This document shows positions 1 through 64,000 of a stretch of DNA of 64,000 nucleotides, piece by piece. A program made the translations under genes and the position numbers. Within the stretch, counting starts at the first letter, position 1. Each line of letters opens with the position of its first letter. The stretch spans positions 1 through 64,000 of the forward strand of contig JAFSUG010000001.1 of the NCBI GenBank assembly GCA_017445385.1, written 5' to 3'. Under the pieces are notes generated by a model. It saw only the letters and a list, made by a program, of their open reading frames with translations. It ran no database searches and was not told the origin of the DNA. Origin of the DNA: Oscillospiraceae bacterium. GTDB taxonomy: Bacteria > Bacillota > Clostridia > Oscillospirales > Oscillospiraceae.

Positions 1-38
1 CGAAAAATTGCTGGCTCAAAACTGCGAAGCACCGCAAA

Positions 39-65
39 GCGAGAGATTTTTGCGCAAGACAAGGC
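39..65 (+). repeat. dispersed 27-bp repeat, copy A
   Basis: This 27-base stretch beginning GCGAGAGATTTTTG recurs with three mismatches on the opposite strand at 21493-21519. Both copies lie outside genes. Positions 1-180 hold otherwise only a hairpin (70-100) and no supportable gene. Confidence 0.55.
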
Positions 66-69
66 AGAG

Positions 70-100
70 AAAGAGGGAATCCTTGTCGGATTCCCTCTTT
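70..100 (-). terminator. stem-loop terminator after the lipase operon
   Basis: A perfect 13-bp stem (70-82 with 88-100, loop TTGTC) is followed on the minus strand by a TTTCTCT-type stretch. It lies 80 bases past the stop of the last gene of the minus-strand operon, so it probably ends that transcript. Confidence 0.6.
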
Positions 101-180
101 TGATAACGCAGTATTGCACGAAAAGATCCGCTTTGCGGCTGCATAATCCCTAACTTGCGCCGCCCTTCATCCCGATTTTT

Positions 181-1098
181 TTAATATCGCTCGTTCAGCC
201 AGCTCAGCAAATCGGCTTTGGCTTCCGCGCTGCAAAATTCGTTCAGCAGCTCATGACGCGCGCCCGGATAGAGCTTGCAGCTCACGTCCGAAACGCCTGC
301 CGCGCGGTAGCGTCCGGCAACCTCCTCGGGCCCTGCGCCGTAAGCGCCAACGGGATCTTCCGCGCCGGCAACCAGGAAGATCGGAAGCGACGCCGGAACG
401 GCAAACGCCGCATCCTCGTTTGAATTCTTGTTCATTGTAACAAGGTCAGCCATCGCCGAAACGGTAAACGGAAAGCCGCAGAGCGGATCGGCGATATAGC
501 GGTCAACGTTTTCCGTATCCACCGAGAGCCAGTCCAACGCGGTGCGCTTTTCGGTGCGGTCGTTATACGCGCCGAACGCGAGGGAATTTACAAGAGCGGA
601 AACGTGGCGTTTGCCGCAGACTGCGCCGATCAGCTTCGCTACGGCGATGCCTGCGCCGGCAGCGGCGTTTTTGCCGCCCGTACCCATCACGATCAGCCCG
701 GCAAGCTCGCCGCCGTGCTGCGCGCAATAAAGCCGAACGATGAACGATCCCATGCTGTGCCCGAAAAGAATGCGCTTTTTGCCGGGATGCGCCGCTTCCA
801 TCGCTTTGGCAACGCGGTCAACGTCCTCAATCAGAATTTTCCAGCCGTCCTTCGGCGCGATAAAGCCGAGCTCGTCCTCGCTTTTTACGCTCTGCCCGTG
901 GCCGAGATGGTCGTGCGCAAAGGCGATATAGCCGTTTTCCGCAAGCAGCTGCATAAACGGCTCATACCGCGCGGCGTATTCCGCCATGCCGTGCACGATC
1001 TGCACCATGCCGCGCGCTTCGCCCTCCGGCAGGAAGACGATCGTATGCAGGGAATGGACGCCATCGGAAGAGGGGATAAACTGCTCTGTTTTCGTCAT
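181..1098 (-). CDS. alpha/beta hydrolase, monoacylglycerol-lipase-like
   Basis: A 305-residue serine hydrolase of the Hydrolase_4 (monoacylglycerol lipase/lysophospholipase) type. It shows the [10 protein letters not shown] oxyanion-region motif near residue 36, the nucleophile elbow GHSMGS near 113-118, and a C-terminal Asp/His pair (AGAEDP, then ARHELLNE). There is no signal peptide, so it is probably cytoplasmic. Its start overlaps the stop of glycerol kinase by 4 bp, which suggests co-translation. The pairing implies that glycerol released from monoacylglycerols is phosphorylated directly. Family assignment is firm; the substrate is inferred from the neighbour. Confidence 0.85.
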
Positions 1099-2585
1099 GC
1101 TTCAGCACCTCCGTGTTTTAGTACCTGGTTCACCGCTTCGCGCCAGCCTTTCAAAAGCGCGTCGCGCTTTTCCGGCAGCATCGCAGGGAAGAAAACGCGC
1201 TTTGTTTCCGGCAGCGCGGCGATTTCCTCGCGCGATTTCCAAAAACCGGTTGCAAGTCCGGCAAGGTATGCCGCGCCGAGCGCCGTTGCTTCGCCGCCGC
1301 CGCATATAACCGTCGAGGCGGAGATATCCGCCTGGAACTGCATCAAAAAGTCGTTCGCCGATGCGCCGCCGTCCGCTTTCAGCTCGGTCAGCCGCGTGCC
1401 GACGTCCTCCTCCATCGCCCGCAAAACGTCTTGCGTCTGATACGCGATGGATTCCAGCGCAGCGCGGATGATATGGTTGCGGTCGCTGCCGCGCGTCAGC
1501 CCGAGGATTGCGCCGCGCGCGTACATATCCCAGTAAGGCGCGCCGAGTCCGGCGAATGCCGGAACAACGTAAACGCCGAAGGAATCTTCCACCTTTTTCG
1601 CAAAATACTCGCTGTCGCGCGATTCGCGGATCAAGCCCATGCTGTCGCGCAGCCATTGCACGATCGCGCCGCCGATGAAAACGCTGCCCTCCAGCGCGTA
1701 GGTGATCGGCGCTGCGGCTTCGGATGCGGCAACGGTGGTCAGCAGACCGTGGCGGCTGAGGATCGGGCGCTGGCCGATGTTCATCAGCAGGAAGCAGCCC
1801 GTGCCGTAGGTGTTCTTTGCGCTGCCCATCTCGAAGCATTTTTGCCCGAACAGCGCCGCCTGCTGGTCGCCTGCGATGCCGGCAATCGGTACGCGCGCGC
1901 CAAGCAGATCGATCTCGGCATAAACCTCGCCGCTGCTGCGCACCTCCGGCAGCATGCAGCGCGGAATGTCCAGCTCGCGCAGCAGCTGCTCGTCCCATTC
2001 GTGGGTGTGAATGTTGTAAAGCATCGTTCGCGCGGCGTTCGTGCGGTCGGTCGCATGAACCTTGCCGCCCGTCAGCCGCCAAAGCAGCCAGGTATCAATC
2101 GTGCCGAACAGCAGTTCGCCCTTTTCCGCGCGTTCACGCGCGCCTTCTACATTGTCGAGGATCCAGCGGATCTTCGTGCCGGAAAAGTAGGCGTCGATAA
2201 TCAGGCCGGTCGTTACGCGGATATAATCCTCCAGTCCGCGCGCCTTCAGCTCCTCGCAGAGATCGGAGGTTCTGCGGCACTGCCAAACGATGCCGGGGTA
2301 AACCGGCTTGCCGGTTGCCTTGTCCCAAACGATCGTTGTTTCGCGCTGGTTGGTAATTGCAATGGCGGCAATCTCGCTTGGATCGATCTTGCTGAGGATC
2401 GCCTCGGTCATCGTTGCGTACTGCGCGGCGTAAACCTCGTTCGGGTCCAGCTCCACCCAGCCCGGCTGCGGATATTGCAGCGGAAATTCCTTTTGCGCGC
2501 CGCCTACAACCGCGCCTTCGCGGTCGATAATCAGCGTCCGTGCGCTGGTTGTGCCCTCGTCGAGAGCGATGATATATTTTTTCAT
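1095..2585 (-). CDS. glpK: glycerol kinase
   Basis: This 496-residue FGGY-family kinase has the usual full length for GlpK. It phosphorylates glycerol to sn-glycerol-3-phosphate using ATP. The N-terminus has the phosphate-binding DEGTTSAR motif (residues 8-15), then NQRETT and WQCRRT for glycerol binding, and a C-terminal ADGGAS segment. It overlaps the upstream ATPase gene and the downstream lipase by 4 bp each, so all are in one transcript. No glycerol facilitator (glpF) or glpD is adjacent. Confidence 0.96.
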
Positions 2586-4765
2586 GCTTGCACCTCCGAA
2601 AGGATTTGTGCTTCGCGGTTTTGGCAGGTGAATACGAGAATCTGCCGCTTTTCCGCTTCCTTTTTCAGCAGCTTCAGCGCGTTTGCAAGCCGCTTGTCAT
2701 CGTAGAAGGCGAACGCATCGTCCAAAATCAGCGGCGTATCTTCCGGCAACGCAAGCTCGCAGATTGCAAGCCGCAGCGCAAGATAAAGCTGATTCAGCGT
2801 ACCGCCGGAAAGCATCAGCATCTCGCGCGAAACGGCATCGTCCGCTGTTTTTGCCGCCATTGTAAAGTCCTGCTGGATCATAATTTCGCTGTAGCGTCCG
2901 TTTGTGAGAAGCTGCAGCTTTTCCCTTGCCGCCTTGGCAAGCTGCGGCGCAAACTGCCTGCGCAATTCCGCGTCCGCGTCTGCAAGCGTTTGCTGCGCAA
3001 GCTCCAGTGCGTCAAGCTGCGCCTGCAAATGCGTCTCGCGCTGCCGGAGCGTTTCGCGCCGGTCGGTCAGAACGTTCGGGTCGCCAAGCTGGTTCAGTAC
3101 CGCTTCGTGCCGCGCAAGTTCTTCGCGCAGCGTTTGCAGCGTTTGCTCGCTTGCGGCAAGGTCGCGCTCTGCCTCCGCAAGCGTGTACTGCGCGGTGAAA
3201 TCCTCGGCAGGAGGCGCAACCGCTTCCGCTTCCGGCATGGAATCGAGGATTTTCTGCGTATCCTCCGCGCGATTTTGCGCGGTCTCGAGCGCGTTGAGCG
3301 AAGCAAGCGCATCGCCGATTGCCGCGCCCGCATCGCTTAAGGTGCTGCATTCCGGCGCGAAAAGCCGAACTGCCGAAAGGAAGTCCGCCGTCTGCTGCTG
3401 CAGGCGGTTTTCTTGTTCGCCGCGTTCGCGCAGGGCGTTTTCATAGGCTTGCTTTTGCGCTTGATAATTGCGCTCCGCTTCGGCATAGCGCGCGGCAGCG
3501 GAGAGAATCTGCTCCGGCGTTTCGGCGGCAAACGATGCAAGCAGCGCATCGGCTTCCGCTTTTTTCCGCGCCAGCTTCTCTGCCGATTTGTTTTTCAAAA
3601 TGATGCGTGCGATCCCTGCCGCAACGCCGATTGCCAGCGCGGCAGCGGCGAATACAGGAAGGGAAAGCGCGAGAAGCGCTGCGCCGCCGAGCGCAAAAAC
3701 GATTGCGGCTGCAAGCAGCCAAGCGAAATTCTGCTTTTTTGCCGTCTGCAATTCGCGCAGCTTCGCCGCTGCCTGCTCTGCGGTGCGCGGCGCATCCACG
3801 GCGGCGCAGTCAAATCCGGCAGGCGCTTCGGGCGCGTTTGGCGCTTGCGGCGCGGCTGTTTCCTGCAGGAGCTTCTGCTCGGCGTTCAGATCGTGCAGGT
3901 GATCGTGAAGCTGCGAAAGCTGCTGCTTTTGCGGCAGCGCGGCGGTTTTTTTCTGCAGCGCGGCGAGCGTCTCGCTTGCCTTCTGCGCCGCCAGCTGCGC
4001 GCCAAGCCGCGCCTGTGCCTGCTTTTGCGCCTCCGATGCGCGCAGACAATCGCGGATATAGACCATCCGCGCTTTTTTCTGCTCCGCCTCCTGCAGCTCG
4101 GCGTAGAGCTCCAGATCGCGTTCGTGCGATTCGCTGATTTTCTCGAGCGCATCGTTTACTTCTTTGAGCGCTGCGCGTGTTGGAGGCAGCAGCGCATTGC
4201 GGCTTGTGCCGGTGAGGCGGTTTTTCTCTTTTTTCAGCCGTTCGGCCGCCGCGCTGTAGCTGATCTGCTCATCGCCGGAGGTGATCAGGCTGCGCAGCCG
4301 CTGCTCCAGTGCGGCGTCGGATGTGATTTGCGCGCTGTTTTGCCCGATGAATGCGCTGCGCAGAAATACGCTCCGCTCAACGCCGAGCAGCGTCTCGGCG
4401 CAGTTTTCCGCCGTGAGCGAATCGATCACTTCGCCGGTTTTCGTATCGCGCGCAACGAATTTGCCCATCGGCGTGCGCGGCGCTGCGCTGCGCTCGATTG
4501 TGATTTCGCGCCCTTGATTATCGATGAGGTCGATGGAACCCTCCATCGCTTTTCCGCTCCAGGGCGCGTATTTTTCTTTCGCGGGAATATGACCGCTGCT
4601 GCGTTTGTCGCGCGTGTCAACGCCGTAAAACATCGCAATAAGAAATTCCGCCCAGGTGCTTTTACCGTCCTCGTTTTCACGCGTGAGAATGTTCAGACCA
4701 TCCTTTAGGTCGAGCGTGGCGTGATCCAGCTTGCCGAACGTTGCCGTCATGCGAAGCAGCTTCAT
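2582..4765 (-). CDS. SbcC/YhaN-like AAA ATPase with central membrane hairpin
   Basis: A 727-residue Rad50/SbcC-type ATPase. The N-terminal Walker A is an unusual NEDGKST (about 34-40). A long coiled coil is interrupted near residues 345-390 by two hydrophobic helices. The C-terminus carries the ABC signature LSGGTLNQ and a Walker B followed by a D-loop ([12 protein letters not shown]). The membrane hairpin within the coil and the short length match the YhaN branch rather than classical SbcC. It overlaps the nuclease partner upstream by 4 bp, so the pair probably forms one DNA-end-processing complex, perhaps membrane-tethered. Confidence 0.85.
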
Positions 4766-5838
4766 GCATCGATCACCTCGTCTCTTCCTTCCAGCGCGGC
4801 AAGCCCGATCTTTGCGGCAAGCCGGATTTTTCGCTGCGTCTCATCGTCTGCGCCGCCAAGCTGCGCTTGCAGACGGGCAAGGAACTGACCGCGCAGCGTG
4901 TTTTCGCCTGCGCCTTCCCAAAGGTCAAGCAGCGGCTCCGTGCGGTCGCGCAGGATCAGCTTGTAAAAGCGCGGCTCAAGCGCATCGCGCAGTGCCGCAA
5001 TATCAGTCGGATCGCTTTGTCCGGTCAGCGTGATGCGGTAAATGTCATTTTCGGTGTTTTCCGGGAGCTTTGCCAATATGGATTCGAGCGCGTTGCCGTC
5101 TGCACGCACTTCCAAATCCTCGTATTTGCGCACGGAGAGGGGATGAAACGTCAGCTTGCAGCCGCTCTGATCGAGCGTGCCGATATAAACGCCTTTTTCT
5201 CCCGTTTCATCAAAGCCGCGCCCCATCGGGCAGCCGGGCCATGCATACGTTGTTTTCCCAACCGTATGCGGCGCCTCGCGCAGATGGATATGCCCGAGCG
5301 CGAGATAGTCCAGTCCGCTTTCTTCGATCTCCGCTTTCGTGATGGGGTTGTATGCGCTGTCCGCGGTCGCGGCATCGCCGTGCAGCACCATCAGATTGAA
5401 AAGTCCGTCCTGCTCCGTGCGGAAGCCGGTGAGAAGTCCGCCCATGTGCGCATTTGTGAAGCCGGCGCCGTATACGCGGCAGCCTAAGTCGCGGATCGTT
5501 ACAGCTTCGATTGCGCTTTCTTTGAATATGTGGACGTTTTCCGGCCATTGGTCGGTTACGTACGGGCTGCCGCGCCAGAGATAATCATGGTTGCCGGGCG
5601 CAATGAAAATCTGCGCACGGCAGGCGGCAAGCGCCCTGCGCAGCGCTGCTCTCGTTTCCGGGTAAACGTTTTCGCCTTCGAAAAGGTCGCCTGCCAGCAG
5701 CACAAGATCGCAGGTCTGCGCATCGGCAAGCTCCAGCAGCTCCGTTACCATCTGCCGCTGCTCCTGCCGCCGCTCCGCGCCGCCGCCGGAAAAGGTTGTA
5801 TCAAGATGCAGGTCGGCTGCATGCAGAAATTTAATCAT
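4762..5838 (-). CDS. SbcD/YhaO-like metallophosphoesterase (DNA exonuclease)
   Basis: A 358-residue Mre11/SbcD-type nuclease subunit. Calcineurin-like metal motifs are visible: HAADLHLD at the N-terminus, LLAGDLFEG, APGNHDYLW, LMVLHGDA and LALGHIHLRE. The start chosen is the ATG at 5838, giving MIKFLHAADLHLD; the longer reading frame has extra residues without similarity. It overlaps ymdB by 8 bp (ATGATTAA) and the ATPase partner by 4 bp. Its expected role is nucleolytic processing of DNA ends with the adjacent ATPase. Confidence 0.88.
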   Translation of the reverse strand: MIKFLHAADLHLDTTFSGGGAERRQEQRQMVTELLELADAQTCDLVLLAGDLFEGENVYPETRAALRRALAACRAQIFIAPGNHDYLWRGSPYVTDQWPENVHIFKESAIEAVTIRDLGCRVYGAGFTNAHMGGLLTGFRTEQDGLFNLMVLHGDAATADSAYNPITKAEIEESGLDYLALGHIHLREAPHTVGKTTYAWPGCPMGRGFDETGEKGVYIGTLDQSGCKLTFHPLSVRKYEDLEVRADGNALESILAKLPENTENDIYRITLTGQSDPTDIAALRDALEPRFYKLILRDRTEPLLDLWEGAGENTLRGQFLARLQAQLGGADDETQRKIRLAAKIGLAALEGRDEVIDA

Positions 5839-6607
5839 AGAGATCCAGCCTTTCCGCCGCTTTGCAGCGATTTGTTTTGCCATCGATCGTAAAGAGAACG
5901 CTCTGCAAAACGCGTTTGCCGTCCGCCGGCTCGAAGCGCTTTGTCAGCTCGCCGCGAAACAGCGCAATCGACTGCTCCGGACGGATGCCCAAAACCGATT
6001 CGGCAGGGCCTGTCATGCCGAGATCGGTCACATAGCCTGTGCCTTTGGGCAGCACGCGCGCATCGGCGGTGGGAACGTGGGTGTGCGTACCGAAAACGGC
6101 AGCCGCCTTGCCATCGAGGTCGTAGCCCATGGCGAGCTTTTCGGAGGTCGCCTCCGCGTGGAAGTCCACAATCAGCGGCAAATCGCCCGTCTGCTTGCGG
6201 ATGGCATCGAGCGCCGTAAAGGGGTTGTCCGCGCCGAAATCCATGCCGCAGCGTCCGATCAGATTCACAACCGCAAGCTCGCGGTCACGGCAGGGAAATA
6301 CGCCCCAGCCGCGCCCCGGCCGCTGCGGCGCGAGATTCGCCGGGCGGAGGATATAGCGGCAATCGTCCAGATAGCTGCAAATCTCGCGCTTTGCCCATGC
6401 GTGGTTTCCGAGCGTAATCACGTCCGCGCCGGCATCGAGCAGCTCGTCCGCCTGGCGCGGCGTAAGCCCAGTCATGGCGGCGTTTTCGCCGTTGACGATG
6501 CAGAAATCGATATTGTGCAGTTTTTTCAGCGTCCGTAAATGCGCCTGCAAAACGGAAATGCCTGCCTGCGCAACAACGTCGCCCACTGCTAAAATGCGAT
6601 AGTCCAT
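5831..6607 (-). CDS. ymdB: YmdB-family metallophosphoesterase (2',3'-cyclic nucleotide phosphodiesterase)
   Basis: 258 residues, the typical YmdB/TIGR00282 length. Metal-binding motifs are AVGDVV near the N-terminus, NGENAA, TLGNHAWA, VDFHAEATSEK and FGTHTHVPTAD. YmdB proteins hydrolyse 2',3'-cyclic nucleotides and influence biofilm and motility decisions in Bacillus. It follows rny after 60 bp that contain a terminator-like hairpin, so part of its expression is probably readthrough from rny. The rny-ymdB adjacency is a known Firmicutes arrangement. Confidence 0.92.
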   Translation of the reverse strand: MDYRILAVGDVVAQAGISVLQAHLRTLKKLHNIDFCIVNGENAAMTGLTPRQADELLDAGADVITLGNHAWAKREICSYLDDCRYILRPANLAPQRPGRGWGVFPCRDRELAVVNLIGRCGMDFGADNPFTALDAIRKQTGDLPLIVDFHAEATSEKLAMGYDLDGKAAAVFGTHTHVPTADARVLPKGTGYVTDLGMTGPAESVLGIRPEQSIALFRGELTKRFEPADGKRVLQSVLFTIDGKTNRCKAAERLDLYD

Positions 6608-6623
6608 ACTTCTCTCCGATCTG

Positions 6624-6657
6624 AAAAAAACGCGGCCGGGGGGAAACCGACCGCGTT
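6624..6657 (-). terminator. partial terminator between rny and ymdB
   Basis: On the minus strand an 11-bp GC-rich stem (6647-6657 with 6629-6639, one mismatch) is followed by five or more T residues (6624-6628). It falls just after the rny stop and before ymdB. Because ymdB has no obvious promoter of its own, this may attenuate rather than fully stop the transcript. Confidence 0.65.
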
Positions 6658-6667
6658 AAAAAAGCGA

Positions 6668-8224
6668 TTATTTTGCGTAATCCACTGCCTTCGTCTCGCG
6701 GATCAGATTGACCTTGATCTGCCCGGGATATTCCAGCTCTTCTTCGATCTTCTTGGCGATCTCGCGCGCCATGAGGATCATGTTGTCCTCCGAAACGTCC
6801 TCCGGCTTCACCATAACGCGAACCTCGCGGCCTGCCTGGATGGCGAATGCCTTTTCAACGCCCTTAAACGAGCCGGTCAGCTCTTCGAGCTTTTCGAGTC
6901 TGCGGATGTAGTTTTCCACGTTCTCGCGCCGTGCGCCGGGGCGTGCCGCCGAGATCGCGTCGGCTGCCTGAACCAGGCAGGCGATCACGGTGCGCGCTTC
7001 CACGTCGCCGTGGTGCGCTTCGATGGCGTGGATTACTGCAGGGGACTCCTTATATTTCCGCGCAAGCTCAACGCCGAGCTGCACATGGCTGCCTTCCATC
7101 TCGTGGTCAACCGCCTTGCCGAGGTCGTGCAGAAGACCTGCGCGCTTGGCAAGGGCGATGTCTTCGCCGAGTTCGCTTGCCATCAGACCTGCGATGTGGG
7201 CAACCTCAATGGAGTGGTTCAGCACGTTCTGACCGTAAGACGTGCGGTATTTCTGCCTGCCGAGAATCTTAACAAGCTCGGGATGCAGACCGTGAACGCC
7301 GGTTTCGAACGTAGCGCGTTCGCCCTCCTGCTTGATGACCTGGTCAACCTCGCGCTTGGCTTTTTCAACCATGTCCTCAATGCGCGTGGGATGGATGCGG
7401 CCGTCCGCGATGAGCTTTTCAAGCGCGCGGCGCGCGATCTCGCGGCGAACGGGATCAAAGGAGGAAACGGTGATCGCTTCGGGGGTATCATCGATGATCA
7501 GATCAACGCCGGTCACGGTTTCAAGCGTGCGGATATTGCGTCCTTCACGGCCGATGATGCGGCCCTTCATTTCGTCGTTCGGCAGCGGCACAACGGAAAC
7601 GGTTGTTTCCGCGGCATGGTCTGCCGCGCAGCGCTGAATGGCGGTTGCGATGATCTCGCGCGCGGTTTGATCCGCCTCGTCCTTCATCTGCGTTTCAATC
7701 TCTTTGATCTTCATTGCGGTTTCGTGCCGCACGTCCTCTTCGACCGTCTGCAGCAGGAACGCCTTAGCGTCCTCCTGGGAAAGGCCGGAGATTTTTTCGA
7801 GCATTTCGAGCTGGCTGCGCTTGATCGCGGCGACCTCCGCCTGCTGCTCTGCAACCTGCTCAACGCGCTTTTGGAGCGCTTCTTCTTTCTTTTCGTGCGC
7901 GTCGATCTTCTTATCAAGCGACTCTTCCTTTTGTTCGAGTCTGCGTTCCTGATTTTTCAGATCTGCGCGGCGTTCTTTGTTTTCACGCTCGAATTCGCTG
8001 CGTGATTTGTGGATTTCTTCCTGCGCCTCAAGCAGCATTTCGCGCTTTTTGCTCTCGGCGGATTTGATTGCATCGTTCATGATGCGCGTGGCTTCCTGCT
8101 CGGCGCTGCCGATCTCTTTTTCCGCAATGCGCTTGCGAGCTGCTTTGCCAACGAAGAAAAAGATCACGCTGCCGACTACAAAACCTGCGATACACAGGAT
8201 AATTGCTAAAACCATCGGATCCAT
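6668..8224 (-). CDS. rny: ribonuclease Y
   Basis: A membrane-anchored endoribonuclease that starts bulk mRNA decay. Domains in order: N-terminal transmembrane helix (about 4-24), long charged coiled coil (about 30-190), KH RNA-binding domain ([15 protein letters not shown]), and HD domain with [11 protein letters not shown] chose the ATG at 8224 ([11 protein letters not shown]). A GTG 15 bases upstream directly abuts the AGGAGG and is too close to it. The resulting 518 residues match the family. A strong promoter lies at 8338-8366. Confidence 0.95.
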
Positions 8225-8337
8225 TTTTTGCAGATACACCTCCTGAAACTGATTTGGGCTGATAACGAATGTGAATAAGTACAGGCGGAAATGAGCTTCC
8301 CCATGCGCTCAAAACCACCACACGAATCCTATTTTAT

Positions 8338-8366
8338 ATTGTACCGTTTTGCGCCCAAGCTGTCAA
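8338..8366 (-). promoter_or_regulatory. sigma-A promoter for rny
   Basis: On the minus strand TTGACA (8361-8366), a 17-bp spacer and TACAAT (8338-8343) form a near-consensus promoter about 115 bp upstream of the rny start codon. Confidence 0.8.
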
Positions 8367-8399
8367 GGGAAGAACGGTGAAAAATCGCCCGCGCTTTGC

Positions 8400-8428
8400 T
8401 TGACAAAAACCGGCGCTGCGAATAAGAT
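8400..8428 (+). promoter_or_regulatory. sigma-A promoter for the CapA-like gene
   Basis: TTGACA (8400-8405), a 17-bp spacer and TAAGAT (8423-8428) lie 30 bp before the start codon at 8458. An AAGGTGG Shine-Dalgarno follows. The gene therefore still has intact expression signals despite its truncated product. Confidence 0.65.
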
Positions 8429-8457
8429 TGTACTATAAAAAATAAGGTGGAATTTTT

Positions 8458-9081
8458 ATGGATGCATTGAAAAAAATTACGGTGATCGGCGACGTGATGT
8501 GCGAGCCGCCGCTGCTTGCGCAGGCAAAGCAGCCAAACGGAAGCTATGACTTTCTCCCGGTATTTGCGCCGCTGAAGGGGCTGCTTTCCGAGGCGGATTA
8601 CGTGATCGCAAATTTGGAAACGCCGCTTGCCGGCGAAGCTGCCGGCTACGCCGATTCGATGTCGTCGTTCAACACGCCCGATGCCATTGCCGAGGCGCTG
8701 AAAGCGATCGGCGTTGACGCGGTGTCCACCGCGAACAACCACTGCACCGACCGCGGACTGGAAGGCATCCGCCGAACGAACGAAACGCTCGACCGGATCG
8801 GCATTGTCCATACGGGAACCTATGCCGATCCCGAAACGGCGGATCGGATCCTGTACGTTACGGTTGGCAATACGAAGTTCGCGCTGATCGCGTATACAAC
8901 GTCCAATAACCGCAAAGTGGAGCTGGATGCGCAGGGCGAAAAGCAGGTGAATATGCTTCGCCCGAGCCATGGCAACAAGTCCTGCGTGCCGAAACCGCAG
9001 CTTCTTTCGGACGTGCAGCAGATCGTGCTGCGCGTAGCCGGCCGCGCCGATGCGCAGATCTGCAGGGAATATCCGCTCTGA
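8458..9081 (+). CDS. CapA-like (PGA_cap) metallophosphatase-fold protein, C-terminally truncated
   Basis: 207 residues matching the N-terminal part of the CapA/poly-gamma-glutamate synthesis family. It has VIGDVMCEPP at the start, ANLETPL near residue 55, FNTPD, and TANNHCTDRGLEGI near 96-109. Family members are normally well above 300 residues and continue with a second set of metal ligands, absent here. After about residue 165 the sequence no longer follows the domain. The next promoter (9100) begins 18 bp after the stop. It is either a truncated remnant or a short variant. Confidence 0.6.
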   Translation: MDALKKITVIGDVMCEPPLLAQAKQPNGSYDFLPVFAPLKGLLSEADYVIANLETPLAGEAAGYADSMSSFNTPDAIAEALKAIGVDAVSTANNHCTDRGLEGIRRTNETLDRIGIVHTGTYADPETADRILYVTVGNTKFALIAYTTSNNRKVELDAQGEKQVNMLRPSHGNKSCVPKPQLLSDVQQIVLRVAGRADAQICREYPL

Positions 9082-9099
9082 TCCGGCGCAAATTTCCGC

Positions 9100-9128
9100 T
9101 TGACAGAACATAAAGAAGTGAGTATATT
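9100..9128 (+). promoter_or_regulatory. strong promoter of the aromatic amino acid operon
   Basis: TTGACA (9100-9105), an exact 17-bp spacer and TATATT (9123-9128). Transcription should start near 9135 and run through the leader peptide and attenuator. Confidence 0.85.
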
Positions 9129-9159
9129 AGGATTAAGTTTTGAAAAGGGAGATTTCCTT

Positions 9160-9213
9160 ATGAATCAGCGCAGCTTTACCGCTTATTACTTTTACTTTAC
9201 TGTGAGAGCATAG
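9160..9213 (+). CDS. Tyr/Phe-rich leader peptide of the aro operon
   Basis: The ATG at 9160 is preceded by an AAGGGAG ribosome-binding site with 8 bases of spacing. It encodes 17 residues, MNQRSFTAYYFYFTVRA, ending at TAG 9211-9213. Six of 17 residues are Phe or Tyr, with YYFYF uninterrupted. It sits between a strong promoter and a terminator hairpin upstream of DAHP synthase, the arrangement of PheL-type attenuator peptides. No Trp codon is present, which fits an operon without trp genes. Its role as a ribosome-stalling sensor of Tyr/Phe supply is inferred. Confidence 0.85.
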   Translation: MNQRSFTAYYFYFTVRA

Positions 9214-9289
9214 TAGGGGTAATTTGTGGTGCGCTAAAGAGGAAAAGTTAGTGCCGCGCAGGTTACGCCTGTGCGGCACTTTTGGTTTT
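9186..9289 (+). promoter_or_regulatory. ribosome-mediated attenuator of the aro operon
   Basis: Three mutually exclusive RNA pairings can be drawn. Hairpin 1:2 pairs the Tyr/Phe codon region 9186-9196 with 9212-9222 (11 bp including three G-U). The terminator pairs 9251-9262 with 9268-9279 (one G-U) and is followed by TTTTGGTTTT. The antiterminator pairs 9219-9222 with 9263-9266 and 9230-9234 with 9256-9260, and would block both others. A ribosome stalled on the YYFYF codons would cover strand 1 and favour antitermination. The pairings are seen in the sequence; the mechanism is inferred. Confidence 0.75.
9251..9289 (+). terminator. attenuator terminator hairpin before aroF
   Basis: A 12-bp stem GTGCCGCGCAGG/CCTGTGCGGCAC with a TTACG loop, followed by a T-rich tail at 9280-9289. 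It lies 20 bp upstream of the aroF start codon, so termination here would prevent expression of the whole operon. Confidence 0.85.
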
Positions 9290-9309
9290 CAAATTGGGAG
9301 GGTTTTACC

Positions 9310-10314
9310 ATGATCGTTATACTGAAACACGGCGTTGCTCCGGAAAAGCAGCAGCAGCTCATTGCTTGGCTTGAAAATCTCGGCCTGCGCATCCACGTAT
9401 CGGACGGCGACTACCAAACGGTTCTCGGTCTGATCGGCGATACAACGCGCGTGGATATGGATCTCGTTGCGAGCCTTGAAATTGTCGATACGGTCAAGCG
9501 CGTGAGCGAACCGTTCAAATGCTGCAACCGCAAGTTCCATCCGGACGATATGGTTGTTGAAGTGGGCGACGTGAAGATCGGCGGCGGCAATTTTGCGATG
9601 ATCGCCGGTCCCTGCTCGGTTGAAACCGAAGAGCAGATCGTTGCCGTTGCGAAAGCGGTAAAGGCTTCCGGCGCAGATTTGCTGCGCGGCGGCGCGTTCA
9701 AGCCGCGCACGTCGCCGTATGATTTCCAGGGGCTCAAGGCAACCGGCATCGAGCTGCTGAAGATCGCAAGAAAAGAAACGGGGCTTCCGTTCGTCACCGA
9801 GGTGATGAGCACGCACGATCTGCCGCTGTTTGAGGACGTGGACGTGATCCAGATCGGCGCGCGCAATATGCAGAACTTCGATCTTCTGCGCGAGGTCGGC
9901 AAAATGAACCGCCCGATCCTGCTCAAGCGCGGCATGGCAAATACGCTCAAGGAGCTTCTGATGAGCGCGGAATATATCATGGCAAGCGGCAATGAGCGCG
10001 TGATCCTCTGCGAGCGCGGCATCCGCACGTTCGGCGATTATACGCGCAATACGCTCGATCTTTCCGCCGTTGCGGTTTTGCATGAGCTGACGCATCTGCC
10101 CGTGATCGTAGACCCCAGCCACGCAACCGGCGTCAGCCGCTACGTGCCGCCGATGGCTTGCGCGGCAGCCGCTGCCGGAGCGGACGGACTGATCATTGAG
10201 GTGCATAACGATCCGATCCATGCGCTCTGCGATGGCGCGCAGTCGCTCCGTCCGGAGGAATACGACGCGCTTGCAAAGCAGATCCGCGGCATCCGCGAGG
10301 TGCTTTCGAAATGA
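9310..10314 (+). CDS. aroF: 3-deoxy-7-phosphoheptulonate (DAHP) synthase with N-terminal regulatory domain
   Basis: Condenses phosphoenolpyruvate and erythrose-4-phosphate, the first shikimate-pathway step. The start is the ATG at 9310 after GGGAGGG, giving 334 residues beginning MIVILKHG. Residues 1-70 form the ferredoxin-like domain that in related enzymes (for example Thermotoga) gives Tyr/Phe feedback control. The catalytic barrel follows, with MIAGPCSVE near 97, [14 protein letters not shown], and C-terminal VDPSHATG. It is the first gene of the operon and overlaps tyrA by 4 bp. The symbol follows common Firmicutes usage; some annotators use aroA or aroG. Confidence 0.95.
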
Positions 10315-11144
10315 CGGTTGGGATCGTCGGGCTCGGGCTGATCGGCGGCTCGTTTGCCAAGGCGTACAAAGAAGCCGGATGGCAGGTGTTCGCCTGCGAA
10401 AAAAGCAGGTCTACGCTGGATTTCGCGCAGATGAGCGGCGCGGTGGGCGGCGAGCTGACGGAGAAAACCGCCGCGCAATGCGATCTTGTGATCCTTGCGC
10501 TTTACCCGGAGGCGTCGATTGCGTGGCTGGAGCGGATGGCAGGCTTTATCCGCCGCGATGCGGTCGTTGTGGATGTGTGCGGCACGAAGCGCACCGTTTG
10601 CGCAGCGTGTTTTCCGCTTGCCAAGCGGTACGGCTTTCTCTATGCCGGCGGCCATCCCATGGCAGGCACGCACAATTCCGGCTTCAAGTATGCCCGCGCT
10701 GATCTCTATAAAGGCGCGCCGATGGTGATCGTTCCGCCGGTTTACGATGATATCGAGCTGCTCGACCGCATCAAGGCGCTGCTCGTGCCGGCAGGGTTCG
10801 GCAGTTTCCACGTAACGACTGCCGAAAAGCATGATCAGATCATCGCCTTTACCTCGCAGATGGCGCACCTCGTTTCCAATGCCTATATCAAAAGCCCCAC
10901 CGCGCGTGCGCATAAGGGCGTGAGCGCCGGAAGCTATAAGGATCTCACGCGCGTTGCGTGGCTCAATCCGCAGATGTGGTCGGAGCTGTTTTTGGAAAAT
11001 AAGGATAATCTCCTGCGCGAGCTGGATACGCTGATCGAAAATCTCGGCGCGTATAAAACCGCGCTGGAGGCGGAGGATTCGGAAACCTTGACCGCGCTGC
11101 TCGATGAAGGCAGGCGGATCAAAGAGGAGGTAGACGGCAGATGA
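10311..11144 (+). CDS. tyrA: prephenate dehydrogenase
   Basis: 277 residues. The enzyme oxidatively decarboxylates prephenate to 4-hydroxyphenylpyruvate, the tyrosine branch. The N-terminal Rossmann motif VGLGLIGGSFAKA (about 4-16) binds NAD(P). The substrate-binding GGHPMAGTHNSGF lies near 114-126, and a helical dimerisation domain follows. There is no C-terminal ACT domain, so Tyr feedback on this enzyme is less likely and control may rest on the leader and DAHP synthase. It overlaps both neighbours by 4 bp (ATGA). Confidence 0.95.
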   Translation: MTVGIVGLGLIGGSFAKAYKEAGWQVFACEKSRSTLDFAQMSGAVGGELTEKTAAQCDLVILALYPEASIAWLERMAGFIRRDAVVVDVCGTKRTVCAACFPLAKRYGFLYAGGHPMAGTHNSGFKYARADLYKGAPMVIVPPVYDDIELLDRIKALLVPAGFGSFHVTTAEKHDQIIAFTSQMAHLVSNAYIKSPTARAHKGVSAGSYKDLTRVAWLNPQMWSELFLENKDNLLRELDTLIENLGAYKTALEAEDSETLTALLDEGRRIKEEVDGR

Positions 11145-12196
11145 CTTCCGTGCATATTACCGCCTCGCGCAGCTACGATGTGCGCATCGAGCGCGGCTTG
11201 CTCGACCGCGTTGGCGATGCGATCCGCGAGGTTTGCGGCGAGAGCAAGGTCGTCCTCGTTACGGACGATACGGTGCGCGCGCTCTATGCCTCGCGCGTGC
11301 TGGAATCGCTTGCGCGCGCCGGCATTTCCGCGGAGCTGTTTTCCGTTTCGCCCGGCGAGGGCGCAAAGAGCCTTTCCGTTTATGCGCGGCTGTTATCGTT
11401 CCTTTCCGAGCAACACATGACGCGCACAGACGTGCTTGCCGCGCTCGGCGGTGGCGTTGTCGGCGATCTGACCGGCTTTGCCGCGGCAACGTTCCAGCGC
11501 GGAATCCGCTTCGTGCAAATTCCCACAACGCTGCTTGCGGACGTGGATTCGTCCGTTGGCGGTAAGACGGCGGTGAATCTGCCGAGCGGCAAAAATCAGG
11601 TGGGCTGCTTCTATCAGCCGCATCTTGTGCTCTGCGATCCGGACGCGCTAAATACGCTGCCGCAGGCGCAGTATCTCTGCGGCTGCGCAGAGGTGATGAA
11701 ATACGGCGTGCTCGGCAGCGCGGAATTTTTCCGCAGCCTGCGGCAAACGCCCGTTTCCGATCAGATAGAGGACGTGATCGCAACGTGCGTTCGCATGAAG
11801 AGCGAAATCGTGCAGAGCGATGAATTTGACCGCGGCCAGCGGCAGCTCCTCAATCTGGGGCATTCGTTCGGCCATGCCGTGGAAGCGTGCAGCGGCTTTT
11901 CCGTTCTGCATGGGCAGGCGGTTGCCATCGGCATGGCAATCATCGCGCGCGCCGGCGCAAAGCGCGGCGTATGCTCGGCGGAAACGGCAGGGGAGATCCT
12001 CGCCGCGCTGGAGCAGTATCATCTGCCTACAAGTACGGAATTTTCGGCGGACGAGCTGTTTTCCGCGATTTTTACCGATAAAAAGTTAACGGGCAAAACC
12101 ATGCACCTTGTTGTACCTGAGGAGATCGGGCGGTGCAGAATTCTGCCCGTTCCGGTGGAGGACGTTCGCGGCTGGATCGCGGACGGGCTTTCTTGA
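11141..12196 (+). CDS. aroB: 3-dehydroquinate synthase
   Basis: 351 residues, standard AroB length. It converts DAHP to 3-dehydroquinate using NAD and a divalent metal. Visible motifs: SPGEGAKS, the NAD-binding GGGVVGDLTGFAAATFQRGI, the PTTLLADVDSSVGGKTAVN segment, the metal ligand Glu in CGCAEVMKYG, and the metal-binding His residues in LGHSFGHAVE and LHGQAVAIGM. It overlaps tyrA by 4 bp upstream, and its TGA overlaps a TTG start of aroA downstream. Confidence 0.97.
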   Translation: MTSVHITASRSYDVRIERGLLDRVGDAIREVCGESKVVLVTDDTVRALYASRVLESLARAGISAELFSVSPGEGAKSLSVYARLLSFLSEQHMTRTDVLAALGGGVVGDLTGFAAATFQRGIRFVQIPTTLLADVDSSVGGKTAVNLPSGKNQVGCFYQPHLVLCDPDALNTLPQAQYLCGCAEVMKYGVLGSAEFFRSLRQTPVSDQIEDVIATCVRMKSEIVQSDEFDRGQRQLLNLGHSFGHAVEACSGFSVLHGQAVAIGMAIIARAGAKRGVCSAETAGEILAALEQYHLPTSTEFSADELFSAIFTDKKLTGKTMHLVVPEEIGRCRILPVPVEDVRGWIADGLS

Positions 12197-13446
12197 ACGT
12201 TACAATCGCGGCGGGCGCGCGCAGCGGCAGCGTGCGGATCCCGTCGTCAAAGTCGCAGGCACATCGCCTGCTGATCCTCGCCGCGCTGGGAAAACGCCCG
12301 ACCGCGCTGCAAATTCGCGGCATTTCGGAAGACATCGCCGCAACGATCCGTTGCCTGAACGCGCTCGGCGCAAAAATCCGGCAGGATGGCGAAATCGTTT
12401 TCGTAACGCCGATCGAAACCGTCTGCTCGCCGTGCGAGCTGCCCTGCGGCGAAAGCGGCTCTACGCTGCGGTTTCTGCTGCCGGTTGTTGCTGCGCTCGG
12501 CGCGGAGGCTGCGTTTTTGCGGAAAGGGCGGCTGCCGGAGCGTCCGCTTGCGCCGCTGGACGGCGAACTGAAAAAACACGGCGTTCGCCTTGCGGAAGAC
12601 GGCGAAAAGCTCCTTGTTTCCGGGCAGCTTCAGCCGGGCGCATACCGCCTGCCGGGCAACGTGTCCTCGCAGTTTTTTACGGGGCTGCTGCTTGCGCTGC
12701 CGCTGCTTTCGGCGGAAAGCACGCTCGAAATTGAGGGAACGCTGGAATCCGCGCCCTATGTGGAAATGACGGAGCAGGCGCTTGCGCTTGCGAATATTTC
12801 CGTTTCAAAAAAGGAAAAGACCTATCAAATACCGGGCAATCAATCCGCTTTTCTGCCGGAAAAATGCGCGGTTGAAGGCGACTGGTCAAACGCCGCGTTC
12901 TTCCTCTGCGCCGGCGCGCTGTCGCAAAAGGGCGTTACGGTGCATGGCTTGCGCATGGACTCCGCGCAGGGCGACCGCGCCGTTTTGGACGTTCTGCGAG
13001 CGATGGGCGCGGAGGTTACGTCTTCGGAAGATGCCGTTACCGTGCGGCGCAAAAAGCTCCGCGCGGTGCAGATCGACGCTTCGGCGATCCCCGATCTGAT
13101 CCCGGTGCTTGCGGCTGCGGCTTCGGCTGCGGAGGGCGAAACGAAAATCTATAATGCCGCGCGGCTGCGGCTGAAAGAATCGGATCGGCTGAAAACGACC
13201 GCCGCGATGCTTACATCGCTCGGCGCGGACGTGACAGAGCTGACCGATGGGCTGATCGTCCGCGGAAAGGAATCCCTTTCCGGCGGCACGGCGGAAGCCT
13301 TCGGCGATCACCGCATTGCCATGTCCGCCGCGGTTGCTTCATCGGTCTGCCGCGAAGCTGTAACGATCTGCGGCAGCGAAAGCGTGAACAAATCCTATCC
13401 GCAATTTTGGGCGGATTTTGCAGCACTGAAAGGTGGGAGCTTATGA
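12193..13446 (+). CDS. aroA: 3-phosphoshikimate 1-carboxyvinyltransferase (EPSP synthase)
   Basis: 417 residues. The enzyme transfers enolpyruvate from PEP to shikimate-3-phosphate. I chose the TTG at 12193 (TTGA overlap with aroB). It yields NVTIAAGARSGSVRIPSSKSQAHR, where the SKSQAHR substrate loop sits at the usual distance from the N-terminus; a GTG at 12133 would add 20 unconserved residues. Other motifs: CGESGSTLRFL, NVSSQFFTG, EGDWSNAAFF, RLKESDRL and FGDHRIAMS. The shift of GSQ to SSQ-type residues is within family variation. Its glyphosate class is not assigned. Confidence 0.95.
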   Translation: MNVTIAAGARSGSVRIPSSKSQAHRLLILAALGKRPTALQIRGISEDIAATIRCLNALGAKIRQDGEIVFVTPIETVCSPCELPCGESGSTLRFLLPVVAALGAEAAFLRKGRLPERPLAPLDGELKKHGVRLAEDGEKLLVSGQLQPGAYRLPGNVSSQFFTGLLLALPLLSAESTLEIEGTLESAPYVEMTEQALALANISVSKKEKTYQIPGNQSAFLPEKCAVEGDWSNAAFFLCAGALSQKGVTVHGLRMDSAQGDRAVLDVLRAMGAEVTSSEDAVTVRRKKLRAVQIDASAIPDLIPVLAAAASAAEGETKIYNAARLRLKESDRLKTTAAMLTSLGADVTELTDGLIVRGKESLSGGTAEAFGDHRIAMSAAVASSVCREAVTICGSESVNKSYPQFWADFAALKGGSL

Positions 13447-14519
13447 GCAGCACTTACGGTGAAAACCTGCGTATCACGATCTTCGGGCAGTCCCATTCGC
13501 CGGCAATCGGCGTAACGATTGAGGGGCTTCCTGCCGGCGCGGAGCTTGATCTCGATGCGCTGCAGCGGTTTCTGGATCGTCGCGCGCCGGGCAAAAATGC
13601 GCACTCTACCGCGCGGAAAGAGGCGGATGCGCCGGAGATCCTCTCCGGGCTGAATGGCAGCCGCATTTGCGGCGCACCGTTCACGGCGATCATTCGCAAT
13701 TCCGATACGCGCCCGGGCGATTATGAAAATCTGCGGCTTGTGCCGCGTCCCGGCCATGCCGATTTTACGGCGCAGGCGAAGTTCGGCGGCGCGCAGGACG
13801 TTTCCGGCGGCGGCCACTTTTCCGGCCGGCTGACCGCGCCGCTCTGCATTGCAGGCGGCATCTGCAAGCAGCTTTTGGAAAAGCGCGGCGTCTCCGTTTT
13901 CGCGCGCGCGGCGCAGATCGGCGGCGTACCCGATGAAGGCGCGCTCACCGCATCGGTTGCGGAAAAGCCGTTCCCAACCGTCAGCGATGCGGCAGGGGAG
14001 AAGATGCAGGCGCGGATTGCTGAGGCGAAATCGCAGGGCGACAGCGTCGGCGGCATCGTGGAATGCGCCATTTCGGGACTGCCTGCCGGCGTGGGCGATC
14101 CGATGTTCGGCGGCATGGAAAACCGCATCGCGCAGATCGTTTTCGGCATTCCGGCGGTGAAAGGATTGGAATTCGGCGCAGGCTTCTCGCTTTCGGAAAT
14201 GACCGGCAGCGAGGCAAATGATCCGTTTACAATCGAAAACGGAAAAGTTACCACGGAAACAAACCGCTGCGGCGGCATCCTCGGCGGCATTACAACCGGC
14301 GCGCCGCTTACGTTCCGCGCCGCGGTCAAGCCAACGCCATCCATTGCAAAACCGCAGAAAAGCGTAAACCTTGAAACGATGCAGCAGGCTCCGCTCATCG
14401 TGCAGGGACGGCATGATCCTTGCATCGTGCCGCGCGCCGTGCCGGTTGTGGAAGCGGCGGCGGCAATCGCGGTGCTCGATGCGCTCATGGGAAAGGATAA
14501 GGAATCAGCATGGACTTAA
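13443..14519 (+). CDS. aroC: chorismate synthase
   Basis: 358 residues. The enzyme forms chorismate from EPSP by FMN-dependent anti-1,4-elimination. The start is the ATG at 13443, overlapping the aroA stop (ATGA). Signatures: GENLRITIFGQSHSPAIG at the N-terminus, RPGHADF, a SGGGHFSGRLTAP segment, GIPAVKGLEFGAGF, and C-terminal GRHDPCIVPRAVPVVEAA. The next gene starts 10 bp before this stop. Together with its neighbours it completes the path to chorismate. Confidence 0.96.
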   Translation: MSSTYGENLRITIFGQSHSPAIGVTIEGLPAGAELDLDALQRFLDRRAPGKNAHSTARKEADAPEILSGLNGSRICGAPFTAIIRNSDTRPGDYENLRLVPRPGHADFTAQAKFGGAQDVSGGGHFSGRLTAPLCIAGGICKQLLEKRGVSVFARAAQIGGVPDEGALTASVAEKPFPTVSDAAGEKMQARIAEAKSQGDSVGGIVECAISGLPAGVGDPMFGGMENRIAQIVFGIPAVKGLEFGAGFSLSEMTGSEANDPFTIENGKVTTETNRCGGILGGITTGAPLTFRAAVKPTPSIAKPQKSVNLETMQQAPLIVQGRHDPCIVPRAVPVVEAAAAIAVLDALMGKDKESAWT

Positions 14520-15652
14520 ACGCATATCGCAAAGAAATCGATCAGCTCGATCAAACGATCACGGAATCGTTCTCGCGCCGCATGGCGGTTGCCGCCGAGA
14601 TTGCGGCATATAAAAAAGAAAACGGCATCGCCGTCTACGATGGAAAGCGCGAGCGTGAAAAGCTGCTTGCGATCTACAACGCCGCGCCGGATACGGACAA
14701 GCCGTATATCACGCAGCTTTATTCGCTGATTTTTGAGCTGAGCCGCAGCTATCAAACGCGGCTGATCGGCGATCAGACGGAGCTGACGAAGCAGATTGCC
14801 GATGCGATCGAGCATACGGAAAAGCTCTTCCCGGAAAGCGCGATGGTCGCCTGCCAGGGCGTGGAGGGCGCGTATTCGCAGCTTGCGTGCGAAAAGCTCT
14901 TCAAGCTGCCGAGCGTTTTCTATTTTTCCTCGTTCGAAGCGGTCTTCTCCGCGATTGATAACGGCCTTTGCAAATACGGCGTGATCCCCGTTGAAAACAG
15001 CACGGCAGGCTCGGTCAACGCGGTGTATGACCTGATGATGAAGCATCGTTTTCGCATCGTGCGCAGCATCCGGCTGAAGGTGGATCATAATCTGCTTGTA
15101 AAGCCCGGCACGCGCAAGGAGGATATCCGCGAAATCTATTCGCATGAGCAGGCAATCAGCCAGTGCAGCGAATATCTCAAGCAGTTTCCGAACGCGAAGA
15201 TCATCCCCTGCGAAAATACCGCCATCGCCGCAAAGCGCGTTTCGGAATCGGAAAACGCTAACAAAGCGGCAATCGCATCGAGCCTTTGCGCGAAGCTCTA
15301 TCATCTTTCCATGCTCTCCGAATCGATCCAGAACGAGGGCAATAATACAACGCGCTTTATCTGCATCTCGAAGCAAATCGAGATCTATCCCGGCGCGGAC
15401 CGCACGAGTCTTATGATGGTTCTGCCGCATGAGCCGGGCGCGCTTTATAAGGTGCTTTCGCGGTTCTATGCGCTCGGGATCAACCTGATCAAGCTGGAAA
15501 GCCGCCCGATCCCGGAGCGGAATTTTGAGTTTATGTTCTATTTCGATCTGGAAACGTCCGTTTATTCGCCGCAGTTCTTGCAGCTGATGGGCGAGCTGGA
15601 ATCGCTGTGCGAGCGGTTTTCCTATCTCGGCAGCTACGGCGAGGTCGTATGA
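14510..15652 (+). CDS. pheA: bifunctional chorismate mutase / prephenate dehydratase (P-protein)
   Basis: 380 residues in three parts. Chorismate mutase type AroQ spans about 1-90 (YRKEIDQLDQTI). Prephenate dehydratase spans about 110-280 (QGVEGAYSQLA, then PVENSTAGSVN, and the catalytic NNTTRFICIS). A C-terminal ACT domain (about 300-375) carries LESRPIPERNFEFMFY, the Phe-binding ESRP motif. It makes phenylpyruvate from chorismate and also supplies prephenate to TyrA. Phe feedback through the ACT domain is expected from the family. It overlaps aroC by 10 bp. Confidence 0.95.
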   Translation: MDLNAYRKEIDQLDQTITESFSRRMAVAAEIAAYKKENGIAVYDGKREREKLLAIYNAAPDTDKPYITQLYSLIFELSRSYQTRLIGDQTELTKQIADAIEHTEKLFPESAMVACQGVEGAYSQLACEKLFKLPSVFYFSSFEAVFSAIDNGLCKYGVIPVENSTAGSVNAVYDLMMKHRFRIVRSIRLKVDHNLLVKPGTRKEDIREIYSHEQAISQCSEYLKQFPNAKIIPCENTAIAAKRVSESENANKAAIASSLCAKLYHLSMLSESIQNEGNNTTRFICISKQIEIYPGADRTSLMMVLPHEPGALYKVLSRFYALGINLIKLESRPIPERNFEFMFYFDLETSVYSPQFLQLMGELESLCERFSYLGSYGEVV

Positions 15653-16863
15653 TGCGCTGCGGCTTGCTCGGCGAGAAGCTCTCGCATAGCTATTCGCCGC
15701 AGATCCATGCGCAGCTTGCCGCGTATGATTATCGGCTGTACGAGGTTGCGCCGGATGATCTGAAAGTATTTCTGCTGCATGGCGAATGGGACGGCTTAAA
15801 CGTTACGATCCCCTATAAAAAGGCGGTTTTGCCCTATTGCGCGTCGCTTTCGGAAACGGCGCGGCGCATCGGCAGCGTCAATACGCTCGTCCGCGGGAAA
15901 GACGGCATTTTCGGCGAAAATACCGATGCTTACGGCTTTTCCGAAACGCTCCGCGCAAGCGGAATTTCTGTTTTCGGCAAGAAGGCGATCGTCCTCGGCA
16001 GCGGCGGCGCGTCGGTCATGGTGTGCGACGTTCTGCGGAGCCTCGGCGCGTCGGTTACGGTGATCTCCCGAAGCGGCGCGGACAATTATGGGAATTTGGA
16101 TCGTCATGCGGATGCGCAGCTCATCGTGAACGCAACGCCCGTCGGGACTTATCCCAACAACGGCATATCGCCCGTGGATTTGGGGATTTTCCCGCAATGC
16201 GAAGCGGTTTTCGACCTGATTTATAACCCGGCGCGGACCGCGCTGTTGCTGCAAGCGGAGCGGCTCGGAATCGCCGGCTTTAACGGGCTGAAAATGCTCG
16301 TTGCGCAGGCAAAGCGCAGCGCGGAGCTGTTTACCGGCAGCGCGATTGACGATGCGAAAATCGAAACGATCGAAGCCGCGCTCTCGGCGCAGATGCGCAA
16401 TATCGTGCTGATCGGGATGCCCGGCTGCGGCAAAAGCGCGGTGGGCAAGGCGCTTGCGGAAAAGACGGGCAAAGCGTTTTTCGATGCCGATGCGGAGCTT
16501 GTGAAAGCGGCTGGAAAGACCATTCCGGAAATTTTCGCCGAAGACGGCGAGGCGGAATTTCGCCGCATGGAAACGGAAACGCTCTGCCTTCTCGGCAAAA
16601 AATCCGGCGCGGTGATCGCAACGGGCGGCGGCTGCGTTACGGTGGCGCGGAATTACGATCTGCTCCATCAAAACGGCAAAATCGTCTGGCTCAAACGCAG
16701 CTTGGACGCGCTGCCGAAAGACGGCAGACCGCTTTCACAAAAAACCGATCTGCAGGCGATGTATGAAAAACGCCGCGGATTTTATGAAGCGTTTTCCGAT
16801 GCTGCCGTTTCCAACGATGGCGAACTTTCGGAAACGGTAAAAGCCGTTTTGGAGGTGCTTTGA
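15649..16863 (+). CDS. aroEK: shikimate dehydrogenase - shikimate kinase fusion
   Basis: 404 residues joining two pathway enzymes. Residues 1-245 are AroE: GEKLSHSYSPQIH, NVTIPYKKAV with the catalytic Lys, GSVNTLV, and the NADP motif GSGGASVMV. Residues about 248-404 are AroK: Walker A GMPGCGKSAVGKAL, shikimate-binding DADAEL, FRRMETETL, TGGGCV, and the lid Arg in DGRPLS. The ATG at 15649 overlaps the pheA stop; a second ATG follows immediately. All key residues in both halves appear intact. Two consecutive-use enzymes in one chain suggests coordinated dosage or channelling; that is inference. Confidence 0.94.
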   Translation: MMRCGLLGEKLSHSYSPQIHAQLAAYDYRLYEVAPDDLKVFLLHGEWDGLNVTIPYKKAVLPYCASLSETARRIGSVNTLVRGKDGIFGENTDAYGFSETLRASGISVFGKKAIVLGSGGASVMVCDVLRSLGASVTVISRSGADNYGNLDRHADAQLIVNATPVGTYPNNGISPVDLGIFPQCEAVFDLIYNPARTALLLQAERLGIAGFNGLKMLVAQAKRSAELFTGSAIDDAKIETIEAALSAQMRNIVLIGMPGCGKSAVGKALAEKTGKAFFDADAELVKAAGKTIPEIFAEDGEAEFRRMETETLCLLGKKSGAVIATGGGCVTVARNYDLLHQNGKIVWLKRSLDALPKDGRPLSQKTDLQAMYEKRRGFYEAFSDAAVSNDGELSETVKAVLEVL

Positions 16864-17306
16864 TGAAGTTTTTGATACTGAACGGACCGAATCTCAATCT
16901 GCTCGGTCTGCGTGAGCCGGATATTTACGGCAGGCAGACCTATGCCGATCTCGAAGCGCTTGTGCGCGAAACGTGCGCTGCGGAGGGGATCGAATGCGAG
17001 CTTTACCAGTCCAACCATGAGGGCGATCTCGTCGACCGCATTCAGGCAGCCTATGGCAATGTGGACGGCATCGTGATAAACCCTGCCGCCTATACGCATA
17101 CGAGCGTAGCGATCCTCGATGCGCTCAAGGCGGTGGCGATTCCGGCGGTTGAGGTGCATATCTCGGACGTGAAATCGCGCGAGAGCTTCCGGCAGATTTC
17201 CTATCCGGGCATGGCTTGCGTCAAAACGTTTATGGGACTCGGTCTGGACGGCTACCGTCAGGCAATCCGCTTTTTGAAGCAATATTTGAATAAAGAAAAC
17301 GGCTGA
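16863..17306 (+). CDS. aroQ: type II 3-dehydroquinate dehydratase
   Basis: 147 residues, the usual size for the small dodecameric type II enzyme. It dehydrates 3-dehydroquinate to 3-dehydroshikimate. Motifs: ILNGPNLNLLGLREPDIYG (active-site Arg and Tyr region), YQSNHEGDLVD, NPAAYTHTS, VEVHISDVKSRESFR and the C-terminal GLGLDGY. The ATG at 16863 shares its A with the TGA stop of aroEK. It is the last gene of the operon and is followed at once by a strong terminator. Confidence 0.96.
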   Translation: MKFLILNGPNLNLLGLREPDIYGRQTYADLEALVRETCAAEGIECELYQSNHEGDLVDRIQAAYGNVDGIVINPAAYTHTSVAILDALKAVAIPAVEVHISDVKSRESFRQISYPGMACVKTFMGLGLDGYRQAIRFLKQYLNKENG

Positions 17307-17327
17307 GATACCTCAGCCGTTTTCTTT
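17292..17327. terminator. bidirectional terminator between aroQ and nnrE
   Basis: A perfect 16-bp stem (17292-17307 with 17312-17327, loop ATAC) has A-rich and T-rich flanks on both sides. It ends the aro operon on the plus strand and, inside the last codons of the convergent gene, the minus-strand transcript too. Confidence 0.9.
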
Positions 17328-17939
17328 ATTTGGTTTTAAGCGGATACCGATGTCGCAGTTGATTTTTCGGCGCATCGCTTCATCGGCAAGCCCTTGAAAA
17401 TGACCGTGCTTGTAAAAGCCGATGGAAACGGTCAGATCGGAGCGGACGAACAGCTCGCCCATGCCCGTATCGCCGTTTAAGCCGCTGTTGATGTCCGCGC
17501 TGACGACGTATGCGCCGGAGCGGTTGATCGCGCGGATCGCGTCGCTGAACGGCGCCTGCGGCATCCCGCGAAAGCCTGTGCCGAACAGGCAGTCAAGCAC
17601 GCTGCCATAGGTGCTGAAATCGGTTTCCGGCTGAAATTTGCGGACGGGTACGCCGGCGGCAACAGCGCGGTCAAAATAGAATCTGCCGTCCTCGGAAAAG
17701 GAATCGGAGAGCAGATAGATCGTGCAGGGGATTCCGGCTTGCTGTAAATAAGCCGCAGCCACGAAACCGTCGCCGGCGTTGTTGCCTTTTCCGCAGACGA
17801 TCGCAACCGGCGCTTTCCAGTCCGCCGCGCGGAAAATCGCTTCGCCTGCGCGGCGCATCAGCTCTTTGGATGGAACAAAGTGCTCAATCGTATATGCGTC
17901 GCTTTCGCGCATCGTTTTTACGGATACCGTTTTTTCCAT
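17313..17939 (-). CDS. nnrE: NAD(P)H-hydrate epimerase (YjeF N-terminal domain)
   Basis: 208 residues covering only the YjeF_N domain. It interconverts R and S forms of hydrated NAD(P)H so that damaged cofactor can be repaired. The core CGKGNNAGDGFVAAAYL (near 49-65) and DCLFGTGFRG and DINSGLNGDTG segments are present. The dehydratase domain (NnrD), fused in many bacteria, is absent here and must be encoded elsewhere. It lies 7 bp after the flavoprotein gene, probably in one transcript, and its last codons lie within the shared terminator. Confidence 0.88.
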   Translation of the reverse strand: MEKTVSVKTMRESDAYTIEHFVPSKELMRRAGEAIFRAADWKAPVAIVCGKGNNAGDGFVAAAYLQQAGIPCTIYLLSDSFSEDGRFYFDRAVAAGVPVRKFQPETDFSTYGSVLDCLFGTGFRGMPQAPFSDAIRAINRSGAYVVSADINSGLNGDTGMGELFVRSDLTVSIGFYKHGHFQGLADEAMRRKINCDIGIRLKPNKENG

Positions 17940-17946
17940 TTGGCGT

Positions 17947-18489
17947 TTACTTCAGCTCTGTTCCGAAGCGGTATGCCGTATCGAGCGCGGCTTCACTGCC
18001 GGCGGCTTCGTTCGGATCGTTCAGTCCGCCGCAGAAAAGCGTGCCTGCAAGCGTCGCTTTCTCGAAGCAGTCCACCCAGCCCTGCAAGCCGCTTTCCGCC
18101 TTCTCCGGTACGTCCTCGTCGTCTTCCGCCGCCGTGGAAAGCATATAAACGTTGCGGAAACGGTAGTCGGAGGGGTAGAGCGGATTCAGCCGATCGAGCA
18201 GCGTTTTCATCTGTCCGCACATCTCGTAATAGTAGATCGGCGTTGCGAAAACGAGCGTATCCGCGTTTTTGACCTTCTCCGCAATCGCAACCGCATCGTC
18301 TTTGATTACGCATTGCTGCGTTTTCTGGCAGGCAAGGCAGCCGATGCAAAAGCCGAGCTTTTTCCCCTTCAGGCTGATCGTTTCCACGCTGTGGCCGGCA
18401 TCCTTCGCGCCGGCAATCAGCCGCTCCGCAAGCAGATCGGAATTGCTCTTCGCCCGTAAACTCGTTGTAATTACAAGAACCTTTCCCAT
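17947..18489 (-). CDS. flavodoxin-fold NAD(P)H-dependent FMN reductase family protein
   Basis: 180 residues of the iron-sulfur-flavoprotein/NADPH-dependent FMN reductase family. The N-terminal TSLRAKSNSD loop binds FMN phosphate. CIGCLACQKTQQCVIKDD (near 48-65) is the Cys-rich segment typical of this group, and the FATPIYYYEMCGQMKTLLDR motif contacts the flavin. The substrate is not predictable. It has its own promoter at 18528-18556 and an AGGAGG-type ribosome-binding site (GGAGGAAGCGGCA before ATG). Confidence 0.85.
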   Translation of the reverse strand: MGKVLVITTSLRAKSNSDLLAERLIAGAKDAGHSVETISLKGKKLGFCIGCLACQKTQQCVIKDDAVAIAEKVKNADTLVFATPIYYYEMCGQMKTLLDRLNPLYPSDYRFRNVYMLSTAAEDDEDVPEKAESGLQGWVDCFEKATLAGTLFCGGLNDPNEAAGSEAALDTAYRFGTELK

Positions 18490-18527
18490 TGCCGCTTCCT
18501 CCGTGTAAGCACTTTTTCTCTGCCCTC

Positions 18528-18556
18528 ATTATACCGCGAAATGCACGGGAAAACAA
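18528..18556 (-). promoter_or_regulatory. promoter for the flavoprotein-nnrE pair
   Basis: On the minus strand TTGTTT (18551-18556), a 17-bp spacer and TATAAT (18528-18533), about 40 bp before the start codon at 18489. It marks the edge of host sequence; the DNA beyond about 18560 becomes AT-richer. Positions 18557-18700 hold no convincing gene. Confidence 0.75.
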
Positions 18557-18700
18557 GAAAGGCATCCTCGAATGGGGATATGGGAAAGAGCCTCAATGAA
18601 ATCGACAATCCAACAAAATCCTCAAATTGTGAGAGGGCGTTTGTTGAGGTGGTCAATAGAAATACTTCTTTTTGATTTGATGATTATTCAGCTTTTTGTC

Positions 18701-19666
18701 TTATTCCTTATCAAACGCAAAGCGATATATAGTTGGAAACGCACGGTGATCCACCTGCCGTGCTGCCGTCAACAATCCTTTTAACCGCTGTTTGGACTCT
18801 GCACTCTCTGGATGATCACGTAAAAGCTCATACTCCTTGATGATCTTTTCACGCATGCTATTTTTTATAATCGGTTTGCCGTGCGAATCGATTATCACTC
18901 CTGTAACCAGTTTGGGGTACAATTTCGTATAATTTTTAACTTTGGCTTTAGATATCTGATAGCCATATTTTCGAACGATATCGATGACTCTGTTTTTGAA
19001 ATGTCTCGAGATGTGATCCTCTGTTGAAAAAGTTACATCATCCACATAAACAGTCATTACTGCGTTATTGTCATCAGCTACTTTCTGCATTTCTTCAAAC
19101 ATTCGATGATTTACAAGATAGGACATAATTTGACTGGTAGGTGCTCCTGAGATCAAATGGTTCTTACATGTGACACCTTTATAATTTAAGAAGCTATATA
19201 TTTCATCAAGACAATGCGCTTGCGATTTTTCAAGATCGATGGTTGTGAGATTTGTAAGTGTCTCTGCTACATCGGGTGAACAACACAAATCCTCGTAAAA
19301 GAAGCGATATACGGTCTCTCTGCTAATGGATGGGAAAAATGCGGTCAAATCGATTTTAAATAGGTTTCTTAATTTTTCACTGGAATGCATCACCGCATTC
19401 TCTGCATATGAGCGGCCTCTGATTCCGGAAAAGACATTGCTGGGTACTACGATCTGTCCCAGCATCATTTTGATTCGCTTTTGAATTGTTTTTAATTCTT
19501 CGCGCGGCGGTTCAATTAGCCGAGCTTTTCCCTTCTTATCTATGTAAGGGGTAACCATTGAAGCAATGTAATCCTGCTTCAAGAATTTATTGTCCTCTAT
19601 GTGCAGAAGGCGTTTCAGCATTTTCTTCGATTTCAACCCATAAAGTGGACAATTTGTATATATCAA
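18701..19666 (-). CDS. retron-type reverse transcriptase
   Basis: 321 residues with the ordered RT motifs: FKIDLTAFFPSIS (about 103-115), LISGAPTSQIMSYLVNH (171-187), the catalytic VYVDD (206-210), and YGYQISKAKVKNY (234-246). Both retron-specific signatures are present: NAVMH at 90-94 (NAxxH, region X) and VTG at 254-256 (region Y). The start is a TTG at 19666, 10 bases after GAGGTG. It lies 36 bp after a 68-aa membrane protein gene and downstream of a structured RNA with pairing ends. It would prime on the msr RNA and copy the msd. GC content and codon use are clearly lower than in the neighbours. Confidence 0.93.
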   Translation of the reverse strand: MIYTNCPLYGLKSKKMLKRLLHIEDNKFLKQDYIASMVTPYIDKKGKARLIEPPREELKTIQKRIKMMLGQIVVPSNVFSGIRGRSYAENAVMHSSEKLRNLFKIDLTAFFPSISRETVYRFFYEDLCCSPDVAETLTNLTTIDLEKSQAHCLDEIYSFLNYKGVTCKNHLISGAPTSQIMSYLVNHRMFEEMQKVADDNNAVMTVYVDDVTFSTEDHISRHFKNRVIDIVRKYGYQISKAKVKNYTKLYPKLVTGVIIDSHGKPIIKNSMREKIIKEYELLRDHPESAESKQRLKGLLTAARQVDHRAFPTIYRFAFDKE

Positions 19667-19702
19667 AGGTATTACACCTCAATTCTTAAAAATGTGCTGG
19701 TG

Positions 19703-19909
19703 TTAGCTGTTAATTGCTACGCTGATGATCCAACGGACAAAATCAGCAAGCAATTCAGGACAGCAGTGTGATACAGCCAGTACGGCTGCTCCTGCAAAAA
19801 CGCCAAGCGCAATTGCAATCGCAGCAGGAAGATGAGATTTACTCTCACCAAGGGTTACCTTGTTGTTATCACCGTTAATAATGATAACAGGGTTGTCCGC
19901 TTTCTTCAC
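19703..19909 (-). CDS. 68-aa membrane protein of the retron cassette
   Basis: The GTG start at 19909 follows AAAGGAGG with 7 bases of spacing. The N-terminus carries a polar VIIINGDNNKVTLGE segment (about 8-22). A hydrophobic helix follows (LPAAIAIALGVFAGAAVLAVS, about 28-48), then CCPELLADFVRW and a second short hydrophobic stretch to the C-terminus. It lies between the msr-msd RNA and the RT gene, the place taken by effector genes in several retrons. Retrons with membrane effectors exist (Ec48), but this protein is much shorter. An effector role is inference. Confidence 0.75.
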   Translation of the reverse strand: MKKADNPVIIINGDNNKVTLGESKSHLPAAIAIALGVFAGAAVLAVSHCCPELLADFVRWIISVAINS

Positions 19910-19919
19910 GAACTCACCT

Positions 19920-19982
19920 CCTTTGTTATTATTGGCCCTCATCTGCAGCTGAGGGGACTTCCCAATCCGCCAATAACAAAGG
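19920..19982 (-). promoter_or_regulatory. hairpin touching the ribosome-binding site of the 68-aa protein
   Basis: On the minus strand CCTTTGTTATTGG (19970-19982) pairs with a 16-base arm ending CAAAGG (19920-19935; 3 extra bases), and inside it CCCTC/GAGGG (19951-19955 with 19936-19940) pairs. The 3' arm overlaps the first bases of the GGAGG (19917-19921), so folding could limit translation of the membrane protein. Confidence 0.5.
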
Positions 19983-20014
19983 AACTATGCAGCCGTGTAT
20001 CACATTTTTGCACC

Positions 20015-20262
20015 AGCACAAATCCGACTTCCCAAACCTGTTGTACCGATCTGTTCTGTCTATAACGTCTCGACACTATTACATCTCATACAGGTACACA
20101 TTTACACACTCATTCACAACATAATAAGGGTGTGATGGTGTTAGCGTATAACGAGTATTCAAGGGAGTATGTGCCGCAAACAAATGCATCCATGCCGTTA
20201 AGCACGATGCCGCCCGCGTTTCCACGAACCAAACGAAGTCTGATCTGACTGCTCGTACTGAC
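20015..20262 (-). ncRNA. retron msr-msd RNA
   Basis: Transcription should start near 20262. Segment a1 (20235-20247, CAGATCAGACTTC) pairs with a2 (20019-20031, GAAGTCGGATTTG) over 12 of 13 positions with one G-U. A further AGCA/TGCT pair extends the stem (20250-20253 with 20015-20018). Between them are three hairpins: GCATCGTGC paired with GCATGGATGC (about 20208 to 20184), an ACAC-CTTATT/AATGAG-TGTGT stem (about 20138-20104), and a long msd-like stem opened by TGTACC/GGTACA (about 20099-20042). A G directly follows a1 and could be the branching guanosine. The layout fits a retron RNA; exact msDNA ends are not determinable. Confidence 0.7.
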
Positions 20263-20268
20263 AACAAT

Positions 20269-20297
20269 AGTATAGCTCAGAATACTGCAAAGTTCAA
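20269..20297 (-). promoter_or_regulatory. promoter of the retron
   Basis: On the minus strand TTGAAC (20292-20297), an exact 17-bp spacer and TATACT (20269-20274). It begins transcription just ahead of segment a1 of the retron RNA. This spacing supports the RNA rather than a protein as the first element of the transcript. Confidence 0.75.
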
Positions 20298-20318
20298 TAC
20301 AATAACAATATACGGAAT

Positions 20319-20357
20319 AAGCCCCCTGATATGGAGTTAATCCATATCAGGGGGCTT
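20319..20357. terminator. perfect 17-bp hairpin, terminator-like, at the retron edge
   Basis: AAGCCCCCTGATATGGA (20319-20335) pairs perfectly with 20341-20357 around GTTAA, followed on the plus strand by GATTTTT. No plus-strand gene precedes it in the island. It sits 22 bp upstream of the retron promoter and may insulate the cassette from readthrough. Confidence 0.65.
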
Positions 20358-20473
20358 GATTTTTGCCGCTTGTCGGTGTCAACCGAATGCTATTTTGCTT
20401 AACACTTCGGCGCACACCCATCGGCGGTGCTTTTTATTTGTGGAGGCAGTCATATTTGGATAGAATTTGCGCA

Positions 20474-20545
20474 GGGGGGTGCAAATGACCTCCAGGGGGT
20501 GCAATTCCATCAAAAGGGGGGTGCTTTTTCCCTGTCGGGGTGGTC
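20474..20545. repeat. four GGGGGTGCA-type repeats at 21-bp spacing (transposon-end-like)
   Basis: Repeat units begin at about 20474, 20495, 20516 and 20537 (GGGGGGTGCA, GGGGGTGCA, GGGGGGTGC, GGGGTGGTC), each 21 bp apart, or two helical turns. Such arrays at insertion-sequence ends (for example the IS21 family) are transposase-binding sites. No transposase gene is present, so this would be a remnant. The rest of 20358-20940 shows no supportable gene, only a weak hairpin with a T-run near 20411-20440. Confidence 0.5.
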
Positions 20546-20943
20546 AAATCGGAAATTTTCAATGATCCTTTACAAAGAAGCCTGTTTTTAGAAAAATTTT
20601 CGTTTTGGCCAGCCATACAAGGTGTGATTGTATTGACATTGCACATTTTCCTGTGATACAGACAGCCCTTGCCTCCCATAGGCGGCGGGTCTTGCTATGA
20701 CGGCCGCCGCGCCCCGCAAGAGGCACACAAGCTCCTTACGAGACTAGAAAGAGGTTTTTTTGAAGCTGCTAAAGCGGAAAGAATGGGTCACAGATTGATA
20801 ACTACTGGTTTTTAACGATTACTTGCGGCACAAGGCCCATAAAAAGAAAATGACGCATCCAAATGGCCGCTAATAGCAGTATCCGGGAGACGTCTTATTT
20901 CACTTATAGACCTTAAACCCTTGAAATCAAGGTGTTTCGGGCA

Positions 20944-20982
20944 AAGAAAAAGGTAGCAGACTTTCTATCAAAATCTGCTACC
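20944..20982 (-). terminator. terminator of ssrA
   Basis: On the minus strand GGTAGCAGA (20974-20982) pairs with TCTGCTACC (20952-20960), followed by TTTTTC. It begins 6 bases after the mature 3' end of tmRNA. Confidence 0.85.
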
Positions 20983-20987
20983 TTATG

Positions 20988-21337
20988 TGGTGGAGCTGAG
21001 GGGAGTCGAACCCCTGTCCGAAAGCAACTTGACAGGATTTTCTCCGGGCGCAGTCAATCCTTTACGTTCCCTTGCCGTAACGCGAATTGACACGCTCTAC
21101 GGCTTGGTAGCTTCATGATGCATGGTGCGGGCAAAGCTTACCGCACGCACGTTCGCCACTCAAATCACACCCGAGCCCGGTTCGTGGCCCTCCCGGGGCG
21201 GATGGGCGCCTAATTAGGCAGCCTTGGCAACAGTGTAGTTGTCAGTTAATTTTAAAAAAATTGCCCGGTTTAAGGAGGTCAGGCACCTCCGCCCGCTTAT
21301 CCTGCCTCACTGCCCCCGTCGAAACCGGTGCAGCCCC
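20988..21337 (-). ncRNA. ssrA: transfer-messenger RNA (tmRNA)
   Basis: The 350-nt gene begins GGGGCTGCACCGGTTTCGACGG (21337 downwards, given here in part) and ends with the T-arm GTTCGACTCCC and acceptor CAGCTCCACCA (to 20988). The acceptor stem contains the G3-U70 wobble recognised by alanyl-tRNA synthetase. A pseudoknot (GGAGGT-GCCTG-ACCTCC with CGGGC) precedes the tag frame. The tag reads approximately TDNYTVAKAA and stops at TAA 21214-21216; the exact resume codon is uncertain. It rescues stalled ribosomes with SmpB, encoded nearby at 22309. The CCA is gene-encoded. Confidence 0.95.
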
Positions 21338-21492
21338 GTCGTCAGAATACGCTCGCTGCGTTCCGTTTCCGCCTTGCGGCGAAAACTGCACATCCGCTCC
21401 CGCATTCTTCCTCTCCTCGCGCGAACGCTTTGCTGGTTCGCGCTCGGTTTTTGCTGAATTAGATACCCACTGCGGCTGAATCGCTTTGCTAC

Positions 21493-21519
21493 GCCTTGCC
21501 TCGCACAAAAATCTCTCGC
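21493..21519 (-). repeat. dispersed 27-bp repeat, copy B
   Basis: The minus strand here reads GCGAGAGATTTTTGTGCGAG and continues CAAGGC. It matches 39-65 at 24 of 27 positions. It lies in the non-coding stretch between ssrA and ppiB (21338-21770), which otherwise holds only a weak promoter and a doubtful 39-codon frame. Confidence 0.55.
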
Positions 21520-21541
21520 CGAGCCACTCTTGCCAATCGCG

Positions 21542-21569
21542 TTCAGCGTCCGCAGGCTTGTGTTATAGT
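21542..21569 (+). promoter_or_regulatory. possible extended -10 promoter
   Basis: TGTTATAGT (21561-21569) is an extended -10 element, with TTCAGC (21542-21547) 16 bp upstream as a poor -35. It points towards the small frame at 21627. Confidence 0.3.
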
Positions 21570-21626
21570 GATTTGCATTCTCAAGAGTGTTTCGTTTGTG
21601 CGTAATAGGTAAGGAAAGGAGAGCAC

Positions 21627-21746
21627 ATGCCGCTGCAGGGAAGTTTTCGCGGTGCGGATTTTCGTTCTTACAAGGCAGTTGCCGCAGGCAATACTTTGTG
21701 TATTGGCAAGGCAACTAACGAAGCAAGGGCGGAAATCAGCCCGTGA
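21627..21746 (+). CDS. possible 39-aa small protein of unknown function
   Basis: An ATG at 21627 preceded by AAAGGAGAGCAC opens a 39-codon frame (MPLQGSFRGADF at its start) ending TGA at 21744-21746. It is supported only by the good ribosome-binding site and a possible extended -10 promoter 60 bp upstream. It shows no signal peptide, membrane helix or recognisable domain. It runs convergent to ppiB. It may be a real small protein or a chance frame in a repeat-bearing intergenic region. Confidence 0.25.
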   Translation: MPLQGSFRGADFRSYKAVAAGNTLCIGKATNEARAEISP

Positions 21747-21770
21747 AAATCGGTATGTGGGCGACGATCC

Positions 21771-22307
21771 TTACCTCGAAAAAGGATCGGGGTATTTGGT
21801 GGGTTCGCCGTAGGTTTCGCCCTGCGTATCGACCGTGATGGATTTGATCTTCTGCTCGGTCAGCGGCTTATCGCTTGCGTCGGTCTTTTCGGCGGCGATC
21901 GCGTCGACGACGTCCATGCCGCTTGTCACCTTGCCGAATGCAGCATACTGCCCATCGAGGAAGTCGCCGTCGGCGTGCATGATGAAGAACTGGCTGCCTG
22001 CGGAGTTGGGCGCTTGCGCACGCGCCATGGAGAGCACGCCGCGCGTATGGGAGAGCTTGTTTTTCACGCCGTTGAGCTGGAATTCGCCCTTGATGCAGTA
22101 GCCGGGGCCGCCGGTGCCGTTGCCTTTGGGGCAGCCGCCCTGGATCATGAAGCCGGAAATCACGCGGTGGAAGATCAGCCCGTTATAAAAGCCCTTGTTT
22201 GCGAGCGTGATGAAGTTTTTAACCGATTCGGGCGCGATTTCCGGGTACAGCTCGCAGACGATCTTGCCGCCCGATTCCATTTCAATGGTTGCAATGGGGT
22301 TTGCCAT
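21771..22307 (-). CDS. ppiB: peptidyl-prolyl cis-trans isomerase, cyclophilin type
   Basis: 178 residues forming a single cyclophilin domain that catalyses proline isomerisation in the cytoplasm. Characteristic segments: FHRVISGFMIQGGCPKGNGTGGPGY (active-site Arg and Gln region, near 46-70), LSMARAQAPNSAGSQFFI, and GQYAAFGKVTSGMDVVD. There is no signal peptide. The ATG lies one base after the smpB stop, so the two genes are probably translated from one message. Confidence 0.95.
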   Translation of the reverse strand: MANPIATIEMESGGKIVCELYPEIAPESVKNFITLANKGFYNGLIFHRVISGFMIQGGCPKGNGTGGPGYCIKGEFQLNGVKNKLSHTRGVLSMARAQAPNSAGSQFFIMHADGDFLDGQYAAFGKVTSGMDVVDAIAAEKTDASDKPLTEQKIKSITVDTQGETYGEPTKYPDPFSR

Positions 22308-22308
22308 A

Positions 22309-22773
22309 TCAGTGATTCCTCTCTTTCATGGCGCGGTCGATCTGCCGCATCGCATCGCGCTTGGCGACGTCTTCGCGCTTATCGAAAAGTTTTTTGCCCT
22401 TGCAGAGCCCGACCTCCACCTTCACGCGCGAGTTTTTCAGATACACGGAAAGGGGGATCAGCGCATAGCCGTCCTGCTTGACCTTTCCGTAAAGGTGTGC
22501 GATCTCGCGTCGATGCATCAGCAGCCGCCGCGGTCGCAGAGGGTCTTTGTTAAAAATATTGCCCTTTTCATAGGGGGAAATGTGCATTTGACGGATCCAA
22601 AGCTCGCCGTCCTTCACCTGGCACCATGCTTCTTTCAGATGCATCGTTCCGGCGCGCACGGATTTGACTTCCGTCCCGGCAAGCTCAATGCCGGCTTCAT
22701 ACTTGTCCTCCACGAAATACTCGTGGTAAACCTTTGCGTTTTTTGCGATGATCTTTACGCCCGATCCCGGCAT
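22309..22773 (-). CDS. smpB: SsrA-binding protein
   Basis: 154 residues. It binds tmRNA and delivers it to stalled ribosomes. Motifs: IIAKNAKVYHEYFVEDKYEAGIELAGTEVKS, NIFNKDPLRPRRLLMHR, and the basic C-terminal tail KREDVAKRDAMRQIDRAMKE. I prefer the ATG at 22773, which follows GAGGTG at good spacing, over a GTG three codons upstream that overlaps that site. ssrA is 1 kb downstream on the same strand, so the trans-translation pair is clustered. Confidence 0.95.
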   Translation of the reverse strand: MPGSGVKIIAKNAKVYHEYFVEDKYEAGIELAGTEVKSVRAGTMHLKEAWCQVKDGELWIRQMHISPYEKGNIFNKDPLRPRRLLMHRREIAHLYGKVKQDGYALIPLSVYLKNSRVKVEVGLCKGKKLFDKREDVAKRDAMRQIDRAMKERNH

Positions 22774-22869
22774 TTTACTCACCTCGCTTTCAGCGTGAAA
22801 CTTATTCTACCATAGAATGGCGGAAAAGAAAAGGGGAAACGCGCCGTGCTTTCTAACGATTGTGTAACA

Positions 22870-22904
22870 AAAACACCGTGGGAAGAGCGTTCCCACGGTG
22901 TTTT
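22870..22904 (-). terminator. terminator after ispH/rpsA
   Basis: A perfect 15-bp stem (22870-22884 with 22890-22904, loop GAGCG) is followed on the minus strand by TGTTAC after the T-rich arm. It lies 9 bp past the stop codon of the ispH/S1 gene. Confidence 0.85.
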
Positions 22905-22912
22905 GAATTGGC

Positions 22913-24961
22913 TTATTCAGCGGTTTCCTCAACAGCAGCTTCGTCAACGACGGGTTCTGCGTCCGGCTCGGCAGTCGCAACAACGACTTCCTCGTCAACC
23001 GGAGCTTCCTCTTCCGCAGCTTCTTCAGCCGGTGCTTCCGGCTCGAGCAGCGCGCGGATGGAGAGGGAAATGCGCTTGTGCTCTGCATCGATGTCGATGA
23101 TCTTTGCTTCCACTTCCTGACCTTCCGCCAGAACGTCATCGGGCTTGCCGATGCGGCGGTTTGCAATCTGGGAAATGTGGATCAGACCGTCGATGCCGGG
23201 GATGATCTCTGCGAATGCGCCGAAGGTCATCAGCTTCACGATCTTAACGGGCACAACGTCGCCAACGTGGTACTTTTCGGTGAAGATCTTCCAGGGGTTG
23301 GTGTCCTCGGTTCTGTAGCCGAGGGAGATCTTGTGCTTTTCGGGATCGTAGGAAATGACGTAAACTTCGATCTCGTCGCCAACGGACACAACGTCCGCCG
23401 GAGTCTTGATGTGATTCCAGCTCAGCTCGGAAACGTGAACCATGCCGTCCACACCGCCGATGTCTACGAATGCGCCGTAGGAAGTGAGGCTCTTGACCTT
23501 GCCGAGGTACTTCTTGCCGACCTCGATCTCGCTCCAGACCTTCTCCTGCGCTGCGCGGCGCGCTTCACGAGCTACGTCGCGGATGGAGCCGACAACGCGG
23601 CGGCGTGCGCGGTTGACTTCGCTGATGCGCATTTTAACGGTTGTCTTAACGAGCTCGCCCAGATCGCCGCCCTTGGGAACGCCGGTCTGCGAAGCGGGGA
23701 TGAATACGCGGATGCCCTTGTAGTTGGCAACAACGCCGCCCTTGTTCTCTTCGGTGATGGGCGCTTCGATGACGGTGCCCTCTTCGGACATCTTCTCAAC
23801 GTCTTCCCAGATCTTGCCGGCTTCCAGACGCTTCTTCGAAAGCATCACGGTGCCTTCCACGTCGTTCACGCGGACAACGGAAACCTCAACCTCGTCGCCA
23901 ACCTTGACGATGTCTTCGGGCTTCGCGTCGGGATCGGACGAAAGCTCGCTCACGGGGATGTAGCCTGCGTGCTTGGTGCCCAGGTCGACCTGAACTTCCG
24001 TCGTGCCGATGGCGGTGACGATGCCGGTGACCTTATCTCCATTATTCAAAGTCTTGATCGACTGCTCGAGAAGCTCGGCAAAATTCTCCTCTCCCGCAGT
24101 TTCAGTAACCTTAGTCTCTTCGCTCATTTTGTTGTTGACCTCCTTAATGATCCACGACGGCGTAGACGCGCCTGCCGTAAGTCCTACGGTGTTCACGCCT
24201 GCAAAAAGCGCCATGTTCAGCTCGGCGGCATGATCCACCAGCGATACATTGGCGCAATTCCGTCTGCATATCATTGCAAGTTTTCCGGTGTTGGAGCTGT
24301 TAGCGTCCCCAACGATGACCATTGCATCGCACTGCTTGGACAATGCGAGCGCTTCTTTTTGCCGTTTTTCCGTAGCTTCGCATATTGTATCAAAGATTTC
24401 GCAATTCGTAAATAGTTTTTTTGCAATTTTTTGAGCATTTATCCACAAATTTTGCGTGCTTGTCGTTTGAAAAACCATCAAATACGGCAAATTCTGTGAA
24501 ATTTTGGAAATTTCCGCCCAATTTTGCAACTCTTCTGCCGTTTCGAAAATCAGCGGATCTTCGCACCATCCGGCGATTGCGAGAACTTCGGGATGCGTGC
24601 GCGTTCCGATTATGATCACACGGCGGCCCTTTTCCTTTGCGCCTGCAACGAGCTTGTGGATTCGGGAAACGAACGGGCACGTTGCGTCGATGATCTCCAC
24701 GCCCTTCTTTTCGAGCGTTTCGTAGACTTTGCGCGATACGCCGTGCGACCGGATGATCACCGCCGTGCCGGGCTCCGCCTCTTCGGGCGATGCGATCTCC
24801 CGAACGCCGAGCTCCGCGAAATGCTGCACAACGTGGCGGTTGTGGATGATCGGCCCGAGCGTTACGGCGCGTTTTCCGGCCCGAACCGTTTGCTCAACGA
24901 GCGAAACCGCGCGGTCAACGCCGAAGCAGAAACCGGCGGTTTCAGCCTGAATGATTTTCAT
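22913..24961 (-). CDS. ispH: IspH - ribosomal protein S1 fusion
   Basis: 682 residues. Residues 1-285 are 4-hydroxy-3-methylbut-2-enyl diphosphate reductase, the last MEP-pathway step. Its 4Fe-4S Cys residues lie in ETAGFCFGVDRA, DATCPFVSR and NSSNTGKLAMICRR (the family third Cys near the last motif). Residues about 295-640 carry four S1 RNA-binding repeats (for example SYGAFVDIGGVDGMVHVSELS), then an acidic Glu/Ala-rich tail. This fusion is known across Clostridia. It overlaps plsC by 4 bp. The S1 half probably works in translation initiation or mRNA binding. Confidence 0.95.
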   Translation of the reverse strand: MKIIQAETAGFCFGVDRAVSLVEQTVRAGKRAVTLGPIIHNRHVVQHFAELGVREIASPEEAEPGTAVIIRSHGVSRKVYETLEKKGVEIIDATCPFVSRIHKLVAGAKEKGRRVIIIGTRTHPEVLAIAGWCEDPLIFETAEELQNWAEISKISQNLPYLMVFQTTSTQNLWINAQKIAKKLFTNCEIFDTICEATEKRQKEALALSKQCDAMVIVGDANSSNTGKLAMICRRNCANVSLVDHAAELNMALFAGVNTVGLTAGASTPSWIIKEVNNKMSEETKVTETAGEENFAELLEQSIKTLNNGDKVTGIVTAIGTTEVQVDLGTKHAGYIPVSELSSDPDAKPEDIVKVGDEVEVSVVRVNDVEGTVMLSKKRLEAGKIWEDVEKMSEEGTVIEAPITEENKGGVVANYKGIRVFIPASQTGVPKGGDLGELVKTTVKMRISEVNRARRRVVGSIRDVAREARRAAQEKVWSEIEVGKKYLGKVKSLTSYGAFVDIGGVDGMVHVSELSWNHIKTPADVVSVGDEIEVYVISYDPEKHKISLGYRTEDTNPWKIFTEKYHVGDVVPVKIVKLMTFGAFAEIIPGIDGLIHISQIANRRIGKPDDVLAEGQEVEAKIIDIDAEHKRISLSIRALLEPEAPAEEAAEEEAPVDEEVVVATAEPDAEPVVDEAAVEETAE

Positions 24962-25593
24962 GATTTGGCTCCCAAAGCGTAGATTTTTTCCATCAGCTCG
25001 TCCGTATAGCGGCGGAGCGTTTCCGGAGATGCTTTGCGGTCTTCCTGCGGCAGCGCGTACGGCTTGCCGATCACAACGCGCACCGGGCTGAACGGATGGC
25101 GGTTTTCCGAAACGTAAACCGGAAGGATCGGAACGTCGCCGCGCAGCGCGAACATCGCCGCACCTGTTTTGCCCTGCGCCGGTTCGCCGTCCGAGGCGCG
25201 GACGCGGCTGCCGTCAGGCAGCGCTATAACGCGCGTGCCCTCGGGGTAGAGCAGCAGGCTCTCGCCACCGCGCAGCGCCTGCAGCGCGGCTTTGATCGCT
25301 GTAACGTCGTGCTCGCCGCGATGTACGCCGAAAACGTTGCATTTGCGCAAAAACGCGCCAAGAATGGGAATTTCCATCAGCTCCGCCTTTGCCATGATGC
25401 GCGGGAATCTGCCGAGCCGCAGTGCGAGCAGCATCCAGATCGGGTCCGCCATGCCGGCGTGATTCGCGCAGATGATATACTGCTTTCCGCGCGCAACGTT
25501 TTCGCGCCCTTTTACAGAGAAAAACGGATGCCAAAAGCGGAAGATCACCGCGCAGAGGCAGTAGAGAAAACAATAGAAGAAACCGCCGTTCAT
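24958..25593 (-). CDS. plsC: 1-acyl-sn-glycerol-3-phosphate acyltransferase
   Basis: 211 residues of the PlsC family. It acylates lysophosphatidic acid at the membrane. The NHAGMAD motif (HX4D, near 40-46) and LLLYPEGTR (EGTR, near 114-122) form the active site. The N-terminus is hydrophobic (FFYCFLYCLCAVIF), consistent with membrane anchoring. It sits between cmk and ispH/S1 with 4-bp overlaps on both sides, a conserved clostridial order. Confidence 0.93.
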   Translation of the reverse strand: MNGGFFYCFLYCLCAVIFRFWHPFFSVKGRENVARGKQYIICANHAGMADPIWMLLALRLGRFPRIMAKAELMEIPILGAFLRKCNVFGVHRGEHDVTAIKAALQALRGGESLLLYPEGTRVIALPDGSRVRASDGEPAQGKTGAAMFALRGDVPILPVYVSENRHPFSPVRVVIGKPYALPQEDRKASPETLRRYTDELMEKIYALGAKS

Positions 25594-26270
25594 GCGTTGA
25601 GCTTCTCCTTTACGATTGCAAGCATCCGCGCGGCGGTCTCATCGAGCGTGAGATTGGACGAATCCACCAAAACCGCGTCCTTCGCCTGCTTCAGCGGCGC
25701 AACGGCGCGCGTGGAATCCTGCTCGTCGCGCTTGAGCTGATCGGCAAGCACCTGCTCGTATGTATCCTTCGCGCCCTTTTCCTGCAGCTCCAGCCAGCGG
25801 CGTTTTGCGCGCACTTCGGGCGAAGCGGTTAGGAAAATTTTAACGTCCGCGTCCGGCAGAACGACTGTTCCGATGTCGCGTCCGTCCATGACAACGTTGT
25901 GCGTTTTCGCAAGATCGCGCTGCGTATCAAGCAGGAAATCGCGCACGCATTTGTGCGCCGAAACCTGCGATGCGTACATGGAGATCTCCGGCGTGCGGAT
26001 CTCGCCCGTAATGTCCTTGCCGTTGAGCAGCATGTGCTGCAGTCCGTCGCCGGGGTACTCGATCGCGACGTTCACGTCGTCAATCAGACGGCGCACGCCG
26101 TCGGCGTCCTTGCCGCCGATGCCGCAGATCCAGATGTAATAGCCCACCGTGCGGTAGATTGCGCCGGTGTCTACGTAGACGTAGCCGAGCTCGTTTGCCA
26201 GCCGCTTTGCAAGCGTGCTTTTGCCTGCGCCGGCAGGGCCGTCGATTGCGATTGCGTGAAACTGTTTCAT
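25590..26270 (-). CDS. cmk: (d)CMP kinase
   Basis: 226 residues. The enzyme phosphorylates CMP and dCMP with ATP. Walker A GPAGAGKSTLAKRLA lies near 10-24, followed by YVDTGAIYR, MDGRDIGTVVLPDADVKIFL and the R-rich lid KRRWLELQEKG. The start chosen is the ATG at 26270 (MKQFHAIAIDG), preceded by GGAGG; an upstream alternative lies inside the preceding gene. Overlaps of 4 bp at both ends place it in one operon with the flavoprotein and plsC. Confidence 0.95.
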   Translation of the reverse strand: MKQFHAIAIDGPAGAGKSTLAKRLANELGYVYVDTGAIYRTVGYYIWICGIGGKDADGVRRLIDDVNVAIEYPGDGLQHMLLNGKDITGEIRTPEISMYASQVSAHKCVRDFLLDTQRDLAKTHNVVMDGRDIGTVVLPDADVKIFLTASPEVRAKRRWLELQEKGAKDTYEQVLADQLKRDEQDSTRAVAPLKQAKDAVLVDSSNLTLDETAARMLAIVKEKLNA

Positions 26271-27508
26271 TTTGAACCTCCCTGCATGGCGGCGGCAAGC
26301 CCTGCGGCGTGACCGGTCGCCCATGCGATTTGCAAGTTGAATCCGCCCGTCCGGGCGTCAAGATCTAAAAGTTCTCCGGCAAAATACAGCCCCGGCAGCA
26401 GCTTCGATTCCATCGTGCGCGGATTGACCTCCCGCACGTCTACGCCGCCGGCTGTAACGATCGCCTCTTCAATCGGACGCTTGCCCTGAATCGGCAGCGC
26501 GATCCGCTTGAGCGACTGCACGAGCCGCTTGCGCCCGTCGCGCGTCAGCGAATTTGCCGCAAGCGTCGGCGCGATCTGCGCCGCGCGCAAAACGGGAACG
26601 ATCAGCGCGCGCGGCAAAAGCGACGTCAGCGCCGCTTCCATCGGGCTGTTCTGATACTGCTTCAGATCGCGCAAAATACGCGCGTCCAGCGCAGCCTCGT
26701 CCAGCGCAGGCTTCAAGTCAAGATAGGCGGTAAAGCCCGTTTCTCTGCCGAGATAGGTGCTTGCGGTCAGCGCCATCGGACCGTCCAAGCCGTAGCCTGT
26801 CAGCGTGAGCTCGCCGCGCTCTGCGTAAACGGTTTTGCCGCTTTCGTTTTGCAGCGTCAGCTCCACGTTTTTCAGCGCAAGACCTGCGCGGCAGATCGGC
26901 GCGTCGCAAAGCAGCGGAACGAGCGAGCCTGTCGGCTCAATGATGGTATGGCCTGCCTGCCGCGCCAGCGCGTAGCCGTCGCCCGTGGAGCCGGTGCGCG
27001 GATACGATGCGCCGCCCGTTGCAAGCAAAACGCGCCCGGCGCGGAAATCGCCGCGCGATGCGTGAATGCCGCAAAGCGTTCCGTTTTCAATCAGAAGGCG
27101 CTCCGCCGTGCCTGTAAAGAAGCCGATGCGCAGCTCGCGCATTCGGTTGTTCAGCGCGTCGATCACGTCCGCCGCATGGTCGGAGCAGGGGAACACCCGA
27201 TTGCCGCGCTCCGTTTTGAGCGGACAGCCGAGCGCTTCAAAAAACGCGATCGTGGAAGACGGCGGAAACGCTTGCATCGCGGCATATAAGAATTTCGGGT
27301 TTGTGCGCGTCTGCGCAAGGCAGGTCTGCGCGTCGCTGTCGTTCGTTACGTTGCAGCGGCCTTTGCCGGTTATATAGAGCTTGCGCCCCGGGCGGCCGTT
27401 TTTCTCCAGAACGGCAACGCTTGCGCCCTGCTCAGCTGCGGTGATTGCCGCCATCATGCCGCTTGCGCCCGCGCCGACGATCAGAAAATCAACTGTCGAA
27501 CCGTTCAT
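26267..27508 (-). CDS. NAD(P)/FAD-dependent oxidoreductase, HI0933/YhiN (BaiN-like) family
   Basis: 413 residues from the ATG at 27508 (MNGSTVDFLIVGAGAS). The N-terminal FAD-binding GAGASGMMAA is followed by the family signature RKLYITGKGRCNVTND. The ATGGASYPRTGSTGDGY segment and C-terminal RTGGFNLQIAWATGHAAG are also typical. Members include the bile-acid enzyme BaiN, but substrates are mostly unknown and a bile-acid role should not be assumed. Its start lies within the last 20 bp of the regulator gene. Confidence 0.88.
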   Translation of the reverse strand: MNGSTVDFLIVGAGASGMMAAITAAEQGASVAVLEKNGRPGRKLYITGKGRCNVTNDSDAQTCLAQTRTNPKFLYAAMQAFPPSSTIAFFEALGCPLKTERGNRVFPCSDHAADVIDALNNRMRELRIGFFTGTAERLLIENGTLCGIHASRGDFRAGRVLLATGGASYPRTGSTGDGYALARQAGHTIIEPTGSLVPLLCDAPICRAGLALKNVELTLQNESGKTVYAERGELTLTGYGLDGPMALTASTYLGRETGFTAYLDLKPALDEAALDARILRDLKQYQNSPMEAALTSLLPRALIVPVLRAAQIAPTLAANSLTRDGRKRLVQSLKRIALPIQGKRPIEEAIVTAGGVDVREVNPRTMESKLLPGLYFAGELLDLDARTGGFNLQIAWATGHAAGLAAAMQGGSK

Positions 27509-28352
27509 AGATATCGTATTCCGACCAGAGCTTTTCAAGGTCTGCAAGCGATTCGGAAAACTCCGTGCCGAGCCGTCGGCTGATCGCAACAACCAGCGCG
27601 TTTACAACGCTCAGCGGCGCAACGAGCGAATCCACAAACGAGACCATCTCGCTCTTTGCCAGAAGCACATGGTCGGAAATGCGGGCGATCGGCGCCTGCA
27701 AACTGTCGGTAATGGCAATGAGCGTGCCGCCGTTCGTTTTTACGTATTGCATCGCGTTGACCGTGCGGCGCGAATAGCGCGGCAGGCTGATGCCGATGAT
27801 CGCATCGCCGCTGCCGCTGTGCATCAGCTGCTCCAGCATTTCGCTCGATGCCGTTGAGGTTACGAGCCGCACCTCGCCCAGCATGATCCGCAGGTAGAAG
27901 TTGAGAAAGCTCGCGATCGTCGAGGACGAGCGCGCGCCGACGATATAGACCTTGTTCGCGTTCACGATTGCCGAAACGGCGGCATCCAGCGCGTCGCGGT
28001 CAAGAATTTCGGAGGTGCGCTGCAGCGTGTGAATGTCAGACTGGATCACCATGGAAACAACGTCCTGATCGGCAAACTGCGTATTTGCCGCCTCAACGCG
28101 CTGCACGGAGGTCAGCCGCGTGCGCAGAACGTCCTGCAGCGCCTTCTGCATCTCCGGGTAGCCCTCGTAGCCAAGCTCCATCGCAAAGCGCACAACGGTC
28201 GATTCCGAAACCTGCGTTGCTGCGCCCAGCTTGTTGGCGGTTAAAAACGCCGCCTTGTCGTAAGATTCCAATATGTAGGCGGCGATGCGCTTTTGCCCCT
28301 TGGAAAAGCCCTCCATGCCGTCACGCATTTTCGTTAAAATATCAGCGCTCAT
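27489..28352 (-). CDS. MurR/RpiR-family transcriptional regulator
   Basis: 287 residues. The N-terminal RpiR-type helix-turn-helix (about 1-75, with AYILESYDKAAFLTANKLGAATQVSESTVVRFAM) is followed by a SIS sugar-phosphate-binding domain (about 130-250, with VYIVGARSSSTIASFL). The start is the ATG at 28352 behind GGGAGGAAACGCT. Regulators of this family respond to phosphosugars. Nothing in the downstream operon (flavoprotein, cmk, plsC) points to a specific sugar. It is first in its transcript. Confidence 0.9.
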   Translation of the reverse strand: MSADILTKMRDGMEGFSKGQKRIAAYILESYDKAAFLTANKLGAATQVSESTVVRFAMELGYEGYPEMQKALQDVLRTRLTSVQRVEAANTQFADQDVVSMVIQSDIHTLQRTSEILDRDALDAAVSAIVNANKVYIVGARSSSTIASFLNFYLRIMLGEVRLVTSTASSEMLEQLMHSGSGDAIIGISLPRYSRRTVNAMQYVKTNGGTLIAITDSLQAPIARISDHVLLAKSEMVSFVDSLVAPLSVVNALVVAISRRLGTEFSESLADLEKLWSEYDIYERFDS

Positions 28353-28386
28353 AGCGTTTCCTCCCGGAAAAAACCTTTCTGTATGT

Positions 28387-28415
28387 ATCATACTCGCAAA
28401 ATCAGTGAAAGACAA
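28387..28415 (-). promoter_or_regulatory. promoter for the rpiR-flavoprotein-cmk-plsC-ispH operon
   Basis: On the minus strand TTGTCT (28410-28415), a 17-bp spacer and TATGAT (28387-28392), 35 bp before the start codon at 28352. Confidence 0.7.
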
Positions 28416-28445
28416 TCGTTTTCCGCAAAAAATGCAAGAGAAATT

Positions 28446-29147
28446 TCAAAAAAGTGTTTTGATTTCCGATTCCGTCAGATAGCGCCACTTCCCGGCAGGC
28501 AGATCGCCGAGCGAAAGATTGCCCTCCCGAATCCGCCGCAAGCGCGTAACCGTAAGGCCTGCAGCCTCGCAGAGGCGGCGGATTTGACGGTTTCTGCCCT
28601 CGCGGAGCGTAATCTCCAAAAGCGCAAGATCGCCGCTCTGATCCTTCATGCGAACGGTTGCCGGCTTCGTTTTGCGCCCATCGATCACGATCGGGTGTGT
28701 GAGCTGCTTTTCCGCGCCGGGCGCGTAATGGCTCACCCAGACGAGATAGTCTTTTTCCGTTTCGCCGCTCGGATGCGCGAGCCGATAGGCGAGATCGCCG
28801 TCGTTCGTCATCAGAAGCAGCCCCTCGGAGTACTGGTCGAGCCGCCCGATGGGGTAAACGCGCACCGGGCAGTCTGCAACGAGCTCGGCTACGCTCTTTC
28901 GCCCGCGCTCGTCGCGCATCGTGGTTACGAAGCCGCGCGGCTTATGCAGCATCAGGCAAACGCGCTCCGGCATCGCCGGGAGCGGTTTGCCGTCAATCAT
29001 GATCGTGTCTTTTTCGGGATCGGCGCTTTCGCCGAGCAGGGCGATCCTGCCGTTTACGCAGACGCGCCCTGCCTCGATCATCGCTTCCGCCGCGCGGCGC
29101 GATGCTGCGCCGTAACGCGATAAAATTTTCTGCAGTCGTTCTTCCAT
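28446..29147 (-). CDS. pseudouridine synthase, RsuA/RluB family
   Basis: 233 residues. An N-terminal S4 RNA-binding domain (about 3-50, LQKILSRYGAASRRAAEAMI) precedes the catalytic domain with GRLDQYSEGLLLMTNDG. Asp104 there is the nucleophile. It isomerises uridine in ribosomal RNA, probably 23S (RluB-like), the usual partner of scpA/scpB in Firmicutes. The 9-bp gap to the upstream carboxypeptidase indicates co-transcription. Confidence 0.92.
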   Translation of the reverse strand: MEERLQKILSRYGAASRRAAEAMIEAGRVCVNGRIALLGESADPEKDTIMIDGKPLPAMPERVCLMLHKPRGFVTTMRDERGRKSVAELVADCPVRVYPIGRLDQYSEGLLLMTNDGDLAYRLAHPSGETEKDYLVWVSHYAPGAEKQLTHPIVIDGRKTKPATVRMKDQSGDLALLEITLREGRNRQIRRLCEAAGLTVTRLRRIREGNLSLGDLPAGKWRYLTESEIKTLF

Positions 29148-29156
29148 GGTTGCTCC

Positions 29157-29939
29157 TTACGATTGTTCAAAGCCGTAATCCAGCATTCGGGCGTGATCCG
29201 CCCAATCGTTGCCGTCGTTGATCGTTACGGCAATCAGCCGCGTTCCATCGCGCTCCGCCGCGCTTACGAGAATGCGTCCTGCCGCCTTCGTATAGCCTGT
29301 TTTTACGCCGATTGCGCCGTCATAGCGCCATAACAGCTTGTTGTGATTTGCAAGCGACCGCTCGCCGAACGTGTGCGTTTTCGTGGAAACAACCGTGCGG
29401 AACAGGTCGTTTTCCAGCGCAAAGGCGGTCAGCTTCGCGAGATCGGCTGCGGTTGAATAATTTTCGCTGCTGTCCAGCCCGTGCGGATTGCCGAAACGCG
29501 TATCGGCAAGGCCGAGTTCTTCCGCGCGACGGTTCATGCGCAGCACGAAGGCGGCTTCATCGCCGTCTAAATACTGCGCAAGCGCAACGGCGGCGTCGTT
29601 GCCCGATTGCAGCATCAGCCCGTAGAGCAGATCCCCGATTGTCAGCACCTCGCCCTCTTTCAGATAAAGGGAAGAGCCTTCAATCCCAACCGCCTCCGGA
29701 CGGATCGTTGTCCGCGCCGCCGGATCGCACGTTTCCGCAATCAGCAGCGCGGTCATGATTTTCGTTGTGCTTGCGATCAGACTGCGTGCGTTTTCGTTCT
29801 TCGCGTACAGCACCTCGCCGGTTTTTCCGTTGATCAAAATTGCGGATTTTGCGGCGGTTTGCGGCGCGGCAAATGCCGTGAAAAGCAGCATTGCGGCGGC
29901 AAGTAGGCCTGCCGCCGCAATGCGTACAGCTCGTTTCAT
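29157..29939 (-). CDS. D-alanyl-D-alanine carboxypeptidase (serine-type PBP)
   Basis: 260 residues with an N-terminal signal peptide (about 1-25, AAAGLLAAAMLLFTAFA), so it acts outside the membrane. Catalytic motifs: SxxK as STTK (57-60), SGND for the SxN motif, and KTG in GVKTGYTK. It trims the terminal D-Ala from peptidoglycan stem peptides. It lacks the C-terminal beta domain of longer PBP5/DacF proteins and thus any obvious anchor. Its place after ytfJ resembles DacF neighbourhoods in spore-formers, but a sporulation role is inferred. Confidence 0.9.
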   Translation of the reverse strand: MKRAVRIAAAGLLAAAMLLFTAFAAPQTAAKSAILINGKTGEVLYAKNENARSLIASTTKIMTALLIAETCDPAARTTIRPEAVGIEGSSLYLKEGEVLTIGDLLYGLMLQSGNDAAVALAQYLDGDEAAFVLRMNRRAEELGLADTRFGNPHGLDSSENYSTAADLAKLTAFALENDLFRTVVSTKTHTFGERSLANHNKLLWRYDGAIGVKTGYTKAAGRILVSAAERDGTRLIAVTINDGNDWADHARMLDYGFEQS

Positions 29940-29988
29940 TTCAGATCACCCGAATTAGTGTCTGTGCTGCGCGCGAAAGAGATACCTG

Positions 29989-30381
29989 TTAAATTTCTTC
30001 TGTTTTTTCGTTTTTTTCCGGAATCAGCGAAAGCAGCTTGTCCGCAACGTCGGGCAGAAGCTCGATCAGGCGGTCAACGGAGTTGTTCGCGGGCGCCGGA
30101 ATCGGCAGAACGCGGCAGCCGCTGTCTTTCGAAATGAGAAACGCAACGGGCGTAATATCGGCAAGTGCGCCTGCGCCGCCGCCGTAGGGCTTATTGCCGT
30201 CGGAATGCTTGGTTGTAAATTCGCTGCCGCCGCCGGCAAAGCTGATTTTTACGCGGGAAATGGGGATCACGGTCGTGCCGTCCGCCGTGATGATCGGCTG
30301 ACCGATCACGGTGTTGGAATCCGCCATCGTGCGAATTTTTTCCAGGGAGTTTTCCATCATATCATTGATCGGATTCGTCAT
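29989..30381 (-). CDS. ytfJ: sporulation protein YtfJ (GerW family)
   Basis: 130 residues matching the YtfJ/GerW family: an N-terminal MMENSLEKIRTMADSNTVIG segment, ADGTTVIPISRVKISFAGGGSEF, the Gly-rich GGGAGA, then VAFLISKD. The charged tail is KNEKTEE. GerW is needed for spore germination responses in Bacillus, so its presence supports a spore-forming host. It overlaps the DUF2953 gene by 20 bp, the usual partner order in Firmicutes. Confidence 0.93.
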   Translation of the reverse strand: MTNPINDMMENSLEKIRTMADSNTVIGQPIITADGTTVIPISRVKISFAGGGSEFTTKHSDGNKPYGGGAGALADITPVAFLISKDSGCRVLPIPAPANNSVDRLIELLPDVADKLLSLIPEKNEKTEEI

Positions 30382-30955
30382 TGTGCTTTACCGCCTTTCG
30401 TATTTTCAGCCATCCGGAAAGCGCCCGGAAAGCAATCTGTAAAATTGCGAAAAGATTGATCGTTGCCTGCGCGCAGGCGTAGAGCCTGATTTCCTTGCAC
30501 TCGGGGTCATATTCTGCGGAGAGGTTCCGCTTCTTGATGCGAAACGCGCGCTCCAAAATCGGCGTAACCGCGCCGATCGCCGCCCATGCTCTTCCGTAGC
30601 CGATCGCGGCGTCGCCGGCGTCCGCGCCGCCGAACGTCGCGCGGATGGTCAGCTCGCGGATGCAGATCCTGCGCCAAAGGCGGCCGAGCAGATCGAGCGC
30701 CAGCGATGCGTAATCCAAAAGGGTTCGCACCGGCGGAAGCGGCTTTTTTTCTTTTTCTTCTTTGGGCTTTTCTTCTTTTTTCGGTTTTTCCGCTTTCGGT
30801 TTTTTCGGCTTTTTCTTTTTCGCCGGATAAAGCGTTAGGCGAAGCGGACCGATACAGAGCCATACGCGCAAATCGTCTTTATATTCCGCGCGTGCGCCGA
30901 GCGGAAGAAAGAGCAAAAGCGCGATAGCCGCAAGCGCGATCAGCGCGGCGATCAT
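30362..30955 (-). CDS. DUF2953 domain-containing membrane protein
   Basis: 197 residues. A leading transmembrane helix (IAALIALAAIALLLFLPLG) is followed by a DUF2953-like extracytoplasmic beta region. A Lys/Glu/Pro-rich linker (about 48-75) contains many KKPKKPKAEKPKKEE-type repeats. The second half is amphipathic, with TIRATFGGADAGDAAIGYGRAWAA. Members are found beside ytfJ in spore-formers and their function is unknown. It overlaps scpB by 4 bp and ytfJ by 20 bp. Confidence 0.82.
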   Translation of the reverse strand: MIAALIALAAIALLLFLPLGARAEYKDDLRVWLCIGPLRLTLYPAKKKKPKKPKAEKPKKEEKPKEEKEKKPLPPVRTLLDYASLALDLLGRLWRRICIRELTIRATFGGADAGDAAIGYGRAWAAIGAVTPILERAFRIKKRNLSAEYDPECKEIRLYACAQATINLFAILQIAFRALSGWLKIRKAVKHNDESDQ

Positions 30956-31548
30956 TGCGCCGCTTCTCCTTCGGGCTGCTCCGCCTGCGCTTCTTGCGTT
31001 TCCATCTCCATCGCAAGCTGTTCGCCGGTTTTCAGCTTCACAAGGTCCGCCTCCGGCAGCTCATCGAGCGAGGAAAGCCCGAACGTGCGCAGAAAGTCCG
31101 GCGTTGTTTTATAGAGAATCGGTCTGCCGGGGACGTTCAGCCGCCCGCAGTCCTCAATCAGCTTTTTCGTTTGCAGCGCCGCTATGGAATACGAGCTGTC
31201 TACGCCGCGGATCTGCTCAACGAGCGCCTTTGTCGCCGGCTGATAGTAGGCGATCACGGTCAGCGTTTCAAGCTGCGATGCTGAAAGGCGCGGCGGCTTT
31301 CTCGTTTCCAGCGCGCGCGTTACGTACTGCGCCATCTCCGAAGAGGAAACCATCTGATAGGCGTTTTCCAGCTTCACAACGCGAACGCCGCTGCGCTCAA
31401 ACGCGAGGCGGTCGGAAAGCGCTTTGCAAACGTCGTGAATCTCGCTTTCGTCTACCTCCAGCGTCTGCGCCATGCGCTGCACGCTTACGCATTCGCCGGC
31501 TGCGAACAAAATCGCGGTTACGGCTCTTTCAATGTCTTTCGGATCCAT
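30952..31548 (-). CDS. scpB: segregation and condensation protein B
   Basis: 198 residues of the SMC-associated ScpB family: two winged-helix domains, with AVTAILFAAGECVS at the N-terminus, LSASQLETLTVIAYYQPATKALVEQIRGVDSSY in the second half, and GRPILYKTTPDFL. The C-terminus is Glu/Gln/Ala-rich. With ScpA and SMC it forms the condensin complex that compacts the chromosome. It begins one base after the scpA stop. Confidence 0.95.
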   Translation of the reverse strand: MDPKDIERAVTAILFAAGECVSVQRMAQTLEVDESEIHDVCKALSDRLAFERSGVRVVKLENAYQMVSSSEMAQYVTRALETRKPPRLSASQLETLTVIAYYQPATKALVEQIRGVDSSYSIAALQTKKLIEDCGRLNVPGRPILYKTTPDFLRTFGLSSLDELPEADLVKLKTGEQLAMEMETQEAQAEQPEGEAAQ

Positions 31549-31549
31549 C

Positions 31550-32332
31550 TTAGGTCAAATCCTCCGGCGTTTTGAGATAGGTCACGGTCGTTTCGCCGCG
31601 TTCGTCCTCGCCGATGGAAACCGAGCTGAGCCGGCAAAGCTCCAAAATGGCAAGGAACGTGGCAACGATCTCCGAGCGGCTCTTGCTGCCGCGGAACAGG
31701 CTGCGGAATTTCGTAACGCCGCGCGAGATCAGACGCTTGAGCACCTCGGCGGCTTTTTTCGTAACGGGGTAGGGGTCTTTTGTAACGATCGCGCGGAAGC
31801 CGGCAAGCACCGGCGGCAGCTCTCTGCCCGCGCGGTCAGTCATCGCGGCAAGCGCGGCGGTCAGATCCTCGGGGCTGTGGCGATAGCGGTAAGTGCCGTC
31901 CGGCCGGAGCGGCTCCGGCTCTTTCGGGAACATCCCGAGCCCGAGCTCGTTGCGGTCTTCCAAAAATTTCGCCGCGTTTTTGATCTGCTCGTATGCCTCC
32001 TGGCGCTGGCGCTCTTCGAGCGAGCGGATCAGCAGCTCCATCTCGCTGAGCGCTTCCGCCTGCTCGGCGGCCGAGAGCAGCATTTTCGTTTTAATGTACA
32101 TCAGATGCGACGCCATTGCGATAAATTCGCTGGCGATCTCCATATCCATGCGCTGCATCTCATCGAGATAGGCGAGATACTGCTCCAAAATGGAGGTGAT
32201 GCTGATGTCCTGTATTTCGATTTTGTTCTTGCTCAGCAGCAGCAGAATCACGTCCAGCGGTCCGTCGAAATCCTCAAGCGTTTCCGCCTTCGACCGCACG
32301 ACGCCTTCCAAGTGATACTTCGGCTCGTTCAT
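31550..32332 (-). CDS. scpA: segregation and condensation protein A
   Basis: 260 residues, the kleisin subunit of the SMC-ScpAB condensin. Characteristic: FDGPLDVILLLLSKNKIEIQDISITSILEQYLAYL near the N-terminus, the SEFIAMASHLMYIKTKMLL helix, and a C-terminal winged helix (SRSEIVATFLAILELCRLSSVS). The start used is the ATG at 32332 (MNEPKYHLEG); the ribosome-binding site is weak. It is the first gene of a six-gene operon driven from 32364-32392. Confidence 0.94.
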   Translation of the reverse strand: MNEPKYHLEGVVRSKAETLEDFDGPLDVILLLLSKNKIEIQDISITSILEQYLAYLDEMQRMDMEIASEFIAMASHLMYIKTKMLLSAAEQAEALSEMELLIRSLEERQRQEAYEQIKNAAKFLEDRNELGLGMFPKEPEPLRPDGTYRYRHSPEDLTAALAAMTDRAGRELPPVLAGFRAIVTKDPYPVTKKAAEVLKRLISRGVTKFRSLFRGSKSRSEIVATFLAILELCRLSSVSIGEDERGETTVTYLKTPEDLT

Positions 32333-32363
32333 AGTATTTCCCGATTTCTTTTGTATTTTGTGT

Positions 32364-32392
32364 ATTATAGCATTTCTGCCGTTGTTTGGCAA
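32364..32392 (-). promoter_or_regulatory. promoter of the scpA operon
   Basis: On the minus strand TTGCCA (32387-32392), a 17-bp spacer and a perfect TATAAT (32364-32369), about 32 bp before the scpA start codon. Confidence 0.8.
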
Positions 32393-32435
32393 GTTTTTAG
32401 GTGAGAAACAAACGCGTTGCCACAATATAATGTGG

Positions 32436-32464
32436 TTGCAATTTCGAACAAATGGTCGTATAAT
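32436..32464 (+). promoter_or_regulatory. promoter of the Y-family polymerase operon
   Basis: TTGCAA (32436-32441), a 17-bp spacer and perfect TATAAT (32459-32464). One LexA-like box fills the spacer and a second starts just after the -10, so repressor binding would block polymerase. Confidence 0.85.
32445..32458 (+). promoter_or_regulatory. LexA (SOS) box 1
   Basis: CGAACAAATGGTCG fits the Firmicutes SOS operator (CGAAC-N4-GTTYG) except for one base in the right half. It lies between the -35 and -10 elements, 21 bp upstream of box 2. Confidence 0.65.
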
Positions 32465-32465
32465 T

Positions 32466-32479
32466 AGAACAAATGTTTG
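32466..32479 (+). promoter_or_regulatory. LexA (SOS) box 2
   Basis: AGAACAAATGTTTG matches the core of the Bacillus-type operator CGAACRNRYGTTYC at every internal position and differs only at the outermost bases. It covers the transcription start region. Confidence 0.8.
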
Positions 32480-32496
32480 AATAAGGAGGACGGAGT

Positions 32497-32766
32497 ATGG
32501 AAGTCGGCAGTCATCCGATCCAGGTTTTGTCGCTCACAACGGCGGATGGGCAGCTTCAGCCGCTGCGCTTCCGCTTTGAGGACGAGGCGCATCAGCTCCA
32601 TACGGTCAAGGTGCTGGAGATCCTCGATACGCGCAAGGTGTCGCACGTCGGCATCGACGCGCTGACGTTTTTGTGCCGCGCGGAGGCGGACGGCATGCGC
32701 CATCTGTTTGAGCTGCGCTACGCGATCCGCAGCCATCGCTGGAATCTTGCGAGAAGGCTTTACTGA
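32497..32766 (+). CDS. conserved hypothetical protein preceding the Y-family polymerase
   Basis: 89 residues from an ATG behind AAGGAGGACGGAGT. It is a small, soluble, beta-rich-looking protein (HPIQVLSLTTADGQLQPLRFRFEDEA at its start, read in part) with no catalytic motif I recognise. Its stop is one base from the polymerase start, and both are behind the same LexA-controlled promoter. That points to a DNA-damage role as an accessory of the polymerase. The function is unknown. Confidence 0.8.
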   Translation: MEVGSHPIQVLSLTTADGQLQPLRFRFEDEAHQLHTVKVLEILDTRKVSHVGIDALTFLCRAEADGMRHLFELRYAIRSHRWNLARRLY

Positions 32767-32767
32767 A

Positions 32768-34033
32768 ATGGAACGTATTATTTTTCACGTGGACGTAAAC
32801 AGCGCGTTTCTCTCGTGGTCCGCGTCGCATCGGGTAAACGTGCTCGGAGAAACGCTCGATCTCAGAACGGTGCCGTCGGTTGTGGCAGGGGAGCGGCAGG
32901 AGCGGCGGAGCATCATTCTTGCAAAGAGCATCCCGGCAAAGAAATTCGGCGTAAAGACGGGCGAGCCGCTCGGCATGGCGCTGGAAAAATGCCCGAATCT
33001 GATCGTCGTGCCGCCGGATTACGAGCTTTACGTGACCGCGTCGCGCGCGCTGATCCGCGTTTTGCATGAGTTTTCGCCGACTGTGGAGCAGTATTCGGTG
33101 GATGAGGCGTGGGTGGATATGACCGGCACGCGCGAGCTGTTCGGTCCGCCGGTGCTTGCGGCGGAGATGATGAAAAACCGCATTCGGGACGAGCTCGGTT
33201 TCACCGTGAACATCGGTATTTCCACAAATAAACTGCTTGCGAAGGTGGCAAGCGATTTTGAAAAGCCGGATAAGGTGCATACGCTCTTTCCGAGCGAGAT
33301 CGAGCAGAAGCTCTGGCCACTGCCGGTGCGCGAGCTGTTTTCCTGCGGTCCGGCTTCCGAGCGCAAGCTCCGCGAAATCGGCATCAAAACGGTGGGCGAG
33401 CTGGCGGCGGCGGATCCGGCGCTGCTGCGCAGAAAGCTCTATAAGCCGGGCGAGGTGCTTTGGCATTTCGCAAACGGCCGCGCGGACGATAAGCTGCTTG
33501 CCGTGCCGGAGGCTAACAAGGGCTACGGCAACTCCATGACGACGCCGTGGGACGTTACAACGGCAGAGGAGGGACGGCAGGTGCTGCTGTCGCTGTGCGA
33601 AACGGTTGGGATGCGGCTCCGGCGCGATGGAAAGCGCGCTGCGCTTGCGGCGATCTCGCTGCGCGGCACGGACTTTCGTGACGTATCGCGCCAAAAAACG
33701 CTCGGCAGCCCCACGGACGTGACCGAGGAGCTTTATACGGCGGCTTGCGACCTGTTTGCCGAGCTTTGGGACGGCAAAACGCCGCTGCGGCAGCTCGGCT
33801 TCCGCGTGAGCAAGGTCACGGCGGAGGGCTTCCGCCAGTACAGCCTCATTGACGGCAAGGACTATGCGCGCATGGAGCAGATGGACGCGGCGGTTGACCG
33901 CATCCGCGAAAAATACGGCGAGGACGCCATCTGCCGCGCGCGGCTTCTGCTCGGCGGCGTTGCCGGGAACATGGCAGGCGGCCTATCGAAAGAGCGGCGC
34001 ACGGGCGTAACAAAACCCGTGCCAAACGAATAA
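32768..34033 (+). CDS. dinB: Y-family DNA polymerase (DinB/Pol IV-like)
   Basis: 421 residues. It carries out error-prone translesion synthesis. The N-terminal catalytic motif FHVDVNSAFLSW provides the first metal-binding Asp, and YSVDEAWVDMTG provides the acidic pair near 105. The fingers/palm NIGISTNKLLAKVASDFEKPD and the thumb HhH region (LREIGIKTVGELAAADPALL) follow, then the little-finger domain. The start is the ATG at 32768. No beta-clamp-binding motif is certain at the C-terminus. Two LexA boxes upstream indicate SOS induction. Confidence 0.93.
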   Translation: MERIIFHVDVNSAFLSWSASHRVNVLGETLDLRTVPSVVAGERQERRSIILAKSIPAKKFGVKTGEPLGMALEKCPNLIVVPPDYELYVTASRALIRVLHEFSPTVEQYSVDEAWVDMTGTRELFGPPVLAAEMMKNRIRDELGFTVNIGISTNKLLAKVASDFEKPDKVHTLFPSEIEQKLWPLPVRELFSCGPASERKLREIGIKTVGELAAADPALLRRKLYKPGEVLWHFANGRADDKLLAVPEANKGYGNSMTTPWDVTTAEEGRQVLLSLCETVGMRLRRDGKRAALAAISLRGTDFRDVSRQKTLGSPTDVTEELYTAACDLFAELWDGKTPLRQLGFRVSKVTAEGFRQYSLIDGKDYARMEQMDAAVDRIREKYGEDAICRARLLLGGVAGNMAGGLSKERRTGVTKPVPNE

Positions 34034-34065
34034 AACCGCGTATTGCATTTGCAATACGCGGTTTT
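34032..34065. terminator. bidirectional terminator between dinB and asd
   Basis: A perfect 15-bp stem (34032-34046 with 34051-34065, loop ATTT) with AAAA and TTTT ends serves the convergent genes dinB (plus) and asd (minus), whose stops flank it. Confidence 0.88.
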
Positions 34066-34074
34066 ACGATGGAA

Positions 34075-35073
34075 TTACAGCAGCAGCTCCGCAATCTGTA
34101 CGGCGTTCGTTGCCGCGCCTTTGCGGACCTGGTCGCCGCAGCACCAGAGGTTCAGACCCTTTTCATCGGTCAGATCGTCGCGGATGCGGCCGACGAAAAC
34201 GAGGTCCTGATCCGAGGTATCGAGCGGCATCGGATACTTCTTATTTGCCAAATCGTCCACCAGCTTGCAGCCGGGGGCGGCGGCGATCAGCTCTCTTGCC
34301 TTCGCAACGGAGATTTTCTCCTTCGTGCGCAGTACAACCGAGATGCTGTGACTGCGCACAACGGGAACGCGCACGCAGGTGCAGGAAACCTTCAGCTCCG
34401 GCAGGTGGAGGATCTTGCGGCCCTCGTTCTGCATCTTCATCTCTTCGCTGGTGTAGCCCTCAAACGCGTCGCCGCCGATCTGCGGAATCACGTTGAACGC
34501 GATCTGATAGGGGAAGACCTTCGGCTCGTAAGTCTTGCCGGCGCGTACAGCGTCCGTTTCTTCCAGCAGTTCCACCGGACCGCCTGCGCCTGCGCCGGAG
34601 GTTGCCTGGTAGGACGATGCAATGATCGTTTCGATGGGGCTGTATTTATTGAGCGCGTTGATCGCGGTCAGCGTAACGATGGTGGTGCAGTTCGGGTTTG
34701 CGATGATGCCCTTGTGCGCTTTCACGTCTTCGGGGTTGATCTCGGGAACAACGAGCGGCACGTTCGGGTCCATGCGGAATGCGCTGGAATTATCAACGAA
34801 TACCGCGCCTGCCTTTACGATATGGGGCGCCATCTCCTGCGCGATGGGGTTCTGCGCCGCGCCGAGCACGATGTCAAGCCCCTCGAACGCATCGGCTTTC
34901 GCCTCGCGCACTTCGATCTCCTTGCCGCAAAACGGCAGCTTTTTGCCAACGCTGCGCGCGCTTGCGAGCAGGCGCAGCTCGCCGACCGGGAACTTGCGCT
35001 CTTCCAGAATTTTCATCATCTCGCGGCCGACTGCGCCGGTTGCGCCGAGAATACCTACGTTATAAAGCTTCAT
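34075..35073 (-). CDS. asd: aspartate-semialdehyde dehydrogenase
   Basis: 332 residues. The enzyme reduces aspartyl phosphate to aspartate semialdehyde, feeding lysine, threonine and methionine synthesis. The NADP motif GATGAVGREM lies at 10-19, the catalytic Cys129 is in ANPNCTTI, and YQATSGAGAGG follows near residue 155. An active-site His is in VRSHSISV. It is the third gene of the hom-lysC-asd operon, 12 bp after lysC. Confidence 0.96.
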   Translation of the reverse strand: MKLYNVGILGATGAVGREMMKILEERKFPVGELRLLASARSVGKKLPFCGKEIEVREAKADAFEGLDIVLGAAQNPIAQEMAPHIVKAGAVFVDNSSAFRMDPNVPLVVPEINPEDVKAHKGIIANPNCTTIVTLTAINALNKYSPIETIIASSYQATSGAGAGGPVELLEETDAVRAGKTYEPKVFPYQIAFNVIPQIGGDAFEGYTSEEMKMQNEGRKILHLPELKVSCTCVRVPVVRSHSISVVLRTKEKISVAKARELIAAAPGCKLVDDLANKKYPMPLDTSDQDLVFVGRIRDDLTDEKGLNLWCCGDQVRKGAATNAVQIAELLL

Positions 35074-35085
35074 AATGGTACCTCC

Positions 35086-36396
35086 TTATTTTACAAAGCT
35101 GCGGTAAAGGACTTCAATCGCCCTTTCGTAATCTTCGTTTTTTACTCCTACTATAATATTCAGCTCCTCCGGCCCCTGTGAGATCATGCGCACGTTGATG
35201 CCGTGTTCGCCGAGTTTTGCAAAGATTTTGCCGGATGAGCCGGAGCGGAACGCCATCTTCCGCCCAACCGCCGCAACAACCGCGATGCCATCGTCAACGG
35301 CAATCTCATCGGGCTTGAGATCGGTTTGCATTTCCGCAAGGATTGTATAGCGTTTAGCGGCAAGCTGCGCCTGCTCGATCACAACCGAGAAGCAGTCGAT
35401 GCCCGTCAGCGCGTAGGCTACGGAAACGCGGTGCTTTTCGAAAACGCCGAGGATGCGGCGGAATTCGCCCACCTGCGAGGACATTCCGCTGCGCGTTACG
35501 GTGATCGCGGTGTAATTCTTCTTGCCGGCAATGCCGGTGATGAACCATTCGTCGCGGTCATCATCGGAGAAATTCTCCTGAATCAGTGTGCCGGGATGGT
35601 TGGGGTCGTTCGTGTTGCGGATGTTCAGCGGAATGTTCTTTTCGCGCACGGGAAAAACGGTCTGCTCGTGCAGAACCTGCGCGCCGATATAGCTCAGCTC
35701 GCGCAGCTCGCTGTAGGTGATATGCTCAATTGTCTTTGCGTCAGAGACAATACGCGGATCCGCCATCAGAATACCGGAAACGTCCGTCCAGTTTTCGTAA
35801 ACGTCCGCGTCGAGCGCAGCCGCCGCAAGCGCGCCGGTTATATCGCTGCCGCCGCGTGTCAGTGTTTTGATGCTGCCGTCCGGCATTGCGCCGTAAAAGC
35901 CGGGGATCACGATCTTTTTGCCGCCGATTGCCTGCAGCAGCGGATAAGACGCCTCCTTGTCCACCGAGCCGTCCAGCGTGAAGCGGAGCCAGTCCGCGCT
36001 GTCCGCAAACTCGTAGCCGAGGTAGGCTGCCATCAGCTTCGCCGAGAAGTATTCGCCGCGGCTGACAAGCTCGTCTTGCGAAATGCCGCGCTCCATTTTC
36101 TCGCGCAGCACTTTGAACTCCGATTCCAGATCGAGATCAAGGTGCAGCGCGTCGCGGATCTCCAGATACCGAGAGCATATCATATCGTAAACAGAATCGC
36201 AAGCCACACCGTACTGTAAATGTGCGTGGCAGAGATACAGCAGGTCGGTCAGCTTATGGTCGCCGGAGAACCGCTTGCCCGCCGCCGAAACAACGATGAC
36301 CTTGCGGCCGGGATCGCTTTCAATGATCTTTCGGACTTTTTGAAACTGTCCGGCGTCCGCCATGGACGAGCCGCCGAACTTTGCAACTTTCAGCAT
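35086..36396 (-). CDS. lysC: aspartate kinase
   Basis: 436 residues, monofunctional. The enzyme phosphorylates aspartate. KFGGSSMADAGQF lies at the N-terminus, and the catalytic-domain TLTRGGSDITGALAAAAL lies near residue 190. Tandem C-terminal ACT domains (about 300-436) suggest feedback control by lysine or threonine. The start is the ATG at 36396 after GAGAGGTGG. It lies between hom and asd. The end of the ACT region (NVRMISQGPEELNIIVGV) is conserved. Confidence 0.94.
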   Translation of the reverse strand: MLKVAKFGGSSMADAGQFQKVRKIIESDPGRKVIVVSAAGKRFSGDHKLTDLLYLCHAHLQYGVACDSVYDMICSRYLEIRDALHLDLDLESEFKVLREKMERGISQDELVSRGEYFSAKLMAAYLGYEFADSADWLRFTLDGSVDKEASYPLLQAIGGKKIVIPGFYGAMPDGSIKTLTRGGSDITGALAAAALDADVYENWTDVSGILMADPRIVSDAKTIEHITYSELRELSYIGAQVLHEQTVFPVREKNIPLNIRNTNDPNHPGTLIQENFSDDDRDEWFITGIAGKKNYTAITVTRSGMSSQVGEFRRILGVFEKHRVSVAYALTGIDCFSVVIEQAQLAAKRYTILAEMQTDLKPDEIAVDDGIAVVAAVGRKMAFRSGSSGKIFAKLGEHGINVRMISQGPEELNIIVGVKNEDYERAIEVLYRSFVK

Positions 36397-36407
36397 AGCG
36401 CCACCTC

Positions 36408-37544
36408 TCATTCTACCGCCGCGAAGAACAGGCGATGATCACGCGACTGCAGCTCGCGGACGTGCGCGTGGAAATCCGCCTGCGAAACGGCGCGCGTTAC
36501 AATATAGCCGTCGCCCTGCGTTGCCGCAACGCTCTGCAGCCATGCGTCCGATGCGCTCGTGCGCACGTAGTAGCAGCGGAGCACGTCGCGGTTGTCAACC
36601 TCCGCGGCAACGTACTGCTTCGTATAGAAGTCGTTTTTGCCGCCGCAAACGTCCAGGCAGTCCTGCACAACGTTGTACGCCGTGGGATAGCGACCTGCGC
36701 CCTGCCCGAAAAAGCTCTGTACGCCGGCGTTTTCCGATTCATAGGTGACGAGATTGAAGTTTTCCGGCACTGCCGATTCCGGCGCGCCTGCCGGGATCAA
36801 AACCGGCTCAACGGACGCCTTGATTTTTTCACCGCTCTCGGCGCGCGCAATCAGCTTGCAGACCTTGCCAAGCGCCTTGAAATTCAGAACGTCCTGCGCC
36901 GTTACCGTGCGGATGCCGAACATCGGCACGTCCGATTCGCGGATCAGCTTGCCGAACGCCGCCGCGGTGGAGATCACGAGCTTACGGCGCACATCGTCGC
37001 CGTCGATATCCGCGGAGGGATCCGCCTCTGCATAGCCGAGCTTCTGCGCCTGCGCCAATACGCGCTCGAATTCCGCGCCGTCGCGGTGCATCGCGTCGAG
37101 AATAAAGTTGGTCGTGCCGTTGAAAATGCCGTGGATGCGGCGGATGGAATCTACGCGGCGGCAGCGCTCAATGTTTACAAGCCAGGGAATACCGCCGCCC
37201 ACAGCCGCCGTGCAGCGCAGGGCAACGCCGTTTTCCTTCGCCAGCTCCACAAGCTCCGGCAAAAACGCCGAAACGAGCGCCTTGTTCGCCGTGATATAAT
37301 GCTTGCCGGCCTTCAGCGCGCCGGAGGCAAACTCCCATGCCGGGTGCAGTCCGCCCATCGCCTCAACAACGGTATCGATTTCCGGATCATCGATGATCGC
37401 AGAAATATCCGCAACGCCGCGTCCGCCGGGAACGTCGCCGACGTTCAGGCACAGCACTTTTTCAACGCTGACGCCCTCTAACCGCTGCGCTAAATGATCT
37501 ACGCCGGCGCCTACAACGCCGTATCCAAGTAAGCCGATGCGCAT
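36408..37544 (-). CDS. hom: homoserine dehydrogenase
   Basis: 378 residues. The enzyme reduces aspartate semialdehyde to homoserine. The Rossmann motif GLLGYGVVGAGV is at the N-terminus, ITANKALVS near 94, GGGIPWLVNIERC near 130-142, and GTTNFILDAM with the LGYAEADPSADIDGDDVRRKL signature follow. The start is the ATG at 37544 behind CGGAGGGCAATTGT. The C-terminal ACT-like part is short, so feedback by threonine is uncertain. It is first in the operon. Confidence 0.94.
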   Translation of the reverse strand: MRIGLLGYGVVGAGVDHLAQRLEGVSVEKVLCLNVGDVPGGRGVADISAIIDDPEIDTVVEAMGGLHPAWEFASGALKAGKHYITANKALVSAFLPELVELAKENGVALRCTAAVGGGIPWLVNIERCRRVDSIRRIHGIFNGTTNFILDAMHRDGAEFERVLAQAQKLGYAEADPSADIDGDDVRRKLVISTAAAFGKLIRESDVPMFGIRTVTAQDVLNFKALGKVCKLIARAESGEKIKASVEPVLIPAGAPESAVPENFNLVTYESENAGVQSFFGQGAGRYPTAYNVVQDCLDVCGGKNDFYTKQYVAAEVDNRDVLRCYYVRTSASDAWLQSVAATQGDGYIVTRAVSQADFHAHVRELQSRDHRLFFAAVE

Positions 37545-37569
37545 ACAATTGCCCTCCGTTTGTCCGTGA

Positions 37570-37600
37570 GATAAAAACACTTGCTTTTTTGATAAAAACA
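37570..37600. repeat. 10-bp direct repeats 21 bp apart between hom and thrC
   Basis: GATAAAAACA occurs at 37570-37579 (first G shared with the preceding codon-free DNA) and again at 37591-37600. The second copy also forms an inverted repeat with TTTATC at 37602-37607. The repeats lie in the 163-bp region between divergent threonine-pathway genes and could be an operator; no regulator is known. A poor TTGGCA/TATAAA pair with a 20-bp spacer faces thrC. Confidence 0.4.
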
Positions 37601-37707
37601 GTTTATCATGTTATATCATTATTTTTACCAAAATGCAAGAAAAAAGTTTGGCAGAAACATGAAAAGGCAATCCTATAAAATAAGGATGCAACAGAGGAGC
37701 GATCAAT

Positions 37708-39174
37708 ATGCTTTATCAAAGTACGCGCGGCAAGTCGCCGGCGGTGTCTTCTACGCGCGCCGTGTTGAACGGCATCGCGCCGGACGGCGGCCTGTATATG
37801 CCGGAGCTGAACGCGGCGCAGGTGGATTATAAAAGGCTGCTGCCGATGACGGCGATGCAGATGGCGGAGGAGATCTTCCGCGCATTGCTGCCGGGATTTG
37901 AAGATATTTCCGGAATCGTGCGGCGCGCGTATACCGGAAAATTTGAAACGGACGAGCTTACGCCGCTCGTGCCGGTGGGCGATCGGTTCGTTTTAGAGCT
38001 GTTCCGCGGACCGACGAGCGCGTTTAAGGACGTTGCGCTTTCCGCGCTGCCGCAGTTTATCTCGCAGGCGCGCAAGCAGGAGGGACTTTCGGAGAAGGTC
38101 GTTATCTTAACGGCAACCTCCGGCGATACCGGCAAGGCGGCGCTTGAGGGCTTCCATGACGTTGCCGGAACGCAGATCATCGTTTTCTATCCCGATGGCG
38201 GCGTCAGCGCGGTGCAGCGCGCGCAGATGGTTACGCAGGAGGGCGCGAACGTCCGCGTCTGCGCCGTGCGCGGCAATTTTGACGATGCGCAGACGGGCGT
38301 GAAAAAGATTTTCGCAAATGCCGACCGCAAGCTGCTTTCGGAGATGGGCGTTACGCTGTCGTCGGCAAACTCCATCAACATCGGGCGGCTTGTTCCGCAG
38401 GTTGTATATTATTATAAGGCGTATGCCGATCTTTGCCGCATGGGGCGCATTCAGCCGGGCAAAAAAGCGGATTTCACCGTGCCGACCGGCAACTTCGGCG
38501 ATATTTTGGCAGGCTACTTCGCAAAATGCCTCGGGCTTCCCGTTGGGAAGCTGATCTGCGCGTCGAACGCGAACGACGTGCTTACGGACTTTTTGCATAC
38601 CGGCCGCTACGACCGCCGTCGTCCGTTCTATAAAACGATCTCGCCCTCGATGGACATCCTCGTTTCGAGCAACCTGGAGCGGCTGCTGTATCTGCTCTCC
38701 GGGTGCGATGCGGATTTTGTCGCGGAGAAGATGGCGGAGCTGGAGCAAAACGGCTTCTATCAGGTGCCGCAGGAGATGGTCGCGCGGCTGCATGAAGAAT
38801 TTTCCGCCGAAACGGCAGACGACGATCTCACAACCGAAACCATCGGCAAGGTCTGGCGCGAACACCGTTATCTTTGCGATACGCATACGGCGGTTGCGTG
38901 GTACGCATCGGAAAAATGCGGCGGCGCTGCACCGAACGTTGTGCTTTCAACGGCTTCGCCGTATAAATTCCCGGCGGCTGTCTGCCGCGCGCTCGGCGCT
39001 TCGCCCGATTCCGACGAGTTCGCCGTTATGGAGCAGCTCCGCGAGCTGACGGGCGTTCCGATCCCGAAGAACCTCGCCGGTCTTTCGGCGCGCAAAGAGC
39101 TCCACCGCTCGGTCGTAGACAAAGAAAAAATGATGGATTACGTCCTTGACGCAATCCGGGAGGGTAAAGAATGA
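37708..39174 (+). CDS. thrC: threonine synthase
   Basis: 488 residues, the longer type I threonine synthase. The enzyme converts phosphohomoserine to threonine with PLP. The N-terminal YQSTRGKSPAVSSTRAVLNGIAPDGGLY is typical, the PLP Lys107 lies in GPTSAFKDVAL, and ATSGDTGKAAL, NSINIGRLVPQ and PTGNFGDILAGYFA follow. A ribosome-binding site (AGAGGAGC) precedes the ATG. It overlaps thrH by 4 bp. Confidence 0.96.
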   Translation: MLYQSTRGKSPAVSSTRAVLNGIAPDGGLYMPELNAAQVDYKRLLPMTAMQMAEEIFRALLPGFEDISGIVRRAYTGKFETDELTPLVPVGDRFVLELFRGPTSAFKDVALSALPQFISQARKQEGLSEKVVILTATSGDTGKAALEGFHDVAGTQIIVFYPDGGVSAVQRAQMVTQEGANVRVCAVRGNFDDAQTGVKKIFANADRKLLSEMGVTLSSANSINIGRLVPQVVYYYKAYADLCRMGRIQPGKKADFTVPTGNFGDILAGYFAKCLGLPVGKLICASNANDVLTDFLHTGRYDRRRPFYKTISPSMDILVSSNLERLLYLLSGCDADFVAEKMAELEQNGFYQVPQEMVARLHEEFSAETADDDLTTETIGKVWREHRYLCDTHTAVAWYASEKCGGAAPNVVLSTASPYKFPAAVCRALGASPDSDEFAVMEQLRELTGVPIPKNLAGLSARKELHRSVVDKEKMMDYVLDAIREGKE

Positions 39175-39770
39175 AAATCGTATGCTTGGACGTTGAGGGC
39201 GTTTTAACGCCGGAAATCTGGATCGAGTTTTCGAAAGAGAGCGGCATTTCCGTCCTTTCGCGTACAACGCGCGATGAGCCGGATTATGATAAGCTGATGC
39301 GCTGGCGGCTCGGCGTGCTGAAAGAGCACGGGCTTGGACTGAGGGAGATTCAGCAGACGATCGAGCGGATCGATCCGCTGCCCGGCGCAAAGGAATTTCT
39401 CGATACGCTCCGCGCCGAGACGCAGGTGATCCTGCTCAGCGATACGTTCTATGAATTTGCCGCGCCGCTGATGAAAAAGCTTGGCAATCCCACGCTCTTC
39501 TGCAATTCGCTGACGGTTGCGCCCTCGGGCGAGATCACCGGCTATAAAATGCGCTGCGAGCAATCAAAGCTCACAACCGTGCGCGGACTTCAGTCCATCG
39601 GCTTTGAAACGATTGCCGCAGGCGACAGCTATAACGACCTCGGCATGATCCGCGCATCCTCCGCAGGGTTCCTGTTCCGCTCAACCGAGCAGATCAAGCG
39701 GGACAACCCCGATCTTCCGGCGGTTGAAACGTATGAAGACTTCCTCGCGGCAATCCGCAAGGCGCTGTAA
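39171..39770 (+). CDS. thrH: bifunctional phosphoserine phosphatase / homoserine phosphotransferase
   Basis: 199 residues of the HAD-superfamily ThrH group. The nucleophile motif is CLDVEGVLTPEIW (Asp at 7), followed by the LLSDTF Ser motif and the AGDSYNDLGM acidic motif. In Pseudomonas ThrH moves phosphate from phosphoserine to homoserine, bypassing homoserine kinase. Its translational coupling to thrC by ATGA, with no thrB nearby, suggests the same here. A plain phosphoserine phosphatase role remains possible. Confidence 0.88.
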   Translation: MKIVCLDVEGVLTPEIWIEFSKESGISVLSRTTRDEPDYDKLMRWRLGVLKEHGLGLREIQQTIERIDPLPGAKEFLDTLRAETQVILLSDTFYEFAAPLMKKLGNPTLFCNSLTVAPSGEITGYKMRCEQSKLTTVRGLQSIGFETIAAGDSYNDLGMIRASSAGFLFRSTEQIKRDNPDLPAVETYEDFLAAIRKAL

Positions 39771-39776
39771 AAAAGA

Positions 39777-39809
39777 GGCACAGATGGAATTCCATCTGTG
39801 CCGTTTTTT
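39777..39809 (+). terminator. terminator of the thrC-thrH operon
   Basis: A perfect 11-bp stem (39777-39787 with 39792-39802, AATT loop) followed by GTTTTTT, 7 bp after the thrH stop. Confidence 0.9.
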
Positions 39810-40602
39810 ATTGCTTTTTGAATTTCACAAGGCCTGCTTTGCCCAGCGCAAGCATGATCGCCGGAATCAGAACAAGCTGAATGATGATGCCGGGAATCGC
39901 CTTGAGTACCGCGCCGGAGAGGAACGCCTCAAACGTGAACGCATCATTGCGCAGTCCCAGCAGCACGATCTCCGCAAGGCCCCAAACGAGCCGCCCCAGC
40001 ACCATTGCCGAAAGCAGCGCGCCGTAGAGCGTTGCGAGATTCTTTTGCTGCATCCGCGCATAGAGGAAGCCGGAAACGAAGCCGTAGGCTGCAAGCTCAA
40101 ACGCCATCGCAATCGCGCTCGGATAAAGCGGCGGCATTCCGAAGGCGGCGGAGCGGAGCAGCGGCAGAATAAAGCCGATCGTCAGTCCGTATTGCCAGCC
40201 GCAGATCAGCCCGCAGAGCAGGACGGGAACGTGCATCGGCAGCAGCGTGTTGCCGATCAGCTCGTCTTTCGTTGTGCCGCGGTGGCAGCCGGTTGCGATC
40301 AGAATCGTGATCTCGGCATCGGGGTTTCCTCTGCGGATCTCGCTCAGCAGCACCGGCATCAAAAACTTGCTCGGAACGGGGCGCGTATGATTGCTTGCGA
40401 TGATGGTAACGCGCCGTTTGCCGCGCGCAAGCTCGTGCAGCGGCTACGAGCCGATCGGGTTTTGCATCGCCTGCTCCACGAGCGCTTCCTGCGAAAGCGG
40501 CGGCGTATATTGCTCGATGCGCGAGCGTAAAACCGCGCGAACGCGGCTGTCCGGCAGGGAAAGACGCATTTCGCTTTTTCCGTAAGGCAGAGAGATTTCC
40601 AT
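39808..40602 (-). pseudogene. chimeric pseudogene: LarA N-terminus with amber stop, joined to ECF transporter S component
   Basis: From the ATG at 40602 (after GGGAGGG) the frame encodes a LarA-type lactate-racemase N-terminus (SLPYGKSEMRLSLPD, then QAMQNPIGS). It is cut by an in-frame TAG at about 40441-40443. After the stop the frame continues as LarA (PLHELARGKRRVTIIASNHTRPVPSK and IATGCHRGTTKDEL). It then switches at about 40263 into a hydrophobic ECF-transporter S component (MHVPVLLCGLICGWQYG). Most of LarA and the S-component start are missing, as expected from a deletion. Residual translation from internal starts cannot be excluded. Confidence 0.8.
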
Positions 40603-40647
40603 AAAACACCCTCCCAAAAGTGTAAAATCGAAAGATTTTGCTGCTTT

Positions 40648-40676
40648 ATTATACCAATCTGTCCGCCAGTGTGCAA
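40648..40676 (-). promoter_or_regulatory. promoter of the larA/ECF pseudogene
   Basis: On the minus strand TTGCAC (40671-40676), a 17-bp spacer and TATAAT (40648-40653). It remains intact although the gene is broken. Confidence 0.75.
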
Positions 40677-40715
40677 CAGTTTTGATGGCGGAGAAAAAAG
40701 AAAAACGCGCCTGCG

Positions 40716-40744
40716 TTGCTTTTCGGGGCGCTTTGTGCTATGAT
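40716..40744 (+). promoter_or_regulatory. promoter of the GH1 pseudogene
   Basis: TTGCTT (40716-40721), a 17-bp spacer and TATGAT (40739-40744), followed by GTGGAGG and the ATG at 40781. Confidence 0.65.
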
Positions 40745-40780
40745 AGGCGCGAAAAATATAAGCGCGTGGAGGTTTGCAAT

Positions 40781-41327
40781 ATGGCTTTTTCCAAGGACTT
40801 TCTCTGGGGCGCGGCATCAGCCGCTGGACTTTTTCGGCGGAAACACCTATCAGTCGCGCAACTATCTCGATAGACCCGGCGCGCCGAGCCCGAACAGCCT
40901 GAAAAAATGGGGTCAGCCGCGCACGCCTATGGGCTGGGTTGTCTCGCCGGAGGTGCTGTACTGGCTTCCGAAATTTTATTATGAGCGCTACGGTCTGCCG
41001 CTTCTGATTACCGAAAACGGTATGGCGAATTTTGACGTGATCCATCTCGATGGCGCGGTGCATGATCCGCAGCGCACGGACTTCGTCACACGCTATCTTT
41101 CGCATCTGAAAATGGCGGTGGACGAGGGCGTTCCCGTGATCGGCTATCAGTATTGGTCGCTGATGGATAACTTCGAGTGGAACCTCGGCTATACGATGCG
41201 GTTCGGTCTGATCTTTATTGACTATCACAACGGCTGCCGCCGTATTTTGAAGGATACGGCGAAATACTACGGCGAGGTTATCCGCGCGAACGGTGAGAAT
41301 CTCCCGAAGCTGCCGCTGAACTGGTGA
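40781..41327 (+). pseudogene. beta-glucosidase (GH1) pseudogene with internal deletion and frameshift
   Basis: The ATG at 40781 begins MAFSKDFLWGAASAA, the standard GH1 N-terminus. At about 40826-40830 the sequence jumps, in another frame, to LDFFGGNTYQSRNYLD, which belongs some 270 codons later in GH1 enzymes. The rest is a normal C-terminus: LLITENGMAN (nucleophile Glu), GYQYWSLMDNFEWNLGY and FGLIFIDY. The acid/base NEP region is lost. The frame change means the intact N-terminal start cannot produce the C-terminal part, so the enzyme must be inactive. Confidence 0.9.
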
Positions 41328-41336
41328 GGAGCAATT

Positions 41337-42128
41337 ATGTTTTCAAATGAAAAACGGTGCGTCTACGGAAAAAATCAGATTTTAGAGGCGGTTTGCCAGT
41401 TTCGTTTTCCCGCGATCTTGCAGATCGAAACGGGCGTGCCGGCGGAATTCCAGGATGCGATCCGCGCGGTATTTCCGCGCTATGAAAGCCGCAGGGAGCA
41501 GCCGCCCCCAAAGGTGACGGCGCTGCCCGGTCAGCCGCCGAAGGTGGAGCAGCTTCCGGCGGTCACGAACCATGCCTTTTTAACGGCGGACGGAAGCTGG
41601 CGCATCAATCTTGCGCAGGGCTTCATCGCGCTGACGTCGCAGCGTTATACGCGCTGGGAGGAATTTGCGAAAATGCTCGATGCGCCGCTTGCGGCGTTTA
41701 TCCGGATCTATAAGCCGGCGTATTTTGAGCGCGTGGGCTTGCGCTATATTAACGCGTTTTCGCGCAGTGCGCTCGACCTGGAGGAGCATCCGTGGCGCGA
41801 TCTGATCGAGGATCGGTATCTCGGACTCTTAACGGATGAGCTGATCCCGGAGGGGAGCTTTGCCCGCTGCACGCAGGATACGGAGCTTGCGCTGCCGGGC
41901 GGCTGCCGCCTGAAGCTGCACGCCGGTCCCGGCATGGTGCGCCGCGCGGGGCAGCCGGAAAATAACGAGCAGCATTTTATGCTCGATCTGGACGTATCGA
42001 TGAGCGGAAACGTGCAGGTTTCGATGGCGGCTGGCGCAATGAGCACGCTCCATCTCCACGCGGACAGCGTTTTCCGCGATGCGATCACGGACCAATTACA
42101 CGATGCAATGCAGCCGGAAGAGGTGTAA
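41337..42128 (+). CDS. TIGR04255 family protein
   Basis: 263 residues. The N-terminus (YGKNQILEAVCQFRFP) and GSWRINLAQGFIALTSQRYTRWEEF followed by YFERVGLRYINAF are typical of the TIGR04255 family, whose function is unknown. Many members occur in defence or mobile contexts, but here the neighbours are metabolic. A GAGGAG ribosome-binding site precedes the ATG, only 9 bp after the GH1 remnant. The PLP-enzyme gene follows after 3 bp, implying one transcript. Confidence 0.8.
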   Translation: MFSNEKRCVYGKNQILEAVCQFRFPAILQIETGVPAEFQDAIRAVFPRYESRREQPPPKVTALPGQPPKVEQLPAVTNHAFLTADGSWRINLAQGFIALTSQRYTRWEEFAKMLDAPLAAFIRIYKPAYFERVGLRYINAFSRSALDLEEHPWRDLIEDRYLGLLTDELIPEGSFARCTQDTELALPGGCRLKLHAGPGMVRRAGQPENNEQHFMLDLDVSMSGNVQVSMAAGAMSTLHLHADSVFRDAITDQLHDAMQPEEV

Positions 42129-42131
42129 AAA

Positions 42132-43403
42132 TTGAACGGATATGAACTTCTGGGCGTCAGTGAACCGGTACTGGCGTTCGGAGAAACGGTTCTGCGCGAG
42201 CTGAAAGAAACCTTCGAACGGATCGATGCGATCGCCGAGCAGAACCAGTGCAAGGTGCTTGCCGCCATGCATAAAAATAAAGTTAACGCAACCTGCTTTG
42301 CCGCAACCACCGGCTACGGCTACGATGACGTCGGCAGAGAAACGCTCGAAAAGGTCTATGCCGATACGTTCCATACGGAAGCGGCGCTCGTCCGTCCGCA
42401 GATCACCTGCGGAACGCACGCGCTTGCCATCGCGCTGGGCGCAAATCTGCTGCCGGGCGATGAGCTGCTTTCCCCGGTAGGAAAGCCGTATGATACGCTC
42501 GAAGAAGTCATCGGCATCCGCCCGTCAACGTGTTCGCTGAAGGAGTACGGTGTATCGTACCGCCAGGTGGACCTGCTGCCGGGCGACGAATTTGATTATG
42601 ACGGCATTCGCGCCGCCATTACGGAGAAAACGAAGCTCATCACGATCCAGCGTTCCAAGGGCTATGCAACGCGCCTTTCGTTCCCGGTTGAGAAGATCGG
42701 AAAGCTGATCGCGTTCTGCAAATCCTGCAAGCCGGACGTAATCTGCATGGTTGATAACTGCTACGGCGAGTTCGTTGAGCTGCAAGAGCCGTCGGACGTC
42801 GGCGCGGATATGATCGTCGGCTCGCTGATTAAAAACCCCGGCGGCGGACTTGCGCCCATCGGCGGCTATATCTGCGGCAGAAAAGACCTGATCGACCGCT
42901 GCGCCTATCGGCTCTCCGCGCCCGGACTGGGGCAGGAGATCGGCGCAAACCTCGGTCTGCTGCCGAGCCTCTATCAGGGCTTCTTCCTTTCGCCCACCGT
43001 TACCGCGTCTGCGGTCAAGGGCGCGGTGTTTGCCGCGGCGGTGTATGAAAAGCTCGGCTTCCGCGTGATCCCCGGCAGCGCCGTTCCGCGCTGCGATATC
43101 ATCCAGGCGGTGGAGCTCGGCAGCCGCGAAAAGATGCTCGCGTTCTGCGAAGGCATCCAAGCCGCCGCGCCGGTGGATAGCTACGTTACCCCCGTGCCGT
43201 GGGCAATGCCCGGCTATGATGACGAGGTCGTTATGGCGGCAGGCGCGTTCGTGCAGGGCAGCTCCATCGAGCTTTCCGCCGATGGACCGATCCGTCCGCC
43301 CTATGCCGTCTATTTCCAGGGCGGTCTGACGTGGTACCACGCGAAATACGGGATTTTGATGTCCCTGCAAAAGCTGGTTGACGCAAGGCTGGTTACGCTG
43401 TAA
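42132..43403 (+). CDS. PLP-dependent methionine gamma-lyase-like protein (aluminium-resistance family)
   Basis: 423 residues of the fold-type I PLP family labelled methionine gamma-lyase or aluminium resistance protein (YnbB-like). The start is a TTG at 42132, six bases after AGAGGTG; no nearby in-frame ATG fits. Motifs: YGYDDVGRETLEKVYA, CGTHALAIAL, the Lys-containing IQRSKGYATR, DNCYGEFVE and SLIKNPGGGLAPIGGYI. The true substrate is uncertain. It precedes a DMT-type permease gene by 15 bp. Confidence 0.85.
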   Translation: MNGYELLGVSEPVLAFGETVLRELKETFERIDAIAEQNQCKVLAAMHKNKVNATCFAATTGYGYDDVGRETLEKVYADTFHTEAALVRPQITCGTHALAIALGANLLPGDELLSPVGKPYDTLEEVIGIRPSTCSLKEYGVSYRQVDLLPGDEFDYDGIRAAITEKTKLITIQRSKGYATRLSFPVEKIGKLIAFCKSCKPDVICMVDNCYGEFVELQEPSDVGADMIVGSLIKNPGGGLAPIGGYICGRKDLIDRCAYRLSAPGLGQEIGANLGLLPSLYQGFFLSPTVTASAVKGAVFAAAVYEKLGFRVIPGSAVPRCDIIQAVELGSREKMLAFCEGIQAAAPVDSYVTPVPWAMPGYDDEVVMAAGAFVQGSSIELSADGPIRPPYAVYFQGGLTWYHAKYGILMSLQKLVDARLVTL

Positions 43404-43418
43404 AGGAGAAAGAGAAAA

Positions 43419-44375
43419 ATGTGGTTTATCTATGCGCTGATCTGCCTGCTCGGCTGGGGCTTTGCGGATCTGTTCTATAAAAAAAGCGCCGATCCCGATG
43501 ATCGGTACTCCCATTTGAAGGTTGCCGTTTGGGTCGGACTCGTCATGGGTGTTTGCGCGCTGATCCTGCTGCCGTTCGCCGAACATGGCTATGCCGTTTT
43601 GAATTTTGAAAATCTCATCAAGTATTCTCCGGCGTCGCTTGCCTATATCATCTCCATGGTGATCGGCTATGCCGGTATGCGGTATCTGGAGATCTCCATC
43701 ATTTCGCCCGTGCAGAATGCCTCCGGCGCGCTTTCCACGATTGTGATGGTTGCGTATTTTATGTTCGTTGGTCGCATGGCAAGTATTACCGAGGAGTTTT
43801 CAACGCTCGACATCATCGGCACGGTTCTGATCGTCCTTGGCGTGATCGCGCTTGCCGTCGTTGAGCATCAGCTCTCCCGTGCCGAGCGTGAACAGGCGGA
43901 AAAGAAGTACCGCTTCGGCGCGCTTGCGCTGCTGTTCCCGATCGCCTACTGCATCTTCGATACGATCGGCACGGCTGCCGATGGCATTATCCTCGATGAA
44001 GAGGTCGGGCTCGGACTCGGCGAGATCGACGTGCTCGTGCTCTACGGGCTGACGTTCCTTGCCGCCGGCATCATCGCGTGGGTGTTTCTGCTGCTCCGCA
44101 ACAAGAAGGCATATAATCCGTTCGCAGGCAAAGAGCTTGCCACGAAGGGCGTTGCCGCCTGCTTTGAGGAATTCGGTCAGGTATTCTACGTGTTCGCCAT
44201 GGCGCAAAACCCCGTTGTTGCCGCGCCGATGGTCGCATCGTACTGCATCGTGTCCGTGCTGCTTTCCCGAATCTTCCTCAAGGAGAAACTGAAAGCGTCG
44301 CAGTATGCGTGCGTTGCGGCGGTCATCGCAGGTATCGTGCTGCTCGGCATCTCGGAAGGTCTTGCCGAGGCATAA
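43419..44375 (+). CDS. EamA/DMT-family transporter
   Basis: 318 residues with about ten transmembrane helices in two EamA-like halves. The first starts at FIYALICLLGWGFADLFYKKS and the second near LLFPIAYCIFDTIGTAADG. A cytoplasmic basic stretch (EREQAEKKYR) separates the halves. It is expected to export or import a small metabolite across the membrane. Co-transcription with the PLP lyase suggests an amino-acid-related substrate. The ribosome-binding site is AAAGGAG. Confidence 0.87.
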   Translation: MWFIYALICLLGWGFADLFYKKSADPDDRYSHLKVAVWVGLVMGVCALILLPFAEHGYAVLNFENLIKYSPASLAYIISMVIGYAGMRYLEISIISPVQNASGALSTIVMVAYFMFVGRMASITEEFSTLDIIGTVLIVLGVIALAVVEHQLSRAEREQAEKKYRFGALALLFPIAYCIFDTIGTAADGIILDEEVGLGLGEIDVLVLYGLTFLAAGIIAWVFLLLRNKKAYNPFAGKELATKGVAACFEEFGQVFYVFAMAQNPVVAAPMVASYCIVSVLLSRIFLKEKLKASQYACVAAVIAGIVLLGISEGLAEA

Positions 44376-44390
44376 TTGTGCAGTGTTTCT

Positions 44391-44425
44391 AAAAAGCAGC
44401 CGAAACAATCGGCTGCTTTTTGTTT
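44391..44425 (+). terminator. terminator after the DMT transporter
   Basis: AAAAAGCAGCCG (44391-44402) pairs perfectly with CGGCTGCTTTTT (44410-44421), followed by GTTTATTTT. Confidence 0.88.
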
Positions 44426-44449
44426 ATTTTACCTATTTACTCTGACGCT

Positions 44450-44486
44450 TTAGCATGGTAAAGTGTTAGCGTGATAATTCGTTAGC
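44450..44486 (+). repeat. three TTAGC repeats at 16-bp spacing upstream of the ABC operon
   Basis: TTAGC recurs at 44450, 44466 and 44482 in a 16-bp register (TTTAGCATG, GTTAGCGTG, GTTAGCACA). The first unit also contains the inverted repeat CTTTA/TAAAG. They lie 35-70 bp upstream of the binding-protein gene and may include a promoter (TGATAA at 44472) or operator. Function is inferred only from position. Confidence 0.4.
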
Positions 44487-44520
44487 ACAAAAAACTTTTT
44501 CAAGAAATGAGGACAACACC

Positions 44521-45342
44521 ATGAAAAAACTGATTGCTCTGCTTCTGGCGCTCACGCTTGTGTTCGCGCTGGCAGCCTGCGGCGAAACCGCAACGACCGA
44601 AACCACCGAAACTACCGAGACCACCGAGACTGCCGAAGCCCGCACCTTCGTCATGGGCATCGACGCCGAGTATCCGCCCTTCAGCTACATCGATGACAAC
44701 GGCGAATACACCGGCTTCGACGTGGAGGTTTGCAAAGCCGCTTGCGAAAAGCTCGGCTGGGACTTCCAGGTGTTCGGCGTAAACTGGGATGAAAAGCTGA
44801 TCCAGCTCGATGCCGGCGAATGCGACTGTGTCTGGTCCGGCATGACCATCCTTGACAGCATGAAGGAAAGCGGCTACGTGATCTCCGAGCCGTACTATGA
44901 TAACACGCAGGTCATCCTCGTTAAGGAAGACAGCGACATCGCTTCTTCGGCTGACCTCGCCGGCAAGGCGGTAGCCGTTCAGCTCGGCACCTCCGGCGAA
45001 GCGCTCCTGCAGGGCGACCTTGCGGACCTCGCTGCAACGTTCGGCGAAACCGTCACCTGCGACAGCTTCCTCAAGTGCTTCACGGAGCTTGGCGGCGGCG
45101 CTGTTGACGCGGTGTTCGTTGATATGCCGGTGGCAGTTGCCTACGCGGCGCAGAACGAAGGCTTCAAGATCATCGATGAGCAGCTCGGCGCCGAGCAGTA
45201 CGGCATCGCGTTCCGCGCGGACGACGCTGAAACTTGCGCAGCCATCGAAGGCGCTGTTGCAGAGCTGGTTGCCGACGGCACTTACGCTGCAATCGCAGAG
45301 AAGTACCCCGACATCGTAAACAACCTGCTCTTCCTGCAGTAA
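44521..45342 (+). CDS. amino acid ABC transporter substrate-binding lipoprotein
   Basis: 273 residues. The signal peptide ends in a lipobox (FALAAC, Cys20), so it is a membrane-tethered lipoprotein. A Thr/Glu-rich linker made of repeated TET units spans about 23-40. The SBP_bac_3 domain follows: FVMGIDAEYPPFSYIDDNGEYTGFDVEVCKA, then CDCVWSGMTI and AVQLGTSGEALL. It captures an amino acid for the permease and ATPase encoded downstream. A strong hairpin after the gene may raise its level above theirs. Confidence 0.93.
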   Translation: MKKLIALLLALTLVFALAACGETATTETTETTETTETAEARTFVMGIDAEYPPFSYIDDNGEYTGFDVEVCKAACEKLGWDFQVFGVNWDEKLIQLDAGECDCVWSGMTILDSMKESGYVISEPYYDNTQVILVKEDSDIASSADLAGKAVAVQLGTSGEALLQGDLADLAATFGETVTCDSFLKCFTELGGGAVDAVFVDMPVAVAYAAQNEGFKIIDEQLGAEQYGIAFRADDAETCAAIEGAVAELVADGTYAAIAEKYPDIVNNLLFLQ

Positions 45343-45371
45343 GAAAGCAGCTCCATATTCGGAGCGCGAAA

Positions 45372-45398
45372 CCCGAAAGCGGCGCATCCGCTTTCGGG
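45372..45398 (+). terminator. intercistronic hairpin in the ABC operon
   Basis: CCCGAAAGCGG (45372-45382) pairs perfectly with 45388-45398 around CGCAT, followed by CTTTG but no long T-run. It lies between the binding protein and permease genes and probably works as an mRNA stabiliser or partial terminator. Confidence 0.6.
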
Positions 45399-45441
45399 CT
45401 TTGCGCCGTTTACTGCAAACCCATACAGAAAGAGGAACTCT

Positions 45442-46089
45442 ATGGATTTACTGACTATGATCGCCAAAATGAGCGAAGGTCTCGGCAGAACCTGCGCGAT
45501 CTTCTTTTTGACGCTTCTGTTTTCTCTGCCGCTCGGCATGATCGTTGCGCTGCTGCGCATGAGCAAAAGCAAGGTCGTTTCCGGTGTTGTCCGTTTTATA
45601 ATCTCCGTTTTGCGCGGAACGCCGCTGATGCTCCAGCTTCTCGCGGTCACCTACGGCCCGTATTACCTGTTCGGCATCTCGATCTCGCGCAATAAGCTGA
45701 TTCCGGTTGTGATTGCGTTTGCGATCAACTATGCGGCGTACTTTGCCGAAATCTACCGCGGCGGTATCGAATCGATCCCTGTCGGGCAGTACGAGGCGGC
45801 GCAGGTGCTTGGTTTTACGAAAGCGCAAACCTTCCTGCGTATTGTGCTGCCGCAGGTTGTCAAGCGCATCTTGCCGTCCGTAACCAATGAGATCATCACG
45901 CTTGTAAAAGATACGTCCATCGCCTTTACCGTTTCGTATCAGGAGATGTTCACAATCGGCAAGCAGATCGCAAACTCGCAAACGAGCTTTTTGCCGTTCG
46001 TTGTTGCCGGCGTGTTCTATTTCGCGTTCAACGCGATCGTGGACTTCGTCATGGGCAAGGCGGAAAAAGCAATGGATTATTACAAGTAA
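45442..46089 (+). CDS. amino acid ABC transporter permease
   Basis: 215 residues with about five transmembrane helices. It is of the polar-amino-acid HisM/GlnP type: AIFFLTLLFSLPLGMIVALLRMS, the RGTPLMLQL motif, and the ATPase-contacting EAAQVLGFTKAQTFLRIVLPQ loop. It forms the membrane channel for the adjacent substrate-binding protein. The ATG is preceded by AGAAAGAGGAACTCT. Confidence 0.94.
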   Translation: MDLLTMIAKMSEGLGRTCAIFFLTLLFSLPLGMIVALLRMSKSKVVSGVVRFIISVLRGTPLMLQLLAVTYGPYYLFGISISRNKLIPVVIAFAINYAAYFAEIYRGGIESIPVGQYEAAQVLGFTKAQTFLRIVLPQVVKRILPSVTNEIITLVKDTSIAFTVSYQEMFTIGKQIANSQTSFLPFVVAGVFYFAFNAIVDFVMGKAEKAMDYYK

Positions 46090-46101
46090 GGAGGGAACAC
46101 C

Positions 46102-46854
46102 GTGAACGTACTGCGTATTCAGAATGCGGAAAAGCACTTCGGCGATCTGCAGGTTTTGCGGGATATTTCCCTCACTGTGGACCATGGCGAGGTCGTTTCC
46201 ATCATCGGGCCGTCCGGCTCCGGCAAATCCACGCTGCTGCGCTGCGCAACGTTTCTGGAAACGCTCGATGGCGGCGAGATCGATTACATGGGCGAAGCCG
46301 CCGTGCGCACGGAGGATGGCAAGGTGGTCTACGCGAAGGACCTCAATGCCTTCCGCCGCCAGTTCGGGCTCGTGTTTCAGAATTTTAACCTGTTTCCGCA
46401 TTATACCGTTCTGAAAAACCTGATGGATGCGCCGGTTACGGTGCTGAAACGCCCGAAGGCGGAAGTGCGCGGCGAGTGCATGGAGCTGCTGCGCAAAATG
46501 GGACTGGAGGATAAGGCGGACGCCTATCCCTGCCAGCTTTCCGGCGGTCAGCAGCAGCGCGTTTCCATTGTGCGCGCGCTTGCCATGAAGCCGCAGATTC
46601 TGTTTTTCGATGAGCCGACCTCCGCGCTCGATCCGGAGCTGACGGGCGAGGTTCTGAAGGTTATCAAGCAGCTTGCCGAGGAGAAGATGACCATGGTCAT
46701 CGTTACGCATGAGATGGCGTTTGCCCGCGCTGTGAGCGACCGCGTGATCTTTATGGACGGCGGCGTGATCGTGGAGCAGGGCAAGCCCGAGGACGTCTTC
46801 GGCGATACGCAGCAGGAGCGCACGCGCCAATTCCTGCGCAATTATCAGCAATGA
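46102..46854 (+). CDS. amino acid ABC transporter ATP-binding protein
   Basis: 250 residues. Walker [10 protein letters not shown] (about 36-44), Q-loop [13 protein letters not shown], signature LSGGQQQR, and Walker [15 protein letters not shown] with His switch THEMAFA are all intact. The start is a GTG at 46102, seven bases after AAGGAGG. It energises the importer. Its stop overlaps the epimerase start by ATGA. Confidence 0.95.
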
Positions 46855-47609
46855 AAAAGAACTATGCAGTCCTCGATCCAACGGGGAATATTACCGCGCT
46901 CGCGGAAATGACGGCGCCGGAATTGCGCGCTGAAACCGCGTCTGCGATCATGGTGAAAGAACCGGCGGTTGAGCAGGTCGGCTTCGTTGCGTTCCCGAAA
47001 ACGGGAAGCGTGGAGCTGCAGATGGCAGGCGGCGAATTTTGCGGAAATGCGACGCTTTGCGCCGGAATCCTCGGCTGCGTGCAGTGGAAAACCGGCTCTG
47101 TGCAGGTCCGCGCCTCCGGCGCGGAGCAGCCGCTGACCGTTTCGGCAACGCGCATTTCGGAAAATGCGTTCGATGCCGAAGGCGAGCTGCCGCTGCCGAT
47201 TTCCGTAGCGGTGCTGCGGCTGCCTGCGCCAAATGGGGAGATGGAAGTCCCCGTTGCGCGGTTTTCCGGCATTTGCCATGCCATCGTTACGCAGCCAATG
47301 CAGCGCGAAACGGCGGAGCGGCTCGTGCGTGAATGGTGCGATTTTTTGCAAGCCGATGGCATGGGCATCCTCTTCTGGAATGAAGCGGAGCAAAGCATGA
47401 AACCGCTCGTCTACGTCCCGTCCGCCGATACGCTTTTTTGGGAAAGCTCGTGCGCGAGCGGCTCCGCCGCGGTCGGCGCGTGGCTTTCGCAAAGGCAGAA
47501 CGCGCCGGTTACCGTTTCGATCCGCCAGCCCGGCGGAACGCTTGAAATATCCGCTTCAAACAACCGCATTTTGCTCCGTGAGCGGGTTCGGATTCGGAAA
47601 GGACGGTAA
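46851..47609 (+). CDS. diaminopimelate-epimerase-fold protein, possible amino acid racemase
   Basis: 252 residues with two DapF-like halves. Both catalytic-type Cys are present: [13 protein letters not shown] (near 63-75; the last Cys aligns with the DapF GNGxRC Cys) and [16 protein letters not shown] (near 200-215). Related proteins include PhzF and the histidine racemase CntK. Its ATGA overlap with the transporter ATPase suggests it acts on the imported amino acid. The lysine genes nearby do not include other dap genes, so true DapF is less likely. Confidence 0.75.
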
Positions 47610-47627
47610 GTCACAACATATAGCGTC

Positions 47628-47672
47628 AATCGGCGCGGCATAACCTACAGGTTGTGCCGTGCCGATTTTTTT
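47628..47672 (+). terminator. terminator of the amino acid ABC/epimerase operon
   Basis: An 18-base arm (47628-47645) pairs with 47650-47667 around TACA with two mismatched or wobble positions, followed by a run of seven T residues. Confidence 0.85.
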
Positions 47673-47747
47673 ACAAGAACAGAAAAAATTGGTTGTTTTT
47701 TTCGGCTTTTTTCTGCGAAATCACCGTTTTTTGGAAGCTGAAATTTA

Positions 47748-47776
47748 TTGACTTTTCGGGCTATTTTCGGTAAAAT
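47748..47776 (+). promoter_or_regulatory. promoter of the surface-polysaccharide cluster
   Basis: TTGACT (47748-47753), a 17-bp spacer and TAAAAT (47771-47776). It is the only clear promoter before the cluster. A 100-base leader follows to the first start codon at 47876. All 14 genes downstream are closely packed. Confidence 0.75.
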
Positions 47777-47875
47777 CATAGGACAATCAATTATCTTCCC
47801 GAAGTGGCGCTTTTTTTCGGGAAAACCGCCGAAAGAACGCGGCGGTAAACGCGGACAGAATGGGAGTACAGCCCG

Positions 47876-49306
47876 ATGGATAAACAGCAACTTAAAACGC
47901 AAAACAGTGGTGAACGCGCGAGAAAACCGCATGCGCAAATCAAGAGAAATCCGTGGCTCCGAATCTGGAAGCTGCTCAATATTATTGCGATCACGGGGCT
48001 TTTCGCCGCCTGTTGGTATCTCTTCTATGACAAGGAAATGCTGATCCCGTTCTTTGCGCGCGGAAATTTGGTTGTGATCGTGCTGTTCATGGTGTTCTAT
48101 CTCCTGTTCGCGCGCATCTACGCGGCGTTTTCCGTTTCGCTGATGCGCATTCGCGAGCTGGCCTACAGCCAGTCGCTGGCGATCGGGCTTTCAAACGTGC
48201 TGATTTATATCGTTATCAGCCTGCTTTCGCATGGCTTTGTGGCGGTGCTGCCGCTGCTTGTAACCATGCTTGCGCAGATGCTGCTTGCGATCGTTTGGTC
48301 GTATTGTGCGCACAGCCTTTATTATCGGAGGTTCAAACCGGCGGAAACGGTTGTGGTCTGGGATTCCCGCCAGGGACTGGAGGAAAAAATCAAAGAATAC
48401 AACCTCTATCTCCGCTTCAACGTCACAAAGAGCGTCTACATAGCCGATTGCATGCAGGATATCGGCGCAACGCTGCAGGGCGCAAAGGTTGTGTTCCTCT
48501 ACGGCATCCGCAGCGGCGAGCGCAACGATATCGTGAAATACTGCGTGAAAAACGGCGTTAAGGCATATGTGATCCCGTGCGTCGGCGATCTTCTGATGAA
48601 GAGCGCAATACCGGTCAATATGATGCATCTGCCGGTTTATATGCTGCAGCGGCATAGCCCGGGACCTGAATATCGGCTTATAAAGCGCGCGTTCGATCTG
48701 ATCGCCTCGGCGATCGCGCTGCTGATCCTTTCGCCGCTGATGCTCGTGGTTGCGCTGCTCGTCCGGCGAGACGGCGGTCCGGCGTTCTATAAGCAGACGC
48801 GCCTTACGAAAGACGGCAAGACCTTCAAGCTGATCAAATTCCGCAGTATGCGCACCGACGCCGAAAAGGACGGCGTCGCGCGTCTGTCCACCGGCGAAAA
48901 CGACGATCGCATCACGCCCGTCGGGCGTTGGATCCGCCGCTTCCGCGTGGATGAGCTGCCGCAGTTTTTGAACGTTCTGCGCGGCGATCTTTCGATCGTC
49001 GGACCGCGTCCGGAGCGTCCGGAAATCGCCGAAAAGTATGAAGAGGAGATTCCGGAATTCGCGCTGCGGCTGCAAGTAAAGGCGGGCATCACCGGCTATG
49101 CGCAGGTTTACGGCAAGTATAATACAACGGCGTATGATAAGCTGCTGCTGGATCTGCATTATATCTCAAAGGCAAGCGTGTACCAGGATTTGCAGATCAT
49201 GCTTGCAACGGTGAAGATCCTCTTCGAGCCGGAGAGCACGGAGGGCGTCGAGGTCGGGCAGACGACGGCAATCGGCGAAAGAGAGCATGAGAAAGTCGGC
49301 GTTTAA
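47876..49306 (+). CDS. undecaprenyl-phosphate phosphosugar transferase (WbaP/exopolysaccharide initiating type)
   Basis: 476 residues. Two to five N-terminal transmembrane helices (about 30-145) precede a loop domain. The C-terminal bacterial sugar transferase domain contains IKRAFDLIASAIALLILSPLM, then KFRSMRTDAE, RRFRVDELPQFLNVLRGDLSIVGPRPE and AGITGYAQVYGKYNT. It transfers a phosphosugar to undecaprenyl phosphate, beginning each repeat unit on the inner membrane face. It is the first gene of the cluster. The sugar is not predictable. Confidence 0.93.
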   Translation: MDKQQLKTQNSGERARKPHAQIKRNPWLRIWKLLNIIAITGLFAACWYLFYDKEMLIPFFARGNLVVIVLFMVFYLLFARIYAAFSVSLMRIRELAYSQSLAIGLSNVLIYIVISLLSHGFVAVLPLLVTMLAQMLLAIVWSYCAHSLYYRRFKPAETVVVWDSRQGLEEKIKEYNLYLRFNVTKSVYIADCMQDIGATLQGAKVVFLYGIRSGERNDIVKYCVKNGVKAYVIPCVGDLLMKSAIPVNMMHLPVYMLQRHSPGPEYRLIKRAFDLIASAIALLILSPLMLVVALLVRRDGGPAFYKQTRLTKDGKTFKLIKFRSMRTDAEKDGVARLSTGENDDRITPVGRWIRRFRVDELPQFLNVLRGDLSIVGPRPERPEIAEKYEEEIPEFALRLQVKAGITGYAQVYGKYNTTAYDKLLLDLHYISKASVYQDLQIMLATVKILFEPESTEGVEVGQTTAIGEREHEKVGV

Positions 49307-49333
49307 GCGTTCGCCGAACGAGGGCGTGAGAGT

Positions 49334-50509
49334 ATGAGCAATCAAAAGAAAGCCGTAATCGTGGGCGGCAGCAACGGGATCGGCCTTGCGCTGGCGTCGC
49401 AGCTGATCAGCCGCGGCTACTTCCTTGAAATCTGCGATATTGCGGACGTTGAGGAAGGCGTTTTGCCTGCGCAGAGCTACGGCTTCCACCGCTGCGATCT
49501 GCGCGATTTCGATGAAACGCCGTTCAAAGCGCTTGCGGCGGATGCGGACGTTGAAATTCTGCTTTATACGGCAGGCATCGGGCGCATCGCGGATTTTCAG
49601 TTCCACCATACGGCGGAAATTGAAAAAATACTGGCTGTGGATACCGTTTCCGCGCTGAAGGTTTTCCGCATTTTTTATGAACGGCTGCTCGGCGATCAGC
49701 CGTTCTATGCCGGCGCAATGGGCAGCATCAGCGGATGGCTGTCGTCGCCGAGCGCATCTGTCTACGCGGCGGCGAAAGCAGGGCTTGTCCGTTTCATCGA
49801 ATCTGTGAATATTGAGCTGGAAGCCTACGGCAGCGCAAATCGGATTTTGGACGTATCGCCGGCTTCGTTCGGCGGAACGAAATTCTATGGCGGAAAGAAC
49901 GATCTTTCGCAAACGCTTCCGCTTGCGGAGCAGATCCTATCCAGTCTTTTCCGCCGTGAAACGCGGCTGATTCCGCAGTATGAAGAAACGTTCCGCGGCG
50001 TGCTGGAACGCTATCGGGACGATCCCCATGCCTACGGGATGCACAGCTATGCATACAAGAAGCAGTCCGGGCGGCTGGATAATGAAAAGCGCGTTGTGAT
50101 TGGCTACCTTTCGGGCACGTTCGACCTGTTCCACGTGGGGCATCTGAATCTGCTCCGCCGCGCGAAGCAGCAGTGCGATTATCTGATCGTTGGCGTGCAT
50201 GGCAGCGGCGCATGGAAGGGAAAAGAAACGTTCATTCCGCTTGACGAACGCAAGGAGATTGTCGGCGCGTGCAAATACGTGGACAAAGTCGTCGATTCCT
50301 GCTTGGAAGATTCCGATGCGTGGGAGCTTTGGCATTTTGATAAGCTGTTCGTCGGCTCGGACTATAAGGGGACGCCGCGGTTTGAGCGGTATGAAAAGGT
50401 GCTGGGCGAAAAGGGCGTTGAGATCGTCTATTTCCCGTATACGAAAAGCACCAGCAGTACGCAGATCCGCAAAACGGTTCTGCTGAAAACGAAAGACATT
50501 GAAGCGTAA
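49334..50509 (+). CDS. SDR oxidoreductase - cytidylyltransferase fusion
   Basis: 391 residues. Residues 1-235 are a short-chain dehydrogenase: NAD motif GGSNGIG (11-17), Ser in GSISGW, and catalytic Y144/K148 in VYAAAK. Residues about 253-385 are a TagD-like cytidylyltransferase: GYLSGTFDLFHVGHLNLL with HVGH at 267-270 and the late STSSTQIRKT motif. It probably makes a CDP-polyol after reducing a precursor, used by the CDP-glycerol-transferase-like protein encoded next. This reductase/cytidylyltransferase pairing parallels TarJ/TarI, but with unrelated folds. The polyol is unknown. Confidence 0.88.
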   Translation: MSNQKKAVIVGGSNGIGLALASQLISRGYFLEICDIADVEEGVLPAQSYGFHRCDLRDFDETPFKALAADADVEILLYTAGIGRIADFQFHHTAEIEKILAVDTVSALKVFRIFYERLLGDQPFYAGAMGSISGWLSSPSASVYAAAKAGLVRFIESVNIELEAYGSANRILDVSPASFGGTKFYGGKNDLSQTLPLAEQILSSLFRRETRLIPQYEETFRGVLERYRDDPHAYGMHSYAYKKQSGRLDNEKRVVIGYLSGTFDLFHVGHLNLLRRAKQQCDYLIVGVHGSGAWKGKETFIPLDERKEIVGACKYVDKVVDSCLEDSDAWELWHFDKLFVGSDYKGTPRFERYEKVLGEKGVEIVYFPYTKSTSSTQIRKTVLLKTKDIEA

Positions 50510-50524
50510 GCTGAGGGGCAAACA

Positions 50525-51682
50525 ATGCGCGATAGACTGATTTACATCCTGAAGCATAATGCGGCAATTCAGAAGCTTTACCGCGTTGTGATGAGCTTCG
50601 TGTTTCGGGCGCTCGGCGTGTTTATCAAAACGGATGACAGTTTGGTGCTGTTCGTATCGTTTATGGGCATGGGCTTTAACGACAGTCCGAAGGCGATCTA
50701 CGATTTCATGCAGGCAAACGAGACGTACCGAAGCTATCGCTGCGTTTGGGCGTTTGAGCATCCGGAGCGGTATCCGTCGCTTGAAACCGTAAAGATTGAT
50801 AGTCCGGCGTATTTCAAAACGGCGCTGAAAGCGAAGTATTGGGTCACCAATACGAATATCGAGCGCGGTCTGAAGTTTAAGAAAAAATCGCAGGTTTATC
50901 TCAATACGTGGCATGGCATCGCGCTCAAGCATATCGGAAACGACTGCCCCGGCAGAAAGGACTATAACTTCGATACGGTCGATGCGCTCGTTGTTTCCGG
51001 CAAGCACGATGAGCGGGTTTGGAAATCGGCGTTCCACGCCGATGAGAAAACGTATTTGCGCTGCGGTATGCCGCGCAACGAGGCGCTCTGGCTTTCCGAA
51101 GACGTGCAAAAGCAGCAGATGCGCGAAAAGCTCGGGCTGCCGGCGGATAAAAAAGTGATTCTCTACGCGCCCACCTGGCGCGATAGCACGGATGGCGGAA
51201 AGAGCTATACCATCAAGCCGCCGATCCATTTTGACCTTTGGGAAAAGGAGCTGGGCGCGGATTATATCGTTCTGTTCCGCGCGCACCATCAAACAACGGC
51301 GGTGCTCGGCGTGCAGTTTAACGATTTCGTCCGGGACGTTTCCGATTACCCGGCGGTTAACGATCTGATGATCGCAAGCGATCTGCTGATCACGGACTAC
51401 AGCGCGATCGCGTTTGACTATTCGATCCTCTGCCGCCCGATTTTCTGCTATGCCTACGATTATGAAACGTACCTTGCAGAGCGCGGCACGTACTTCGATA
51501 TTGACGAGCGGTACCCCAACAAGAGCTGCCGGACGGAAAACGAGCTGCTCGGCAGGATTAAAGGGATTGATTACCGGGTTGAGTGCGAGAATACAAAACG
51601 GTTCCGTGATGCGTTTGTGACTTACGGTATCGGTGCTACAGAAGCTTGCGTAAATGCGTTGATTGGAGAGACAAAGCAATGA
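50525..51682 (+). CDS. CDP-glycerol:polyol glycerophosphotransferase family protein (TagB/TagF-like)
   Basis: 385 residues of the Glyphos_transf family. Motifs: YLNTWHGIALKHIGNDCPGRKDYNF with the catalytic His, YAPTWRDS, the second-half FRAHHQTTA, DVSDYPAVNDLMIASDLLITDYSAIAFDY. The enzyme transfers a polyol phosphate from a CDP-activated donor to a glycan or lipid acceptor at the cytoplasmic face. Substrate supply from the preceding fusion is likely. It overlaps the following acetyltransferase by 4 bp. Confidence 0.9.
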   Translation: MRDRLIYILKHNAAIQKLYRVVMSFVFRALGVFIKTDDSLVLFVSFMGMGFNDSPKAIYDFMQANETYRSYRCVWAFEHPERYPSLETVKIDSPAYFKTALKAKYWVTNTNIERGLKFKKKSQVYLNTWHGIALKHIGNDCPGRKDYNFDTVDALVVSGKHDERVWKSAFHADEKTYLRCGMPRNEALWLSEDVQKQQMREKLGLPADKKVILYAPTWRDSTDGGKSYTIKPPIHFDLWEKELGADYIVLFRAHHQTTAVLGVQFNDFVRDVSDYPAVNDLMIASDLLITDYSAIAFDYSILCRPIFCYAYDYETYLAERGTYFDIDERYPNKSCRTENELLGRIKGIDYRVECENTKRFRDAFVTYGIGATEACVNALIGETKQ

Positions 51683-52107
51683 ATGCTTTATGGAAACTGT
51701 CTCATAAGCTGTATGGCTCAGGGAGGATATTTCGCCCGCTTGCTCGTTTTACGGAAATGCTTCAGCAGACGGTATGTTCAAACGCCGTAAGCTCCAAGTG
51801 TGAAATTGGAAGCGGTACTGTTTTCTTCCATCATGGATTGGGATGCACGGTTCATTTCAATGCAACGATAGGAAGTAATTGCAAGATATTCTCCAACGTT
51901 ACAATCGGGGATCAGTGGAGCGGGGTTGTCAGAACCGAAGCGGCTCCAACCATAGGCAATCATGTGATGATTGGCGCCGGAGCGGTTATCCTTGGCAGTA
52001 TTAAAGTTGGGGATAACAGCATTATAGGCGCAAATGCGGTAGTTACGAAAGACGTTCCGGCAGGCTCGCTTGTCGTAGGAGCAAATAAGATCATGGAAGG
52101 CAATTAG
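51679..52107 (+). CDS. serine-acetyltransferase-like O-acetyltransferase (hexapeptide repeat)
   Basis: 142 residues from the ATG at 51679 (ATGA overlap). The left-handed beta-helix repeats are evident (IGSGTVFFHHGLGCTVHFNATIGSNCKIF..., read in part), then IGNHVMIGAGAVILG and IIGANAVVTKDVPAGSLVVG. It lacks the long N-terminal helical domain of CysE, so it is more likely a polysaccharide O-acetyltransferase than a cysteine-biosynthesis enzyme. This gene and the start of the next are visibly AT-richer than their neighbours, a sign of separate acquisition. Confidence 0.85.
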   Translation: MNALWKLSHKLYGSGRIFRPLARFTEMLQQTVCSNAVSSKCEIGSGTVFFHHGLGCTVHFNATIGSNCKIFSNVTIGDQWSGVVRTEAAPTIGNHVMIGAGAVILGSIKVGDNSIIGANAVVTKDVPAGSLVVGANKIMEGN

Positions 52108-52123
52108 AGGGGAAGACTCCGAT

Positions 52124-53338
52124 ATGAAAGTGCTGATTTATATGAGCGGAGGGTTTGATACTTACGGCCCTTCCCGACATCTATATAATGCCTTAATTGA
52201 AGATTTGCTGCTCGGAGGACATACGGTTCATCTTATCGAAAGCCATTCATCGGGGACTGACCCCGATGCGCCGGAGAACCTACTGGCGTTTGAGAAGTTC
52301 TCATACGAAACTGTAACGACGCAGGTCGTTGAGAAAAAAGCATTTGTAAAAAGATATCTTACCGGCGTGAGATACTGCTTTGACAGCATTCCGGTTTTGA
52401 AGCGGCAGCATGGCTTCGACGTCATGATGGTCCAGTCCTGCCCGTGGGCGCCGTTTGCGGTCTCTTTTGCAAAACGGTACGTCAAGATTCCAACGATTTG
52501 GAATATCCAGGATATGTTCCCCGGCGCGTCCATCGCAAACGGCGTGATGCGTCAGAAGTGGATGCAGCGGTTTTTCTACCGCTTCCATAAGATCGCCTAT
52601 AAAAAGGCGGATCATATTTCCGTGATTTCCGAGGATATGAAGCGCAAGGTCATGGCGCAGGGCGTCGCGGCGGAGAAGATCACCGTGATCCCCGATTGGT
52701 ACGATGATCAGAGCGTGCGGGAGATCCCGTGGGAAGAGAACCGCTTCGTTCAGAAATACGATATGCAGCGGGATATCTTCTACGTGCAGTATGCCGGAAC
52801 GATGGGCTTTAACTTTGACTATCGCATGGTCGTAAAGGTTGCAAAGCTGCTGCAGGGCGAGAAGAATATCGTGTTCCAGATGATCGGCTTCGGCAGCCAG
52901 AAAGCGGATTTTGAAGCGGCTGTCAAGGAAGAAAAGCTCGATAACGTCGTGTTTTTGCCGCTTGAGCCGCAGGAGATGGTGCCCCACGTTTACAGCGCGT
53001 GCTCGGTTTGCCTCATTCCGCTGCCCTACGGCGTAATCGGCAATTCCGTTCCGAGCAAGGCAGGCCTCTTAATGGCGTGCCGCCGCGTAATCGTAACCTC
53101 CGCCGATCCGGATTCGGAGTATAACGAAATGTTCGGCAGAGAGCAGATCGGCGTCGCCTGCGGCTGTGATGATCCGAAAGCCGTTGCGGACGCGATCGTC
53201 GCCCTGCGCGATAATCCCGAGCTGCGCGAGGCGTATGCCGAAAACGCCTACCGCTACGGAACGTCGCATTATTCCAGAGCTATGAATACGGCGCTGTATG
53301 AAAAGCTGTATCGGGACATGGCGAAAGAGAGCTGCTGA
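52124..53338 (+). CDS. glycosyltransferase family 4 (WcaI-like)
   Basis: 404 residues with GT-B architecture. The N-terminal domain has the Gly-rich GPSRHLYNAL segment and IWNIQDMFP. The C-terminal domain has YAGTMGFNFDYRMVVKVAKLL and the donor-binding PSKAGLLMACRRVIVTSADPDSEYNEMFG region. It adds a sugar to the growing lipid-linked unit, donor unknown. A ribosome-binding site (GAGGGGAAGAC) precedes the ATG. The first 300 bases are AT-richer than the rest of the cluster. Confidence 0.87.
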   Translation: MKVLIYMSGGFDTYGPSRHLYNALIEDLLLGGHTVHLIESHSSGTDPDAPENLLAFEKFSYETVTTQVVEKKAFVKRYLTGVRYCFDSIPVLKRQHGFDVMMVQSCPWAPFAVSFAKRYVKIPTIWNIQDMFPGASIANGVMRQKWMQRFFYRFHKIAYKKADHISVISEDMKRKVMAQGVAAEKITVIPDWYDDQSVREIPWEENRFVQKYDMQRDIFYVQYAGTMGFNFDYRMVVKVAKLLQGEKNIVFQMIGFGSQKADFEAAVKEEKLDNVVFLPLEPQEMVPHVYSACSVCLIPLPYGVIGNSVPSKAGLLMACRRVIVTSADPDSEYNEMFGREQIGVACGCDDPKAVADAIVALRDNPELREAYAENAYRYGTSHYSRAMNTALYEKLYRDMAKESC

Positions 53339-53339
53339 T

Positions 53340-54383
53340 ATGTACGAGATAGGCATTTGGGGACAGTTCGGCGACGGCGGCAAAATCGCCGACGGACAGG
53401 CTGTCCGCACAACCATCATAACGAATGAGCTGCGGCAGCGCTACGGCGCGGACCGGGTGCTCATCGCAAATACGAACGGATGGAAAAAACGCAAGGCTTC
53501 GTTTTTTCTGGAGTGCGTGCGGCTGATCCGCCGCTCAAAGCGCGTCTTGATTGCTCCGGCGGACAACGGCTTTAAGGTGTTCGTTCCAATCCTCATGGCG
53601 ATCAACAGCATCTTCCATCGGGAGCTTTACTATATCGTGATCGGCGGCTTTTTGCCGCAGCTTCTGAAGGATCACCCCCGATATAAAAAACTCGTAAACC
53701 GTTTCCGCGCGCTGTTCGTGCAAACGGAGAATCTGAAAAAAGACCTGCAAGCGCTCGGCGTGGAGCGGATATACATCCTTTCCAATCCGAAGCGGCTGCA
53801 TACGCGCAGCGAATCGGAACTGACGCTTCAAACGGAGCAAAAGCTCAAGCTCTGCGTATTTTCCCGAATCTATGGGGACAAAGGCGTTGAGGACGCGATC
53901 GAGGCAGTCCGCCTTGCAAACCAGCGGCTCGGCGGTGAATACCTCTCGCTCGACCTCTACGGGCTTCTGCCCGATGCCTACCGCGAGCGGCTCTCGGAGC
54001 TGCTGAAGCAGTATGGCTCGTTTGTGCGGTACCTCGGCATCGTGGACTACGATAAAACGGTTGAAACGCTGAAAAATTACTTTTTGATGCTGTTTCCCAC
54101 CTATTACCATGGCGAGGGCTTCCCCGGCAACGTCGTTGATGCGTATAACAGCGCGCTGCCCATCATCGCCACGGATTGGCTGTATAACAGCGACGTGATC
54201 AAGGACGGCAGAAACGGCATTCTCGTGCCGATCAAAGATCCGGAAGCGATCGCGGACGCGATTTTGCGCCTGTATCACGATCGCGCGCTTGCGCTGCAAT
54301 TTGCGAAAAACTGTTTGGAGGACGCGGCGCAGTATCAGCCGGATCGCGTGCTTGCGGAATTCTACCGCGTTTTGGAGTCATAA
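53340..54383 (+). CDS. glycosyltransferase, GT-B fold (GT4-like)
   Basis: 347 residues from the ATG at 53340, one base after the previous stop. The N-terminus is GIWGQFGDGGKIADGQAVRTTIITNEL (read in part). The C-terminal GT4 domain includes FSRIYGDKGVEDAIEAVRLA, then FPTYYHGEGFPGNVVDAYNSALPIIATDW, the usual donor-binding Glu segment. It lacks any signal peptide and so acts in the cytoplasm on the lipid-linked glycan. Donor and acceptor are unknown. Confidence 0.87.
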   Translation: MYEIGIWGQFGDGGKIADGQAVRTTIITNELRQRYGADRVLIANTNGWKKRKASFFLECVRLIRRSKRVLIAPADNGFKVFVPILMAINSIFHRELYYIVIGGFLPQLLKDHPRYKKLVNRFRALFVQTENLKKDLQALGVERIYILSNPKRLHTRSESELTLQTEQKLKLCVFSRIYGDKGVEDAIEAVRLANQRLGGEYLSLDLYGLLPDAYRERLSELLKQYGSFVRYLGIVDYDKTVETLKNYFLMLFPTYYHGEGFPGNVVDAYNSALPIIATDWLYNSDVIKDGRNGILVPIKDPEAIADAILRLYHDRALALQFAKNCLEDAAQYQPDRVLAEFYRVLES

Positions 54384-54410
54384 AAGCAGAAGAGAAGGAA
54401 CGAAATAAAG

Positions 54411-55598
54411 ATGTCAAATAAGAAAGATGTCCTTTTTTTGTGTCAGTTCTTTTATCCGCAAAACAGTTCCTCCGCGCTGCTCCCGTATGAAACCGCAAAA
54501 GACCTCGCATCGCGCGGTTTCACCGTTGACGCGCTTGTGGGCGGCGCAGAGCGCGGTATTCCCAAAAAAGAAACGGTTGATGGCGTCGGCGTAACGCGCC
54601 TGCGTTATCTCCATCCAAGCCGCGGCGGTCTGCTCGGCAAACTGATCGGCTATGCGTCGTTTGCGTTTGCCGCGCTCGGCAGCGTAAAAAAGATCGGACG
54701 CTACCGCGCGGTCGTTGTGTATACAAATCCGCCGATTCTGCCGCTTGCCGCGCTCGCGGCAAAGCGCCGCTTCGGCACGAAGCTCATCTTCGTGGCTTAC
54801 GACGTTTATCCCGAAATCGCCGAAGCGGTGGGCGCGATCTCTCCGCGCGGACTGACCGCGCGGCTGATGCGGCGGCTCAATCGCGCGCTCTATCGCAGCG
54901 CCGATACGGTCGTTGCGCTCGCGGATGAAATGCGCGAATATCTGCTTGCGCACCGCAAGGAGCTGGATCCTTCGCGGATCGTAACGATCCATAACTGGGC
55001 AACCGGCGTGCAGCTTGATGCGCCGCGTCCGGAACATCAAGCGCCGGTGGTTGTGTCGTATATCGGCAACGTCGGCCCGTGCCAGGAGCTTGAAACGCTG
55101 CTCGGCGCAGCGTCGCTTCTGCAGGGGGACGACCGCGTCCGCTTTATGATTCTCGGCAGCGGCAGCCGCATGGCGGCGCTTGCGCAGCAGATCCGGAATT
55201 TGAAGCTGCAAAACGTGCAGCTGTGTATCGATCCGGATGCGCGGACGATAGAAGAGGCGTTCGCGCAAACGGACATGGCGGTGATCGGTCTGCGAGCAGG
55301 GCTTACCGGTCTGTGCGCGCCGAGCAAGTATTATAATCATTTGCAATTCGGCCATGCGATGCTTGCCGTGGCGGATGCGGATTCCTATCTTTACAAAGAA
55401 ATTCAATCCGCCGATCTCGGCAGATGTGCCGAGCCGGGTGATTCCGCGCGGCTGTACGATGGAATCTGCGAGCTGGCGGGAAATGCGCCGCTGCGCGCGG
55501 AAATGGGCAAGCGCGCCAAGGCGCTGTATGAGAAAAAATATTCAAAAGCGCGCGCAATGGAGCAGTATGCTGCCGTTATTGCTGCGCAGCTAAATTGA
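54411..55598 (+). CDS. glycosyltransferase family 4 (WbuB/WcaI-like)
   Basis: 395 residues with a GT-B fold. N-terminal FLCQFFYPQNSSSALLPYETAKDLASRG is typical of the WbuB branch, with VVVYTNPPILPLAALAAKRRFGTKLIFVAYDVYPEIAEAVG following. The C-terminal half has VSYIGNVGPCQELETLLGAA, LCIDPDARTIEEAFAQTDMAVIGLRAGL and PSKYYNHLQFGHAMLAV. Members often transfer N-acetylhexosamines, but the donor here is unproven. It lies 27 bp after the previous gene. Confidence 0.88.
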   Translation: MSNKKDVLFLCQFFYPQNSSSALLPYETAKDLASRGFTVDALVGGAERGIPKKETVDGVGVTRLRYLHPSRGGLLGKLIGYASFAFAALGSVKKIGRYRAVVVYTNPPILPLAALAAKRRFGTKLIFVAYDVYPEIAEAVGAISPRGLTARLMRRLNRALYRSADTVVALADEMREYLLAHRKELDPSRIVTIHNWATGVQLDAPRPEHQAPVVVSYIGNVGPCQELETLLGAASLLQGDDRVRFMILGSGSRMAALAQQIRNLKLQNVQLCIDPDARTIEEAFAQTDMAVIGLRAGLTGLCAPSKYYNHLQFGHAMLAVADADSYLYKEIQSADLGRCAEPGDSARLYDGICELAGNAPLRAEMGKRAKALYEKKYSKARAMEQYAAVIAAQLN

Positions 55599-55630
55599 AC
55601 GCGGTTTCGGAAAGGGCGATTTTGCGCTGC

Positions 55631-56803
55631 ATGAAAACGATCAGGCTTGATTATTACATCGATACGGTGATCCCGTCGGATCGGGCGAACACCGTGCACG
55701 TTATGAAGATGTGCCGCGCATTGCAGGCGGCAGGCGCGGAGGTCACGCTCCACTGCAACACGGATGACCGCAGCGCCGCCGCGCATCAAAGCGCGATCTG
55801 GGAGAAATACGGCGTAGACGAATGCTTCACGATCCGCCAAACGTATGTGCCGCGGCTGCTTCGCACGAAGCTGCATCGCATCGGCATCCTTTACGGCGCG
55901 TTTTGCAAAGCGTGCTCCGGCAGCCGTGATGCGATCGCCTACGGCAGATCGCCCTATGCGCTCTATTTTCTCCGCAAGCGCCGCCCGTTCCTCTATGAGG
56001 CGCACGCCGAACCCGGCGATAAAACGCGAAAGTTGGAGGAAAAGCTGCTCCGATCGAAAAACTGCATTGGCTTGGTCGTGATCAGCGATGCGCTGAAAAA
56101 ACGCTATCTGGAGCTGTTTCCGTTTCTCAAGCCGGAACGCATCACCGTTTTGCATGATGGCGCGGACGAAGCGCAGCCGTGCGAGCCGGCGGTGCTCCGC
56201 GGCGATTCGGGCGGCGTAAAGATCGGCTATCTCGGATCGCTGTATCCGGGCAAATGCATGGAAACGCTGATTCCGCTTGCGGCTGCCTGCCCGCAGTGGA
56301 CGTTCCACGTTGTCGGCGGTGCGCCGCAGTGGCTTTCGCATTGGAAATCGGAAGCGCAGGCGGCAGGCGCAGCGAATCTCGTCTTTTACGGCCAGGTGGA
56401 TAACGCGGCGGTTGGCGCATATTATGAGGCGTTTGATATCTGCCTGATGCCGTTTTCAAAGAACGTATTCGTGGATCAGAATAAGCGCCTCAATATCGGA
56501 AGTTGGATCTCGCCGCTGAAGCTGTTTGAGGCGATGGCGCGCGGCAAAGCGATTTTAGTGGCGCGGCTGCCCTCGATCGAGGAAGTTGTATCGGACGGCG
56601 AGCAGTGCGTTTTTGCCGAGCCGGATCACGTTTCCGACTGGGCTGAAAAGCTCAAAACGCTCGTATCGGACGGTGCGCTTCGCGCGCGGCTTGGCGCCGC
56701 GGCAAAGCAAACGCTAAAAGCGCGTTATACGTGGGAAATCCGCGCGAAAGCGCTGCTGGAAAAGCTCCGCGAAAGCGATAGAGAAAGGAACGCAACACAG
56801 TGA
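55631..56803 (+). CDS. glycosyltransferase, GT-B fold (GT4-like)
   Basis: 390 residues from the ATG at 55631 (MKTIRLDYYIDTVIPSDR). A TTG 36 bases upstream overlaps the preceding stop and is a possible alternative. Motifs: NTVHVMKMCRALQAAGAEVTLHC, YEAHAEPGDKTRK, VVISDALKKRYLELF, IGYLGSLYPGKCMETL and SPLKLFEAMARGKAILVARLPSIEEVV, the standard donor site. Its stop overlaps the Wzy-like gene by 4 bp. Confidence 0.88.
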   Translation: MKTIRLDYYIDTVIPSDRANTVHVMKMCRALQAAGAEVTLHCNTDDRSAAAHQSAIWEKYGVDECFTIRQTYVPRLLRTKLHRIGILYGAFCKACSGSRDAIAYGRSPYALYFLRKRRPFLYEAHAEPGDKTRKLEEKLLRSKNCIGLVVISDALKKRYLELFPFLKPERITVLHDGADEAQPCEPAVLRGDSGGVKIGYLGSLYPGKCMETLIPLAAACPQWTFHVVGGAPQWLSHWKSEAQAAGAANLVFYGQVDNAAVGAYYEAFDICLMPFSKNVFVDQNKRLNIGSWISPLKLFEAMARGKAILVARLPSIEEVVSDGEQCVFAEPDHVSDWAEKLKTLVSDGALRARLGAAAKQTLKARYTWEIRAKALLEKLRESDRERNATQ

Positions 56804-57999
56804 AATCAGAAGCGAAAGGCATAACTGCATACGGCTTTTTTGCGGCGCTTGCAATTGTGCTGATCCCGTTTAACGCGATCAATATTGCAGGGCGGGGCAT
56901 TTTGATCTACGTCTGCATTCCGCTGCTCCTGTTTGGAATCGTGCGGCTTTTGAGCCACAGAGACCAGCTTTCGGTTACGCTTTTGCAGCTTTCGCTGCTG
57001 CTGTTCTTTGCGTATTATCTTGTTGCGTCGCTTTGGAGCCCGAAGCGCGGAATGGACACGGCATACAACTTTATCAAGGTTTTTATATTCACGGTTTGCA
57101 TTGCGTTCGGCGATTATACGGCGAAAGAAAAGAAGCTGCTGATGTTTGCCTCGTTTATAACGGGTTTGCTCGTTTGCGCGATGCTGCTGTGGGGCGCAGC
57201 CGCTGCGGTTGAAAATTCGCAGCGCGTTACGATCAGCGTTTTCGGAACGAACAGAGATCCCAACTACCTCTGCTTCTCGCTGCTGTTTCCCGCGCTGATC
57301 TGCGTGCGCGGTCTGCTTTCCAAACGCGCGCTGCTTGCAAAAATCTTCTTTGCGGCGATCCTGCTGGTTCTGATCTATTGCACGATCAGCACCGGCTCGC
57401 GCGGCGGTGCGGTTGCGCTTGCGGCGGTTATCGTTGTGTACTTCCTGTATTGGGGCAGAATGCGGCGCGGACGGAAGATTCTGATGATCCTCGTTGCGCT
57501 GCTGCTGGTTTATATCGCGCAGCAGATGATGAACAGTATGCCGGAGGAGATCATAAGCCGCTTTAGCTATGAAAAAGTTGCAAAAACGGGCGGCGGCGGC
57601 CGTATGGATATCTGGACGCGCGTTTTCAGGTTGATTTTCGCGTCTCCGGTCCGCTTCCTGATCGGCTACGGCTCCGGCGCAAGCGTGATCCTTGCCGGCA
57701 TCGCAACGCATAACCATCTGCTGCAGATCTGGCTGGAAAACGGCATCGTCGGGCTTACGCTGTACGGCGTATTCCTGATTAACCTGCTGCGCTATTTGCT
57801 GCGCCGCAAAAACGGAACAACGATCGCGGTGTTTTTCGCGGCGATCCTGCTGTCGCTGACGCTCTCGGTGCAAACGATCCCATCGTTCTGGTCGGTGATC
57901 GCGTTGTGCATCGGGCTGGGGGATTATCAGCCGTTTTTCAAGACAGAGGCGGCAAAACCGCAGCAGATTGAAGACGCCGGAAAGGAGCAGCCGCAATGA
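56800..57999 (+). CDS. O-antigen ligase/polymerase family membrane protein (Wzy-like)
   Basis: 399 residues with about ten transmembrane helices. A WaaL/Wzy-type core is seen in TISTGSRGGAVALAAVIVVYFLYW and the downstream periplasmic-type loop (about 245-300: RFSYEKVAKTGGGGRMDIWTRVF, then THNHLLQIWLENGIVGL). This His-containing THNHLLQ segment is typical of the family. It should polymerise repeat units on the outer face or ligate chains. The flippase is encoded two genes downstream. Confidence 0.87.
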   Translation: MKSEAKGITAYGFFAALAIVLIPFNAINIAGRGILIYVCIPLLLFGIVRLLSHRDQLSVTLLQLSLLLFFAYYLVASLWSPKRGMDTAYNFIKVFIFTVCIAFGDYTAKEKKLLMFASFITGLLVCAMLLWGAAAAVENSQRVTISVFGTNRDPNYLCFSLLFPALICVRGLLSKRALLAKIFFAAILLVLIYCTISTGSRGGAVALAAVIVVYFLYWGRMRRGRKILMILVALLLVYIAQQMMNSMPEEIISRFSYEKVAKTGGGGRMDIWTRVFRLIFASPVRFLIGYGSGASVILAGIATHNHLLQIWLENGIVGLTLYGVFLINLLRYLLRRKNGTTIAVFFAAILLSLTLSVQTIPSFWSVIALCIGLGDYQPFFKTEAAKPQQIEDAGKEQPQ

Positions 58000-58838
58000 A
58001 GAAAATCGCAATGCTGTATATCTGCACCGGGAAATACGAAATTTTCTGGGATAAATTCTATGAAACGTGCCAAAAGCATTTCTATCCCGATGCGGAAAAA
58101 GAATACTTCATCTTTACCGATAGCGAGCGCGTTTTGCGCTGCAAGCTGCCGGGCGTACATACCTACTATCAGGCAAAGACCGGCTGGCCGTATGATACGC
58201 TGCTGCGCTATCAGTGGTTCTGCACGGTGCAGGATGCGCTCGCGCCGTTTGACTATTGCTACTACGTCAACGCGAACAGCGAATTCTTGCGCGACGTTAC
58301 CGAAGCGCAGATCCCGTATCCCACGGAGAGAGAGCCGCTCGTTTTGAGCCTGCATCCGCGTTATTATCACGATCTTGACGGCAGCGAATGCAGTCCGGAG
58401 CGTCGCCCGGAATCGCGGGCGTACGTTGCGCCGGGAACGCCCTGCCGCGCGCATTGCGGCGCGTTTTGGGGCGGCACGCGCGATGCGGTGCTGGAGATGT
58501 GCCGCACGCTGCGCGATCGGACGGCGGAGGACCTGGCGGACGGTGTGATCGCCGTTTGGCACGATCAGTCGCACCTGATCAAATACGCAACGGAGGTTCC
58601 GCATCAGAACATCGCGGAATTCCTTGTAAGCTATGAGGAATACGCCGATCCGGAAAAGTGCCTGCTGATGTTTCCGGCAAAGGCAAAATACGGCGGCAAC
58701 GATAAGCTGCGCGAAGTTTCGCGCGATGAGCGCCTGAAGCATCTGCCGCGGAAAATCTACCGCAGTATGCTCGGCGGCGCGAAAAAGCTGCATCTGGACG
58801 GCGCGCTGAAGGGCGTTGCCCGCATTGTCAAAAAGTGA
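57996..58838 (+). CDS. glycosyltransferase family 6 (ABO/alpha-1,3-GalT-like)
   Basis: 280 residues. Clear GT6 hallmarks: LYICTGKYEIFWDKFYETC at the start, FIFTDSER, the NxN motif N92-A93-N94 (in place of the vertebrate DxD), LVLSLHPRYY, ERRPESRAYV, GAFWGGTRDAV and WHDQSHLIKY (188-197). GT6 enzymes add alpha-1,3-Gal or GalNAc with retention. NxN forms in bacteria are metal-independent. The Glu normally found in WHDES is Gln191 here, which could abolish or alter catalysis. Overlaps of 4 bp with the Wzy-like gene place it in the operon. Confidence 0.9.
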   Translation: MKKIAMLYICTGKYEIFWDKFYETCQKHFYPDAEKEYFIFTDSERVLRCKLPGVHTYYQAKTGWPYDTLLRYQWFCTVQDALAPFDYCYYVNANSEFLRDVTEAQIPYPTEREPLVLSLHPRYYHDLDGSECSPERRPESRAYVAPGTPCRAHCGAFWGGTRDAVLEMCRTLRDRTAEDLADGVIAVWHDQSHLIKYATEVPHQNIAEFLVSYEEYADPEKCLLMFPAKAKYGGNDKLREVSRDERLKHLPRKIYRSMLGGAKKLHLDGALKGVARIVKK

Positions 58839-58853
58839 ATTTGAGGGTTCCGC

Positions 58854-60182
58854 ATGATCGATAAGCTGAAGGGGAAAGTGAAAACACTCGCAAAAAATCC
58901 CCTCGTCATCAACTATATATGGGTGTTTCTCGGGCAGAACGGCGGCGCGATCTTTTCGATGCTGTCGCTGGTTCTGACGCTGCGGATCATCTCCACGCTG
59001 GAATACGGTTCGCTCGTCATTATCCAAACGTATACCAATCTGCTCTCCAATCTCTTCTGCCTGCGCACGTTCAACGGCGTTATCAAATTCGTAACGTCTG
59101 CGGAGGCGGAAGGCGATTCCCTGCGCGCGAAAAAATATATCAACACCGCGTTTTTGCTTGATGCGATCATGGGCGCAGTGGCGTTTGTATGCGGCTTTTT
59201 CCTGCTGCAGCCGATCACGCGCCTGTTCGGCTGGGAGCCGGAAACGGTGCGCCTGACGAACTATTATATCCCGCTGCTGCTGTTCATGCCGGTGCTCAAC
59301 GGTGCGCCGGTCGGTCTGCTGCGCAAGCTCGGCTATTTCAAGCAGGTCAATATAATCCATGCCGTCGTTTTCGGGCTGCAAACGGCGGTTCTGCTCGCAA
59401 CGTGGATGCTCGGCGTCCATTCGTTTATCGTGGTGCTGCTGGAGTACGCCGCCACGGAGATGATCGAATGTATCGTGCTTGTGATCTATTGCCTGCGCGT
59501 CACCTATAAAAACGAGCAGTATCGCGGCTTTTGGAAAGCCGGCTTCACCTTTGAAGGCGAATTTATGCGCCATAACGTCTATTACGGCTTGACCTCTACC
59601 TTCGATGAGATCCTCGGCAACGTTTCCACGCTGCTGATCAATAAATACGTCGGTACGCTCGCAACCGCGTATATCAAGGTCATTACAAGAATCTGCAACG
59701 TCTTCCAGAAGGTTACGAAGCCGATCAACCAGGTGTTCTACCCGGAGCTTTGCGAATGGGTTACGCAGAAGCAGTATAAAAAGGCGCATCGCGTTTCCAT
59801 GAAATACCTCGGCATCGTCTGCGCGGCAGGCGCCGCGCTCGTTGCCGTGCTGTTCGGCACCTACGATTGGTGGATCGTGATCTTCGATGCCGCCATGACG
59901 ACAGCTAAGCTGCAATCGCTGCTGTATATGGTTTATACGATCCTCGGCATCTCGCTGATCTGCATGAATCAGCTCATGTTCGCAATCGATCTCGCAAGGG
60001 AAAGCCTGATCATCGTAGCGATCTGCGATCTGCAGTTTTTGGTCGTGCTGGTTCCGTGCGTGCAAACCTACGGCATCTATGGCTATCTGCTGCTGCAGAT
60101 CGCGCAGTTGTTTGCCGTAGCCGGCTTTAAATATTTCTTCATTTCGCGCCGCGTCCATAAACTGGAAAGGCAAAAAGCGTAA
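58854..60182 (+). CDS. polysaccharide flippase (Wzx/MATE-like)
   Basis: 442 residues with about twelve transmembrane helices. The polysaccharide-transporter pattern is seen in NYIWVFLGQNGGAIFSMLSLVLTLRIISTLEYGSLVI (read in part), AFLLDAIMGAVAFVCGFFLLQPI and later NVSTLLINKYVGTLATAYIKV. It flips lipid-linked repeat units to the outer membrane face for the Wzy-like polymerase. It begins 15 bp after the GT6 gene. Confidence 0.9.
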   Translation: MIDKLKGKVKTLAKNPLVINYIWVFLGQNGGAIFSMLSLVLTLRIISTLEYGSLVIIQTYTNLLSNLFCLRTFNGVIKFVTSAEAEGDSLRAKKYINTAFLLDAIMGAVAFVCGFFLLQPITRLFGWEPETVRLTNYYIPLLLFMPVLNGAPVGLLRKLGYFKQVNIIHAVVFGLQTAVLLATWMLGVHSFIVVLLEYAATEMIECIVLVIYCLRVTYKNEQYRGFWKAGFTFEGEFMRHNVYYGLTSTFDEILGNVSTLLINKYVGTLATAYIKVITRICNVFQKVTKPINQVFYPELCEWVTQKQYKKAHRVSMKYLGIVCAAGAALVAVLFGTYDWWIVIFDAAMTTAKLQSLLYMVYTILGISLICMNQLMFAIDLARESLIIVAICDLQFLVVLVPCVQTYGIYGYLLLQIAQLFAVAGFKYFFISRRVHKLERQKA

Positions 60183-60194
60183 CGGAGGACTGCT

Positions 60195-61226
60195 GTGAGA
60201 GAAACGGATCTACGCGCCGTCAGCGTAACGAAAACGCTGATGATGCTGCTCGTTGTGCTCGGCCATGCGTGTATCGTGTTTGCCGCAAGCGCGTGGGGCG
60301 GCGTAACGCCATTGCGGCAAAGCCTGCCAATCGCGTATTTCGCGCGCTTTCTGGAGCTGACGCATACGCAAACGTTTTTCGTCTGCTCCGGCTTTTTCTT
60401 CGCGCTGCGGCGCTATGAAAAGGGGAAATACCGCACGATGGGCTATGACCTGAAGCATCGGGCGAAGCGGCTGCTTGTGCCGTATGCGGTCATCTCGGTT
60501 TTCTGGGCGGCGCCTGCCGATTACTTTGCGAAGGGTCTTGCCCCTGCGCAGCTTGCGAAAAACTACCTGCTCGGCTTCGATCCGGCGCAGCTCTGGTTTT
60601 TGCTGACGCTGTTCCTGCTGTATATCCTGTTTTATTTCACAAGCGACCGTGTTTTGAAGCTGCCCGTCTGGCTCGGAATTTTGGGATTCCTCGCGGTACG
60701 CTATCTCGGCGTTTTGCTGACCGAGCTGCGTCTGCCGCTGCGCGTACTGCGCTTCGATGCGTTTTTGCGCTCCGCGCTGTATTTCTACCTTGGACTGCTC
60801 TTGCAGCAGCGCCGGCTCTGCATTCCGCGCGCAAGGTGGCTTCCGCTTCTGCTTGCGCTCTGCGCCGGTTCGTTCGCGCTGTACGCGGTAAAGTGCATCG
60901 ATTCCGAATGCAATGCGTATCTCAAGGAAACGCTGATGCTGTTTGTGAATCTTTCGGGCGTATTTGCGTATCTCTGCATCGGAACGCTGCTGAAAAACCT
61001 GTATGAAAAGCCGTTTTTCGCGGCGCTGTCAGCCGCCGGCATGGGCATCTATCTATTGCATCAGCAGATCCTCTATGCCACGATGCGTCTTACGAATTTT
61101 GCTTGGATCGCGCCGCTTGCGTTCGTGATCGTAAACTTCTGCGCTGCGGCTGCGATCGCGTGGGGACTGACGTGGCTGCTAAAGCGCACCGCAATCGGAA
61201 GAGCCGCGCTTGGGGAGGCAAAATGA
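60195..61226 (+). CDS. acyltransferase family 3 membrane protein
   Basis: 343 residues with about ten transmembrane helices. The N-terminus (SVTKTLMMLLVVLGHACIVF) carries the catalytic-type His of the Acyl_transf_3 family, then FVCSGFFFALRRYEKGKYRTMGYDLKHRAKRLLVPY. Members move acetyl or similar groups onto extracytoplasmic glycans. It probably decorates the polymer made by this cluster. A GTG start at 60195 follows a GGAGG. It overlaps the next gene by 4 bp. Confidence 0.88.
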   Translation: MRETDLRAVSVTKTLMMLLVVLGHACIVFAASAWGGVTPLRQSLPIAYFARFLELTHTQTFFVCSGFFFALRRYEKGKYRTMGYDLKHRAKRLLVPYAVISVFWAAPADYFAKGLAPAQLAKNYLLGFDPAQLWFLLTLFLLYILFYFTSDRVLKLPVWLGILGFLAVRYLGVLLTELRLPLRVLRFDAFLRSALYFYLGLLLQQRRLCIPRARWLPLLLALCAGSFALYAVKCIDSECNAYLKETLMLFVNLSGVFAYLCIGTLLKNLYEKPFFAALSAAGMGIYLLHQQILYATMRLTNFAWIAPLAFVIVNFCAAAAIAWGLTWLLKRTAIGRAALGEAK

Positions 61227-62170
61227 AAGTTTGTATCATAGGCGTTTATTTCGGGAAACTGCCCTCGTTTTTTCCGCTGTGGCTGCGTTCGTGCGCCTGC
61301 AATCCGAGCGTGGATTTCCTGCTCGTAACCGATCAGGCGCTTTCGGAGCTGCCGCCAAACGTGCATCTTCTGCCGATGCGCCTTTCGGAGATGAAAGCGC
61401 TTGCCGATGAAACGCTCGGAATGGAAACGGCGCTGACTACGCCGTATAAATGCTGCGATTTCAAGCCTGTTTACGGCGTGATTTTCGCAAAGTGGCTTTC
61501 GGGGTACGATTATTGGGGCTGCTGCGATTTTGATATGATTTTCGGTGATCTCGCGTCGTTTTTCGAGCGATTTCATCTTGAGAACTATGATAAATTTCTG
61601 CCGCTCGGTCACCTCGCGCTCTACCGCAATACGCCGCAGTGCAACGCGCGCTACCGTCTGATCCCGAAGTCGGGCAATTCCTATCTTGCGTCGTTCACAA
61701 ATCCAAATACAACGCAGTTTGATGAGCTTGGCGGCATCAACGCGATCTATCTGGAAAACGGCTTCCCGTTTTTTCGCGAGCGGATCTTTGCGGATATTTC
61801 CAAAAGCGTGCGCCGGCTGATGCTCGTTGAGGACTATCCCGACGCGCATGAGAAAAACTATCGTGACCAGATCTTTTTCTGGGAAAACGGCAAGGTTTTC
61901 CGCGCGTTTTACGAGAAGAATGAGCGAAAAACGGAAGAATTTATCTATATTCATCTAAAAAAGAGAAACCTGCCCGCGCCGGTTTTTGATATCGAAAAAA
62001 TAGCCTGCTATCTGATCACGGCGGAGGGCTTCGAGCCATATAACGCAGAAGCGCTGACAAAAGCTGAGATTCGCCGCCGCAACCGCTCCTACGGGCGCCT
62101 TGCCGAGCGGTTTGAGCGCGGCGTCGTATACCGCGTTCGGAAGAAGCTGCGCCGGCTGAAAAAGAAATAA
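61223..62170 (+). CDS. DUF6625-type putative glycosyltransferase
   Basis: 315 residues from the ATG at 61223. The N-terminus (MKVCIIGVYFGKLPSFFPLWLRSC) and the DxD-bearing WGCCDFDMIFGDL near 105-117 match the DUF6625 family, thought to be GT-A glycosyltransferases. KPVYGVIFAKWLSGYDYWG precedes the DxD. The C-terminus is basic (RRRNRSYG, then RVRKKLRRLKKK), consistent with membrane association. Donor and acceptor are unknown. The stop shares bases with the next ATG. Confidence 0.8.
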   Translation: MKVCIIGVYFGKLPSFFPLWLRSCACNPSVDFLLVTDQALSELPPNVHLLPMRLSEMKALADETLGMETALTTPYKCCDFKPVYGVIFAKWLSGYDYWGCCDFDMIFGDLASFFERFHLENYDKFLPLGHLALYRNTPQCNARYRLIPKSGNSYLASFTNPNTTQFDELGGINAIYLENGFPFFRERIFADISKSVRRLMLVEDYPDAHEKNYRDQIFFWENGKVFRAFYEKNERKTEEFIYIHLKKRNLPAPVFDIEKIACYLITAEGFEPYNAEALTKAEIRRRNRSYGRLAERFERGVVYRVRKKLRRLKKK

Positions 62171-62181
62171 TGGGAGAACGC

Positions 62182-63072
62182 ATGAAGAAAAAACTGAGTT
62201 TTGCGCGTGTTTTCGCGCATCTGGACCGAAAATACGGCATGCATTTCGTGCCGGATAAGCTGTGCCTGGAGCTGCTCTATCGCGCCGCGATGGGGAAGAA
62301 GCTGCGCCTGGATCCGCCCGTTACCTTTACGGAGAAGCTGCAGTGGATCAAGCTCTACGACCGCCGCGACGTCTATACAACGATGGTGGATAAGATCGCG
62401 GCAAAGCAGTGGGCAGCGGAGAAGATCGGCGCGGAGCATATCATCCCCACGCTCGGCACATGGAAGCACTTTGACGAGATTGATTTTGACGCGCTGCCCG
62501 AGCAGTTCGTGCTCAAATGCAACCATGATTCGCATAGCGCGATCATCTGCCGCGATAAAATGACATTTGACCGCGAAAAAGCGCGGAAAAAGCTTGAAAA
62601 ATCGCTTAAAAAGAATTATTATTATGATAGTAGACAGTGGCCGTATAAAAACGTTCCGCCGATGATCCTTGCCGAGCAGTATTTGCCCGGCGATGAAAGC
62701 GGCGATCTGCGCGATTATAAGTTCTTCTGCTTCGGCGGAGTGCCTAAGCTGATGTACGTTGCGCAGGGCAGATCTGCCGGCGCGGTCTACGGCGATTTCT
62801 TCGATATGGACTATCGCCATCTCGATCTGAAGATCGATCATGATACCGCGCCCGTGCCGCCGGAAAAACCGCAGACGTTCGAAAAAATGCGCGAGGCGGC
62901 AGCCGTGCTTTCGGCGGGCATTGCGCAGGTCCGCGCGGACTTCTATGAACTGAATGGCGAATTCTATTTCGGGGAAATGACGTTTTTCCATTGCGGCGGT
63001 TTCTATCCGTTCACGCCTGCCGAATGGGATGAGACGCTCGGAAGCTGGATCGAGCTTCCGGAAAAACCGTAA
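62182..63072 (+). CDS. TupA-like ATP-grasp protein
   Basis: 296 residues from the ATG at 62182, preceded by GGGAG; an ATG at 62170 lacks a site. TupA-like signatures: FTEKLQWIKLYDRRDVYTTMVDKIAAKQWAAEKIG, YIIPTLGTW-type segment (HIIPTLGTWKHFDEID), FVLKCNHDSHSAIICRDK and LRDYKFFCFGGVPKLMYVA. TupA adds polyglutamate-type chains to cell-wall polymers in Bacillus, and relatives in capsule clusters attach amino acids. It closes the packed run of cluster genes. Confidence 0.87.
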   Translation: MKKKLSFARVFAHLDRKYGMHFVPDKLCLELLYRAAMGKKLRLDPPVTFTEKLQWIKLYDRRDVYTTMVDKIAAKQWAAEKIGAEHIIPTLGTWKHFDEIDFDALPEQFVLKCNHDSHSAIICRDKMTFDREKARKKLEKSLKKNYYYDSRQWPYKNVPPMILAEQYLPGDESGDLRDYKFFCFGGVPKLMYVAQGRSAGAVYGDFFDMDYRHLDLKIDHDTAPVPPEKPQTFEKMREAAAVLSAGIAQVRADFYELNGEFYFGEMTFFHCGGFYPFTPAEWDETLGSWIELPEKP

Positions 63073-63135
63073 ATTCCGCTTTATAAGCGATTATGTATAG
63101 AAACAACAACAGCGTTTTCAAGGAGGTACATCACT

Positions 63136-64000
63136 ATGAAACAAACGAAACGCTTTGTTGCGCTGCTCCTTACGGCAGTCATGCTCCTCGGCGCATTGCC
63201 GATCGCAGCCGGTGCCGCATGGGCGGATGACAACGTAACCTACAGCGGAACGTCTTTCGGCGTAGATGGCTATTATACGGTCATCTCCCAGAAGGATTGG
63301 ACGCTGGTTCCCGGCGCTGCAACAGAAACCGAAATGGTTCTGAACAATGCAGCAGGCACGCGCAGACAGGTTCTGCACGTTGTGGAAGTGGATCCCTCGA
63401 ATGAGGCGATCTCCATCGTTCCCGGCTACTATGGCATCGATAAGGACATCACTTCCGTTGCCAATCAGCAGGCGGCTACCGTTACCGACATGACCGCGTA
63501 CTATGAAAACGTACTCGGCTACAACGTCGTTGCCGGCATGAATACCGGCCTTGCTTATGACAACAACGCGCCGTATTCCTGGCTGGTTTACAACGGCAAC
63601 GTCCTCGTTGACCATGGCAACAAGATCAACGATTTCCATTCCGGCGTCTGCCAGACGATGCTCTGCGTTTACAAGAACGAAGACGGTTCGTGCTACTGCG
63701 AGCTCCGCAAGGCTGCGGAAGGTCTGCGCGGCGATGAGTGGCAGGCAATCGGCGCGAACTTCGCCATGGTTGTTTCAGATGGCAAGCTCGTCACCCCCAC
63801 GATCAGCCGCAGCAATGCTGCCGCGCGCTCGATGATCGGCGTTAAGGAAGACGGCACGCTCGTTCTCGTTATGAACGACGGCCGCGGCGCAAACAACTCC
63901 ATCGGCCTCAGCGACAGCGAGGAAGGCGAAGCGATGCTGGCGCTCGGCTGCAAATGGGCATTCAACTGCGATGGCGGCGGCTCTTCCGCAATGGTAACAA
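63136..64000 (+). CDS. secreted phosphodiester glycosidase (NAGPA) family protein, partial
   Basis: The ATG at 63136, nine bases after AAGGAGG, opens a frame still running at the window end (288 codons seen). A signal peptide is clear (MKQTKRFVALLLTAVMLLGA, cleavage after about residue 30 at AGAAWA). The NAGPA domain includes GTRRQVLHVVEVD, YNVVAGMNTG, DGKLVTPTISR, and FNCDGGGSSAMV near the visible end. This family removes GlcNAc or similar caps from phosphodiester-linked glycans, and many Firmicutes members act on cell-wall polymers. The C-terminal part lies outside the window. Confidence 0.88.
   Translation, partial: MKQTKRFVALLLTAVMLLGALPIAAGAAWADDNVTYSGTSFGVDGYYTVISQKDWTLVPGAATETEMVLNNAAGTRRQVLHVVEVDPSNEAISIVPGYYGIDKDITSVANQQAATVTDMTAYYENVLGYNVVAGMNTGLAYDNNAPYSWLVYNGNVLVDHGNKINDFHSGVCQTMLCVYKNEDGSCYCELRKAAEGLRGDEWQAIGANFAMVVSDGKLVTPTISRSNAAARSMIGVKEDGTLVLVMNDGRGANNSIGLSDSEEGEAMLALGCKWAFNCDGGGSSAMVT

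Follow-up and report, generated by a model that had tools for sequence, protein, structure and literature searches.

The window analysed here, a stretch of 64,000 nucleotides from an Oscillospiraceae bacterium, holds an intact polysaccharide cluster (47876-63072), inside which lies a gene for a family 6 glycosyltransferase (GT6). The annotated genes, all on the forward strand, are as follows.

47876..49306, +: Bac_transf initiating sugar-phosphate transferase, at the cluster start (PF02397, 211.7 bits)
49334..51682, +: cytidylyltransferase/short-chain dehydrogenase fusion (CDP-ribitol-type), then a Glyphos_transf polymerase (PF01467, PF00106, PF04464)
52124..56803, +: four GT4-like glycosyltransferases (PF00534/PF13439/PF13692)
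56800..57999, +: Wzy_C polymerase/ligase-like protein, overlapping the GT6 start (PF04932, 52.6 bits)
57996..58838, +: GT6 glycosyltransferase (P0001), Gln-type, 280 amino acids (PF03414, 58.7 bits, cut-off 25; PDB matches; AlphaFold)
58854..60182, +: MatE-type, Wzx-like flippase (PF01554, 24.9 bits, at the cut-off)
60195..61226, +: Acyl_transf_3 acyltransferase (PF01757, 94.7 bits)
61223..62170, +: DUF6625 protein with a CDFD motif (PF20330, 291 bits)
62170..63072, +: TupA-like ATP-grasp protein (PF14305, 202 bits)

A hexapeptide-repeat acetyltransferase-like protein is also encoded in the cluster. The dehydrogenase/cytidylyltransferase fusion and the Glyphos_transf protein suggest that polyol-phosphate units are built into the polymer, and we infer that the product is a phosphate-containing, lipid-linked repeat-unit polymer of capsule or teichoic type.

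The GT6 gene had been described as intact and part of a tight operon, and it is. Its reading frame is unbroken, its start codon shares bases with the stop codon of the preceding Wzy gene (ATGA, within AATGA), a ribosome-binding site (AAAGGAG) stands just 5' of the start, and 15 bp separate its stop from the start of the flippase gene. No Pfam family other than PF03414 matched the protein, which by its sequence is a member of that family and of CAZy GT6. It is the single GT6 copy in the genome (1.5 Mb, 95% complete). The best PDB sequence matches are to BoGT6a, the alpha-1,3-GalNAc transferase of Bacteroides ovatus (4cj8/4cjb/4ayj, E 7e-36), with which it shares ~31% identity.

Glutamine at the catalytic position

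The open reading frame and its translation bear out the original prediction of a GT6 protein with an NxN motif and a WHDQS sequence in which residue 191 is Gln, encoded by CAG. The residues and segments that matter to the argument are these.

58206..58208, +: Arg71, equivalent to BoGT6a Arg73 (family alignment)
58269..58277, +: NxN motif Asn92-Ala93-Asn94, metal-independent type, equivalent to BoGT6a Asn95-Asn97 (family alignment)
58557..58571, +: WHDQS motif, residues 188-192, with Gln191 against BoGT6a Glu192 (family alignment)
58566-58568, +: codon CAG of Gln191, aligned with the catalytic Glu192 of BoGT6a
58578..58580, +: Ile195, aligned with BoGT6a Asn196, one helical turn after Gln191 (family alignment)
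58635..58637, +: Glu214, candidate surrogate carboxylate in the acceptor-side loop (clade-specific)
58680..58682, +: Lys229, equivalent to BoGT6a Lys231 (family alignment)
58716..58835, +: C-terminal tail of 40 residues, basic (net +9) and predicted to be helical

Glutamate occupies the position of Gln191 in 150/150 other GT6 proteins, a de-duplicated set of bacterial, cyanophage and BoGT6a sequences. An alignment-based search through 84,980 species genomes, its pattern open to Glu or Gln at this site, matched 215 relatives. The 80 best loci were retained, and each scan behind the GT6 set likewise kept the 80 relatives most similar to its query. Since the pattern behind most of the 150 proteins admitted Glu or Gln but no third residue, a residue-neutral Pfam profile search was added, covering the class and the genomes close to three carriers of Glu-type GT6. 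All 41 loci that it recovered, some of them overlapping the 150-protein set, carry Glu, and all 41 have Asn at the site of Ile195 (36 by motif search, five by eye). Scans with single sequences recovered no GT6 relatives from genome contigs or viral contigs, whereas the alignment-based scans succeeded.

The sole close homologue found belongs to Oscillospiraceae bacterium RGIG6917 from sheep rumen (locus L008), the best of the 215 relatives. This genome (2.3 Mb, near-complete) comes from the same family as that of the window but from a different genus, and its DNA recurs in another genome collection as G660 (100% complete, 2% contaminated). The two GT6 proteins are about 68% identical (67-68%) over 278 residues, and both read WHDQSHLIKY with a CAG codon for the glutamine. 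Beyond these two genomes, no Gln-type GT6 turned up when 394 genomes from the order, 401 from the family and 391 from the class were searched, nor among 198 relatives of the L008 genome. In viral contigs, a Gln-specific DNA pattern gave two matches, neither of them to GT6 (WHDQT in another protein). The open-access literature, to which our search was confined, yielded no report of a natural Gln-type GT6. The original prediction had asked whether Gln occurs in a clade or whether all relatives carry Glu: there is a two-member clade, the closest relative having Gln (CAG) and all other GT6 proteins examined Glu. The Gln-type GT6 is confirmed as a natural variant, rare yet conserved, within a well-studied family, not a new type of system.

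In the tree the two Gln-type proteins, from two genera of one family, group together with full support, and the stem that leads to them is long (1.42 changes per column). Between them dN is 0.28 and dS about 2.6, giving a dN/dS of about 0.1, a ratio that is only approximate because dS is saturated. The two agree at 28 of the 29 positions with a family conservation of 90% or more, compared with a fraction of 0.65 at variable positions. Their GT6 identity (67%) exceeds that of the shared GT4 (43%), DUF6625 (57%) and TupA (48%) proteins. Comparison of the two sequences indicates that Gln191 is maintained under long-term purifying selection, which is evidence of function, not of catalysis. CAG and GAG lie one transversion apart, so Gln191 could have arisen through gene decay or through a mistake in sequencing or assembly. 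Yet the frame is intact and the identical CAG recurs in a second, independent genome whose protein is 68% identical, with synonymous sites saturated. We give this explanation practically no credence, and error and pseudogene alike were ruled out by the homologue together with the dN/dS.

The DUF6625 and TupA genes accompany the Gln-type GT6 at the L008 locus as well (DUF6625 at 8851-9798), whereas DUF6625 is found in 0/79 fetched flanks of Glu-type GT6 loci. The fetched stretch of the L008 cluster holds no counterpart of the polyol-phosphate fusion and Glyphos_transf genes. The DUF6625 protein, with its CDFD motif, may itself be a GT-A-like enzyme; a structure prediction from the two sequences reached a pLDDT of 34.

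The searches also bear on the wider distribution of GT6. The literature places the NxN GT6 clade in Gram-negative bacteria. We find NxN-type GT6 to be common in Bacillota of the Gemmiger/Faecalibacterium type (loci L027, L038, L050, L054, L056, L058-L059, L061-L062, L067, L070, L071, L073, L075, L076, L078, L079 and L082). In a search around G1324, 29/180 genomes carry such genes, and several of these have two copies. Two faecal scaffolds labelled as unverified 'Bacteriophage sp.' (L002, MT838506; L003, MT836157) carry GT6 genes that group with Gemmiger/Faecalibacterium, and may be either prophage or bacterial DNA with a wrong phage label. Further, each of six viral contigs carries two different GT6 genes (L127, L128, L133, L135, L136 and L145).

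Fold and active centre

The AlphaFold model of the protein has a mean pLDDT of 92.9, and Foldseek aligns it with BoGT6a (E 7e-25) and with ABO-type GT6 structures (E about 1e-19). The listed top 50 PDB matches of the model are all BoGT6a or human ABO-type transferases. Its best match is 4cj8 chain E, BoGT6a E192Q co-crystallised with UDP-GalNAc, the example given for donor-bound structure A in the study of that mutant (PMC3961637). The model confidently predicts a GT-A fold nearest to GT6 structures. Among bacterial GT6 proteins the first Asn of the NxN motif is present in 71/71 and the second in 70/71, and the window protein, judged by its motif, fits this metal-independent subgroup.

Twenty-seven positions are near-invariant, with a conservation of 93% or more across other GT6 proteins, and both Gln-type proteins keep 24 of them. 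The three departures, in BoGT6a numbering, are Tyr153 to Ala/Ser (Ala152 in the window protein), Glu192 to Gln and Asn196 to Ile. The last of these sites has Asn in 150/150 other GT6 proteins and Ile in both members of the pair. In the AlphaFold model Gln191 and Ile195 lie on the same helix (190-198); because the two sites are one helical turn apart, the replacements of Glu192 and Asn196 are likely to have been coupled. The original prediction held that all GT6 landmarks are kept, which stands for the NxN motif and for most positions but is slightly too strong, since two near-invariant residues besides the glutamate have also changed.

The apparatus for handling the donor, as known from BoGT6a, is retained. 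W64-P65 is present in the Gln-type proteins, and so are T11, Y14, R71, N92/N94, D190 (BoGT6a Asp191) and K229, whose BoGT6a equivalents take part in uracil, diphosphate or donor-sugar binding or in stabilising the leaving group; Arg73 touches the donor sugar and Lys231 steadies the UDP leaving group (PMC3961637). A pairwise alignment had set Pro against Lys231, as if the leaving-group lysine were missing, but the family alignment places Lys229 there.

On the acceptor side, H120, W188 and E215 are kept, and align with acceptor-contacting residues of human GTB. The clade-specific residues cluster at 150-153 and in a loop at 207-218 (A207, V211, Glu214, Y216 and D218), whose equivalent in solved GT6 structures faces the acceptor. 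Both Gln-type proteins have Glu214 where 122/150 others have Pro and about 2% an acidic residue. The basic C-terminal tail probably serves membrane association.

Comparison with characterised enzymes places these features in context. BoGT6a (4ayj, 4cj8, 4cjb, 4cjc) shares the fold, the NxN motif and equivalents of Arg73, Lys231 and Asp191, and its engineered E192Q substitution is the natural residue of the window protein. It differs in having Glu192 and Asn196 where the window protein has Gln191 and Ile195, and the latter adds a remodelled acceptor loop, an altered 150-153 segment and a basic tail of 40 residues. Human GTA/GTB (ABO) and bovine alpha-1,3-galactosyltransferase, also of CAZy GT6, have the GT-A fold and WHD-x-S in common with it but, unlike it, possess a metal-dependent DxD motif and the glutamate (Glu303/Glu317), and their acceptor chemistry probably differs. 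Glu-type bacterial and cyanophage GT6 proteins (L009-L167) share the family and most invariant residues, but in every one of them Glu and Asn occupy the two sites, and the cyanophage members have DxD. LgtC of Neisseria, a retaining GT-A enzyme, has Gln at the beta face of C1, as proposed below for the window protein; it belongs to another family (GT8) and has a metal-dependent DxD. The likeness is one of mechanism, not of descent.

Proposed catalysis without the family glutamate

The GT6 glutamate has long been proposed as the catalytic nucleophile, and the literature argues both for and against a covalent glycosyl-enzyme intermediate. Most retaining glycosyltransferases use a front-face route, while GT6 is cited as the sugar-nucleotide family with a suitably placed nucleophile (PMC10372902). 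In BoGT6a the E192Q substitution leaves 4e-5 of the activity, yet the binding free energy for UDP-GalNAc is about that of the wild type and slow hydrolysis of UDP-GalNAc persists (PMC3961637). LgtC naturally places Gln189 closest to C1, where GTA has Glu303 (PMC3731257). With Gln191 replacing the conserved catalytic Glu, the window protein is, on its sequence, not among the Glu-dependent GT6 enzymes.

We consider it somewhat better than an even chance that this is an active, metal-independent retaining enzyme of GT6 fold, which works by front-face transfer with Gln191 and without the family nucleophile in building a capsule or teichoic-type repeat unit. Activity is favoured by the strong purifying selection and the kept donor-handling residues. 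The reading gains further support from the residual donor binding and slow turnover of E192Q, the natural Gln of LgtC, the front-face route of most retaining glycosyltransferases, the galE gene as a source of UDP-Gal and the intact polysaccharide cluster. The enzyme would add an alpha-linked sugar, at best guess Gal or a Gal-like sugar, to the lipid-linked repeat unit. Gln191 would approach the anomeric carbon of the donor from its beta side, like Gln189 of LgtC, and help to place the donor sugar, while the acceptor would attack by a front-face (SNi-like) route and Lys229 and the NxN motif would handle the UDP leaving group. Gln alone cripples BoGT6a, so activity would need compensation by clade-specific changes, which may re-tune the active centre. 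Activity, mechanism and the identities of donor and acceptor are all read from such comparisons, and front-face transfer with Gln191 and compensating co-changes appears the most economical account.

The protein could instead be catalytically inactive and serve as a scaffold, a donor sensor or a lectin-like subunit while still binding UDP-sugar, much as E192Q keeps its donor-binding energy with near-total loss of catalysis (PMC3961637); the altered Tyr153 and Asn196 sites and the long stem branch before the clade fit such a history. A mere binder, however, would not need the full UDP-expelling set of K229, R71, NxN and D190, and this is a single-domain glycosyltransferase within a biosynthetic cluster, in a genome without a catalytically intact GT6 paralogue to regulate. 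We regard inactivity as unlikely. Improbable, too, is that the nucleophile, or a carboxylate touching the acceptor, has been relocated, a clade-specific acidic residue having taken over the role of Glu192. Glu214, beside the conserved Glu215, is the most obvious candidate, being common to both Gln-type proteins, rarely acidic elsewhere and set among the other clade-specific residues of its loop, but that loop faces the acceptor. Moreover, a residue of this kind is dispensable in most retaining glycosyltransferases (PMC10372902).

The original prediction also raised mimicry of host glycans, and for this there is little support. A classic enzyme of the ABO or alpha-Gal kind, with host-type epitopes (A, B or alpha-Gal) as its product, would be consistent with the GT6 fold, with the retained H120, W188 and E215, and with the galE gene of the genome (438.6 bits), through which UDP-Gal can be made. 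Ala156, at a site where GTB (Gal) has Ala and GTA (GalNAc) has Gly, points weakly to UDP-Gal as donor. However, the annotated cluster genes include no alpha-1,2-fucosyltransferase or any other fucosyltransferase, which leaves blood-group mimicry unsupported; the cluster is of a polyol-phosphate type, and the acceptor loop is heavily remodelled in the Gln clade. We hold such epitopes to be very unlikely.

To return to front-face transfer with Gln191, its implication would be that one GT6 lineage lacks the proposed Glu nucleophile and still achieves efficient retaining transfer with Gln, either through a shift of mechanism within the family or because the nucleophile was never needed. We put this a little below an even chance. 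Candidate compensations are Ile195, Ala/Ser152, Glu214 and the 150-153 and 207-218 segments. If full activity with Gln proves true, the GT6 architecture can work without the nucleophile. A Gln-type GT6 under purifying selection is a natural test of the need for Glu in ABO-related enzymes, and makes the long-running dispute between covalent-intermediate and front-face mechanisms in this family directly testable.
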